A DNA stretch of 64,000 bases from Chondrosia reniformis (Eukaryota; Porifera; Demospongiae; Chondrillida; Chondrillidae), in assembly GCA_947172415.1 (NCBI GenBank), contig OX359189.1:10120501-10184500 (forward strand), read 5' to 3'. The translations under genes were made by a program, and so were the position numbers. The notes under the pieces were generated by a model. It was not told the DNA's origin. It saw only the letters and a list, made by a program, of their open reading frames with translations, and did no database searches. This document shows positions 1-64,000 of this stretch, piece after piece; positions within the stretch are counted from its first letter, which is position 1, and each line of letters begins with the position of its first letter.

Positions 1-1518
1 TAAATCTCTCTAATAGTCAATGTATCTACTAACATGACACTGTGAGATCTCAGATGAGCCGAAAGAAAGGTCATGTTGAAACTGTAGTTTCCTCCAGCAA
101 TCTCCACCTGTCAACATGTTAGGAAAATTTACATAAACAAAATTTATTCTTTGTAAAATTAATATTCATATTTTTATATATTTTTATATATTATATATAT
201 TACATACCTAATTGAAATTCACATTCATTGCCTACATACACTGTACTCACAGTATAGTTAGTAACATTCTGTCCTCCGTCAGTCAGTAGTGCAACATCCA
301 CTGATAGAATAGTCAGTGAGAGTGCTTCAACTGATACACTCTCAATAATAGGAACTACATAACAGACAAATACTCATATACCTCACTATACACTACATGG
401 AACTACATCTCACATACCTGAGTCAGGTGTAGTAAAGGTACTGGCTGCTGGAAGACTCACTCCATATTCATTCTCAGCTACTATTTCCACTCCATATAGA
501 GTGCTGTGTTGAAGGTTAGTCAGTGACAGAGTAGTCACATCTGATGTAGTGAAGGAGAGAATGACAGTGTTGTTTGTTATGTTGATGGAATACTTGAGTG
601 GTTGATCAGTTCCTCCATTATCAGATGGAGGGCTCCAACTGATAGTAGCTGAGAATGGACTTACATCTTCAAATGTGATATTATGTGGAGCAGAAGGTGG
701 AGCTATGGAATTATATTAATCGATTTACATTGTTATTTCTATATACATCACTTCAATCAACTCACGCACAATGTTTAAATATGTTGCTATGGTAACACTT
801 CCTGCTTCATTAGTTACATTACAAGTGTAGTTTCCACTATCTTCACTTCTCTTCAGAGAAGAGACAGTTAAGATGGATCCACTCACTCCTTCTGTTATCT
901 CCACTCCATCTCTCTCAAACACATAACTAATAGGTGGAGGGTTGGCAGCTGATGGAGTACAGTTGAATGTAAATACTTCTGTAAAAACAACATTCTGCAC
1001 TTTAGAGTGTACAACAAATTCTGGGACATCTATCAATATAGGAAAATATATTGTATACTTTAAATATAGAATACAAAGAATAGTCACTCACAGTACACAT
1101 CCAAGTTGACAACAGCTGTATCACTCCCTGCTGTAGTAGTCACATTTACTGTGTAAGATCCACTGTCAGTACGATTAACATTTTGTGTTTTAAAGCTAGA
1201 TGCTCCATTACCAGATCCAATATTAACAGTAATCCTGCCATCTTGTACAGTAACTGCATCATTAGTTATAATAATATTACTACTTACTGGAAATGGATCA
1301 CCAGTTATAGTTAGAGGAGTAGTAAAGGATGTTCCTTCTATAGCAGTCCTATTTGTGATGCTTGGAGTGATGGATGGAGGAACTATATAATAAAAACACA
1401 GAAGTGTATATAGAAGGGGTATGTCCAAATGACTCACTGATGGTTGTAACGTACTTTGACAAAGATTATTGCGAAATAATCCAAAAAGAAAGATCACGAC
1501 GTACAACAGACAAATCAT
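1..1518 (-). CDS. Receptor A: Ig-Ig-FN3-FN3 type-I membrane receptor, 3' end outside the window
   Basis: Exons in transcription order: 1455-1518 (signal peptide MICLLYVVIFLFGL), 1092-1382 (Ig2 type, no canonical cysteines), 766-1029 (Ig3 type, FTFNC and NYTCNV), 418-702 (FN3-1, ending SPPAAST), 251-354 and <1-107 (the two halves of FN3-2). All junctions keep phase 1 except the phase-0 intron inside FN3-2, and all use GT-AG. The transmembrane and tail exons lie left of the window, so the signalling class is unknown. Unlike paralogues H and L, it lacks the V-like first Ig exon; only 72 bp separate the signal exon from Ig2. The 5' flank matches that of receptor C, so a C/H-like tail is a guess. 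It is divergent from receptor B. No disruption is visible in the part seen. Confidence 0.8.
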
Positions 1519-1578
1519 TCCACCTCTCCTTGATAGTGTTCTAATCTTCTTCCTTGATGTATATATCTTGCGTTAATG

Positions 1579-1584
1579 CACGTG
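1579..1584. promoter_or_regulatory. CACGTG E-box upstream of receptor A
   Basis: The sequence TGCACGTGCA (palindromic) lies about 61-66 bp upstream of the receptor A start codon, inside a block conserved in front of genes B, C and D (positions 3423-3428, 10185-10190, 14578-14583). Conservation could simply reflect recent duplication; a regulatory role is inferred. Confidence 0.35.
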
Positions 1585-3422
1585 CAGTATACAGCTGCTA
1601 GGTGAAAATGTAATACACTAATTGTGGAGACAATCTATAGCTAAGTACAGTATACTAATATAGGCTCTATATAGGCTTAAGTCAGGTATCCGAATTGAAT
1701 CGAAATTGACATGATATTCAGTCGAAATTCGGACGTACACACGCGCATCCGAAGTATTCAGTTTTAACTTTATGTCAATACCACTTCCATTGAAAATCTT
1801 ATATAACATGCATAAGGTGTTGTCGATTTATATTTATTATACCTCACTATACACTACATAGAACTACATCTCACATACCTGAGTCAGTTGTAATAACAAT
1901 GAATAACATCTGGATAATGTACTACCAAACAAGACAGTGATTATGAGAGATAACCATACAGAAGTACGTAAGCATGGCATACTGAAATTTAAATTATATA
2001 CTTATCCATACACATAACTTCTGTTTGGGTGCACCATGGATAGCTGAAGTAGGGATGGTGCCATTAAGAATATATAATCTGTAGAATTGTGCTATGAATG
2101 AAGTGTGCTATCACTATAGCTCTCTCTCATTAGCTTAGGATTTTGTTTCCAACTGGATCAAAATTTGAATATTCACATATACTGTACATATTCACTGATA
2201 CATTTTAATTAGTTTTACGTATATTGCCATAATTTAATGAGAGTGGTGATTACAAAATTTGTGAAGGTTTCTAATAAAATAATAAGTTTTGATAATTCTT
2301 GCTCTTGACACCAGTTTATACACATCAGAGTAACATATTTGAGAAAAAGAAAACACTCTAATTACATGTATTAAATATGCTTTACATACAATTCTGTCTA
2401 CATTACTCTACATAAACAATAATTGAATACAAATGTACACATGTACGTGTATATACACCCAATCCATTGTGCTTCGCATATCTTCTCATTACATGAGTTT
2501 GCCCAATCAGTTGTGTGTATACATAAATTATATGTATATATTTGTATTGTACTTCTTACTGTATGAAATCAGAGTAAAAGTAATTGCACAAACATGACCA
2601 ATGGAAGTAATACACTGAGATAAGCACTACTGGATGCCAGCTGAACCTGCAGGTGAGAAGTTAATTTAAATATCTGACAATTACACAGCTAGTGATTATA
2701 ATCCTTTCTTCCTAATTTAGTGAATCCCAATAAACTGATCATTGCACATACAACTATAGCATATTGAAATGGTTAACAAAAATGGTGTATGTGGTTAGCC
2801 TTATATAGGCCTTAGCAAAATTAATGTTTCAGGCTTCCTTACAATCTCTGTTTGTCCCAATAATGTCAGCTCAGTGCAGCAACAGTAATTGATCTCTGCA
2901 CCTATCTTATGTATAATTAGATTGGTGGAACTGTACATGTACCATTGAGATCTAGAATGGAAACTGAGAAGATACTCCAATGAACCCCAATTGGTACAGA
3001 GTATATAACAATCCAAATGAGATTGAGGATGCTAATCAGTTCATGTGTCCCAAACTGAATGACAGGAGACAAGAGACTTATTAACTGGGATGCGGGCGGG
3101 GACGATAAACTGGGATTGGAATTTGCCTGGCCTTATGAAATATTTATGCAGTGTTATATAAATTATCATCTCAGTATAAACCACATTTTAAATATATGTC
3201 TATATATCTGATTCTGTATTCTAATATACTTATTATGCTAATACGGATCCGAATATTAAATATCTCAACATACTAATGTAGAACCTCTCTCCACCATAAG
3301 TCGCACAGCGTCTCTGGTTAGGGATATGAATATCATTGGAATTCACACTCTCATTCAAATTGGCAACGGAAAAATTGCGAGTCAGATGTAACGTTTTTAC
3401 CTAGCAGCTATATAATATACTG

Positions 3423-3428
3423 CACGTG
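3423..3428. promoter_or_regulatory. CACGTG E-box upstream of receptor B
   Basis: The E-box lies 54 bp before the start codon, within the block CCTAGCAGCTATATA ... CTGCACGTGAAC that is repeated before receptor D. The next conserved element is CTATCAAGGAAGAAG just upstream of ATG. Confidence 0.35.
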
Positions 3429-3481
3429 AACTTATATTATTTAACGTTTCTCTACGCTATCAAGGAAGAAGATTAAAAGTT

Positions 3482-6648
<3,167 letters not shown>

Positions 6649-7110
6649 AAGGTCAAAAAATAAACTTGATCATTTCATCCCTTTTAACTGATTTACTTTA
6701 GTAAACTCATTTATGAGTATTGTATATTCATTTGTTCATACATTCACATGTCATGTCAATTTAACACTTATTGATGGAGTAGATATAGAATCTAAATGGA
6801 TATATAATGCACTGAAAACATTCAAATAGCAGTACTTGTAGTAGATAGCCACTACTTGTGCAGTGTTTGGTCAGTCTGTTAGCTAGGTTACCAACTGAAG
6901 AATATTAGGCTTAGTCATTTACATATTACATAAATATATGTACGTACACTTCAAATTCATACAGTATTTTCAAAATATATAATACTTGTGAATGATATCT
7001 TTATAATTATTATTATGTGTATATAACAAAAAACTATATATTTTTATTGTTATCACTTATCTCATATTATTATACAAATTATGGAATTGGAATACACAAT
7101 TGTGTTTCAT
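6649..7110. other. Convergent spacer between B and C
   Basis: No gene is seen. An AATAAA-like signal (AAAAAATAAACTT) follows the receptor B stop by about 10 bp. Around 6820-6870 is a displaced copy of the intron segment found at 5527-5570 (AGTACTTGTAGTAGATAGCC). Confidence 0.5.
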
Positions 7111-9613
7111 TTAGTTTAAAAATGTCTCATAAGTAATGTGCTCAGTGTCAGCCATCTTGTTGCCTTGGTAACCTTTGTTCTCAATTACTTCAGAAGGCAC
7201 AGCATAAGCAGGATTACACAGCATATCAATTTGTTTCATCTCAATCTCTTCATATGAAACATGCTGTGAATTGCAATCGGTAGGAACATCTAAAAGTATA
7301 AAATGTACTTCTTTATAGGAAGACAATTATAGCTATAATGTCATTGAGCCTCATTGCTACGTATAGTAACTATTAGATTTCAAAATTTCGAGCATTAACA
7401 GGAAAATGTATAATAATAACAATAACAGAATGTTTATGTTTATACACTTAAGTAAATTTCTCATTATCACTAATCACTATACTCACTCACTCACTCTCAT
7501 TAGTGTTACATGTACAGCTGATGAAGAACATTCTTATTGTTATTATTACTAATTTTCCTGCTGTTAATCCTCAAAAGTTCACATAACCCTAACTGATTAT
7601 ATATAATCATATCATATACGTACTAACCACTTTTCTTCTTGTGATAGTAAAATACAATAATCAGTATCTTTAAGATGAGGAGGAGAATTACTACAATCAC
7701 TCCTACAATAGCTCCAATGATAGCTAGTGTTGTATCTTCAGACACATGATCGGAATTAACTGTATACATATACATGTATAATGACCATATACACATATAT
7801 ACGTATACGTAAATAAACTAAAGTCATTAATTTATAATTGAGAACAATGTTCTACTAAACTAACACATAAATATAATAAACTTACATGGTAAATGAGTCA
7901 CACTTAATTACAACTGAAATGGAGTACTCTCCCCAACACTGTTCATAGCACTCACATTAATGTTATAAATCTCTCTAATAGTCAATGTATCTACTAACAT
8001 GACACTGTAAGATCTCAGATGAGCTGAGAGAAAGGTCATGTTGAAACTGAAGTTTCATTCAGAAATCTCCACCTGTCAACATTTTAGGAAAATTTACATA
8101 AACAAAATTTATTCTTTGTAAAATTAATATTCATATTTTTATATATTTTAAACACTCACAGTATAGTTAGTAACATTCTGTCCTCCATCAGTCAGTAGTA
8201 CAACATCCACTGATAGAATAGTCAGTGAGAGTGCTTCAACTGATACACTCTCAATAATAGGAACTACATAACAGACAAATACTCATATACCTCACTATAC
8301 ACTACATGGAACTACATCTCACATACCTGAGTCATTTGTAGTAAAGGTACTGGCTGCTGGAGGACTCACTCCATATTCACTCTCAGCCACTATTTCCACT
8401 CCATATTGAGTGCTGTGTTGAAGGTTAGTCAGTGACAGAGTAGTCACATCTGATGCAGTGAAGGAGAGAGTGACAGTGTTGTTTGTGATGCTGATGGAGT
8501 ACTTGAGTGGTTGATCAGTTCCTCCATTATCGGATGGAGGGCTCCAACTGATAGTAGCTGAGAATGGACTTACATCTTCAAATGTGATATTATGTGAAGC
8601 AGAAGGTGAAGCTATGGAATTATATTAATCGATTAACATTGTTATTTCTGTATCACCTCAATCAACTCACCCAACACATTCAAGCATGTTGCTATGGCAA
8701 CACTTCCTGCTTTATTAGTCACTGTACAAGTGTAGTTTCCACTATCTTCACTTCTCTTCCGAGAAGAGACAGTTAAGATGGATCCATTCACTCCTTCTTT
8801 GATGTTCACTCCATCTCTCTCAAACACATAACTACTAGGTGGAGGGTTGGCAGCTGATGGAGTACATTTGAATGTGAATACTTCTGTAAAAACAACATTC
8901 TACACTTTAGAGTGTACAACAAATTCTGGGACATCTATCAAAATATAAGAAAATATATTGTATTACTTTTAAGTTATACATATTAGCCTGTATTCAAGTT
9001 TATATATATTACTTCACTTATAATACCTTATTATAGCAAAACATATTCATAATATTCTGCAGTAACTCACACCATACAGATATTACAGGAAAGGGTTCTG
9101 GCTGATCATGATCCACTGATTCTGAGCCATCACTAGCAGCACAATGTACAGTAGCTCCATTCCAAACTCTGTTTATGTTAGACAAAGTGAGATGAGAATG
9201 GTAGTCACTACCAACTGTTGCCATGGTACCATCTGATAGGGTCTTGTTAGAGGTAATGGTTGTCTCTGTACTGCCATTGTTCAAGTACCACTTTGCATAC
9301 AGTCTCCCGGATGTACTATTTGCTGCACAAGTAAACGTGAGATTGCCTCCTTCCAATGTGGTTACATTGCCTCTCGGATAGTCAAGAAAACTGACCTGAC
9401 CTTAGTAACAGAGAAATAAGCTTAGACATTAGCTGAAAGGTGTGCAGAATATTGTGAATAAGTTATGCTATAATTAAGGTATTATAAGTGAAGTAATATA
9501 TAAACTTGAATACATTTATACCTGGTTGCTGAAGGGGTAAATAATAATAACAATAACAATAACAATAACAATTATAGGCCTATAGCGTGTGTATACGTAT
9601 CATCGTGTATATA

Positions 9614-9673
9614 GAAGGATGTTCCTTCTATAACAATCTCGTTTGTGATGGGTGGAGTGATGGATGGAGGAAC
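9614..9673 (-). pseudogene. Remnant of an Ig2 exon
   Basis: The first roughly 60 bp of an Ig2 exon (encoding PPSITPPITNEIVIEGTSF) are recognisable, then the sequence runs into unrelated DNA. It sits in the first intron of receptor C, where intact paralogues have a full 291-nt Ig2 exon. Confidence 0.75.
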
Positions 9674-9694
9674 TAATAAAAACACAGAAGGAAG

Positions 9695-9887
9695 AAGGTG
9701 TATGTAGAAGGTGTATGTAGAAGGTGTATGTAGAAGGTGTATGTAGAAGGTGTATGTAGAAGGTGTATGTAGAAGGTGTATGTAGAAGGTGTATGTAGAA
9801 GGTGTATGTAGAAGGTGTATGTAGAAGGTGTATGTAGAAGGTGTATGTAGAAGGTGTATGTAGAAGGTGTATGTAGAAGGTGTATGT
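9695..9887. repeat. 13-bp minisatellite, about 15 copies
   Basis: The unit is AAGGTGTATGTAG. It abuts the truncated Ig2 remnant in the first intron of receptor C. The seed is visible in receptor A at about 1405-1420, where the same AGAAGGGGTATGT text is present once. Confidence 0.95.
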
Positions 9888-10184
9888 CCAAATGACTCAC
9901 TGATGGTTGTAACGTACTTTCACAAAGCTTATTGTAAAAAGTGACCTGACCTTAGTAACAGAGAAATTTAACTTGTATTAGCTGAAAGTCCCTAGCGCGT
10001 GTATCATCGTATGTCTAGAAGGTAGTGGTGTATTTCCAAACGATATGACTTACTCTCACACAGATTATTGCTAAATGATCCAAAAAGAAAGATCACGACG
10101 TACAGCCAAATCATTCCACCTCTCCTTGATAGTGTTCTAATCTTCTTCCTTGATAATGAGAAACGTATATATCTTGCGTTAATG

Positions 10185-10190
10185 CACGTG
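10185..10190. promoter_or_regulatory. CACGTG E-box upstream of receptor C
   Basis: It occurs in the same context as in front of receptor A (AATGCACGTGCAGTATA), about 71 bp before the start codon. Confidence 0.35.
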
Positions 10191-10531
10191 CAGTATAGCA
10201 GTATAGGTGAAAATGTAATACACTAATTGTGGAGACCATCTATAGCTAAAGTACAGTAATTACAGGCTCTATATAGGCTTAAGTGAGGTGTCCGAATTGA
10301 ATCGATATTGACGTGATATTCAGTCGAAATTCGGACGTACATACGCGCATCCGAAGTATTCGGCACCCAAGTATTCAGTTTTAACTTTATGTCTATACCA
10401 TCTCCATTAAGAATCTTATACAACATCCATAAGGTGTTGTCAATTTATATTTACTCACTATACACTACATGGAACTACATCTCACATACCTGAGTCAGGT
10501 GCAGTAACAATGAATAACATCTCGATAATGA

Positions 10532-10822
10532 ACCAGGGCCGGCGGCCATAGCCGCCCCACCTTTTTAGTCATAACAAAATTTTGCATCAATACCTAACTG
10601 TTTATACCTTTAAGGCTTGAACCGCTCGAGCATTTTGTTGCAATCAACGCTGTATGTAGTCAGGCTGCACCGACCTCCATTTTCTAATGACGTCATGGCC
10701 CACTATGGCCCAGCGAATTGGTCCTACGATGCTCCAGACTGGCAGAGAATTTGTTATGGGCAGAAAGGGCAGATTAGGGACATTTGGTAACTTTAAGTAA
10801 TATGTTTTTGCTGATAGATGAT
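10532..10822. other. Unidentified GC-richer insertion upstream of receptor C
   Basis: Compared with the duplicated flank of receptor A (around 1915-2045), about 290 bp here is unrelated and richer in GC. It starts near GGGCCGGCGGCCATAG and includes TGACGTCA-like sequence. I do not recognise it; a transposon fragment is possible. Confidence 0.4.
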
Positions 10823-11017
10823 GTAGGGATGGTGCCATTAAGAATATATAATCTGTAGAATTGTGCTATGAATGAAGTCTGCTATCACTATAGCTCTCTC
10901 TCATTAGCTTAGGATTTTGTTTCCAACTGGATCAAAATTTGAATATTCACATGTAACTGATACATTTTATTAGTTTTGAATTGACAACCCTGCATGTAGC
11001 TATATTTGTATATTCAG

Positions 11018-13514
11018 TAGAGTAATCAATCAGAATTGGGACACATCAGAATTGGAACACCTGGTTCTCGGCGAATACAAGGGCTATGAGCTTCAAACTT
11101 GGACTGACTTGTAGCTCTCATCAAACGTAATTCACATGCTTACAACAAGACAGATGCATCTGGATTTCGCTGAGAATGAGCGGTTTATCTAGCTGTCCCA
11201 AAACAATCAAAATTAGGACAGTTTAATCAGAAATGGGACACTCCCATCTGGTGCCTTCAGTTTTAGATGGATATAGCTCTAACTTGCACAGAAGGTAGCC
11301 CTATGCCTCCTCTATGAAGTGTCCTACTTTCATCAGAAACCAACTGAAACCCACTGAATGTGGCCACGACGATCCTAACACATTCTCCCAATCGGAAATG
11401 GGACAGCTCCCCTATCAGAAATGGGAACAATGTTGGAAGCTGGTTCTCTGCGAATACCGGAGTTATCAGCTTCAAATAAGGATTGAAATGTAGCTCTCCT
11501 CGCAGATGATTGGCATCCTTACAACCAGACAGTTAGGTCCTGATTTTGCAGAGAACGAGCAGTTCATCTTGATGCCCCGAAACAATCAAAATTGGGACAC
11601 TTTCATTATGAACAGAAGAAGTACATCTGACTCCTTCAGTTTTAGATGGACATGCATCTAAGTTGCACAGAAGGAAGCTCTATGTCTCCTCTAAGAAATA
11701 GTCCACTTTCAGTGAAAACCGTTTGAATTCCACTGAATGCGGCCATGCACGACTATCACAACATAATACTCATGCACCCAATCAGAAATTGGGGTCTTGT
11801 TTGCAGCTGGTTCTCTGTGAATACTGGAGCTATCGGCTTCAAACAAGGATTGAAGTGTAGCTCTGTTTGCAGCTGATTGGCAGCAGAGAATGAGCAATTT
11901 ATCTGGATGCTCAAAAACATTCAGAATTGGGACACCGTAAAAAGCACCTGAAGAAAAAAGGTTGCTGCTGGTGCAGTCACTTCAATTGTGATGGTACCTC
12001 TGGCAGTTCATCACGAGGCAGAAAGGGCAATGCGCAGTGATAGAGAGAGATGTTTAGTTGTTTCAATGTCTAAACATGCCAGGTTCAAGGTGTGGTGTCA
12101 CCACCACTACACAGTGGTAAATCTGTGCCTCTTCTCCAGAAGACTTCAATCAGTGATTTCCTAATTGAACCACCATGCCTCCGCACACATGAGTGTCAAA
12201 GGGTAGAAATGCTTTTGGCCAAGTCTTGTGAATCACTCTATAAAGCTCAGAAATGAAAGCTTTTTAAACAGAACCTCAGTTAATTTTCAAAGTTACATTT
12301 TTAAAGTATTTAATAAACCCTACACACAAATTTGCATGAAAGTAACTAAATTAACTAAATTAAGTTATTATATATTCCTTATGTACTGTATAGATCTGTG
12401 ATTATCATGTAACATCTGTTCATGTGTATTTCCCGTTTTTAACCTGACCATGGACTGTATTCTCCATATGCTCTGTACATATTCATGTCCTAATGTCTGT
12501 TCATGTATGCATCTCCCTTTTGTATCCTAGTGTGCTTTGTGTAAATATTCATAAGATTATAAGTGTCTGTTCAAGCATATGCACTCATGACCAGGCATAC
12601 GATGTCCCAATTCTGAATGTTTTTGAGCATCCAGATAAATTGCTCATTCTCTGCTGCCAATCAGCTGCAAACAGAGCTACACTTCAATCCTTGTTTGAAG
12701 CCGATAGCCCCAGTATTCACAGAGAACCAGCTGCAAACAAGACCCCAATTTCTGATTGGGTGAGTATTATGTTGTGATAGTCGTGCATGGCCGCATTCAG
12801 TGGAATTCAAACGGTTTTCATTGAAAGTGGACTATTTCTTAGAGGAGACATAGAGCTTCCTTCTGTGCAACTTAGATGCATGTCCATCTAAAACTGAAGG
12901 AGTCAGATGTACTTCTTCTGTTCATAATGAAAGTGTCCCAATTTTGATTGTTTCGGGGCATCAAGATGAACTGCTCGTTCTCTGCAAAATCAGGACCTAA
13001 CTGTCTGGTTGTAAGGATGCCAATCATCTGCGAGGAGAGCTACATTTCAATCCTTATTTGAAGCTGATAACTCCGGTATTCGCAGAGAACCAGCTTCCAA
13101 CATTGTTCCCATTTCTGATAGGGGAGCTGTCCCATTTCCGATTGGGAGAATGTGTTAGGATCGTCGTGGCCACATTCAGTGGGTTTCAGATGGTTTCCGA
13201 TGAAAGTAGGACACTTCTTAGAGGAGGCTAGGGCTACCTTCTGTGCAAGTTAGAGCCATATCCATCTAAAACTGAAGGCACCAGATGGGAGTGTCCCATT
13301 TCTGATTAAACTGTCCTAATTTTGATTGTTTTGGGACAGCTAGATAAACCGCTCGTTCTCAGCGAAATCCAGATGCATCAGTCTTGTTGTAAGCATGTGA
13401 ATTACGTTTGATGAGAGCTACAAGTCAGTCCAAGTTTGAAGTTCATAGCCCTTGTATTCGCCGAGAACCAGGTGTTCCAATTCTGATGTGTCCCAATTCT
13501 GATTGATTACTCTA
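11018..13514. mobile_element. 2.5-kb foldback (long inverted repeat) element
   Basis: Two arms of about 0.9 kb (roughly 11018-11934 and 12604-13514) are near-perfect reverse complements around a loop of about 670 bp. The ends read TAGAGTAATCAATCAGAA and its reverse complement. The motif CAGAATTGGGACA or close variants (AGAAATGGGACA, AAAATTGGGACA) recurs many times along both arms, the pattern expected of transposase-binding subterminal repeats. No transposase is recognisable. The element interrupts a flank that is otherwise continuous in the duplicate at 2.2 kb. A clear target-site duplication was not found. Confidence 0.8.
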
Positions 13515-14005
13515 TATTGCCGTAATTTAATGAGAGCTGTGATTACAAAATTTGTGAAGGTTTCTAACTTGTCCTTGACACCAGTTTATACACATCAGAG
13601 TAACATATTTAAGAGAGAGAAAACACTCTGATTGTATGTATTAAATATGCTTTACATACAATTCTCTCTATACATTATATACTCTACATAAGTCGGGTGT
13701 ATACACATAAATTATATGTATATATTTGTATTGTACTTCTTACTGTATGAAATCAGAGTAAAAGTAATAGCACAAACATGACCAATGGAAGTAATACACT
13801 GAGATAAGCACTATTGGATGCCAGCTGAACCTGCGGGTGAGAAGTATATTTAAATATCTGACAATTACACAGCTAGTGATTATATTCCTAATTCTTCCTA
13901 ATTTAGTGAATCCCAATAAAATGGCTTTTGAACTGATCATTGCAAATATAACTGTCCATAGCATATTTGTGGTCAACAAATGGTAACAATGGTTTTATTG
14001 TTTAC

Positions 14006-14277
14006 TTAAGTGTATTTCGAGGTAATGCTTCCTCCAAGTAATTCAAATCTACATCTCAGTTTACTGCCATCGTGATCCATCTTTACCGGCCCAAAAGTGT
14101 ATGAAGCACCGTTTACTATCCGAGTTGCACAAATAAGGTTGGTATCAGTAATGTCTTCATTATTCAGCTGAGGAAATATGTCTTCCAGTATCGAACCATT
14201 TCTAGTACAGTTAAATACAAGCTCGCTTCCCACTGGAGTATTGACTCTTCCACTTGGAGATATCTCTTGTGCCAAGA
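14006..14277 (-). pseudogene. Orphan Ig exon upstream of receptor D
   Basis: The reading frame encodes an Ig domain of the I/J/K type: AQEISPSGRVN, LVFNC, then YTFGPVKMDHDGSKLRCRF. It matches the Ig exon of gene K. The acceptor side is plausible, but the 3' end runs to a stop (TSKYT) without the expected donor, and no signal exon or neighbouring domain is seen. The equivalent place upstream of receptor B has no such exon. Confidence 0.65.
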
Positions 14278-14577
14278 CTTTATATTATGAAATATTTATG
14301 CAGTGTTATATAAATTATCATCTCAGTATTAACCACATTTTAAAAATATCTGATTCTTTATTCTAATGAATATAATATATTCTAATAAACTTAATACGCA
14401 TCCGAATAATTAGGTATCTCAACATACTAATGTAGAACCTCTCTCCACCATAAGTCGCACAACGTTTCTGGTTAGGGGATATGAATATCATTGGAATTCA
14501 CACTCTCATTCAAATTGGCAACGGAAAAATTGCGAGTCAGATGTAACGTTTTTACCTAGCAGCTATATATTATACTG

Positions 14578-14583
14578 CACGTG
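14578..14583. promoter_or_regulatory. CACGTG E-box upstream of receptor D
   Basis: The E-box lies 54 bp before the start codon. The whole promoter block is nearly identical to that of receptor B. Confidence 0.35.
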
Positions 14584-14636
14584 AACTTATATTATTTAAC
14601 GTTTCTCTACACTATCAAGGAAGAAGATTAAAAGTT

Positions 14637-16523
14637 ATGATTTGTCTGTACGTCGTAATCTTTCTTTTTGGATCATTTCGCAATAATCTGTGTGAAAGTA
14701 AGTCATATCGCAACGTTTGGACATACACCACCACCTTCTAGACATGCGATGATACACGCGCTAGGGCCTTTCAGCTAATACAAGTTAAATTTCTCTGTTA
14801 TAAAGGTCAGGCCAGTTTTCTTTACTATCCGAGTGACAATGTAGCCACATTGGAAGGAGGCAGTCTCACGTTTACTTGTGTAGCAGTAAATATAACATCC
14901 AATGGAACTAGACTGCATGTAAAGTGGTACTTGAACATTAGCAGTACAGAGACAAGCATTACCACTACCTCTAACAAGACCCTATCAGATGGTACCATGA
15001 CAACATTTGGAGGTGAATACCGTTCTCCTCTCACTTTGTCTAACATAACTAGAGTTTGGAATGGAGCTACTGTACATTGTGCTGCTAATGCAGGCTCAGA
15101 ATCAGTGGATCAGGATCAGCCAGAACCCTTTCCTGTAATATCTGTGTTGTGTGAGTTACTGCAGAATATTGTGTATAAGTTATGCTACAATTATAGTTGA
15201 AGTAATATATCAACTTGAATATAGGTTAATATATATAACATTTGTATAGACTCACTTGCAGTATAAAGTTATATAGATCATGTGTGTTTGTTTGTTATAA
15301 CATCCGAAATGCTCTAATGTTAGTAGTTTTATTGTGCATGGCAGTGATAATTGGTGCCTAATTAAACTTTTTGGTGGCTAAAAGTATGTAATTATATATA
15401 AGCTGTATAATTAATATTGATGTGTGTTCATATATAGTTCCTCCATCCATCACTCCACCCATCACAAACGAGACTGCTATAGAAGGAACATCCTTCACTA
15501 CTTCTCTAACTATAACTGGTAATCCATTTCCAGTGAGTAGTGATATTGTTATAACTAAAGATGGAGTTACTGTACAAGATGGCAGGATTACTGTTAATAT
15601 TGGATCTGGTAATGGAACATCTAACTTTACAATAGATAATGTTAATCGTACTGACAGTGGATCTTACACAATAAATGTGACTACTACAGTAAATGTGACT
15701 ACTACAGCAGGAAGTGATTCAGCTGTTGTCAACTTGGATGTGTACTGTGAGTTAGTATTCTTTGTATTCTATATTAAAAGTATACAATACATTTTCTTAT
15801 ATTTTGCTAGATGTCCCAGAATTTGCTGTACACTCTAAAGTGCAGAATGTTGTTTTTACAGAAGTATTCACATTCAACTGTACTCCATCAGCTGCCAACC
15901 CTCCACCTAGTAGTTATGTGTTTGAGAGAGATGGAGTGAACATCACAGAAGGAGTGATTGGATCCATCTTAACTGTCTCTTCTCTGAAGAGAAGTGAAGA
16001 TAGTGGAAACTACACTTGTATGGTGACTAATAAAGCAGGGAGTGTTACCATAGCAACATACTTGAATGTGTTAGGTGAGTTTACTGAGGTGATGCAGAAA
16101 TAACAATGTTAATCGATTAATATAATTCCATCTCATTTACCATGTAAGTTTATTAATGTGTTAATTTGGTAGATCGTTCTTCTCAATTAAATATTAATGA
16201 CTTTATTTTATAGATGGTCATTATACATGTATATGTATACAGCTAATTCCAATCATGTGTCTGAAGATACAACACTAACTATCATTGGAGCTATTGTAGG
16301 AGTGATTGTAGTAATTCTCCTCCTCATCTTAATGATACTGATTATTGTACTTTGTTACCTCCGGAGGAGGAAGAATGGTTAGTGCAACTTCCATTGCAAT
16401 CTGATATTGTTATATAATTAGAATATTGAGTATATGACATCTTTACACATGCAACATCTTTTCATACACAGAATTGAAAAAGGAGTAAGTAGAATAAAGC
16501 TAATGAAGAAATGAGAAAAGAAT

Positions 16524-16566
<43 letters not shown>

Positions 16567-17627
16567 TGATTAAATAAGCTTGCCTTTAAACCTTTATAGG
16601 AATTTGGTTTACTTTCCCAACTCTTTAAAAGTGCATCATCAGCAGTGGCAGTGAACATTCATACATACAGATTCACACAAACAAGCTTCTCTCAATATTC
16701 ACTCTCACAGAACTACTCTCTTTTAACCCTTCAGTAATGATGATTTCACAACTGAAAGCAAGCAGCAGCCGATAGAGTCAATGTATGCAGTATCAATGTA
16801 CGCTGATGTGATACGTGATAGAAAGTCACTCATTATACTCTTACAGAACTATTCTCTTTTAACCCTTCAGTAATGATGATGTTCATTTCACAACTGAAAG
16901 CAAGCAGCAGCCGATAGAGTCAATGTATGCAGTATCAATGTACGCTGATGTGATACGTGACAGAAAGTCCGACACAACCAGAGAGGTGAACAGTTGCATT
17001 ACGAGTAGTCATAGCAACTGAATGTGTTCTTCATACATACGTACACTTCAAATTCATACAGTATTTTCAAAATATATAATACTTGTGAATGATGTCTTTA
17101 TAATTATTATTATGTATATAACAAAAAACTATTTATTTTTATTGTTATTACTTATCTTATATTATTATACAAATTATGGAAATGGAATACACAATTATGT
17201 TTCTAAGTTTACAAATAATCACGGTGTCTCATAAGTATAGTATATAGCCTTAGTATTGTAGTTCAGTGAATGTGTGCATATATATACGTAACCACATGTT
17301 CATTAGTAGATACCTATATACTGCATGTAGGTGGAGGTACTGTACATCTCATATTCACCATGATATTATATATAATGAAATTGCCTGAAGTGGATTTCTC
17401 CCATTCTTTGTACTTTCCTTTATTGTGTCCTCAGTTATCTAATTATATGTTATCTAAGTAGCAGCTTACACACTTTCACACTAGTACTGTATACATATAT
17501 ATATTTGTACATTTAGGAAATATTGAGTGCAGATTTGAAATTTCCAGAAGAAGATCAAAGAAGAAGAAAGCCTCCGGTAGAGATTCAACCAGTTATATAC
17601 ACTAAAGTACAAAAGGTCAAAAAATAA
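14637..17627 (+). CDS. Receptor D: three-Ig receptor without FN3, modified ITIM tail
   Basis: Exons: 14637-14697 (signal peptide), 14806-15150 (V-like Ig), 15438-15746 (Ig2 with an 18-nt in-frame duplication giving NVTTTVNVTTTAG), 15811-16074 (Ig3), 16243-16377 (TM, then LRRRK), 16472-16484 (13-nt microexon), 16871-16985, 17517-17627. The sum is 1353 nt, 450 aa. Both FN3 domains are gone: the intron before FN3-1 is joined to the end of FN3-2 (CCATCTCATTTACC near 16125). A truncated extra copy of the tail exon lies at 16735-16800. The tail reads SMYAVSMYADV, then EILSADL, where the second motif's tyrosine is replaced by serine, then VIYTKV. The ligand is unknown; an inhibitory role is inferred. 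Confidence 0.75.
16528..16563. repeat. (GA)n microsatellite in the tail intron of D
   Basis: About 18 GA units lie at the position equivalent to the arrays in B and L. Confidence 0.9.
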
Positions 17628-18385
17628 ACTTGATCATTTCATCCCTTTCAACTGATTTACTTTAGTAAACTCATTTATGAGTATTGTATATTCATGTACA
17701 TTCATGTACATTTACATGTCATGTAAATTTAACACTTATTGATGCAGTATATATAACTGGTAAAAGATATATTGAGATATGTATATATGCACTGAAAACA
17801 TTATTCAAATTCAGATGTTCTAGTTTTATATATAATTAAAATTACTATAAATATATATTATGCATTCCTTTGATAGTATAATACAATACATATCTCCACA
17901 GCACTTCCATATAAAGTCTGTACATTTTGGTCGGCACGTGTACACACAAACTGTGTCCTCCTATAGCTAATGAACTGCAGACAGTGAAACTGTAACATGT
18001 TGACAGGAAATAGCTTCCTATATACCATTTCCTAACACATGCTGTGGGAAAGGAGTGCATTAAATAGAATCTCATTACCTGTTGGGAATTCAATTTATTT
18101 AACATGACAAGACTTTCATCAATATGATTAATATATTGTAAACAGTCAATGCATTTCATAGACTACGTACTATATATACGTTATTCAGTTTGTGTGCATG
18201 TTCTGAAATACATTAAGTTGAAAATTGACCATGACTGATTTATGAATACTTTAATGGTTATACATAATAGAATTTCTCAAATTATAATTACAGTTCATAA
18301 ATGAATTAAATCATTAAATTATTAATTAAAATTGCCTCTCTCTCTAACCATGTTTTGTTACAAAATTGTAAAATTATTTTAGCAT
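17628..18385. other. Downstream region of receptor D
   Basis: No gene is seen. The part at about 17870-18080 is conserved downstream of receptor L at about 48055-48235 (TTCCATATAAAGTCTGTACA, then GAACTGCAGACAGTGAA). It is a shared 3' flank of the duplicated unit. Confidence 0.5.
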
Positions 18386-18940
18386 ACATACACAGTGTCC
18401 ACATACACAGTGTCCACATACACAGTGTCCACATACACAGTGTCCACATACACAGTGTCCACATACACAGTGTCCACATACACAGTGTCCACATACACAG
18501 TGTCCACATACACAGTGTCCACATACACAGTGTCCACATACACAGTGTCCACATACACAGTGTCCACATACACAGTGTCCACATACACAGTGTCCACATA
18601 CACAGTGTCCACATACACAGTGTCCACATACACAGTGTCCACATACACAGTGTCCACATACACAGTGTCCACATACACAGTGTCTACACACACAGTGTCC
18701 ACACACACAGTGTCCACATACACAGTGTCTACATACACAGTGTCCACATACACAGTGTCCACACACACAGTGTCCACATACACAGTGTCTACATACACAG
18801 TGTCCACATACACAGTGTCCACACACACAGTGTCCACATACACAGTGTCCACACACACAGTGTCCACATACACAGTGTCCACACACACAGTGTCCACATA
18901 CACAGTGTCCACACACACAGTGTCCACATACACAGTGTCT
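18386..18940. repeat. 15-bp minisatellite, 37 copies
   Basis: The unit is ACATACACAGTGTCC, in exactly 37 copies (555 bp). The first 20 units are almost perfect. From about 18680 on, variants with ACACA and TCT alternate in a higher-order 30- to 75-bp pattern. Because 15 is a multiple of three and the unit lacks stops in most frames, long artificial reading frames appear on both strands. Confidence 0.98.
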
Positions 18941-19369
18941 ACATGAATGGTGTTGTAACATATTATCTCTACATCTGGCCACATCAGCATAGGAACTGGT
19001 CAGATGAAGCTGCAGTCAAACAAGTGTTTAGTCAGTCTGTTACCAACTGATCGAAGCGTATTATATAAGAGTATTAGGCATATTTCTGTAGGTATACCCA
19101 AGAAAGCTTGCTTGTACGTATATATGAAATATGCAGAATTTACTGTACATATAAATACAAATTCTAGTTGTTCATTTGTTGAAGATCATGAATATCAACT
19201 GAAACTTAAAGTAACAATTCAACTTTATAGAATTTGTTTATGATATACTAAAAACATACATATGTAAATGCATAGGATTTGTGAATGATATCCATTATTC
19301 CTGACCTTTCATTTTTTTATCAATTCAGTTCTATAGCAGTAGTACTATATACATATGACTGTGTGCTGA
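18941..19369. other. Spacer with shared downstream module
   Basis: No gene is seen. The text GAATGATATCCATTATTCC and TTTTTTATCAATTCAGTT (about 19280-19330) recurs at about 22797-22845 and in diverged form at 36958-37010, so it is a repeated flank fragment of the receptor units. Confidence 0.45.
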
Positions 19370-19660
19370 TCATCAAATCAGCAGCTCCATTGGGTATACT
19401 CATGGACATCAGTAAGTTTTGAGCTTCATGAACGTCAACATCATTTAACAAGAGTAAAATACTTGATTGACTTGATCCTTCTCTAGTACAGTTAAAAGAT
19501 AGCCTTTTTCCTCTAAGTACATTTACCTCACCACTTGGAGATATCAACTGACATAGGGTATCTATATGGAAGATCATTTAAGCTTCAGCTACTGTGAACA
19601 ATGTCAGAATAGCTATGCAATACCTTCCATCAGTAGAATGAGCAAGAGACAATACTGCAT
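19370..19660 (-). pseudogene. Truncated Ig gene (signal peptide and half an Ig domain)
   Basis: The signal exon 19624-19660 (MQYCLLLILLM) is followed by an Ig exon starting at 19561 (LCQLISPSGEVN, LSFNC). Similarity to the full copy at 56315-56602 stops near codon GAA of NGAA (about 19375-19385), before strands F and G and the second cysteine. The rest is foreign sequence with a stop. Confidence 0.7.
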
Positions 19661-20508
19661 CACCAGCAGTATCCCTTTTACTTATGGATACGAGATCTGA
19701 AAATATATATAATATGAACCTTTTTCTGATCAGTGCCTCAGTGAAATGCTAATATTGTTTTCTGTATACGTATAAGTACGTATGTATGTACATATGTATA
19801 CGCTCACTTATCCAAATTAATACATGTTCAAAACCACTATATATTAATTAAAACTACGAAACAAGATATTAAGTATATATAATCAATTACACTTTAAGAA
19901 CTATGTATAGCACTGACTGTACTGAGCATTGGTCTTCTTGCATGTATGTATTGTAAATAACTTACTAAAATATTGCAGTAATTGGTTGTCACTTTTGTAG
20001 ACCAAAGCTTCTTGTCTAATTTAGGAGAGAGTTGGTAAGTAGCTCTCCTAGCGACCTTTAGAAGAAACTAAACTAGTCGCGAGCTCTATTTGAGCTTGTA
20101 TCCAATTTAGGTTTCAATTAAGGTGCTTCTATTTTGAATATGTATTTACTGAGATTACATGCTAATAATTTGTTTTGTATTATACATGTACATTGATAGC
20201 ATAGATCTGCATCTCTTATATACATATACTGTAATTGTATGCATATATATGTGAACTGCATGGATTTCATTAATATAACTAAGACTAATAATGCAATATT
20301 ATTCAACAATTGTAGGTATAACAACAGAGATATACAGGATAGGAGTCAAAGAAGTTGCATTATCAGGATCTGTTAATGCAAATCAATTAAAAAAATTATG
20401 AATTATGTCACCAGTTCAAAAAATTAAGTCATGCAATTTAGTTTATACTCAAACCAACAAACATTAGCAATCACACTTAAAACATCATGAAGTGAGAAGA
20501 ATACATTA
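19661..20508. other. Non-coding region duplicated at 56.7-57.6 kb
   Basis: No gene is seen. The segment matches 56740-57660 closely (for example AGAACTATGTATAGCACTGA and GTTGGTAAGTAGCTCTCC). Its right end (20451-20508) is a second copy of 20960-21020. Confidence 0.5.
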
Positions 20509-20880
20509 GGTCAGGCAAATTTGATTCCCGGTTTATCGTCCCCGCCCGCATGCAATTTTATCCAGGCCATCCAACTTTTATTTTTCATTATGGCTTTTAT
20601 TGTGGCATATTTTGTTAGTATTCAAGTATCTTTTACCAATGAAATGCTTGTCCATGGTGCCTTTGTGTTCCTCATTTTCTGGATTCCTATACTTTTTTGT
20701 GTTCATGCATGATTGACACACATTTATGCAGAGACAGTGAGCATGTGTGCCTACATTTATATATTTACATTCCAATTCATGATTTATCATGTTTATAATG
20801 AATAATGAAAAATGACCTCCCGCCCTCATGCCCAATTTGAAACTGCTTGACGATAAACTGTGAATCAAATTTGCATGGCC
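20509..20880. mobile_element. PIF/Harbinger-like MITE, 372 bp
   Basis: The ends are inverted repeats: GGTCAGGCAAATTTGATTC on the left and the reverse complement of GGCCATGCAAATTTGATTC on the right, continuing into TTTATCGTC. The flanking sequence is TTA on both sides (20506-20508 and 20881-20883). A 3-bp TTA target-site duplication is typical of PIF/Harbinger elements. There is no coding capacity. A single related end lies at about 3085-3132. Confidence 0.75.
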
Positions 20881-21096
20881 TTAGCAATAACTAAGGCTAT
20901 ATGCTACCATTGCCACAGGTACTAGAGTCAGCTTTTTGCTATTTCCTGCATAGAGATGTTCAAACCAACAAACACTAGCAATCACACTTAAAACCTCATG
21001 AAGTGAGAAGAATACATTAGCAATAACTGCAGCATGGAAATCAAACCAAGGATAGCTGGTTATGACCATCAGTGCTGTAAGGCTATATGCTACCAT
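20881..21096 (-). other. Hydrophobic open frame downstream of gene E, function unknown
   Basis: The minus-strand frame encodes a hydrophobic stretch containing ITSYPWFDFHAAVIANVFFS and HEVLSVIASVCW. The same stretch stays open in the duplicate at 57567-57782 with only two conservative changes (D/G, E/D). It could be a transmembrane exon of gene E, but I found no acceptor giving phase 1, so the frame may be chance. Low confidence. Confidence 0.25.
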
Positions 21097-21239
21097 TGCT
21101 ACAGCAGTGTTCCATTCACATCGCTTTATTTAATTATAGGTTCAATAATGAAGTATTTCGTGTACACTAACTCAAATGACAAGTACTGTATACTAAAGTC
21201 TGCTTTTGCGATTATTATAGAAATGTTCATGCCACTCAA

Positions 21240-22032
21240 CAACCACTGTAATAACAGGATATGGCATTGGTTGAGGAATCACGGCTACTTTAGGATTTAC
21301 AGCACATCTGATAGTGGCTCCACTCCATGCCTTAGTAATGCTAGATAGGGTCAATGTCTCATTGTTGCGGATAGCTATTGTCCCGTCAGGGAGTGAGCTA
21401 CTATTGATTCGGTAGCCATTTAAATACCACAGTACTAGTGGTATCAATTGATCGGTACTGTTCTCTCTAGTCGCCAAGCATGTAAATATAAGAGTCCCTC
21501 CTTCCTTGACCTGTACGTCCTCTTGGGGATATGTCGTAAAGTTTACCTCACCGGCAGCCTCACCTAGAAAAGATAGGTTAGTATATTAGCCATATAGATC
21601 GGCTGTTGACTGAAGCGTGAAACGAGAACAGATCGAAAAAGTGCTTAAAACACGTCCTGGCGTCACTGTCACTCTCTTTACACGGAGAATCTTGGTACAT
21701 GTCGAAAATCAGAAGTCTAGATGTTTGCCGTATATACGTTATTAACATAATCCTTACTCTATTAACATAATGTCTTTGATCCACCAACTAACGTTATTGT
21801 TACTTTTACCATTGTATCAAATATCTTTCGTTTAACGACTTCAGGTCCCTAAAATTAGTTCACTTTTAAGTTTAGAAGAAGAATATCTTCCAAACGTCAA
21901 CGGCATAAACGAAGGTGAAACTGGAATAGCAATATTAACAAATAACACACTATTTGATTTGATTTGATTACTATACTTACTAATGCAGGCAAGCAACACA
22001 ATACTGATACGCCAAGACATTTTCTGTTGCAT
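21240..22032 (-). pseudogene. Gene E: single V-like Ig gene with a mutated splice donor
   Basis: The signal exon 21981-22032 (MQQKMSWRISIVLLACIS) joins in phase 1 to a V-like Ig exon at 21240-21563 (KEGGTLIFTC ... LWYLNGYRI ... WSGATIRCAV ... MPYPVITV). The reading frame is intact, but the donor after the Ig exon reads G|TTGAGT; the duplicate at 57905 has G|GTGAGT. Without that GT the exon should run on into VEWHEHFYNN and stop, giving a possible secreted Ig protein, or be skipped. Downstream exons are not recognised with confidence. Confidence 0.6.
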
Positions 22033-22129
22033 ATTTTGTGCATTTGAATTGAAAATAGACTGTCATGGTCATTCATTACATTCATTACTGGAATGGCTTA
22101 CAGTCATTACTATATATGCATGGGCACTC

Positions 22130-22161
<32 letters not shown>

Positions 22162-23224
22162 TACCTACTCCCTTGGGAACTGAACTGAACCACAAACAAG
22201 TGACACTCAGACTGGAGGTACCTCCTCCTAACCATTATTCACTAGTATAATGCTAACTATGAATATAATGTGTCCACTTGTTGCAGGGTGTTCAGTTCTC
22301 AAGAGAGTACATAGGTAGTAAATGACTGTTATTTGATTGGAGCTGATCAGCTTCCACAGTTGTATTAACAAAGGCACAGAATATTATGTATCCAAACAGA
22401 AAGTGCAAGTTAAAGTATTAAAGCCTATAGTAGTCACAGATATGTAGGTCCTGTTACATAAAGTACATACACACATTACACCTTTACATACAACAAAATG
22501 AAGAAAAACTGCCTGATCTGAATTATCAATACACTTGGAAATGCTGCACACAATTTGTTGAGCTCATGGTAATAATATACACAATAATTACACCAATTAA
22601 TACCAAACTATATACTAATACTAATCTTGTTTTTCAACCATCTCTCTCTGCCACTCTTGTTCACCTCTCTCTACAACTCTCCTAGCTGTTTATATGTACG
22701 AGATCATGAAACTTATACAGAGTACCTCAACATTTCAACTTTATAGAATGTGTTTGTGATATACGTACATATATACATAAATGTATAGGACTTATGAATG
22801 ATGTCCATTATTCCTGACCTTTAATTTTTTTTATCAATTCAGTTCCATATACACACCACATCTCATTATAATATTAATAATATACCAGTAGAACACTAGC
22901 AAAGTATTTCTGATTATATGTATAGATGACCTCAGTTAATGTAATATTTATTTAAGTAGCCACTTTTACTAGTTATTTACCTTCATAGTGGAGTGACTGT
23001 AGGAATAGATGAACGATATTCATAACTTCATCCTTTCTCTGGCAGATATCAAAACATGTTTCTTTTGCAAATCATGGAAGTTGACACATATATGTGTCAA
23101 CTTTCCCACAAAATGTAATGCAATACAAAAATAAATGAAGCAGTAAGCATACATATTCATGATCAACACAGTCAAATTGCACAACACTGTGGTTACCCAT
23201 GCTTGATTAAGTTAATTCTGTCTA
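22033..23224. other. Non-coding region with (AAT)n
   Basis: I see no gene. An (AAT) microsatellite of about 10 units is at 22131-22161. From about 21790 to 24690 this stretch is absent from the duplicate at 58270, so it is either an insertion here or a deletion there. Confidence 0.5.
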
Positions 23225-24170
23225 TTACATCTTGTCTACTATAACAACAGTTGGTGAGCTCTTCACTTGTCCAGTTACAGCCATCACTTCAATCTCGTAC
23301 CTTTCCCCTCTCTTCAGTCCTGTAAAGTGAAATGCCCTCACAGCACCTCTCACTCTGATCCTCCTCACTCCAGTCACATGACCATCCTCTCGGGAGAGGG
23401 AGGATACTGTAATGAGAAACCAGTCTACTGGAGAGGAGGGGAATTCCCAGAACAAGACCACTCCTACTGCTGTCTGATACCTTCTTGTTACAGTTACAGG
23501 ACAGTTACAGTTATAGGAGGAACTACATCTTTTGAAATAAGTAGTGTATTACTCATAATAATCTAGAAAGTCTCTAACAAACCACATTTTCCTATACATA
23601 CTGCATCTACTATACTACTTGTACACTATATAATGTAACACTCACCCAACACATTCAGGCATGTTGCTATGGTAACACTTCCTGCTTCATTGGTCACCAT
23701 ACAAGTATAGTTTCCACTATCTTCACTTCTCTTTAGAGAAGAGACAGTTAAGATGGATCCACTCACTCCTTCTGTGATGTCCATTCCATCTCTCTTAAAC
23801 ACATAACTACTAGGTGGAGGGTTGGCAGCTGATGGAGTACAGTTGAATGTGAATGTGTTCCCTTGTTCAATAACACATTGTTCAATCTCCTCCATTCTCT
23901 TCACTTCAGTTCCTGAGGAATTACAGAACTATAAAAAATCAGTATAAACCTATGTGGAGTGATTAGTGTCATAATTCAACACTAAACGTTTTTATAAACC
24001 TTATTTATAGTATTGATTGGAATATTATAGGGATATAGAAGTGGTCTTTAAAGTTCGTGAGAAGATAGAAAACTTGTCCATTTAACTGATCGATCCCTCG
24101 TTAGTGCAGTTGAACGATATCTTCTTCTTGTACACTAAGTGTTCCACTTGGATTAATCTACAAAGACTGT
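23225..24170 (-). pseudogene. Gene F: decayed Ig-Ig-FN3 fragment
   Basis: Three pieces are recognisable. At about 24060-24165 there is a broken Ig of the I/J type (INPSGTLSV, then a frameshift before SFNCTNEGS). At 23646-23912 there is an intact Ig3 exon (FTFNCTPSAANPPP ... NYTCMVTNEAG) with good acceptor and donor. At 23225 to about 23530 there is a different FN3 domain (VVLFWEFPSSPVDWFLITVS ... LKRGERYEIEVMAV) ending at a stop after IVDKM. The FN3 is open only in phase 2, while the Ig3 exon ends in phase 1; its likely start (PPITVTV) is one frame off, so a 1-nt indel is probable. No TM is seen; a secreted product is conceivable. Confidence 0.55.
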
Positions 24171-25596
24171 TGTCATTGTATCACTTACCTGTAGTTAATT
24201 TGGGCAACTATCAAATGAAACCGCATTGCACAAGGGAAAATCCCATTTGTCCACTCGAGATAGACTATATAGCGAGTTGTTATTTTCTTGAAGAAGTTTC
24301 GCTTGGAGAGATCTTCCGAAGGAGCACTCACGCAGTCGTCTGATTTCATACGACTAGACAGAGTAATTGAAAGAACTTTGATTCTGAACTTTGCACGATC
24401 AAGGCAATTGTGGCATGCGCAACAACAGAGACTATAGCCCTAGTACTTGCGAATAGTCCGCTATTTGATTGTGTCCGATAAAGTGTGAGGTCCGCAATAT
24501 CATTAATTACTCTAACCTTTAATATCTATAATTATAGATTCTTTATAGTTAAACAGTTTTTGTACTGTATGCTTCTGTACTTTCCCTGTGTATGCTTCTG
24601 TACTTTCCCTGTGTATGCTTCTGTACTTTCCCTGTGTATGCTTCTGTACTTTCCCTGTGTATGCTTCTGTACTTTCCCTGTGTATGCTTCTGTACTTTCC
24701 CTGTCCACTGACCACATGATATTATACAAAACCATTGAAGTGTTAGCTAATAAGTTTGCATAGAAGGCTGTGTGGCAACCAAAACATTCCAACGGGTTAA
24801 TTGCATTACATTACTGTAATGTAAACATGATCATGTAAACATATACTATGAATCTAGTTTTCTGGGTTTTTTTTTGCAACGTGTCCTTTAGAAACTCCAA
24901 TCTCAGCTAGCTAGGAATATCTTGCACAAACTTTAAGGTGAAGTTTATTTAAACTGACTAGTTTTAACTTTATAATTTAATAAAGTTATAAATATACAGT
25001 ACAGCCTACACTTCTTTCCTTATCATCTTGTAATCTGACAAGATGAGTAAACAATCAAAAATAACTAGTAATGGTTACTCGATTCAGAATCTGACAAGAT
25101 CTAATAGCTCAATCTGATAAAAGTGTTGCTTGACCACATAGAAAAACAGGGCATTTAAACCAGTAGAACCCTAATCTTAAATCCTTGATTCAGAGAAAGG
25201 CATTCTCGCACATTCTTCTTATATGTATTTTGCACACACAGGGACACTGACTGAGTTAGAGGTTTGGTTCATTTGTCTTTCTATACACTTTTGAAAGTTA
25301 TATTTGTACTGAGCAGTGCAATTAACTCCCTTAATTATAAGCAAATTCTCTTCTTGCAAAAAATATAAACTTACATGACATTTTATTCTATTCCACTATA
25401 ATATAAAAATTGCATGATGGAAGAAGTTTAGTAATTTCAGACACTCATGATCAGCCAAGCTTTTAACTTATAAACCTATACTTGAAAAATTGGAACATGC
25501 TTGTGGATCCAAGTATGCTGCACAACCATGGTCTAAAAAAGAACAGTTAATGCATGAACAACAGAAAATAAATGCTTACAGCTAACTGTACACCTA
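24171..25596. other. Spacer with minisatellite
   Basis: Apart from the 23-bp tandem repeat no gene is seen. The part from about 25100 to 25596 is duplicated at 58650-59090. At about 24337-24358 there is a solitary hairpin-like sequence (GTCTGATTTCATACGACTAG) resembling the end of the hAT-like element at 42426-43006. Confidence 0.4.
24566..24703. repeat. 23-bp minisatellite, 6 copies
   Basis: The unit includes TGTATGCTTCTGTACTTTCC. Six copies are perfect or nearly so. The duplicate locus (about 58272) has one partial unit at the junction where 2.9 kb is missing, so the repeat may mark the breakpoint. Confidence 0.95.
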
Positions 25597-26264
25597 CTAC
25601 AAGATCTGATGTATAAAGTTGATCACTGAAAGCAACAGCGGCACACACCAAGCTGCATGCACAGTAGAAGCACTGTTCATCTCTAATGATTTATACATAT
25701 AGAGACAATAGTAGTAATGAATTATATACCGTATATAGTTTATCAATATTGATAAACGATATACTAGTAAACTGACCATTCACAATCAACATAGCGAAAG
25801 GTTGTGGTTGATTCACTATCTCTCCATTGTTCACAACACATCTAATAACACTCCCATTCCAAAATGTTGTAATGTTAGACAGAGTGAGAGGAGACTGAAA
25901 TTCACTTCCAACTGTAGCCATCATTCCATCTGAAAAATTTTTATTAATGAATATAGGATGGTCTATATCATTGGTTAGATACCAAAAAAGCGAAACTTGT
26001 TCTTGATTGGAGAAAGCTGTGCAAATAAACTGATGTTCCCCTCCTTCTGGTACAGTTACATTACTATTTGGATAGTTGATAAACTCAATCTGGCCTTAGA
26101 GGAGATACAATTGGGATTTTAGCAGTTTAGTGAACAACATGTACAATTATAAACCACATTTACCACATGCACACTGTATGAATATAATACCTACTTGATG
26201 ACAAGTGATTTGTCAACAAAGCTGATAGCAAAGTGATTTGCACCCAAATAATCATCTTGCCCAT
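25597..26264 (-). CDS. Gene G: single V-like Ig protein with a GPI-signal-like C terminus
   Basis: Exons in order: 26195-26264 (signal peptide MGKMIIWVQITLLSALL), 25777-26094 (V-like Ig: PEGGEHQFIC ... LFWYL ... FWNGSVIRCVV), 25597-25682 (tail). Phases are 1 and 1; the sum is 474 nt, 157 aa. The last exon encodes only MNSAST followed by VHAAWCVPLLLSVINFIHQI and L, then a stop: small residues, a short spacer and a hydrophobic end with no basic cytoplasmic tail, as in GPI-attachment signals. A very short transmembrane anchor is the alternative. It is divergent from receptor I (427 bp apart). The duplicate at 59092-59762 is frameshifted. Confidence 0.65.
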
Positions 26265-26690
26265 CCTGCATTTACAATATAGAAATACAGATTTATATGT
26301 ATTATGAGTAACACCTATGCGTAATGTATTAAATAAAAGACCTATATAAGATATATACTTTTCAAATGATCAGCAATGCAGGCAGTGAAAGCAGAACTAT
26401 AAATAGATACTTTAAAAGGAACCAGAAAAAATATATTAAATATGTAAAAACAGCGTGTGCATATATATTTTTAACCTTATGCAGAACGGTTAAAACTTGC
26501 TTAACTTGCGAAGGTAAAGGAGGCTTTGCTTTCTTCCTGGAATCCAAAACGGAAATATTTCCGGTAATGCGATGACGAGGCGTATCCATATCGATAAATA
26601 TTTATTATTAATACGGGCACAATATATAGTGAAAGTTTCAATAAGTAATTAATAAGTAAAAGATTTCCATGTAAAACCTTTTCACTTCAA
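26265..26690. promoter_or_regulatory. Bidirectional promoter region of G and I
   Basis: This 426-bp space lies between two opposed start codons and is preserved at 59763-60153 and, inverted, upstream of J at 34326-34690. It contains the palindrome CGGAAATATTTCCG (26550-26563) and a 75-codon open frame on the minus strand. The promoter role is inferred from position. Confidence 0.45.
26362..26589 (-). CDS. Candidate 75-aa tail-anchored microprotein
   Basis: The open frame starts MDTPRHRITGN, has a basic middle (RKKAKPPLPSQVKQ) and ends in a long hydrophobic segment (AVFTYLIYFFWFLLKYLF, then IVLLSLPALLII). The same frame is open at 34427-34654 (identical protein) and largely at 59844-60059, where the ATG is out of frame. 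It may be real, a 5' leader open frame of gene G, or chance within a conserved promoter. I do not recognise a family. Confidence 0.3.
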   Translation of the reverse strand: MDTPRHRITGNISVLDSRKKAKPPLPSQVKQVLTVLHKVKNIYAHAVFTYLIYFFWFLLKYLFIVLLSLPALLII

Positions 26691-29458
26691 ATGAAAATGG
26701 ATCCAAAATTAATTAGTATCTTGATATGGCTGACAGGTAAATTATGTCTTACAACATAGTCCATGCACTATTAGAACGTCTGATAATCCAAACCAGCAGG
26801 TGTTCAAAGTCAGGAGATCAACCCAAATGGATCGACAAGTGTCCTAGAAGGTGATACGATATCGTTTAACTGTACTAGCGATGGATCGATGCAGCCCAAC
26901 ATCGCACTCAAATTAAATGGAGACGTTATTTTACAGGATATTGTAGAGTTCACTCGTCTACCTGACGGAGTTAACTACAGGTTCGGCCCAGTTACTAGGG
27001 ATCACGATGGAGGGAGCTTGAAATGTCGATTTTTATTGCTACCAGAAGACAGTCAATATTCTTCAGAGATAATTCTTAATGTTATCTGTGAGTTAGTTTT
27101 ACATGTAAATACAGATAAATATACAATGTTGACAGAATTGTATAAACTTTGACAATCCGTGTTTTTGATATGTATAAAATAGTTCCTCCATCCATCACTC
27201 CAAACATCACAAACAAGACTGCTATAGAAGGAACATCCTTCACTACTTCTCTAACTATAACTGGTAATCCATTTCCAGTGAGTAGTAATATTGTTATAAC
27301 TAAAGATGGAGTTACTGTACAAGATGGCAGGATTACTGTTAATATTGGATCTAGTAATGGAGCATCTAGCTTTACAATAGAAAATGTTAATCATACTAAC
27401 AGTGGATCTTACACAGTAAATGTGACTACAACAGCAGGAAGTGATACAGCTGTTGTCAACTTGGATGTGTACTGTGAGTGAGGATGCATTATTTCTCATA
27501 CACGTACAACAGCAGTTTTGAGTTTAAATAGGTATATACGTACATAAGTATGTATATATTTATATGAAGATCTAGAATTGTTATAGAGCAAACAATTTCT
27601 ATATATAAATACAGTAGATTTGCATATTTTACTTAATCAATTTCAAATTTAGATCTTTCAGAGTATTTGCATCCTTTTATAATACAATATGTTATTGAAC
27701 AAGGGAACACATTCACATTCAACTGTACTCCATCAGCTGCCAACCCTCCACCTAGTAGTTATGTGTTTGAGAGAGATGGAGTGGACATCACAGAAGGAGT
27801 GAGTGGATCCATCTTAACTGTCTCTTCTCTGAAGAGGGATGAAGATAGTGGAAACTACACTTGTACAGTGATTAATGAAGCAGGAAGTGTTACCATAGCA
27901 ACATGTTTGAATGTGTTAGGTGAGTTTATCTATATCTTCATGATCAGCTCATTATCTGTTTAACTGTGAAATATACAGCTCCTCCGACTGTTCCGAGACA
28001 ACTGCTGTCACTAGTCAATGGTCCATTCAGTGTCACTCTAAGTTGGGAGGTACCATCTGATGATGGAGGAACTAGTCAACCTCTCTCCTACACTGTCAGA
28101 GTGATAAATGACACTGTCAACTTGTCCTTCAGTACAACTTCAACTCAACTGAACGTAACTATGGATGATGGAATATGGCACAGTTCAATGTATAGTGTAA
28201 GAGTAGTAGCTGAGAATGAATATGGAGTGAGTCCTCCAGCAGCCAGTACCTTTACTACACCTGTCTCAGGTATGTGAGATGTAGTTCCATGTAGTGTATA
28301 GTGAGGTATATGAATATTTGTCTGTTATGTAGTTCCTATTATTGAGAGTGTATCAGTTGAAGCACTCTCTCTGACTGTTCTATCAGTGGATGTTGTACTA
28401 CTGACTGACGGAGGACAGAATGTGGATAATTATATTGTGAGTTGTGAAATATATACATGTATGTACGTGTATATATGTTATAAAAGTCTATACACATAAT
28501 ATCTCAGATCCTCAATGCATTATTGAAGTTATAGCTGCAGCTGTTTGTGTTATATGTAGTTTTAATGTGTGCACTTTTATTTATTTATAGGTTAACATAA
28601 TTGGAAATCGATACAGTTTCTTGTTGACAATTGCTGCTGCTAATACAACCTCATACAATATTGATGTAAAAGAATTAAAGGAGGGAGAGATTTATACATT
28701 TTGTATAAGTGCTACAAACAATATTGGAAGGAGTAATCAAATTTATACAGGCATAATAGTCCCAAGTGAGTATTATATATAAATAAACATGTGCAGTTCA
28801 TGTATGTCTTTAATAATCAAATAATTTTATTTACCCCTGCATGTATAATCATAATTAGAAGTATATGCCAAATGTGAATGTTGATATAATTATAGCATCT
28901 TTAATATACGTATTTAGTGATTATGAAGAGGTGTTGAGTGTAATCGCAGCGACTGGAATAACACAATGAACGGTTCAATTAATTTTCAGGATGTTTTGAA
29001 TCATTCATTGTGTTACTCCAGTTGCTGCGATTACGCTAAATACCTCTTAATAATCAGTACCCCCGCCTTTACAGTATCTTTAATAAATTTATACAGTATC
29101 AACTACTCTAAAGTCTGAAGTGCCTCCTTCATCTACAATAATAGTAGTATGTGTAGCAGCAATTGGTACATTGACACTTGGAGTTTTAATTATTGTCATA
29201 ATATTAATAGCTTTCAATTACTACAGATTCAAAAGAAAATGTGAGTCTAATTAAATAATCTCAAGATTTATCATGCTGAACTATATATGTACGTACATGT
29301 CATGTAAATTATACGCGTGTACTTATACACATGCAGGCCCTTTAATAGACCTCTGTTCCAATTGCAAGACAGCTTCTCAATCTGCAAATGTTGATTATGA
29401 ATTAAAAGATGTAGAGATGCATCAGAACCCATCTTATGACATTATTTTAACAACTTAA
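26691..29458 (+). CDS. Receptor I: three-Ig, two-FN3 receptor with NPSY tail
   Basis: Exons: 26691-26736 (signal peptide MKMDPKLISILIWLTG), 26800-27087 (Ig with SFNC ... YRFGPVTRDHDGGSLKCRF), 27183-27473 (cysteine-less Ig2), 27653-27919 (Ig3), 27979-28269 (FN3-1), 28333-28436 and 28591-28765 (FN3-2), 29097-29240 (TM, IIVVCVAAIGTLTLGVLIIV then YYRFKRK), 29337-29458 (tail). The sum is 1728 nt, 575 aa. The tail has VDYELK and QNPSYDII: an NPxY motif overlapping YxxI, as used by PTB domains or endocytic adaptors; there is no strict ITIM. It is convergent with receptor J and divergent from gene G. The copy at 60154-62865 is also intact. Confidence 0.85.
28918..29056. mobile_element. Hairpin MITE in the TM-proximal intron of I
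   Basis: Inverted arms of about 55 bp (TGATTATGAAGAGGTG ... TAATCGCAGC and complement) surround a short loop. The same element, with an internal deletion in the left arm, lies in the same intron of receptor N (about 62338-62462), so it inserted before the duplication. Confidence 0.8.
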
Positions 29459-30019
29459 ATGACTGAACTCAACTAGAAACAGATAATATGGCTGACAAAT
29501 TAAAGGAGATCAGTAAACACTTGCAATAATAACTTTTGTTATTGTAACATACTGTAATACACCAATAATTGTTGTGCATGTCTTGCATTTAAAATGATCT
29601 ACTTTACAATATAGTAAATATTTAATATACTTAGTAATTTAATGTATACATTAAGAAGTTCAGAGTCCTGATTACGTATAATAATATTGAGGGGATTAAA
29701 ATTGCACTGTGCAGGCCCCCAGTTGAAAGAGAGGGAGAGAGTTTCTCTTCCAATTGCATGGTTTGCAACAGATTGTATTTATATTGATGTAATTTTAACC
29801 ATATATACATGTCTATGTACTGGAGATGTATACTATTATATATATTGTTAAATAAGTCATACATATATATATGGCTTCAATATGATACACATGGAAAATG
29901 CAATAATTGTTCAAAAAATACAGTAGTACTACCACACCCTGTGATATATATGCATGCTGTATGGCCTGTATATACAAAGACGACTATGCCGTTCTAGAGG
30001 TGAGTATATAACATTAATT
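29459..30019. other. Convergent 3' spacer between I and J
   Basis: No gene is seen. It is duplicated at 62866-63566, where a short pogo-like fragment is inserted. Confidence 0.5.
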
Positions 30020-33000
30020 TCACAGAGAAGTGTTAGCAACTTTCACTTCATAGTACTCAACAGCTTGTACACTTGGTATTGTCTGTCTTCTTTCTTCTTT
30101 ACTGTTATCATTTGGAAAAGCTAACTCGGCATATGTAATTATTACTGCCTATATACGTATATAATATTATACAACATTTCACATATTGAAGCATATATAT
30201 TCAGATAGGATAAAACACATGCGCTAGGGCACATAATTCGGGACATAGTTTAGCCAACGTTTCCCTCAGTAATTTATGAGGACAACTGTGATTTCCTTAA
30301 TATTGTATTTTGGATATATACTACTTGGCATCATTGATGTCACTAATATGATTCAGTGAGTAAAATATTAATCCCTTTCCAGGAAAATTTGAAGCTTGTA
30401 TATATTAAATCCTACCAGGAAAATGCTCTCAGGAAAAGTATATACAACAAATTAAATCTAGATCTGTTACTTTACTCACTCTTACATATATGTATGTATT
30501 AGAATGATACTTCGATTCATAAATCATAAAATTTTGAAAACGTTTAATTTTCCTATTGATAAACAATGGGTTGTCTCAAATTATATAGAAACTGTAAAAG
30601 TGATTTTTAGCTTTAATAAGTATACACTGAATTAATTAACCTTTCTATCAGTGGTGTTGCTCTGCAATGTTTGGCTCACTTCACCTCTTCCTTCATATAT
30701 TAGAGTTTCAGCATACATTGATTCCACTATTTCAGTATTGTAATTAGTTACATTCCTAAATTGGAAGGTATGTTGATTACTTACGTATGTATTTAATCGA
30801 CTTCAATTTGATTTTATCTATATAAATTAAATGCTGCATGCAGTATATACAGTGCAAGTTACAATATACTAAGGTAATATAATAACGGTATATGTAGCTA
30901 CTGAGTTTATATAAGTTATAATAATATTATTGGCATAAGATAACTTGCTTTAACCATTCCTTTATATATACGCATGCTGTGACAGTCACTAGAGCAGACT
31001 TACTTTGCCTTTGAATTCTCCTCTACATGTAATATATATAACAATATATATAATATATTGTATCTACGTATACACCTACATGTACACCTATACTCATGAT
31101 CATATCCCCATTATTAAGTTTGATGCTTAGAGAATGCATGTACGTATATAGTAGCAAATACACATGTATCTGTATATATATATAGGTATAACTAGCAAAA
31201 TGCATTTAACTCCTTGATGCATATTATAATTAACTATTATATATAGGAAATGACAAAATTTGTAAAATACTGAATGTAATTAAAAGTAAAATACCATTTG
31301 CTGTAGTTATATAACAATCACTAAAATATACTGTAAAACGTTTCTATATGTGAATGCAAACAATTAAATTGATATATATTATTGTTTCAGAGCCCATATG
31401 TTTAGTTCTTTAACATATATATACATAAATTAACTCACTTGATTTTGATTCTTTCCTTCTCAATCGGAAAAATAGAGTGAAAAATGTGACAAAAATTACT
31501 GGAATAATTAAAGAAGCAGATCCTATAACACCTCCAATTATGGCTAACATCAAGTTTTCTGAAGATATGAATAGAGACAAATATATGAACATTTCTATAA
31601 TGACATATGTAGGCAAACCTGATTCTTTATTTTCAAAACTAGCTGCAAGGAAATAAAGTTGTCAATGTTCATAACATGCAAAATGTTTAATTTAATGATT
31701 TACTTACATGATATAGTAAAATTGGAAGAAAATGCATTACTGTCTCCAACTTCGTTTGTAGCAGTTACATTTATGTTATAAATTGCTTCTTTAGCTAAAC
31801 TAGACAATACTAAATGGGATACATTAGTACTAGTCTTGCTCTGATTCATGTTCTTCTCTTTTGATGTTATTAGTACCTATATACATATAATGTCTTGATC
31901 ATATATGTATTATAATATAATACATATATGATCAAGACAATTTGAAATAGACAACAAATGTACATATGTAGAGAGTATAGACAGAATTCTAAGAAAAATA
32001 TATTAACATTCCTGCAGTCTATATATATAACTCTTTTCTCATGTTCAAGTATATTATCACATAATTAAGTAATTATAAATATTATAACTGATTATTTAAA
32101 ATTGTAACTTGCATATGCAATTGCTTATATATTATATGTACATATTCAATACAAAGATTGATAGAATGCCTTCTACACAAACTTGTATTTGTGCAAAACA
32201 ATTACTAAATTATTTCAGGATGTTTCGGTCCATGCATATAGACCTTAATTATCAGCTTAATGCTATGGCACTACAATGTCTATATAGCTTTAAAGTTATC
32301 TTTGGAAAGATTTTCTCAGGAACCCAAATGGTGAAACATTGCAAAATTGATCAATTATTAAATTGATAAAATTATTTAGCATGTCAAATATATCCGTGAT
32401 TTATACGTAGTCTGCTTTTGCAACGAAACACGAAAACTGTTTTTAATCGTGCACAGTATAGAGTATAGGTAGAAGAACATGTAACTTGTTATATATAGAG
32501 TTTATAATTCCAGGGAATACATATATAAACTAACTTATATATATTACTCACAGTATAGTTAGTAACATTCCGTCCTCCGTCAGTCAGTAGTACAACATCC
32601 ACTTGCACTGATAGAACAGTCAGAGAGAGTGCTTCAACTGATACACTCTCAATAATAGGAACTACATAACAGACAAATATTCATATACCTCACTATACAC
32701 TATACATGGAACTACATCACACATACCTGAGTCAGGCGTAGTAAAGGTACTGGCTGCTGGAGGACTCACTCCATATTCATTCTCAGCTACTACTCTTACA
32801 CTATACATTGAACTGTGCCATATTCCATCATCCTTAGTTAAGTTCAATTGAGTTGAAGTTGTACTGAAGGACAAGTTGACAGTGTCATTTGTCACTCTGA
32901 CAGTGTCATTTGTCACTCTGACAGTGTAGGAGAGAGGTTGACTAGTTCCTCCATCATCAGATGATACCTCCCAACTTAGAGTGACACTGAATGGACCATT

Positions 33001-34325
33001 GACTAGTGACAGCAGTTGTCTCGGAACAGTCGGAGGAGCTGTATATTTCACAGTTAAACAGATAATGAGCTGATCATGAAGATATAGATAAACTCACCTA
33101 ACACATTCAAACATGTTGCTATGGTAACACTTCCTGCTTCATTAATCACTGTACAAGTGTAGTTTCCACTATCTTCATCCCTCTTCAGAGAAGAGACAGT
33201 TAAGATGGATCCACTCACTCCTTCTGTGATGTCCACTCCATCTCTCTCAAACACATAACTACTAGGTGGAGGGTTGGCAGCTGATGGAGTACAGTTGAAT
33301 GTGAATGTGTTCCCTTGTTCAATAACATATTGTATTATAAAAGGATGCAAATACTCTGAAAGATCTAAATTTGAAATTGATTAAGTAAAATATGCAAATC
33401 TACTGTATTTATATATAGAAATTGTTTGCTCTATAACAATTCTAGATCTTCATATAAATATATATATACTTATGTACGTATATACCTATTTAAACTCAAA
33501 ACTGCTGTTGTACGTGTATGAGAAATAATGCATCCTCACTCACAGTACACATCCAAGTTGACAACAGCTGTATCACTTCCTGCTGTTGTAGTCACATTTA
33601 CTGTGTAAGATCCACTGTTAGTACGATTAACATTTTCTATTGTAAAGCTAGATGCTCCATTACTAGATCCAATATTAACAGTAATCCTGCCATCTTGTAC
33701 AGTAACTCCATCTTTAGTTATAACAATATTACTACTCACTGGAAATGGATTACCAGTTATAGTTAGAGAAGTAGTGAAGGATGTTCCTTCTATAGCAGTC
33801 TTGTTTGTGATGTTTAGAGTGATGGATGGAGGAACTATTTTATACATATCAAAAACACGGATTGTCAAAGTTTATACAATTCTGTCAACATTGTATATTT
33901 ATCTGTATTTACATGTAAAACTAACTCACAGATAACATTAAGAATTATCTCTGAAGAATATTGACTGTCTTCTGGTAGCAATAAAAATCGACATTTCAAG
34001 CTCCCTCCATCGTGATCCCTAGTAACTGGGCCGAACCTGTAGTTAACTCCGTCAGGTAGACGAGTGAACTCTACAATATCCTGTAAAATATCTTCTCCAT
34101 TTAATTTGAGTACGATGCTGGGCTGCATCGATCCATCGCTAGTACAGTTAAACGATATCGTATCACCTTCTAGGACACTTGTCGATCCATTTGGGTTGAT
34201 CTCCTGACTTTGAACACCTGCTGGTTTGGATTATCAGAAGTTCTAATAGTGCATGGATATAGTGTAAGACATAATTTACCTGTCAGCCATATCAAGATAC
34301 TAATTAATTTTGGATCCATTTTCAT
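30020..34325 (-). CDS. Receptor J: three-Ig, two-FN3 receptor with two ITIM motifs
   Basis: Exons in order: 34280-34325 (signal peptide), 33930-34217 (Ig), 33544-33834 (Ig2), 33098-33364 (Ig3), 32727-33038 (FN3-1, 21-nt duplication giving RVTNDTVRVTNDTV), 32552-32661 and 31708-31876 (FN3-2), 31619-31642 (8-codon linker), 31439-31558 (TM, then FRLRRK), 31004-31022 (19-nt microexon), 30685-30755, 30020-30144. The sum is 1842 nt, 613 aa. The tail has ESMYAET, then ITYAEL and VEYYEV, both fitting the ITIM consensus. Its 5' half is a near-identical inverted copy of receptor I, while its 3' half is homologous to the B/D/L tail but strongly diverged. The microexon and the donor GTTTGC after the linker exon are the least certain parts. 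Confidence 0.75.
31891..31939. repeat. 49-bp perfect palindrome in a J intron
   Basis: The arm TGTCTTGATCATATATGTAT and its complement are separated by a few AT bases, in the intron between the two FN3-2 exons. It could extrude as a cruciform, or be a minimal inverted-repeat element. Confidence 0.9.
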
Positions 34326-34426
34326 TTGAAGTGAAAAGGTTTTACATGAAAATCTTTTACTTATTAATTACTTATTGAAACATTCACTATATATTGTGCC
34401 CGTATTAATAATAAATATTTATCGAT

Positions 34427-34654
34427 ATGGATACGCCTCGTCATCGCATTACCGGAAATATTTCCGTTTTGGATTCCAGGAAGAAAGCAAAGCCTCCTTT
34501 ACCTTCGCAAGTTAAGCAAGTTTTAACCGTTCTGCATAAGGTTAAAAATATATATGCACACGCTGTTTTTACATATTTAATATATTTTTTCTGGTTCCTT
34601 TTAAAGTATCTATTTATAGTTCTGCTTTCACTGCCTGCATTGCTGATCATTTGA
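34427..34654 (+). CDS. Second copy of the candidate 75-aa microprotein frame
   Basis: The translation is identical to the frame at 26362-26589, in the promoter region divergent from receptor J. Here no gene G follows, so if expressed it would be an independent product. Whether it is coding is uncertain. Confidence 0.3.
   Translation: MDTPRHRITGNISVLDSRKKAKPPLPSQVKQVLTVLHKVKNIYAHAVFTYLIYFFWFLLKYLFIVLLSLPALLII
34453..34466. promoter_or_regulatory. Palindrome CGGAAATATTTCCG
   Basis: This is the same palindrome as at 26550-26563 and 60030-60047, located 128-141 bp upstream of the receptor J start codon. A transcription-factor dimer site is possible. Confidence 0.3.
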
Positions 34655-34717
34655 AAAGTATATATCTTATATAGGTCTTTTATTTAATACATTATGCATA
34701 GGTGTTACTCATAATAC

Positions 34718-35040
34718 ATTAATTTTGGATCCATTTTCATTTGAAGTGAAAAGGTTTTACATGGAAATCTTCTACTTATTAATTACTTTTTGAAACATTC
34801 ACTATATTGTGCACGTATTTATGAATAAATATTATTTATCGATAAGTATATGCTTCGCGATCAATATTTCCGGTTTTAGATCCAATTCCCATAATCAAAA
34901 TACTTTTCGCAAATTTAGCAAATTTAGCCTTAATCGTTCTGTACAAGGAATAGAAATATACGCATTCGCTGCTTTTACATAGTTATTATTCATTCGTATT
35001 TTCTCTATTTTCTTTTAATATATTATGTATATAGTATAGT
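34718..35040. pseudogene. Decayed tandem copy of the J promoter and microprotein frame
   Basis: The text TTTTGGATCCATTTTCATTTG (start of the J-type signal exon, truncated) and the following promoter are repeated, then a broken version of the 75-codon frame follows (TTCTGTACAAGGAATAG). It is diverged and not open. Confidence 0.55.
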
Positions 35041-35678
35041 TAGCTGGAAATGGAACATACATACACATCTAGAGTAGCTATTTGCATATGTTTTGGGTAT
35101 AAATATGAGTATTTAAAGATACTTAATTTATCATATTACAAAGTCATTTTCTAAAGGAATTGAGTTAGGGTTAGGGTAACTGTGTTCAAAATGCATCCAA
35201 ATTAAAAGAAGATGTCATATATGCTGTATGTTCAGTGTCAGCCATTTTATTGTCTTATATTTGTTGTGGTACCTCTTTGTACAATGAAGTATAAAATGAA
35301 ACTGTGCAAACCGGTTGTCTTGAATCTAAGCCGGCTATTTTTAGTGGTTCTTCTTTTGGCTGGTTACAAAAGATAAATATACGAATATTGAATTGACCCT
35401 TATAGTAGTGCCTGCAGAAATGTAACCAAAAGATCTTTGACTTGGAAAGAGAATTGCATGATATATACTAGTGGAGCAATAACATATGCCTCATCTGCAT
35501 GCTATACTGTATAATAATAATAATAATGATTATTAGAGTGACAATCAGAAAACTGACCAGCCAAAATTGGCTTATTAGTCACAGAAGTTAGTGGAGGGTG
35601 ATTAAATGGTGAATAACAGGGATTGTCTGAGTTCATACATCTTAAATAAAAAGTGGGTAATTCTTTTATTGTTTGTAG
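35041..35678. other. Spacer
   Basis: I see no gene; a short (AAT)n run is at about 35512-35526. Confidence 0.4.
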
Positions 35679-36230
35679 TTAAAACTGAGAAAATGTATAT
35701 AGTTTATTGAATGGTGACATGGAGATAAATTTAGAGTTAATTTGATTACAATAAACAAATAGATTGGATCTGATAATGTTCAGACAGGGGCAGTACAATA
35801 GAAAATGAGCTTGATCCTCAACCATACCCCCTCTGCATACTTGGCAGAGCCTTTGCCCTAATGGTGTGTAACGACCAACTTCCACAGCCAGGGGAAGACA
35901 ACCAGTACGCAGACCAGCCATATTCTTCTTCTACCACTATCACAAGTAATTACATATGGTTCTACAATGGGTCTAAATTTAATGGTATGGTAAATACTTG
36001 ATCTGCCTCCAGAGTTAGAATTTCTGGGGATATTATTTATATTATGAAGCCATCTCTCTTCATATAACATACTACTATATTCAGATATAGATTAATGATT
36101 GAGTTAAGATCATGGGTTATGGGTGGAAGGTCATTAGTAGTTAGAAGTTCCTTATTGAATGTACCCAGTTTTGTAGACCATCATCTGCTAGTCTGCAGCT
36201 TTCATTAAATATTAGAAATATAGAAATTTC
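35679..36230 (-). mobile_element. LINE (non-LTR retrotransposon) 3' fragment
   Basis: Minus-strand translation gives AGLRTGCLPLAVEVGRY, CQVCRGGMVEDQAHFLLYCP: the cysteine-rich segment that follows reverse transcriptase in many LINEs (RxGxLPLxxExGRY ... CxxC ... VEDxxHFLLxCP). Upstream, in other frames, are NWVHSIRNFLLTTNDL and YHTIKFRPIVEPYVITCDSG, showing frameshifts. It is a dead fragment; the polymerase core is absent. Confidence 0.75.
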
Positions 36231-36549
36231 TGTTGTGAAAGAAATAGGTTTCCATCCCATTTCTCCTCCAATGTACGTATATGTAACCTCAAGCATCAAC
36301 GTAGCAGAAATATTAATAGTAACAATAACAATACAAAATGTATATTTATTCATTTTCTTCTCGCCAAATACTATACCTCATAATTTATAGTATTACATAT
36401 ACAGCTGATGAAGGTCTACGTGGTTGAAATATTCTTTAATGTATATATGCTACATTAATTAATGCTTGAAAGTTCACAATCTAATATATAGCTATGTTTA
36501 TATATCATCACATACGTACGTACTAACCACTTTTTAGTGATCAGTACAA

Positions 36550-36656
36550 TTGTTCTCAATTAGTTCAGAAGGCACAGCATAGGCAGGTGTACAATTTGAT
36601 CTCAATCTCTTCATATGAAACATGCTGTGAATTGCAATTGGTATACGTAGGAACAT
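36550..36656 (-). pseudogene. Orphan, degraded copy of the NPAY tail exon
   Basis: The reverse strand reads DVPTYTNCNSQHVSYEEIEI and then breaks before PAYAVPSELIENN. It is a damaged duplicate of the receptor H tail exon (37144-37301), about 0.6 kb downstream of it. Confidence 0.65.
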
Positions 36657-37143
36657 CTAATTATATATAAAGATAAAAATTGTTGTTGCTACATTTTCCT
36701 ACATAATAATTATGTATATACTGGTACTGGATGAAATTTACATATTATATATAATAATTCAAATCTTTTCTCTATTATATGTATACAAATATGCATGTTC
36801 ATGTATGAATTCATGAATATCAACTGAAACTTAAAGTACCTTCGAATTCACTTTTCAACTACATTACATATACTAAGTATGTACACGTACACGTAAATAT
36901 GTATTCATAGTAATGATATATTAAGGATTCACTTTTCTATTTATAGGATTAATTGGTGAATGATGTCCCAATAATTTTCATAACCTTTCATTTTTACCAA
37001 TTTAGTTTTACGTAACGTATATGCATTTTTAATAATAACATCTTTTTTAACACAATTGATTATTATATATACAAATTATGGAAATGTTTATACTTTTAAC
37101 TGTAAAATATACACACAATTATGTTCAATTTATTTTACAAAAA
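36657..37143. other. 3' flank of receptor H
   Basis: No gene is seen. It contains the repeated module around 36958-37010 shared with 19.28 and 22.80 kb. Confidence 0.4.
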
Positions 37144-40098
37144 TCATGGTGTCTCATAAGTATAATGTGCAGTGTCAGCCATTTTGTTGCTCTCAATTAG
37201 TTCAGATGGCACAGCATAAGCAGGATTACACAGTATATCAATTTGTTTCATCTCAATCTCTTCATATGAAACATGCTGTGAATTGCAATCAGTAGGAACA
37301 TCTAAAAAATAAAATTTAGTTCTTTATAGGAAGACAATTATAGCTATAATGTCATTGAGCTCATTGCTACGTATAGTAACTGTTAGATTCCAAATTTTGA
37401 ATTATGAACAGGAAAATTAATAACAATACAGAATATTTATTTATTCACTTAAGTAAGTAAATTTCTCATGATCACTAATCACTATACTCACTCACTCACT
37501 CTCATTATGTACAGCTGTTGAAGAACATTCTGTATTGTTATTATTATTATTATTACTAATTTTCCTGCTGTTAATTCTCCAAAGTTCACAATCAAATGTA
37601 TAGCTGATTATATATCATCATATCATATACGTACGTATATATATAATACTAACCACTTTTCTTCTTGTGATAGTAATATACAATGATCAGTATGATAGAG
37701 ATGAGTAGGATGAGTATGAGAATCACTCCTACAATAGCTCCAATGATAGCTAGTGTTGTATCTTCAGACACATGATCGGAATTAGCTGTATACAAATGAA
37801 TATACACAAATATATATATAGACCATCTTAACATAAAGTAAATATTTTAATTGTGTCAAATGTTTTACTAAACTAGCACAATAACTAACTTAAAACAATA
37901 AACTTACAAATGTTCTACTAAATTAATTAATATTATACGTAGGAACTTACATGGTAAATGAGTCACACTTAATTCCAACTGAAATGGAGTACTCTCCCCA
38001 ACACTGTTCATAGCACTCACATTAATGTTATAAGTCTCTCCAATAGTTAATATGTCTACTAACATGACACTGTAAGATCTCAGATGAGCTGAAAGAAAGG
38101 TCATGTTGAAACTGAAGTTTCCTCCAGAGATCTCCACCTGTCAACATTTTAAGGAACATTTACATCAACAAAATTTATTCTTCGTAAAATTAATATTCAT
38201 TGCCTACGTACTGTAATTATTCAAACACTCACAGTATAGTTAGCAACATTCTGTCCTCCATCAGTCAGTAGTACAACATCTACTGATAGAATAGTCAGTG
38301 AGAGTGCTTCAACTGATACACTCTCAACAATAGGAACTACATAACAGACAAATACTCATATACTTCACTATACACTACATGGAACTACATCTCACATACC
38401 TGAGTCAGGTGTAGTAAAGGTACTGGCTGCTGGAGGACTCACTCCATATTCATTCTCACCTACTATTTCCACTCCATATTGAGTGCTGTGTTGAAGGTTA
38501 GTCAGTGACAGAGTAGTCACATCTGATGTAGTGAAGGAGAGAGTGACAGTGTTGTTTGTGATGGTAATGGAGTACTTGAGTGGTTGATCAGTTCCTCCAT
38601 TATCGGATGGTGGGCTCCAACTGATATTAGCTGAGAATGGTCTTACATCTTCAAATGTGATATTATGTGGAGCAGAAGGTGAAGCTATGGAATTATATTA
38701 ATCGATTAACATTGTTATTTCTGCATCACCTCAATCAACTCACCCAAAATGTTTAGGCATGTTGCTATGGTAACACTTCCTGCTTCATTAGTCACCATAC
38801 AAGTGTAGTTTCCACTATCTTCACTTCTCTTCAGAGAAGAGACAGTTAAGATGGATCCACTCACTCCTTCTGTGATGTCCACTCCATCTCTCTCAAACAC
38901 ATAACTACTAGGTGGAGGATTGGCAGTTGATGGAGTACAGTTGAATGTGAATACTTCTGTAAAAACAACATTCTGCACTTTAGAGTGTACAGCAAATTCT
39001 GGGACATCTATCAAAAAGGGAAAATGTATTGGATACTTTTAATATAGAATACAAAGAATACTAACTCACAGTACACATCCATGTTGACAACAGCTGTATC
39101 ACTTCCTGCTGTAGTAGTCACATTTACTGCGTAAGATCCACTGTCAGTACGAACAACATTTTGTATTGTAAAGCTAGATGTTCCATTACCAGATCCAATA
39201 TTAACAGTAATCCTGCCATCTTGTACACTAACTCCATCTTTAGTTATAACAATATTACTACTCACTGGAAATGGATTACCAGTTATAGTCAGAGGAGTAG
39301 TGAAGGATGTTCCTTCTATAGCAGTCTTGTTTGTGATGTTTGGAGTGATGGATGGTGGAACTATATGTGAACACACTTCAATATTGATTATACAGCGCTA
39401 CATAGCAAAATATTTAGGCACCATTATCATTACCATGCACAATTAAGCTACATATACATATGTATATGTTAAGAACCTATATATGCATATAGTAAACTAT
39501 GATTCTATATATATATATATGCAGTATCTATATACCTATATTAACCTGTACTCAACCTATTTTAAGTTTATATACACTACTTATAGCATAACTTATTCTG
39601 CAGTAACTCACACCACACTGATATTACAGGGAAGGGTTTGGGTTGATCTTCTAATGCTGATTCTGGCTGATCCTGATCCACTGATTCTGAGCCTGCATTA
39701 GCAGCACAATGTACAGTAGCTCCATTCCAAACTCTGTTTATGTTAGACAAAATGAGAGGAGAATGGTAGTCACTACTAACTGTTGTCATGGTACCATCTG
39801 ATAGGGTCTTGTTAGTGGTAATGCTTGTCTCTGTACTGCCATCACTTAAGTACCAAAATGCTATTAATCTCTCTGAGCTGTCATGTGCTACACAAGTAAA
39901 CGTGAGACTTCCTCCTTTCAATGTGGTTACATTCTCTTTTGGGTACTCAGAAAAGTTTGGCGCGGCTGCACGGGCAGTGTTAATGATATATTTATACGAT
40001 CGCACATAACTAGAATATGGGAATATAATTGTACACTGTCACATACCTGCGCCAACCTGTCCAATTAATGCCAGAAGGGTAATATACCATACAATCAT
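37144..40098 (-). CDS. Receptor H: three-Ig, two-FN3 receptor with NPAY/YEEI tail
   Basis: Exons in order: 40047-40098 (signal peptide MIVWYITLLALIGQVGA), 39612-39965 (V-like Ig: LKGGSLTFTC ... FWYLSDG ... VWNGATVHC), 39070-39360 (cysteine-less Ig2), 38744-39007 (Ig3), 38400-38684 (FN3-1), 38233-38336 and 37951-38137 (FN3-2), 37654-37785 (TM, IIGAIVGVILILILLISI then YYHKKK), 37144-37301 (tail). The sum is 1827 nt, 608 aa. The tail holds VSYEEI (ITIM-like), CNPAYAV (NPxY) and HYTYETP at the end. It is the intact counterpart of pseudogene C and probably of receptor A. An 8-residue insertion near the end of the V-like Ig (ESALEDQP) is an internal duplication. Confidence 0.85.
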
Positions 40099-41160
40099 AG
40101 CTCTTTTCTAAGAATCATGCAAGTATATATTGCAAACAGCTGAACCTCATACATCGCTTGACCGTATTAATACCAATTATTCGCTATATCGATCTAGATA
40201 TGATCAATATTTAAGAGCGATAATGTAGAATTGAAGCTGTCAAATATTATCATATCTATCTATGCATAGATAACACAGTATATGTGATTCTAATGATTCC
40301 AAACTATTAATTGAATGAATAAAAATGAAATTGATGAAGTGTTGCAATAGGATAATATTGTCAGTAACAAGTATTTCTGCACCTATAAACAAAAAAGATA
40401 TTTTACATTAAATTTATCCCTTTCACATAAAAGAATCATACATACATGAATAAATGAATCATACATACATACATATCACTGCAGGATGGGTGGTTTGATG
40501 GATACTTACTGCTTTCTAGTTTCACTCCTTCTATTTGTATTTATGAAAAAAACACTTGCATTGTGAGTATTATTGGGAGTATTGTACCAAGAGGAGTACC
40601 ATTAGAGAAGTCAGCTGAATCTGCATTTATAAATCAAGTTCAAGCCATAATTACAAGTTATTATATATCTACACTGCTCAAAGAAGGATGACTATCCAGC
40701 CATCATGTAAATCCTCCCCCACAGACCAAATGGTCACAGAAAGTCAACCAAACCTAGCCTAGCCTAGTTAGTCCATGAGGGAGAAAACATAATGTTTAAA
40801 GTTAGAGACAGATTTAAATACATTATTAATACAAAATACTGTTACTCAATTTATTATATTAACCAACTTACTTAGCATTGAATACACTATTACATGTACG
40901 ATTATACGTAAGTATACTTCTATATAGAAAAACTTAATCTGCTGAATCTGCATTTACAAATTAAGTTCAAGAAACGTGTATTTAGACCATGTGTAGACAA
41001 ATTTAAATAAATTAATAAATATTATATAATATACAATGAACTGATATGAACTAATATATACTTGGTGTCAGCATTGACATTCAGTTGAGTTGAGTCTATA
41101 TGTATATGTTCAGGAAAATTATCTCTTTTGAAGGTCTGGATAAAGGCTAAAGGTCAGTTG
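40099..41160. other. Spacer between H and K
   Basis: No gene is recognised. A short phrase (GCTGAATCTGCATTTA, then AAATTAAGTTCAAG) occurs twice, near 40615 and 40943, so part of it is an internal duplication. The segment 40875-40935 is repeated at 41390-41455. Confidence 0.4.
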
Positions 41161-41351
41161 TAAGCTAGGTCTGACAGGGTTCCAGCACTGAACCATGATC
41201 TCATAAATCTTCTTAGGACAGAGTTGGAGGAGGAGGCTGACAGTAGCCACTCTTAAAGATTGCAATTAACTTTTCTACTGTCATATCATCAAATGGTTTA
41301 TGTCCAAGTGACCATATCTCAAACATCACCATTCCAAAGCTCCAAACATCA
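41161..41351 (-). pseudogene. Receptor tyrosine kinase exon fragment
   Basis: After an acceptor (TTAAAAG) the frame reads SDVWSFGMVMFEIWSLGHKP, then FDDMTVEKLI, SGYCQPPPP; after a 1-nt shift it continues KKIYEIMVQCWNP and RPS. These are subdomains IX-XI of protein tyrosine kinases (DVWSFG; MxxCW). The frameshift at about 41228 and loss of residues between NP and RPS indicate decay. It follows the Ig exon of gene K on the same strand, so K may derive from an Ig-containing receptor tyrosine kinase. The catalytic loop and P-loop exons are not in the window. Confidence 0.75.
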
Positions 41352-41453
41352 CTTTTAATATATATTCAAACCAATTAACTAACTTAGTTAGCATTGAATA
41401 CACTATTACATGTACGACTATACGTAAGTATACTTCTATATAGAAAAACTTAC

Positions 41454-42097
41454 TAGTCACACTAAGTAGTATCTCTGCAGTATAGCTACTTCCCTGTGGT
41501 AACAAAAAGAAATCACATCTCAATCTTCCACCATCATGAGCCATAGTTACTGGTCCAAACATGTAAGTAGCTCCATTAGTTATCTCTGTTGCTGTGATAA
41601 GTGCAGGATCAACACTCTGATTGTTGAATTGGGGAATAATGTCTTCTTGTCTTGTTCCATTGCCAGTACAGTTAAAAACTAGCTTCCTTCCTTCTATCAC
41701 GCTCACATTTCCTCTTGGAGATATCTCTTGTGCCAAGACTTCTAAAGTGTTATACATGCATTTATAATATGGATGGAGGGAAGGGCATTTGTTCCCTTGA
41801 GAGAATAATTTACACAAATAATTACTTATGTGTATACTGACGAATGATTTTATGGATATTTCGTCACACAGGGATTGATTATAGAAACATCATGAACTTT
41901 AACAGGAATTATAATCAGTAGCTATAAAACTCAAGACAATGGTTATAACGTCCCATTTGGTTCGCGATATTAAATAAAATGTTTTGTGGCAGTGTTAATT
42001 ACTTCCCAAAAGTACACTAGAATAATTAAAACTTACGTGATACTATTCCTCCAAGACCCAAAGCGATAAAGACGAAAATTATTAACTTAGTAGTCAT
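41454..42097 (-). CDS. Gene K: signal peptide plus one Ig domain
   Basis: Exons 42037-42097 (MTTKLIIFVFIALGLGGIVS) and 41454-41741 (Ig: RKLVFNC ... YMFGPVTMAHDGGRLRCDFF ... AEILLSVTS) join in phase 1 and end at a good donor (A|GTAAGT). The next recognisable coding sequence downstream is the broken tyrosine-kinase exon at 41161-41351. If the transcript does not splice, it reads KFFYIEVYLRIVVHVIVYSM before a stop. It is divergent from receptor L, with three inverted-repeat elements between them. Probably a gene remnant; a secreted Ig product is possible. Confidence 0.5.
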
Positions 42098-42119
42098 CCT
42101 TCCAAACGTTTCATAGGCT

Positions 42120-42417
42120 TCTATAGACGACTTTCGTAATGACGTCATAAATCGTCAATAATATTACGTAATACCGGATATGTTGGCAAAAAAACCTTGG
42201 CAAAAGTGTTACTATTATAGCAAATGAGCAACGAAATGGATTCAGCTCGAGCGATTTTGCAGCTGCAGAAGTCCGCAAGCGAAGAAGAGTTACTGGCCAC
42301 CCTCCTACGGCTCCTTTTCTTAACAACACAATGTATAACGCATACTCCTTTTGCCAACAAAAATAAACGCGCGAACAACGCGGACTGCGTGACGTCATTA
42401 CGAAAGTCGTCTATAGA
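42120..42417. mobile_element. MITE with 28-bp terminal inverted repeats
   Basis: The left end TCTATAGACGACTTTCGTAA (42120-42147, continuing TGACGTCA) is the exact reverse complement of 42390-42417. About 298 bp, no coding sequence. The target duplication is unclear because the ends are themselves palindromic (CTATAG). It lies 23 bp upstream of gene K's start codon. Confidence 0.8.
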
Positions 42418-42425
42418 GGTTATTC

Positions 42426-43006
42426 TAGTCTGATAAAATCAGACCTTATCGACTGCGTGATAAGGTCTGACGACTCTCGACCGGATTTCTGTTGCACTAG
42501 GGGCGGGGCTTATTCGCCCTCAATTAAACTTCCACCTTACGTTGCGAAGGTGTCAATAGATACGTTTTGCAATTGTTCAGCAAGGGGAGAAACGATTTAT
42601 AGGAGGAATCGATTTTGCGCTATCGCAACTTTGTGTTACAATAGAACTAAAGGATAAACAAAGAGAGGCTTTAGTTTTAGCTCTTCAAAAGAGGGATATC
42701 TTTGTTAGTCTTCCAACAGCATAATCAAAGGACTATGCACTTGATGCCCTGACCGTTTAAGCAAACGAAATAACCGACGGCTTTGGAAGACCGCATTGCA
42801 TGCTAAAAGCCTACTAGAATACAAAGCGTATGAAGTTATAAGCTGACTGAGCATACCTTTCTCTAAATATGGAAGGTGATGACCACTAATTGACCGCAGA
42901 ATTTCTCCAGGAATGTCGAGAACTGCAACAGAAAATCGGCCGAGAGTCCTCAGACCCTTACTGAAGCGGTGATTGCGCAATGAAAGGGTCTGATTTCATC
43001 AGACTA
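42426..43006. mobile_element. hAT-like MITE with hairpin ends and 8-bp target duplication
   Basis: Terminal repeats TAGTCTGATAAAATCAGACC and GGTCTGATTTCATCAGACTA are inverted to each other, and each is itself a small hairpin. The flanks are GGTTATTC on both sides (42418-42425 and 43007-43014), an 8-bp duplication as in hAT elements. 581 bp, no transposase seen. Confidence 0.75.
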
Positions 43007-43019
43007 GGTTATTCAGGAA

Positions 43020-43102
43020 TAGTCTCGTGCCCAGCCCCACTTCCGAAATAATGGCTGCCGCCTGCGTCCATTATTTCGGAAGTGGGGCTGGGCACGAGAC
43101 TA
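43020..43102. mobile_element. 83-bp perfect hairpin element with 9-bp target duplication
   Basis: Two perfect 35-bp arms (TAGTCTCGTGCCCAGCCCCA ...) flank a 13-bp loop. The 9-bp direct repeat ATTCAGGAA borders it (43011-43019, 43103-43111). A second member is at 55325-55390. Confidence 0.9.
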
Positions 43103-43312
43103 ATTCAGGAACGGCCGAATAATAGCCTGAAGGGGCGTTAAAAGAGAACCCGTTGTTTACGTCGCAGAGGGGAGTCGAAATTGAGGTTGCCCACACCCTC
43201 CTATACAAATAGCAGCTATATTCTGTTTATAATATATAATTTCAGATTTAATATTCCCTTGCAGTTGTTATAGATAACAGAGATACAGTTAAAGTGGACA
43301 AGGAACGATATT

Positions 43313-46156
43313 ATGATTTCGCAGTACACAATCCTCTATATAGGATTAATCGGCATTTGTTCTTGTGACAGTAAGTTGTATTGATATGTAGATATATAGA
43401 AACTTCAAAGATATCTTATCTTGGCCATAGTGGACTGTGGACATGCATAATATTTTCAGATAGCGATTATCATTATATAACATCTTTTCCAATTTTATGT
43501 ACATTTTTGCATGCCACCACTACTACTTCATTTTGGTATAGATATGGTCAATTTTTCTGATTATCCAATGGAGGATAAAACCATATTGGAAGGAGACAGT
43601 CTCACGTTTACTTGTGAAACAACTAGAATATCTAATGAAGAGAGACTGTCTGTAATTTGGTACTTAAACTTAACACTTATTGCCAGTGACAAGACCCTAT
43701 CAGATGGTACCATGGCAACAGTTGGTAGTGACTACCGTTCTCCTCTCACTTTGTCTAACATAAACAGAGTTTGGAATGGAGCTACTGTACATTGTGCTGC
43801 TAATCCTAGCACACCAGTAAATCAGATGAAACCCTATCCTGTAATATCAGTGTGGTGTGAGTTAAACATATCAAAATATAATACATGATCAAATACGTAT
43901 AAGTTGACTAAGAATACACTTTGTGCACAAAATTTAGAATTCAGATTACTGTCAAACAACAATTGTCCTGCTTAATAATGATCCATTGTCCTTAGAACCA
44001 TAAATTGCCTTGGGACATGGACATGAATTTACAGTTGATTTGGTTACAAATAGCAAACAAATCATTCATGAATCCTACAAGCAAGGGTGTTGTATGATTC
44101 ATGCATAGCTAATGCTTCACTGTGTAACATCCCTTTCTTGTTTCTGTACTTTTTGTGCCATCCCTACATCTTCACTATTTTTGTAGAAAATTTTTAATAT
44201 TTATTATATTATAGAATATATATATATGTAAAAGTATGTAATTATAAGCATGTATAATCAATATTGAAGTGTGTTCATATATAGTTCCTCCATCCATCAC
44301 TCCACCCATCACAAACGAGACTGCTATAGAAGGAACATCCTTTACTGCTCCTCTAACTATAACTGGTGATCCATTTCCAGTGAGTAGTAATATTGTTATA
44401 ACTAGAGATGGAGTTACTGTACAAGATGGCAGGATTACTGTTAATATTGGATCTGGTAATGGAGCATCTAACTTTACAATGCAAAATGTTAATCGTACTG
44501 ACAGTGGATCTTACACAGTAAATGTGACTACTACAGCAGGAAGTGATACAGTAGTTGTCAACTTGGATGTGTACTGTGAGTTAGTATTCTTTGTATTCTA
44601 TATTAAAAGTATACAATGCATTTTCCAATATTGATAGATGTCCCTGAATTTGCTGTACACTCTAAAGTGCAAAATGTTGTTTTTACAGAAGTATTCACAT
44701 TCAACTGTACTCCATCAGCTGCCAACCCTCCACCTAGTAGTTATGTGTTTGAGAGTGATGGAGTGGACATCACAGAAGGAGTGAGTGGATCCATTTTAAC
44801 TGTCTCTTCTCTGAAAAGAAGTGAAGATAGTGGAAACTACACTTGTATGGTGACTAATGAAGCAGGGAGTGTTACCATAGCAACATGCTTGAATGTGTTA
44901 GGTGAGTTGATTGAGGTGATGCAGAAATAGCAATGTTAATCAATTAATAATTAATATAATTCCATAGCTTCACCTTCTGCTCCACATAATATCACATTTG
45001 AAGATGTAAGTCCATTCTCAGCTAATATCAGTTGGAGCCCACCATCTGATAATGGTGGAACTGATCAACCACTCAAGTACTCCATCAACATCACAAACAA
45101 CACTGTCACTCTCTCCTTCACTACATCAAATGTGACTACTCTGTCACTGACTAACCTTCAACACAGCACTCGATATGGAGTGGAAATAGTAGCTGAGAAT
45201 GAATACGGAGTGAGTCCTCCAGCAGCCAGTACCTTTACTACACCTGACTCAGGTATGTGAGATGTAGTTCCATGTAGTGTATAGTGAGGTATATGAGTAT
45301 TTGTCTGTTATGTAGTTCCTATTATTGAGAGTGTATCAGTTGAAGCACTCTCACTGACTATTCTATCAGTAGATGTTGTACTACTGACTGATGGAGGACA
45401 GAATGTTACTAACTATACTGTGAGTACAGTATGTAGACAATGAATGTGAATTTCAGTTAGATATGTAGTATATATATATAAAAATATGAATATTAATTTT
45501 ACAAAGAATAAATTTTGTTTATATAAATTTTCCTAAAATGTTGACAGGTGGAGATTGCTGGAGGAAACTTCAGATTCAACATGACCTTTCTTTCAGCTCA
45601 TCTGAGATCTTACAGTGTCATGTTAGTAGATATATTAACTATTGGAGAGACTTATAACATTAATGTGAGTGCTATGAACAGTGTTGGGGAGAGTACTCCA
45701 TTTCAGTTGGAATTAAGTGTGACTCATTTACCATGTAAGTTAATTGTTTTCAGTTAATTTAGTAGAACATTCTTCTCAATTGAAAATTAGTCATGATATT
45801 AATTTAGATAAGATAGTCATTTTATAGATGGTCATTATACATGTATATGTATACAGCTAATTCCGATCATGTGTCTGAAGATTCAACATTAGCTATCATT
45901 GGAGCTTTTGTAGGAGTGATTGTAGTAATTCTCCTTCTCATCTTAATGATACTGATTATTGTACTTTGTTACCTCCGGAGGAGGAAGAATGGTTAGTGCA
46001 ACTTCCATTGCAATCTTATATTGTTATACAATTAGAATATTGATTCTATGACATCTTTACACTTGCAACATCTTTTCATACACAGAATTGAAAAAGGAGT
46101 AAGTACAATAAATAAAGCTAATGAAGAAATGAGAAAAGAATTATCAGAGAGAGAGT

Positions 46157-46215
<59 letters not shown>

Positions 46216-47711
46216 TGATTAAATAAACTTGCCTTCAAACCTATATAGGAATTTGGTTTACTTTCCCAACTCCTTAAAAGTGCATCATCAGCAGTGGTAG
46301 TGAACATTCATACATACAGATTCACACAAACAAGCTTCTCTCAATATTCACTCTTACAGAATTATTCTCTTTTAACCCTTCAGTAATGATGATGTTCATT
46401 TCACAACTGAAAGCGAGCAGAAGCCGATAGAGTCAGTAGTTATTCATGATCGGCCAACTGAATCAAATGGAAACTCAAACAGTGACAACCAACTCAATGA
46501 GGTGAAGAGAACTAAACCAGTTGAGTCAATGTACGCTGATGTGATACGTGATAGAAAGTCCAACACAACCAGAGAGGTGAACGATTGCATTATGAGTAGT
46601 CATAGCAACTGAATGTGTTCTATATGAGGTGATCTGTACCAGTTCGGTCTATCAAATAGACTGTACGTATATACTAATGTACTCACTCCTAATTGTGCTA
46701 ATGTTAGTACATATAATGTAGCTAATACTGCATGTTAATGGGATGTCATAAATTTCATTATACTGTATCCATACCAAATAACTAACTCTATTACTAGTAC
46801 ATTCTACTCACTTAAGTGGTATGTCAGTCACATTCTTAATTATCTATATCCTTGAGACTCTCTCTTCAAGTACTTGTAGTAGATAGCCATTACTTGTGCA
46901 TGTCCCAGTTGAGATTGTCATCCTCTCCAACAGTCTTTCTTCTTTCAATACTTTTCTTCCATATAAGGTATACAGAGACGAAGATACACTACACATGTGA
47001 GCTCTTCAGTCTCCTCATTATATATAACAAGTAGTGTAGAGGGTATATCCCCTGTATGGAGTGGACTAACTTACTTTATGTTTAATATATTTCACTTCAT
47101 AATGGGGTAAACCCTGTCAGCTAGTTTAATAATTACACATGTCAACACAATTTCAAGAATTTACAAATTGTTGTACTGGATACAGTGGAATGTATACAAA
47201 CACACCTCCTCCTGATCAGATGTGCACTATATCCCTTAGTATAGTAGTTCAGTGAATATGTGTATATATATTAGCTTAACACAAGTTCACTAGTAATTAC
47301 TAGGTGGATGTACTGTACATCTGATATTCAGCAAGATATCATTATTAATGAAATTGCCTAAAGTAGATTTCTCAATACTTCAATTATAGTCTTAAGGGTT
47401 GCATTGCATCATTCAGTATCTTGCTTGAATAAAATTCTCTGTATCTTTATTGTGCAATATCACTTGTTATCTCTCCTCACTTATCTATGTATGTTATCTA
47501 ATTAGATGTTCACTTATCTCATATTATCTAAGTGGTAGGGTGGTTTACACACTTTCACACTAGTACTGTATATGTATTGTACATATATTTGTACATTTAG
47601 GGGATATTGTATGCAGATTTGAAATTTCCAGAAGAAGATCAAAGAAGAAGAAAGCCTCCGGTAGAGATTCAACCAATTATATACACTGAAGTACAAAAGG
47701 TCAAAAAATAG
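43313..47711 (+). CDS. Receptor L: full-length three-Ig, two-FN3 receptor with three ITIM-like motifs
   Basis: Exons: 43313-43370 (signal peptide MISQYTILYIGLIGICSCD), 43542-43856 (V-like Ig), 44285-44575 (Ig2), 44638-44901 (Ig3), 44968-45252 (FN3-1), 45316-45419 and 45548-45734 (FN3-2), 45857-45991 (TM, GAFVGVIVVILLLILMIL then YLRRRK), 46086-46098 (13-nt microexon), 46384-46576, 47601-47711. The sum is 1956 nt, 651 aa. The tail carries VESMYADV, GILYADL and PIIYTEV. All three match the ITIM consensus, so recruitment of SH2-domain phosphatases is the expected role by analogy with vertebrate inhibitory receptors. The penultimate exon is 31 codons longer than in B. It contains every module of the family and is the best reference for it. 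Retention at 46576 gives a short tail stopping at about 46611. Confidence 0.85.
46145..46212. repeat. (GA)n microsatellite in the tail intron of L
   Basis: A GA array, once interrupted by TTATC, lies at the same position as the arrays in B and D. Confidence 0.9.
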
Positions 47712-48794
47712 ACTTGATCATTTCACCCCTTTTAACTGATTTACTTTAGTAAACTCATTTATGAGTATTGTATATTCATTTGTTCATACATTCACATGTC
47801 ATGTAAATTTAACACTTATTGATGGAGTAGATATATAGAATCTAAATGGATATATAATGCACTGAAAACATTATTCAAATTCAGAGGTTAATGTTTATAT
47901 GAAATTAAAACTGTGTATATGTATATATATATGTAATTAATTAATATGTATATGCTCAATATTACAAGCATTTTACTGTGGACAAAACTAACATGAGAAT
48001 GTAATTAATTTGAAAATACTTTTCCATTAGAATAATATATTCAATATAGTACACAACTCCACAGCATTTCCATATAAGGTCTGTACATTTTGATCGGCAT
48101 ACACTATATACTGTTCTCCCAATGAACTGCAGACAGTGAACATGTCGACAGGAAATAGTTTCCTACCATTTTCCCTAACACAGTGGGAAAGGAGTGCATT
48201 AAATAGAATACCATTGGGAATTCAATTTAAATAACATGGCAAGACTTCATGTATTAAAGTAAAACTCAGCACTTTCCATATAGCATTGACAAGAGAATTG
48301 CCATTTCACTTTAATTGATCCAATCTAATTTGTATAGCTCTTAATCAACAGCGTCTGAAGAAGCTACGAATTAAATCGAATGTGCGTGTTCCATGTATTG
48401 TTGTGTTTACAGAACATGTTTATTACAACTTGTGTTCACATTCAACACTATAGAAATTAATGGTTTTAAGAATGAAACAGAAATGTCCATTTTGAAAGTC
48501 AATTAACCATATGTGTTATTATATTAATTGAAACAAGTTATTTTACCAAACGGAAAACCAACTTGTAATGGTTAACCAGTTCAATGATTACATAACCAAG
48601 GGAAGGTGTATTGTAAACAGTGTTCAAATAGTCAATACACTATTAACAACTATACTACACATTATTTAGTTTGCATAAGTGCTGTACTTTAAGTGTTAAA
48701 TGTTAGACATATTGATATTGTTTTCAGAAATTATATGAACGTATGGCTTCCTGTTTGTAGTCTTGTATATATATATATATATATACTAGCTACA
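47712..48794. other. Downstream region of L
   Basis: No gene is seen. 48055-48235 is the shared 3' flank also present after receptor D (17870-18080). Confidence 0.45.
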
Positions 48795-49216
48795 CAGTGC
48801 AAGTTACAAATTTAAAGAGATCCAAGTGACCCCTAGGATAATCAGTATTTAATAGTACAAGACTTTAGTCACACTAGTACTGTTGCAGGCTTTGAAATCC
48901 TCAACTACTGCATAGAGAGTAGTAGTTGATACAGATCATCCAATTGCAAGGTAGAACACATGGCTTACCAATTACCTTTTCACACCTTAGTATAGACTGA
49001 AGATGATGCATCTGCATGCCATATATCAACAAAGGCTCCAGTATTAAAGGGGTCTCAGCTAATAACCACAGCAGATTTGATTTGCCTTGTGAGGGAGCTA
49101 AGAACACCGACGGTTGGTTGCATGCATTGGCATAATCAACAGGGTTAGAGACCATTTTGTAACTTGTACACAAGGGACATCATATACGTATATAAAGGCC
49201 TTGGCATTAACATTTA

Positions 49217-49283
49217 CAACAAGGAGTTCGAGTTTAAAAAACTCGTGGGGCGCCAGGCGCCCCTAAGTAATCGAACTACTTGG
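49217..49283. repeat. Structured repeat, copy 1 (AGTTCGAGTT hairpin)
   Basis: GAGTTCGAGTTTAAAAAACTCG is followed by a small GC hairpin (GGGGCGCCAGGCGCCCC) and then AATCGAACTACTTGG, so the ends pair. The same design occurs at 50751-50814. Similarity between the two continues loosely to CGAACGTCCGCCATTT at about 49495. Confidence 0.6.
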
Positions 49284-49819
49284 CTGCTTCTCATAGATAT
49301 CCGGTTAACCGATTTCCGATCGACTCTTGTTGGCCGTCAATTTTTCAAGGCCATATCTCGTAGAAAACGTTTTTACGCAAGCTTTACGTTACATAGTATT
49401 AGTAAGGGTGGTTTTTAAGTCCATTTCGCTCGTTCACTGTTCTACGCTAAGGAAGAGAAAGCTAATTTTAAGCTAGAAAACGAAAGCTAGCCGAACGTCC
49501 GCCATTTTTTGACAGATATATATCATAGAGTACGGTATCTATAAGTAGGGATGGCCGAAAAAAAACATGTAGTTAAGTTTCAGTATGCCACTTCTGCAAT
49601 GTTAGCCTTACCATATGATCACTTTCTTGTTTCGTTACTTTTTCTAGATGTGCCAATCACTGTTATAGTGCCATCGATCCCTACTTTTAACTTCATTTTT
49701 GAATGTTTTTATTTAACTTATATATAGGGCTATTGTGTGCCTGCAATCAGTTAAATATTGTGCCCAATAATAACTGCACGTGTGTTTTAGTAGTTTATGT
49801 AAATCATTTCTTCAAACAG

Positions 49820-50636
49820 ATGGAGAAACATTTAAGAGAAGAATGTCAAAATGTTAATCGTAGCTGTGTTTTTGCTATAGCAGGGTGCACATTTGCTGTA
49901 AGTGGACAACATTTTTATATGTGTTTAAATAGTATGTGTCTACCATTATATACTCTGCAACAAGAAATGCAGCAACAGTTACATTAAAATCAAGAACATA
50001 ATACATATTCTGAAAATCTATAAATAATGGAAAGCGCAATAAAGGTCTCTATAGTTGATGTGATGACCTGGTTCATCAACTGTCAACCATGTTTGTATTC
50101 ACTAGTGAGAGACTCACTAAGGCTTATATACCTTGACTAATTTGTTGAATTTTATATGTCTGAACAGATACATTTTCCTGCAATCATAGGGTAAGGGAGC
50201 AGAGTTAGTGAACCACGAGGAGCAGTGTAATGCAGAACACTTGAGATTGGTACTAAGAGCACAAGTGGACATTGACCAGAGAATGAGAGAGTTTCAACTG
50301 AGAGGAGTCACCACTTCTGCTGCCTCGCCAGATAGGATGGCTCGTTATGACAGTGCCATCACTCACTTGGAGAAGAGAATCACAGAACTGACAGAGCAGA
50401 TGAGCAATCTCTTAGTGGACAACCAACGCATGAAGTCTGAAATCCAATCACGTAATGTGGCCACAGAGGAAGCCATCGGTAAACTACAGCATGCAGTGAA
50501 GGAGCTACAAGACTACTACACAGATCTGGCACTCTCCATCCAGTCGCTCCAAGCTACCAGCTACAATGGTGTCTATGTGTGGAAGATCCCCATCTATGGG
50601 ACAACTAGCTATCTTCCTCAATTTTTCAGACAATAA
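49820..50636 (+). pseudogene. TRAF-like gene fragment (zinc finger, coiled coil, start of MATH)
   Basis: Exon 1 (49820-49901) after an acceptor encodes MEKHLREECQNVNRSCVFAI and AGCTFA, a TRAF-type zinc-finger segment ending in phase 0 at GTAAGT. The second piece (about 50197-50636) encodes HEEQCNAEHLRLVLRAQVD, a heptad-like coiled coil (HLEKRITELTEQMSNLL) and the first MATH residues (YNGVYVWKIPIYG) before a stop. TRAF proteins are adaptors of TNF/Toll-type signalling. RING and most of MATH are missing, so this is a fragment, possibly captured by a foldback element. Confidence 0.7.
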
Positions 50637-50750
50637 ACTCTAGTGTAACTCAATAGAAATATACATGTATACGTAGCTTACAATGTATGGTTTTCATTCT
50701 GTCCAATTCGAAATTAGACGTGATAGAATTAATTAACAATTAAGTTAAAA

Positions 50751-50814
50751 CAAGTAGTTCGAGTTTAAAAACTCGTGGGGCTGCCGCCCCCCGAATTAAC
50801 TCGAACTACTTGGC
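50751..50814. repeat. Structured repeat, copy 2
   Basis: AAGTAGTTCGAGTTTAAAAA ... TTAACTCGAACTACTT forms a long stem with an inner GGGGCTGCCGCCCC hairpin. It is a direct copy of 49217-49283. Confidence 0.65.
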
Positions 50815-52417
50815 CGCCTCGTTGAGATTTAATATATATATTCGTAATACTAACGATTGAGGACGCTTAAGTGTCCTGAACTTTATAAATAACGATGGAA
50901 AAGCTTCGTTAACTAAAGCTTCCTGAACGCCGCCATTTGCAAAAACGATGTATTGACGTATAAATTAAGTGTAACAATAGTTACGTATGAACTCGTATTA
51001 TACATATATCGACGTATAAAATAAGTGTTATAATAGTTGCTTATGAACCCGTATTATATATATAGATATAGAGACTACTACTCTGTATGCAGCAGTTGAG
51101 AATTTCAGTGTGGCTAAAATCTTGTAGCGTTTAATATACCTGATTGTGATTATTTTGGGAGTCATTTGCATACGTGTTTAAATTTGTAACTTGCACTGTG
51201 TAGTACTTGATTGTATTTAAACATGCTTAATATATAACACTCCTTATTCCTATATATACAGTGCAAGTTACAATAATATATATATATATATAATATAATA
51301 TACAGTTGAATCTATCGAATATTCACTATACTGAATGTATTATATTCTCTATTGTAATTGCACTGTATATAAAAGTATACTTATATATATACAGTGCAAG
51401 TTACAATATACTAAGGTAATCTAATATAATATATATAATATAAATAAATAAATAATATAATATAATATAATTAATTCATATGGCTCCAAGAAAGAACCTA
51501 AAAACAAAATGGGCATATCATCATAAAGTTTAGGGTATAAAACTCATTTTAAATTAAGGGATTTTGATTTAGGCCTCCGTTTGTTAGAAAACAGAGGACA
51601 AAGTCTGCATATAAAAGGCCATAGGACTATAGAAAACATATGGGAAATTTATATTGAAACAATGTGTTATATTAATAAAAATTATCAATTTGTCATATAA
51701 CTGTGAAATCAACATATATCATGGTACATGTGTATAAGAAATGTCTGGCGAAGTTTTGCTTAATTAAATGAGTAAAATAATCAAGATACAATGAAGAATT
51801 CAAAGTTACGATTGCGCAAGCTGGTGATGTATTGTGATGTTCTTCTATTGCGTCACCAACACCTTCGTATGTCGCTCGGTACACACATTTTGAGAATCTT
51901 GTGACGTTGCGAAAACGTCACCGCCTCGTTGCTAAAGAAGATCATCCTTTCGAGAACGGCTATGACAAGTCGACGCTCTCCTACGAGAAGGAGCTACCGA
52001 ATAAGAGAGTTGTAGCGAAGGTTAGATAAAGCGTATTTGTATACGTTCATGCTAAGTTTAAGCCAAAAGTGTTGCTATATATATTGATGTAAAGAAATAA
52101 AAGAAATTCGTTTAGACGACCATAGTAAAACTGTGGTACTTTAAGCTCCGTCATCTCTTCTTATGTTTTCTATTACTTATCCATGTGTGTACGTGTGCAG
52201 GAGTGTAATTGGATACGTAGGGGTGGATTTGGATAAATATGCGTGCGTGCAAGCTCATGAGTTGAGTTGAGATGAGTTGAGATAATGAGTTTCACTATAA
52301 TGAGATTCCACTCTATATACAGTGCAAGTAAATTCATGTACACATTCATATATATATATATATATATATTAATTGTCCATGTGTAGGAATAAGGAGTGCT
52401 ATATTAAGCATGTTTAA

Positions 52418-53337
52418 ATACAATCAAGTACTACACAGTGCAAGTTACAAAAATTTACATGGATGCAAGTGACTCCCAAGATAATCACACTGAGGTATAT
52501 AATATAATACGGATGCAAATGACTCCCAAAATAATCACAATCAGGTATATTAAACGCTACAAGACTTTAGCCACACTGAAATTCTCAACTGCTGCATACA
52601 GAGTAGTAGTCTGTACAGATCATATAAGGTTAAACGCATGGCCTTCCAATTACCTTTTCACACCTTAGTATAGACTGAAGATGATGCATCTGCATGCCAT
52701 TATCAGCAAAAATTCCAGTCTCAGGCAGGGGGTCTCAGCCAATAATCACCGCAGATTTGACTTGCCTTGAGTGTGAGCTAGGAGTACCGTTGGTTGCTTG
52801 CATGCATTCACATAAACAACAGGGTGAGAGACAATTTGGTAACTTGCACACAAGGGACATTGTTCATGAAATAAATTAAAGGCCCCAGCCTTTATGTCCC
52901 TTGTGTGCAAGTTACCAAATTGTCTCTCACCCTGTTGTTTATGTGAATGCATGCAAGCAACCAACAGTACTCCTAGCTCACACTCAAGGCAAGTCAAATC
53001 TGCGGTGATTATTGGCTGAGACCCCCTGCCTGAGACTGGAATTTTTGCTGATAATGGCATGCAGATGCATCATCTTCAGTCTATACTAAGGTGTGAAAAG
53101 GTAATTGGAAGGCCATGCGTTTAACCTTATATGATCTGTACAGACTACTACTCTGTATGCAGCAGTTGAGAATTTCAGTGTGGCTAAAGTCTTGTAGCGT
53201 TTAATATACCTGATTGTGATTATTTTGGGAGTCATTTGCATCCGTATTATATTATATACCTCAGTGTGATTATCTTGGGAGTCACTTGCATCCATGTAAA
53301 TTTTTGTAACTTGCACTGTGTAGTACTTGATTGTATT
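52418..53337. mobile_element. Inner palindrome 1, arms of about 443 bp
   Basis: Left arm 52418-52860 and right arm 52894-53337 are almost perfect complements around a 33-bp spacer. The ends read AATACAATCAAGTACTACAC followed by AGTGCAAGTTAC. The near identity of the arms suggests recent origin or ongoing conversion. Confidence 0.9.
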
Positions 53338-53374
53338 ATATATATATATATATAATCAGTATTTTAAACAGTAC

Positions 53375-54042
53375 AAGACTTTAGTCACACTAGTACTGTT
53401 GCAGGCTTTGAAATCCTCAACTACTGCATAGAGAGTAGTAGTTGATACAGATCATCCAATTGCAAGGTAGAACACATGGCCTACCAATTACCTTTTCACA
53501 CCTTAGTATAGACTGAAGATGATGCATCTGCATGCCATATATCAACAAAGGCTCCAGTATTAAAGGGGTCTCAGCTAATAACCACAGCAGATTTGATTTG
53601 CCTTGTGAGGGAGCTAATTAGTAAGAACACCGACGGTTGGTTGCATGCATTGGCATAATCAACAGGGTTAGAGACCATTTTGTAACTTGTACACAAGGGA
53701 CATAAAAGGCCAAGGCCTTTATATACGTATGTGATGTCCCTTGTGTACAAGTTACAAAATGGTCTCTAACCCTGTTGATTATGCGAATGCATGCAACCAA
53801 CCGTCGGTGTTCTTAGCTCCCTCACAAGGCAAATCAAATCTGCTGTGGTTATTAGCTGAGACCCCTTTAATACTGGAGCCTTTGTTGATATATGGCATGC
53901 AAATGTCTATACTAGGGTGTGAAAAGGTAATTGGTAAGCCATGTGTTCTACCTTGCAATTGGATGATCTGTATCAACTACTACTCTCTGTGCAGTAGTTG
54001 AGGATTTCAAAGCCTGCAACAGTACTAGTGTGACTAAAGTCT
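53375..54042. mobile_element. Inner palindrome 2, arms of about 310 bp
   Basis: It is related to inner palindrome 1 but a different subfamily, matching the half element at 48795-49205. The outer end of the left arm is missing; the right side continues to TTGTAACTTGCACTG near 54080. Confidence 0.85.
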
Positions 54043-54928
54043 TAGGGGTCACTTGGATCTCTTTAAATTTGTAACTTGCACTGTATGTGTAGCTAGTACT
54101 TGATTGTAATTTTAATATTGTATAGTCACTTGGCCCTCTTAAATTTGTAACTTGTACTGTGTAGTACTTGATTGTAATATATATATATAAGTACCAAAGT
54201 TTTACTACGGTCGTCTAAACGAATTTATTTTATTTATTTTACATCAATATATAGCAACAATTCTGGCTTAAACTTAACATGAACGTATACAAATACGCTT
54301 TATCTAACCTTCGCTACAACTCGCTTATTCCGTAGCTCCTTCTCGTAGGAGAGCGTCGACTTGTCATAGCCGTTCACGAAAGGATGATCTTCTTTAGCAA
54401 CGAGTCGGTGACGTTTTCGCAACGTCACAAGATTCACTAAATGTTTACGGAGCGACATACGAGAGGTGTTGGTGACGCCCTAGAGAAACATCATAATACA
54501 TCACGAGATTGCGCAATCGTAACCTTGAATTCTTCGTTATATTTTGATTATTTTGCTCATTTAATTAAGCAAAACTTCGCCAGACGTTTCACAGTTATCT
54601 GACCAATTGAAAATTTTTATTAATATAACACATGGTTTCCATATAAATTTCCCATAGGTTTTCTATAGTCCTATGGCATTTTATATGCAGACTTTGTCCT
54701 CCGTTTTCTAACAAACGGAGGCCTAAATAAAAAATCCCTTCAATTTAAAATGAGTTTTATACCCTAAACTTTATGATGATGTGCCCATTTTGTTTCTAGG
54801 TCCTTTCTTGGAGCCATATGAATTATTTAATTACATTATATTATATTATTTATATTAGATTACCTTAATATATTGTAACTTGCACTGTATATATATATTT
54901 ACATTTTAGTCAATGGATAGTTTACTAT

Positions 54929-55156
54929 ATGTGTATTAGGATATCACAAAAAAATCAACAGCCAAGTCAAAGCAGCTCATTTCAAGGAAAGTTAGAGATG
55001 AGCTCCATATATCAAGGAGAAAAAGACCAAGAGATAGGCTTGATTTTACTTGGGCTATTAGAATTAAGTCCAACAGAGGAAGCAATTGATGTCAGTCTTT
55101 TAACTCCGCCTGACCCAAATGATGATGCTATCCACAGTGAGACAAGACAGGAGTAG
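54929..55156 (+). other. Unrecognised 75-codon open frame
   Basis: It contains a Gln/Ser-rich start and an acidic end (ELSPTEEAIDVSLLTPPDPN) before a stop. I do not recognise it; it may be the last exon of a captured gene or chance. Confidence 0.2.
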
Positions 55157-55324
55157 GGTCTCAAGAAAACATACTAACGTAAACTCAAACTATTAACCTA
55201 ACCTACAAATCCCACTTTAAGTTTAATTACACATGCCTATGCATAATTATTAATGTTGAATTTCATCATATTTGCTCTGTCTAACCTCTGAAACAAATGC
55301 TGCAATGTCCTTTGCCGTTTACAC

Positions 55325-55390
55325 TAGTCTCGTACCCAACTTCCGCGGCGTCAGCCATTTTTGCGGAAGTTGGGGCTGGGTACGAGACTA
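55325..55390. mobile_element. 66-bp hairpin element, second member
   Basis: TAGTCTCGTACCCAACTTCC ... GGGGCTGGGTACGAGACTA: the same ends as 43020-43102; the left arm lost 6 bp. The flanks CGTTTACAC and CATTTACAC (55316-55324, 55391-55399) form a 9-bp target duplication with one mismatch. Confidence 0.85.
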
Positions 55391-55799
55391 CATTTACACA
55401 AGGCGGCCATTGTTTTTGACACATGTGACCAATATATTGCGCAATTTTTAGTTTTTGAATAAAGCGCGGAGAGAAGTAAGTTATCTAAGAAAGGTAAGTT
55501 ATTTATGCTTCAAGTTGACTTAATTCATTTCGCATCCCACTGTGATCCCTTCCAACTGCAGGTATTCGTACACAGACCATCTCTGAAAGAAGTAAGCCTT
55601 TATGATCATGTTTAGTAATTCTTTGCGTGCAGGTACTCAAAACATTCGAAATATCATGGTAAGTGTTTATATGTCCTAGATAAAATACCTTGTTCACGAT
55701 TATTTCTTCTTTAGAAAAACAGCTCAAAAGTGAACGAAAACTAACGATTTTTTTACTAACTGAACGTTTTTACTTGTTTTTATTGTAAAGAAATTTAAG

Positions 55800-56062
55800 T
55801 TTTATTTAAAAAACTGAAGTCGAAATTTAATAACTTTACAAACGGATTAAAGACACCTTTACTAGCCGTAAAGATGTCGATCATCTTTACGGTCTTTAAT
55901 GACACCTTTACGGGCTTCGTAAAGTGGTGCTTTAAGCTCTTTACTGTATAACGTAAAGTTGACTTAAAGATTAAAGATGTTGCACCTTTAAGCGCCAACT
56001 TAAAGGTGACGTAAAGATGTCTTTACAGTACCTTTACGTTATCTTTACACATACGTAAAGAC
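55800..56062. repeat. Array of short CTTTA/TAAAG inverted motifs
   Basis: The motif CTTTACG/CGTAAAG or a one-base variant recurs in both orientations about every 10-20 bp, ending beside the truncated Ig2 exon at 56080. No gene is seen; its origin is unknown. Confidence 0.6.
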
Positions 56063-56079
56063 GAATACAAATTACAGTG

Positions 56080-56704
56080 AGATCCAATATTAACAGTAAT
56101 CCTGCCATCTTGTACAATAACTCCATCTTTAGTTATAATAATATTACTACTTACTGGAAATGGATTACCAGTTACAGTTAGAGGAGAAGTGAAGGATGTT
56201 CCTTCTATAACAATCTCGTTTGTAATGGGTGGAGTGATGGATGGAGGAACTATATAGAAAGTGAATCGAATTTATCATCAACTGCAAAAAATTAAGTCTT
56301 ATAAATGTACTTACTTAATACGTTTAAGATAATCTCTGCAGTTTTAGCATGAGGTTCATCTAGAAATTCACATCTCAGTCTACTCCCATTGTGATCTGTG
56401 GTCACTGGTCCAAATAGGATAGCAGCTCCATTAGGTATACTCATGGACATCAGTAAGTTTTGAGCTTCATGAACATCAGCATCATTTAACAAGAGAAAAA
56501 TACTTGATTGACTTGATCCTTCTCTAGTACAGTTAAAAGATAGCCTTTTTCCTCTAAGTACATTTACCTCACCACTTGGAGATATCAACTGACATAGGGT
56601 ATCTATATAGAAGATCATTTAAGCTTCAGCTACTGTGAACAATGTCAGAATAGCTATGCAATACCTGCTACCAGTAGAATGAGCAAGAGACAATACTGCA
56701 TCAT
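56080..56704 (-). pseudogene. Gene M: signal peptide, Ig, and truncated Ig2
   Basis: The signal exon 56665-56704 (MMQYCLLLILLVAG) and Ig exon 56315-56602 (LSFNCTREGSS ... LFGPVTTDHNGSRLRCEF ... AEIILNVL) are intact and in phase. The Ig2 exon starts at 56249 but breaks at about 56080 after ITVNIGS, where the CTTTA/TAAAG array begins. No TM exon follows. It is the better-preserved duplicate of 19370-19660. A short secreted product cannot be excluded. Confidence 0.65.
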
Positions 56705-57566
56705 CTGTTGGTATCCCTTTTACTTATGGATCTAGGATTTAAGATATGAGATCTGAAAATATATATAATATGGCTTAAACCTTTAAACCTAAACCTTTTT
56801 CTGATCAGTGTCTCAGTGAAACGCTATTATTTTCTGCTTACCTTTATTAACATATAAGCTTAAGAGTAATATATAGGAAAAAGGGCATATACGTATATGT
56901 ACATATGTCTTATGTATGTATATACAATTTGCTCACTTACCCAAATTAATACATATTCAAAACCACTATATTAATTAATATACGAAACAAGATATTAAGT
57001 ATATATAATCAATTACACTTTAAGAACTATGTATAGCACTGACTGTACTGAGCATTGGTCTTCTTGCATATTGTAAATAACTTACTAAAATATGGTAGTA
57101 ATTGGTTGTCACTTTTGTAGACCAATCAAGCTTCTTGTCTAATTTAGAAGAGAGTCGGTAAGTAGCTCTCCTAGCGACCTTTAGAAGAAAACTAAACTAG
57201 TCACGAGTTCTATTTAAGCTTGCATTCAATATAGGTTTCAATTAAGGTGCTTCATACATCTATGTGCATGTATTTACTGAGATTGCTAATAATTTGTTTT
57301 GTATTATACATGTACATTGATAGCACAGATCTATATCTCTTATATACACATACTGTAATTGTATGCATATATATGTGAATTGCATGGATTTCATTAATAT
57401 AACTAAGACTAATAATGCAGTATTCAATTAAAAATATATGTGATCCCACAACTGGTACAGGAGTAAAACAATAATCGTAGGTATGACAACAGAGACATTT
57501 AGGATAGGAGTCGAAGAAGTTGCATTACCTGGATCAGGATCTGTAATAAAATTAATTAAAAAATAT
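56705..57566. other. Non-coding duplicate of 19.7-20.4 kb
   Basis: No gene is seen; it is collinear with 19661-20450 with small indels, and lacks the PIF/Harbinger-like element. Confidence 0.5.
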
Positions 57567-57782
57567 TTATGTCACCAGTTCAAAAAATTCAGTCATGCAA
57601 TTCAGTTTACTATAATCACACCAACAAACACTAGCAATCACACTTAAAACATCATGAAGTGAGAAGAATACATTAGCAATAACTGCAGCATGGAAACCAA
57701 ACCAAGGATAGCTGGTTATGACCATTAGTGCTGTAAGGCTATATGCTACCATTGTCAAAGTAGTGTCCCATTCATATCTCAT
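57567..57782 (-). other. Second copy of the hydrophobic frame near gene E
   Basis: The copy contains ITSYPWFGFHAAVIANVFFS and HDVLSVIASVCW, as at 20881-21096. Splice context is not convincing; function unknown. Confidence 0.25.
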
Positions 57783-57904
57783 CCTCTTATTTAATTATAG
57801 GTTCAATAATGAAGTATTTCATGTAAACTAACTCAAATGACAAGTACTGTATACTAAAGTCAGCTTTTTGCGATTTTCTGCATAGAAGTGTTCATGCCAC
57901 TCAC

Positions 57905-58130
57905 CAACCACTGTAATAACAGGATGAGGCATTGGTTGAGGAATCACGGCTACTTCAGGATTTACAGCACATCTGATAGTGGCTCCACTCCACGCCTTAG
58001 TAATGCTAGATAAGGTCAATGTCTCATTGTTGCGGGTAGCTATTGTCCTGTCAGGGAGTGAGCTACTATTGATTCGGTAGCCATTTAAATACCACAGTGG
58101 TATCAATAAGGCAAGCATGTAAATGTAAGA
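57905..58130 (-). pseudogene. Gene E duplicate, 5'-truncated V-like Ig exon
   Basis: The 3' part of the Ig exon (LWYLNGYRINSSSLPD ... WSGATIRCAV ... MPHPVITV) and a good donor (G|GTGAGT at 57905) remain. A deletion removed the acceptor, the first strands and the signal exon, and another small deletion near 58100 shifts the frame. Confidence 0.7.
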
Positions 58131-59091
58131 GTCCCGGATCAGAGTCCGTCCTGGCGTCACTGTCACTCTCTTTACACGGAGAATCTTGGTACATGTCGAA
58201 AACCAGAAATCTATATGTTTGCCGTATATACGTTATTAACATATGCATAATGTCTTTGATCCACCAACTAACGTCTGTGTATGCTTCTGGTTGCCCACTA
58301 TCCACATGTACACTATGATATTTATACAAAACCATTTAAGTTCGTTCGCAATGACAAGTGCAGCCATTGACTAATAAAAAGGCTCTATTATCGTGTTAGT
58401 TTACATAGAAGGCTAGAAAGCTGTGTGGCACCCAAAACATTACAACGCGTGACATTATTATAATATAAACAATGAATATAATTTCTGGTTGCTTGGAAAC
58501 AACTGTAAACCTGTATACTTTATAGAATGCAATCTCAGCTCTAGGGGGAGTATCTTGCATACTTTATAAGGTGAAGTTTATTTAAACTGATCACGAGTCT
58601 TAACTTTATAATTGAATAAACCTTCATAGTCCAATCTGACAACCATATATAGAAAAACAGGGCAGTAGAACCCTAATCTTAAATCCTTGATTCAGAGAAA
58701 GGCATTCTCGCACATTCTTCTTATATGTATTTTGCACACACAGGGACACTGACTGAGTTAGAGGTTTGGTTCATTTGTCTTTCTATCCACTTTGAAAGTT
58801 AATTTACTGAACAGTGCAATTAACTCCCTTAATTATAAGCAAATTCTCTTCTTGCAAAAAATATACTTACATGACATTTTATTCTATTCCACTGTAATAT
58901 AAAAATTGCATGATGGAAGAAGTTTAGTAATTTCAGACACTCATGATCAGCCAAGCTTTTACTTATAAACCTATACTTGAAAAATTGGAACATGCTTGTG
59001 GATCCAAGTATGCTGCAGAACCATGGTCTAAAAAAGAACAGTTAATACATGAACAACAGAAAATAAATGCTTACAGCTAACTATACACCTA
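58131..59091. other. Non-coding duplicate of 21.65-21.79 and 24.7-25.6 kb
   Basis: No gene is seen. At about 58270 the sequence jumps from the equivalent of 21790 to that of about 24690. Confidence 0.5.
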
Positions 59092-59762
59092 CTACAAGAT
59101 CTGTTTTATAACGTTGGTCACTGAAAGCAACAGTGGCACACACCAAGCTGCATGCACAGTAGAAGAACTGTTCATCTCTAAAGATTTATACATATAGAGA
59201 CAATAGTAGTAATGAATTATATACCGTATATAGTTTATCAATATTGATAAACGATATACTAGTAAACTGACCATTCACAATCAACATAGCGAAAGGTTGT
59301 GGTTGATTCACTATCTCTCCATTGTTCACAACACATCTAATAACACTCCCATTCCAAAATGTTGTATATAATGTTAGATAAAATGAGAGGAGACTGAAAT
59401 TCACTTCCAACTGTAGCCACCATTCCATCTGAAAAACTTTTATTAATGAATATAGGATGGTCTATATCATTGGTTAGATACCAAAAAAGCGAAACTTGTT
59501 CTTGATTAAAGAAAGCTGTGCAAATAAACTGATGTTCCCCTCCTTCTGGTACAGTTACATTACTATTTGGATAGTTCGTAAACTCAATCTGGCCTTAGAG
59601 GAGATACAATTGGGATTTTAGCAGTTTAGTGAACAACAATTATAACCTGCAACCAAATTAACTGTTTATACACACTGTATGAATATAATACCTACTTGAT
59701 GACAAGTGATTTGTCAACAAAGCTGATAGCAAAGTGATCATGATTTGCACCCAAATGATCAT
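59092..59762 (-). pseudogene. Gene G duplicate with a 4-bp frameshift
   Basis: Exons 59696-59762 (signal peptide MIIWVQIMITLLSAL), 59272-59593 (V-like Ig) and 59092-59177 (tail MNSSST then VHAAWCVPLLLS) match gene G. A 4-bp insertion near 59367 (TATA) shifts the frame in the Ig exon, and the exon sum (475 nt) is not a multiple of three. Confidence 0.75.
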
Positions 59763-59843
59763 TTTTCCTATCCTGCATTTACAGCATAGAAATACAGATT
59801 TATATGTATTATGAGTAACACCTATAAATAAAAAACCTACTTT

Positions 59844-60059
59844 TCAAATGATCAGCAATGCAGGCAGTGAAAGCAGAACTATAAATAGATACTTTAAAAG
59901 GAACCAGAAAAAATAAATTAAATATGTAAAAACAGCGTATGCATATATATTTTTAACCTTATGCAGAACGGTTAAGACTTGCTCAACTTGCGAAACTAAA
60001 GGAGGCTTTGCTTTCTTCTGGGATCTAAAACCGGAAATATTTCCGGTAATGGCGATCAC
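59844..60059 (-). other. Third copy of the microprotein frame, ATG displaced
   Basis: From ITGNIS onward the frame stays open to the same hydrophobic end (FLLKYLFIVLLSLPALLII), but an extra C puts the original ATG out of frame. This copy argues against strong constraint on the start. Confidence 0.3.
60030..60047. promoter_or_regulatory. 18-bp perfect palindrome ACCGGAAATATTTCCGGT
   Basis: It lies 107-124 bp upstream of the receptor N start codon, at the same place as the slightly shorter palindromes upstream of I and J. It includes paired GGAA/TTCC cores (ETS-like half sites). Confidence 0.35.
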
Positions 60060-60153
60060 GAAGCGTATGCATATTTATTATAAATACGTGCAATATAGTG
60101 AATGTTTCAATAAGTAATTAAAAAGAGTAGAAGATTTCCATGTATCACTTCAA

Positions 60154-62865
60154 ATGAAAATGGATCCAAAATTAATTAGTATCTTGATATGGCTGACAGG
60201 TAAATTATGTCTTACTACTCCATGCACTATTAGAACGTCTGATAATCCAAACCAGCAGGTGTTCAAAGTCAGGAGATCGACCCAAATGGATCGAAAAGTG
60301 TCCTAGAAGGTGATACGATATCGTTTAACTGTACTAGCGATGGATCGATGCAGCCCAACATCGCACTCCAATTAAATGGAGAAGATATTCCTTCTAGTCA
60401 GAATATTGTAGAGTTCACTCCTTTACCTGACGGAGTTAACTACAGGTTCGGACCAGTTACTAGGGATCACGATGGAGGGAGCTTGAAATGTCGATTTTTA
60501 TTGCTACCAGAAGACAGTCAATATTCTTCAGCGATAATTCTTAATGTTATCTGTGAGTTAGTTGTACCTGTAAATACAGATATATATATATATAGGACAT
60601 GTTGATAATTATATAAGAATATATATACAATGTTGAGAGAATTGAATTTTTTTGGCAATCCGTGTTTTTGATATGTATAAAATAGTTCCTCCATCTATCA
60701 CTCCAAATATCACAAACGAGATTGTTATAGAAGGAACATCCTTCACTTCTCCTCTAACTGTAACTGGTGATCCATTTCCAGTAAGTAGTAATATTATTAT
60801 AACTAAAGATGGAGTTATTGTACAAGATGGCAGGATTACTGTTAATATTGGATCTGGTAATGGAGCATCTAGCTTTACAATAGAAAATGTTAATCGTACT
60901 GACAGTGGATCTTACACAGTAAATGTGACTACTACAGCAGGAAGTGATACAGCTGTTGTCAACTTGGATGTGTACTGTGAGTTGTAATATCAAATTTGAC
61001 ATAGCTATTAATGTTTTCCACCCTACAGTTCTTCCAGAGTTTGATGTAGTGCCTCCTAAAGTTCAAAGTTTGAGTGATTCTACCACCTTCATATTTAGCT
61101 GTACTCCATCTGAGAACAGCTACCCAAAAGTTTATATGTATACATTTCAATTAAATGGATCTGCTATTTCTGAGGGAGATGGAGTGGACATCACAGAAGG
61201 AGTGAGTGGATCCATCTTAACTGTCTCTTCTCTGAAGAGAAGTGAAGATAGTGGAAACTACACTTGTATGGTGACTAATGAAGCAGGATGTGTTACCATA
61301 GCAACATACTTGAATGTGTTAGGTGAGTTTATGTATATCTTCATGATCAGCTCATTATCTGTTTAACTGTGAAATATACAGCTCCTCCGACTGTTCCAAG
61401 ACAACTGATGTTACTAGTCAGTGGTCCATTCATGATCAGTGTCACTCTAAGTTGGGAGGTACCATCTGATGATGGAGGAACTAGTCAACCTCTCTCCTAC
61501 ACTGTCAGAGTGATAAATGACACTGTCAACTTGTCCTTCAGTACAACATCAACTCAATTGAATTTAGCTATGGATGATGGAATATGGCACAGTTCAATGT
61601 ATAGTGTAAGAGTAATAGCTGAGAATGAATATGGAGTGAGTCCTCCAGCAGCCAGTACCTTTACTACACCTGACTCAGGTATGTGAGATGTAGTTCCATG
61701 TAGTTCCATGTAGTATGTGAGATGCAGTTCCATGTAGTTCCATGTAGTGTATAGTGAGGTATATGAATATTTGTCTGTTATGTAGTTCCTATTATTGAGA
61801 GTGTATCAGTTGAAGCACTCTCACTGACTATTCTATCAGTGGATGTTGTACTACTGACTGACGGAGGACAGGATGTTGATAATTATAATGTGAGTTGTGA
61901 AATACATACGTATATACATGTATGTACGTATTATGCTATATAAGTTTATACACATAATATCTCAGATCCTCAATGCATTATTGAAGCTGCCGCTGTTTGT
62001 GTTATAGTTATAATGTATATATACGCTTTTATTTATGTATAGGTTAAAATAATTGGAAATCAATACAGTTTCTCGTTGACCATTGCTCCTGTTCATATGC
62101 ATACGACTTCATACAATATTGATGTAAAAGAATTAAAGGAGGGAGATATTTATACATTTTGTATAATCGCTACAAACAATATTGGAAGGAGTAATCAAAT
62201 TTGCATAATAGTCCCAAGTGAGTATTATAGATAAATAAACATGTGCAGAGCATTTAATAATCAATTAATTTTATTTACCCCTGCATGTATCATCATTATT
62301 AGAAGTATTATGTAAGGCAAATGTGAATGTTGATATATATTAAGAGGTATTGAGTGTAATCACACAATGAACGATTCAATTAATTTTCAGGACGTTTTGA
62401 ATTGTTCATCGATCATTGTGTTACTCCAATCACTGCGATTACGCTAAATACCTCTTAATCATGTATGCAACAATGAGCCTTTACGGTATCTTTAATTTAT
62501 ACAGTATCAACTACTCTAAAGTCTGAAGTGCCTCCTTCCTCTACAGTAATAGTAGTATGTGTAGCAGCAGGAATTGTTACATTGACACTTGGAGTTTTAA
62601 TTATTGTCATAATATTAATAGCTTTCAATTACTACAGATTCAAAAGAAAATGTGAGTCTAATTAAATAATCTCAAGATTTATCATGCTGAATTATATATG
62701 TACATGTCTTGTAAATTATACGCGTGTACTTATACACATGCAGGCCCTTTAATAGACCTCTGTTCCAATTGCAAGACAGCTTCTCAATCTGTGAATGTTG
62801 ATTATGAATTAAAAGATGTAGAGATGCATCAGAACCCATCTTATGACATTATTTTAACAACTTAA
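60154..62865 (+). CDS. Receptor N: duplicate of receptor I with a chimeric Ig3
   Basis: Exons: 60154-60199, 60259-60552, 60686-60976, 61029-61322, 61382-61678, 61786-61889, 62043-62217, 62505-62651, 62744-62865. The sum is 1770 nt, 589 aa. Domains are as in receptor I: signal peptide, three Ig, two FN3, TM (GIVTLTLGVLIIVIILI), tail with VDYELK and QNPSYDII. The first half of Ig3 (DVVPPKVQSLSDSTTFIFSC) is unlike all other Ig3 copies, while from GDGVDITEG on it is identical to them, so the exon is a recombinant. The intron after FN3-1 is enlarged to 107 bp by an internal duplication. It is divergent from the gene G duplicate and convergent with a J-like gene. Confidence 0.85.
62338..62462. mobile_element. 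Hairpin MITE in receptor N intron
   Basis: It is the orthologous copy of the element at 28918-29056, with part of the left arm deleted. Confidence 0.7.
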
Positions 62866-63037
62866 ATGACTGAACTCAACTAGAAACAGATAATATGGCT
62901 GACAAATTAAAAGGAGATCAGTAAACACTTGCAATAATAACTTTTGTTATTGTAACATACCAATTATTGTTGTGCATGTCTTGCATTTAAAATGATCTAC
63001 TTTACAATAATACTTTATAATATAGTAATTTAATATA

Positions 63038-63103
63038 CAGGGAAACCCCTATAATTGGAAGCTCCGGATTTGTGGGGGATTAGCGAGGTTGGCGGATAAT
63101 TAA
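63038..63103. mobile_element. Short pogo-like terminal fragment
   Basis: CAGGGAAACCCCTATAATTG ... CTCCGGATT resembles pogo/Tigger termini, and interrupts sequence that is continuous in the duplicate near 29615. About 66 bp, no coding sequence. Confidence 0.4.
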
Positions 63104-63566
63104 TGTATACTTTATAATATAGTTATATATATATATACATTAAGAAGTTCAGAGTTCCCTGATTACGTACTGCATAATATTGAGGGGATTAAAATTGCAC
63201 TGCGCATGCCCCCAGTGGAAAAAGGGAGAGAGAATTTCTCTCCCAATTGCGTGGTTTGAAACGGATCATCCTTATAGATTTATATTGATGTAATTTAACC
63301 ATACATGTCTATGTACTGGAGATGTATACTATTATATTGTTAAATAAGTCATACATATATATACATATATATATGGCTTCAATATGATACAAATGAAAAA
63401 TGCAATTGTTCAAAAAATACTACCACACCCTGTGATATATATGCATGCTGTATGGCCTGTACGTATATACAAAGACAACTATGCCGTTCATGTGTATGGC
63501 CTGTATACAAATATGACTATATATAATAATATACAGTTCTAAGGTGAGTAATATGTAACATTAATT

Positions 63567-63691
63567 TCACAGAGAAGTGTTAGCAACTTTCACTTCATAG
63601 TACTCAACAGCTTGTATACTTGGTATTGCCTGTCTTCCTTCTTCTTTACTGTTATCATTTGGAAAAGCTAACTCGGCATATGTAATTATTA
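63567..63691 (-). CDS. Last exon of a second J-like receptor (rest beyond the window)
   Basis: After an acceptor the frame reads VIITYAELAFPNDNSKEE, then QAVEYYEVKVANTSL and a stop: two ITIM motifs (ITYAEL, VEYYEV), differing from J by only a few conservative residues. The upstream exons must lie to the right of 64000. It is convergent with receptor N, exactly as J is with I. Confidence 0.75.
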
Positions 63692-64000
63692 CTGCCTATA
63701 TACGTATATAATAATACAACATTTCACATATTGAAGAATATATATTCAGATAGGGTAAAACACATGCAGCTAGGGCACATAATTCGGTTTAGCCAACATT
63801 TCCTCAGTAATTTATGAGGACAACTGTTTAATGTTGTATTTTTGTCTATCTACTACTTGGCATCATTGATGTTACTAATATGATTCAGTGAGTAAAGTAT
63901 AACCCCCTTCCAGGAAAATTTGAAGTTTGTATACGTATATATTTGAACTTAAATCCTACCAGGAAAATGCTCTCAGGAGAAGTATGTATATACAACAAAT

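Follow-up and report, generated by a model that had tools for sequence, protein, structure and literature searches.

Tandem ITIM-like tails and paired Ig/FN3 receptor genes in the sponge Chondrosia reniformis

Could a sponge encode paired receptors whose tails carry tandem ITIM-like motifs, next to the phosphatases that would read them? This question is raised by a window of 64,000 nucleotides (the whole stretch of DNA analysed here) from the demosponge C. reniformis (contig OX359189.1, positions 10,120,501 to 10,184,500), for which an original prediction, made from the letters alone, had proposed an inhibitory receptor system outside vertebrates. One of its genes, receptor L, was followed up by gene modelling, and its tail exons, neighbours and putative signalling partners were searched for in the rest of the genome.

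Receptor L and its tyrosine tail

Receptor L occupies positions 43313-47711 of the window, on the plus strand. Its exons are the following.

43313..43370, +, exon 1: ATG, signal peptide, GT donor, phase 1 end
43542..43856, +, exon 2: Ig domain D1, membrane-distal (Pfam ig, E 3.4e-4; 21.3 bits, under the cut-off of 21.8)
44285..44575, +, exon 3: Ig domain D2 (I-set, E 5.3e-9)
44638..44901, +, exon 4: Ig domain D3 (Ig_3, E 1.8e-8)
44968..45252, +, exon 5: FN3 domain 1 (fn3, E 1.1e-12)
45316..45419, +, exon 6: FN3 domain 2, first half (fn3, E 2.5e-4 and 21.6 bits for both halves together, under the cut-off of 25)
45548..45734, +, exon 7: FN3 domain 2, second half, from the gene model
45857..45991, +, exon 8: transmembrane helix (top hydropathy peak, 3.81) and CYLRRRKN stop-transfer
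46086..46098, +, microexon of 13 nt: consensus borders, preserves the frame into the tail
46384..46576, +, tail exon A: motif SMYADV, AG/GT borders
47601..47711, +, tail exon B: ILYADL and IIYTEV, tyrosines 24 residues apart, then stop codon

All exon borders are canonical, and the gene model is complete and open. The spliced product, 651 aa long, has a predicted signal peptide, followed by 3 Ig domains, 2 FN3 domains, a single transmembrane helix and a tail with 3 tyrosines. It is predicted to cross the membrane once as a type I protein, with its Ig domains outside the cell. Direct joining of exon 45857-45991 to exon 46384-46576 is out of frame, and the microexon at 46086-46098, which the original prediction omitted and which is added here, mends the frame. 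A Pfam scan of the L protein gave no kinase family match. It also gave a weak match to SIT (SHP2-interacting adaptor; E 0.0076, below cut-off), which was set aside as evidence. Rfam at gathering thresholds and a tRNA scan returned no matches.

The tail came out as had been predicted: exons 46384-46576 and 47601-47711, flanked by AG/GT borders, join in phase 0, and their splicing yields SMYADV, ILYADL and IIYTEV. All three tyrosines fit [SIVL]xYxx[LVI]; they follow the single helix and its basic juxtamembrane CYLRRR, beyond which they are the sole tyrosines of the tail. When the 110-residue tail was shuffled 200,000 times, only 19 of the shuffled tails contained three such motifs (P = 9.5e-5), so a chance origin is unlikely. 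The first motif, with S at -2, is weaker than the other two. In the divergent tails that we call type III it reads ESMYAET and fails at +3, and one exon A copy on C4 (2,588,436) lacks its residues YAD.

The motifs announced for receptor B are also in place, SMYADV in 5068-5166 and ILYADL plus VIYTEV from 6553. The B frame stops immediately after YTEV, so that the C-terminal residues seen in L are absent. B may furthermore be no independent gene, because it lies within a 19.3-kb block, perhaps a real duplication and perhaps an unpurged haplotype, which shares 99.6% identity with a block about 73 kb away.

Conservation of the tail motifs and SHP-2-like genes

Three similarity searches of this one genome, with queries that carried ITIM motifs and so favour motif-keeping copies, gave 21 copies of tail exon B, all paralogues, 3 of which had E values of only 0.18-0.29 and were read off short stretches without gene models; in this set the strict form [IVL]xYxx[LVI] was intact at site 1 in 18 copies and at site 2 in all 21, hence at 39 of 42 sites. 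Losses were also seen: one exon B has Ser instead of Tyr, as has its duplicate, and the frame of a further copy is broken. For 4 of 14 type I transmembrane exons, no exon B was in view within the stretches examined.

Eight of the 21 copies were aligned, and share 26-61% identity, save one pair at 97%. Their only invariant internal columns are Y, A and L of site 1 and Y of site 2. Position -2 is always I, V or L (16/16 sites), +1 is Ala in 8/8 first sites, and +3 is L at site 1 and V or I at site 2. On these eight tails the two tyrosines stand 23-26 residues apart, which agrees with the spacing of about 25 that suits a pair of SH2 domains. A spacing of 25 residues is described for PD-1 and BTLA, and a similar one for many other receptors (PMC8631942).

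A phosphatase of the SHP1/SHP2 type is present in the same genome at the gene level. Two tandem SH2-SH2-PTP (SHP-2-like) genes lie at C3:9.105-9.117 Mb, and the joined exon pieces of the upstream copy, the one of the two that was compared, matched PTPN11 structures with E 1.4e-114. On C9, individual reading frames of about 400 aa combine SH2 and kinase domains.

A second receptor type beside the first

Upstream of L, in head-to-head orientation, lies a receptor gene of a second type. It is listed here together with the other receptors of the window.

37144..40098, -, partner of L (type II): 608 aa from 9 exons, with GT-AG borders at every intron
3652..6645, +, receptor B, with a type I tail: exons for D2 and D3 not seen; lies within the duplicated block of 99.6% identity
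7123..9670, -, type II receptor that seems to be broken, with stop codons in D3 and FN3-2: faces 14814..17624 head to head
14814..17624, +, type I receptor with two tail exon A copies: serine in place of the first exon-B tyrosine (ILSADL)
26787..29458, +, type II-like receptor, tail VDYELKDVEMHQNPSYDI: tail to tail with 30023..34230
30023..34230 (extent of exons seen), -, type III receptor: exon A ESMYAETL, exon B ITYAEL and VEYYEV
60246..62862 (extent of exons seen), +, another type II-like receptor: convergent with the type III exon 63570..63695
63570..63695, -, another exon B of type III, with ITYAEL and VEYYEV: remaining exons beyond the window

Over 585 aligned positions, L and its partner share 79% identity. 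They have the same ectodomain plan, different tails and fully open reading frames on both sides, and thus are adjacent genes of the paired-receptor kind. The tail of the partner carries VSYEEI, NPAYAVP and YTYETP; type II tails in general have YEEI, NPxY and YxxP sites, below an Ig-Ig-Ig-FN3-FN3 ectodomain nearly as in type I. In the gene model the partner's reading frame ends after the tail exon, without a cytoplasmic kinase domain. Its tail contains no ITAM (YxxL/I-x6-12-YxxL/I), YEEI being followed by YAVP, and no charged residue, as would suit a charged-helix ITAM adaptor, was found in its transmembrane helix (LAIIGAIVGVILILILLISIILIIV). The reading of this YYYHKKK partner as a receptor kinase was rejected, its final exon being a short tyrosine tail instead. 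Between L and its partner, an orphan kinase exon was seen on the minus strand.

The neighbourhood of the two types, new here and missed by the original prediction, recurs. By hand count, the 5' neighbour of a type I transmembrane exon is a type II element on the opposite strand in 12 of 14 cases; 2 of these 12 pairs are duplicated-block copies, and at least 5 have partners that are fragmentary or contain stops. All domain exons are found on both sides in only two of the 12, that of L and C1:10202770/10208640. The latter is also the only one, among pairs with D1 on both sides, whose D1 domains are mutually closest (94%). In the C1:10056635/10062377 pair and its duplicate, D1 is closest in one direction only (72%), and the D1 domains of L and its partner are not each other's closest. 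A shared D1 as proof of a shared ligand was dropped, since mutually closest D1 occur in only one pair.

Among paralogues, D1 is the most divergent exon, with a mean dN of 0.195 versus 0.031-0.063 for the other exons. The maximal dN/dS was found in D2 (1.24), not D1 (1.11), and values of 0.39, 0.60 and 0.42 in D3, FN3-1 and FN3-2b respectively; these are plain pairwise estimates on recombining exons, which rank the exons and are no proof of positive selection. Copies under the length or E-value limits, frames with stops and the duplicate-block copy at 10.048-10.067 Mb were left out of the dN/dS estimates.

Possible functions of the cluster and known systems

We consider it rather probable that these genes encode a sponge paired-receptor complex, whose ITIM-like member would recruit SHP. 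Type I and type II members would bind the same or related ligands via their variable D1, and an SH2-containing tyrosine kinase would phosphorylate the receptor tails. The two exon-B phosphotyrosines, 23-26 residues apart, would then jointly engage both SH2 domains of an SHP-2-like phosphatase, which, once opened, would dephosphorylate the type II partner or nearby receptor tyrosine kinases, and this action would set the response threshold. From the sequences, we infer the shared ligand, the phosphorylation, the SHP binding and a role in self/non-self or microbe recognition. Braking is likewise only the presumed sign of the signal in L. ITIM-like motifs also fit other SH2 domains, and SHP-2 often promotes signalling, so that SHP binding alone is no proof of inhibition.

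Other functions can be proposed for the same genes. L and its relatives might be homophilic adhesion receptors of the PECAM-1 type, with sites that bind SHP-2 mainly to tune adhesion, junctions and cell sorting during reaggregation, with no inhibition of immune effectors. This is rather unlikely in our view, even with an Ig/FN3 ectodomain whose sequence matches among solved structures (best 60 of 79) are headed by titin, with NCAM2, DSCAM, contactins and receptor-type phosphatases among them. Sponge IgSF molecules are mainly described as adhesive (PMC11999971), and site 2 of L exon B has Thr at pY+1, as does the PECAM1 ITIM (PMC8631942). However, a duplicated array, a membrane-distal domain that diverges most and tail-swapped neighbours are more like recognition receptors. 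It is also conceivable, although very unlikely, that the YxxL/V sites are not for SH2 docking and serve as sorting or endocytosis signals, since YADL, YADV and YTEV all match the YxxPhi form, a form that ITIM-like motifs generally fit. Such signals need no aliphatic residue at -2, no alanine at +1 and no fixed spacing, whereas the eight aligned tails keep all three.

Finally, the cluster might consist mostly of decaying tandem duplicates, the tails being alike through recent duplication and gene conversion. The many fragments and stops, the 99.6% and 96% identical blocks, the dN/dS of 1.24 in D2, and the Tyr-to-Ser change and frame break in exon B point that way. We give this a very slim chance, as L and its partner are fully open, dN/dS is 0.39, 0.60 and 0.42 in D3, FN3-1 and FN3-2b, and tails at C1:8.51-8.97 Mb, more than 1 Mb away and 26-45% identical, have their exon-B motifs in common with the 10.1-Mb cluster.

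A paired-receptor complex would have known counterparts. Vertebrate KIR, LILR and FcR-like genes form tandem clusters that encode near-identical ectodomains with differing tails, as do the sponge pairs, but the sponge partner has no charged transmembrane residue, has tyrosine sites of its own, and the pairs are mostly head to head. The vertebrate ITIM receptors SIRPalpha, Siglecs, PECAM-1 and PD-1/BTLA have Ig ectodomains, as has L, and the SHP-2-like phosphatase gene is a further likeness. They also share with L the tandem S/I/V/LxYxxI/V/L sites, spaced by about 25 residues, and several of these receptors have Ala or Thr at pY+1; the alanine is described in SIRPalpha, Siglec6, Siglec9, CD300LF and VSTM4 (PMC8631942). 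With 3 Ig and 2 FN3 domains the L ectodomain differs from theirs, and the likeness is at the motif level.

Outside vertebrates, the fester co-receptors (FcoR) of Botryllus are clustered, bear Ig domains and ITIM tails and are encoded in pairs (PMC12065747), which resembles the clustered, Ig-bearing, ITIM-like-tailed and paired sponge genes. FcoR differ in combining a variable-type Ig, a sushi and two C2 Ig domains, and in being paired with fester-family genes (PMC12065747), whereas in the sponge a single ectodomain plan is common to both partners, the second of which has a tail of NPxY/YEEI type, not hemITAM. In Hydractinia, the Alr IgSF allorecognition cluster is reported to have ITIM and ITAM motifs on candidate genes (PMC12065747), with V-set and I-set domains (PMC11999971), from which the sponge receptors differ by their FN3 domains. 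Of the system originally proposed, the Ig/FN3 receptors with conserved tandem ITIM-like motifs and the SHP-type genes stand; its place outside vertebrates is itself not new. No report of ITIM-type receptors in a sponge was found among the matches listed in the PMC literature, subscription papers and preprints being outside that scope. Sponge receptors with Ig domains are described as upregulated after grafting (PMC2248247); these domains are what they have in common with L and its partner, which have no kinase domain.

According to a 2025 review, allorecognition involves ITIM/ITAM signalling in animals that range from cnidarians to mammals, and there is no conservation among the candidate allorecognition molecules of sponges, cnidarians and ascidians (PMC12065747). 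A sponge cluster with conserved tandem ITIM-like tails, SHP-2-like genes and tail-swapped neighbours would push this logic toward the base of the animal tree, and would provide a concrete locus for testing self/non-self recognition in sponges. ITIM-type signalling may, judging from these genes, be very old in animals. More tentatively, and with considerable doubt, we propose that sponges have a recognition complex with a shared ectodomain plan and opposed tails, in which a tandem ITIM read by SHP-2 faces a docking tail of NPxY/YEEI type that has neither an ITAM nor a charged-helix adaptor. If the pairs were used in self/non-self decisions, thresholds set by ITIM and SHP would be older than the divergence of sponges from other animals, and the ITIM would at first have been opposed by a direct docking tail, perhaps RTK-derived, rather than by an ITAM.

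A derivation of type II tails from RTK juxtamembrane regions is only suggested by one gene copy in an RTK cluster on C4, where a type II-like stretch has NPSY after the transmembrane helix; no kinase exon was seen downstream in the stretch examined. A putative Ig frame in the L024 family had no Pfam match, which leaves that family with FN3 plus helix only. A related tail exon, missed by the original prediction, is present in at least one further receptor family.

Receptor L and copies of its tail exons in the genome

Receptor L, the Ig/FN3 gene at 43313-47711, was rebuilt from the sequence as 11 exons with AG/GT intron borders, coding for 651 residues. Its predicted architecture comprises a signal peptide, three Ig domains (D1, membrane-distal, to D3), two FN3 domains and a single strong transmembrane segment followed by a basic stop-transfer; the Pfam scores of D1 and of the second FN3 domain, each scanned alone, are slightly below cut-offs. 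A 13-nt microexon (46086-46098) is required 5' of the two tail exons, exon A (46384-46576) and exon B (47601-47711, carrying sites 1 and 2), and the phase-0 junction originally predicted between these two was recovered in the rebuilt model. The ITIM-like motifs were likewise upheld: all three tail tyrosines match the ITIM consensus of PMC8631942, and three motifs arose in 19 of 200,000 shuffles of the tail.

Searches of the sponge's own genome covered the 117,379,552-base assembly (15 contigs; C1, which bears the window at 10120501-10184500, has 10,409,357 bases). For comparison, the genome note on Chondrosia reniformis (PMC12181767) reports a size of 117.37 Mb, with 14 chromosomal scaffolds, the longest of 10.41 Mb, and a mitochondrial genome. 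With three tail queries, at least 21 copies of exon B were found, a lower bound because the search scores best candidates only; three of them (C1:8816924, 8830092 and 8505328; E 0.18-0.29) were accepted after reading their sequence. Site 1, [IVL]xYxx[LVI], is intact in 18/21 copies found and site 2 in 21/21, in a search that is biased towards motif-keeping copies since the queries themselves carry the motifs. Where site 1 is lost, one copy and its duplicate have Ser in place of Tyr, and a further copy has a broken frame.

Eight copies, picked to represent different kinds, were aligned. Apart from one pair at 97%, their pairwise identity is 26-61%. No internal column is invariant other than Y, A and L at site 1 and Y at site 2; the residue at -2 is aliphatic at 16/16 sites. 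Tyrosine spacing in these copies is 23-26 residues, as compared with 25 in PD-1 and BTLA according to PMC8631942. At C1:8.946 Mb, a distant tail lies downstream of an FN3 domain and a transmembrane segment, so that the exon-B module apparently serves at least two receptor families.

Conservation is weaker in exon A than in exon B: in type III genes, which have divergent ITIM-like tails, it reads ESMYAET, not an ITIM. In some genes exon A is repeated in tandem, with 2 to 7 units per array. Within the fetched stretches, 4 of the 14 transmembrane exons of type I (ITIM-like tail, as L) had no exon B in view. Tandem arrays of small exon-A copies, with a period of ~142 bp, were seen at C1:9701058-9701867 (L002) and C1:9694321-9694845 (L003). 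Their six and four extra units, each SMYAVSMYADV or a close variant, have, on our reading, phase-2 borders on both sides, and the number of tail tyrosines could vary with them. The full exon A at 9700813 has apparently lost the GT donor present in L.

Head-to-head partners and variation between copies

The opposite-strand neighbour of L (40098-37144) is complete, with 608 residues; it shares the exon plan of ectodomain and helix, and is 79% identical to L over 585 aligned positions. Its tail differs, with VSYEEI, NPAYAVP and YTYETP (type II). It is not an ITAM receptor: the second site is YxxP, and the helix has no charged residue. Relatives of this tail at C1:9.89-10.02 Mb, C1:5.84 Mb, C4, C9 and C10 keep a YE site and NP[SA]YxxPS.

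By hand count in the fetched stretches, the next 5' element of 12 of the 14 type I transmembrane exons is an opposite-strand type II element, two of these 12 pairs being copies within a repeated 19.3-kb block. At least 5 of the 12 type II partners are fragmentary or contain stops. All domain exons are present on both sides in only two pairs, L's, for which full gene models were built, and C1:10202770/10208640. Mutually closest D1 domains are found only in the latter (94%); those of L and its partner were not mutually closest in the D1 comparison among pairs. At three places on C1 the arrangement is instead convergent, a type III ITIM gene and a type II-like gene lying tail to tail.

The 19.3-kb block (window 1-19335) recurs ~72.9 kb away at C1:10047578-10066898 with 99.6% identity. 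It contains the related receptor B (3652-6645, +); the repeat reflects either segmental duplication of very recent date or a haplotype that was not purged. In an RTK-cluster region (L039, C4:7366800-7372600), the transmembrane helix of one of the gene copies precedes YEEHEIKN...NPSYDVPS, a stretch akin to the tail of type II; no kinase exon was seen downstream of it in the stretch fetched.

Copies that were short or weak, frames containing stops and one of the two duplicate-block copies were removed before pairwise rates were estimated. Mean pairwise dN was then highest in D1, at 0.195, with the other exons at 0.031-0.063; dN/dS was 1.11 for D1 (12 copies), 1.24 for D2 (24), 0.39 for D3 (18), 0.60 for FN3-1 (14), 0.42 for the second half of FN3-2 (14) and 0.87 for the transmembrane exon (12). 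This pattern fits a recognition domain at the tip; as exons recombine, we do not claim positive selection as proven.

Phosphatase and kinase genes

SH2 and phosphatase matches coincide in two tandem genes on C3, and the reading frames of both include SH2, SH2, PTP and the two halves of the catalytic HC/SAGIGRTG signature. Structure comparison covered the upstream copy, whose joined exon pieces give E 1.4e-114 against PTPN11 (SHP-2) structures, a better match than PTPN6 (8e-98). On C9, SH2 and kinase domains occur together in single frames of ~400 residues, as would presumably be expected of Src/Csk-like kinases. Two open frames at C9:1355380-1360658 (395 and 355 aa) contain three SH2 matches each and would thus encode multi-SH2 proteins.

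Most likely, the type I tail would be phosphorylated by an SH2-containing kinase and would then recruit a SHP-2-like phosphatase via both exon-B sites. Targets of the enzyme would be the type II partner or else receptor kinases sharing the contact zone. The original prediction, an inhibitory receptor system outside vertebrates, is supported in part: receptor anatomy, conservation among paralogues and presence of the enzyme genes are shown here; tail phosphorylation, phosphatase binding and the inhibitory sign are inferred. PMC12065747 describes pair-encoded fester co-receptors with ITIMs and hemITAMs in Botryllus, and allorecognition candidates with motifs of this kind in Hydractinia; ITIM-type receptors beyond vertebrates were therefore already known. 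As far as our literature search reaches, the new elements are an ITIM-type system in a sponge and the arrangement of shared ectodomain and swapped tails. On the most far-reaching interpretation, ITIM-SHP threshold control in recognition may predate the divergence between sponges and all other animals.

Other elements in the window

Additional features of the window.
41216-41356 (-): orphan C-terminal tyrosine kinase exon (Pfam PF07714, E 1.2e-10), between L and its partner
43020-43102: perfect 35-bp inverted repeat around a 13-nt loop, a short distance upstream of L
48901-49179 (-) and 53735-54001 (+): two nearly identical frames, oppositely oriented
49236-49290 and 50755-50815: pair of similar short elements whose ends are inverted, AGTTCGAGTTTAAA...CGAACTACTTGG, noticed by eye
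49703-50636 (+): possible fragment of a TRAF-like gene (zf-TRAF match weak, E 0.0025, below cut-off)
52408-52668 (+) and 53086-53355 (-): two nearly identical frames, oppositely oriented

The orphan kinase exon, which has relatives on C5, C8 and C12, adjoins an Ig-like frame at ~41450-41740 (-). In the possible TRAF-like fragment, the zf-TRAF match precedes a frame whose coiled-coil-type matches are weak and whose end lies near VYVWKI, a sequence resembling the start of a MATH domain. The 35-bp inverted repeat is probably a small mobile element, the short elements with inverted ends are probably MITE-like, and the frame pairs between 48901 and 54001 are probably parts of a repeated element.
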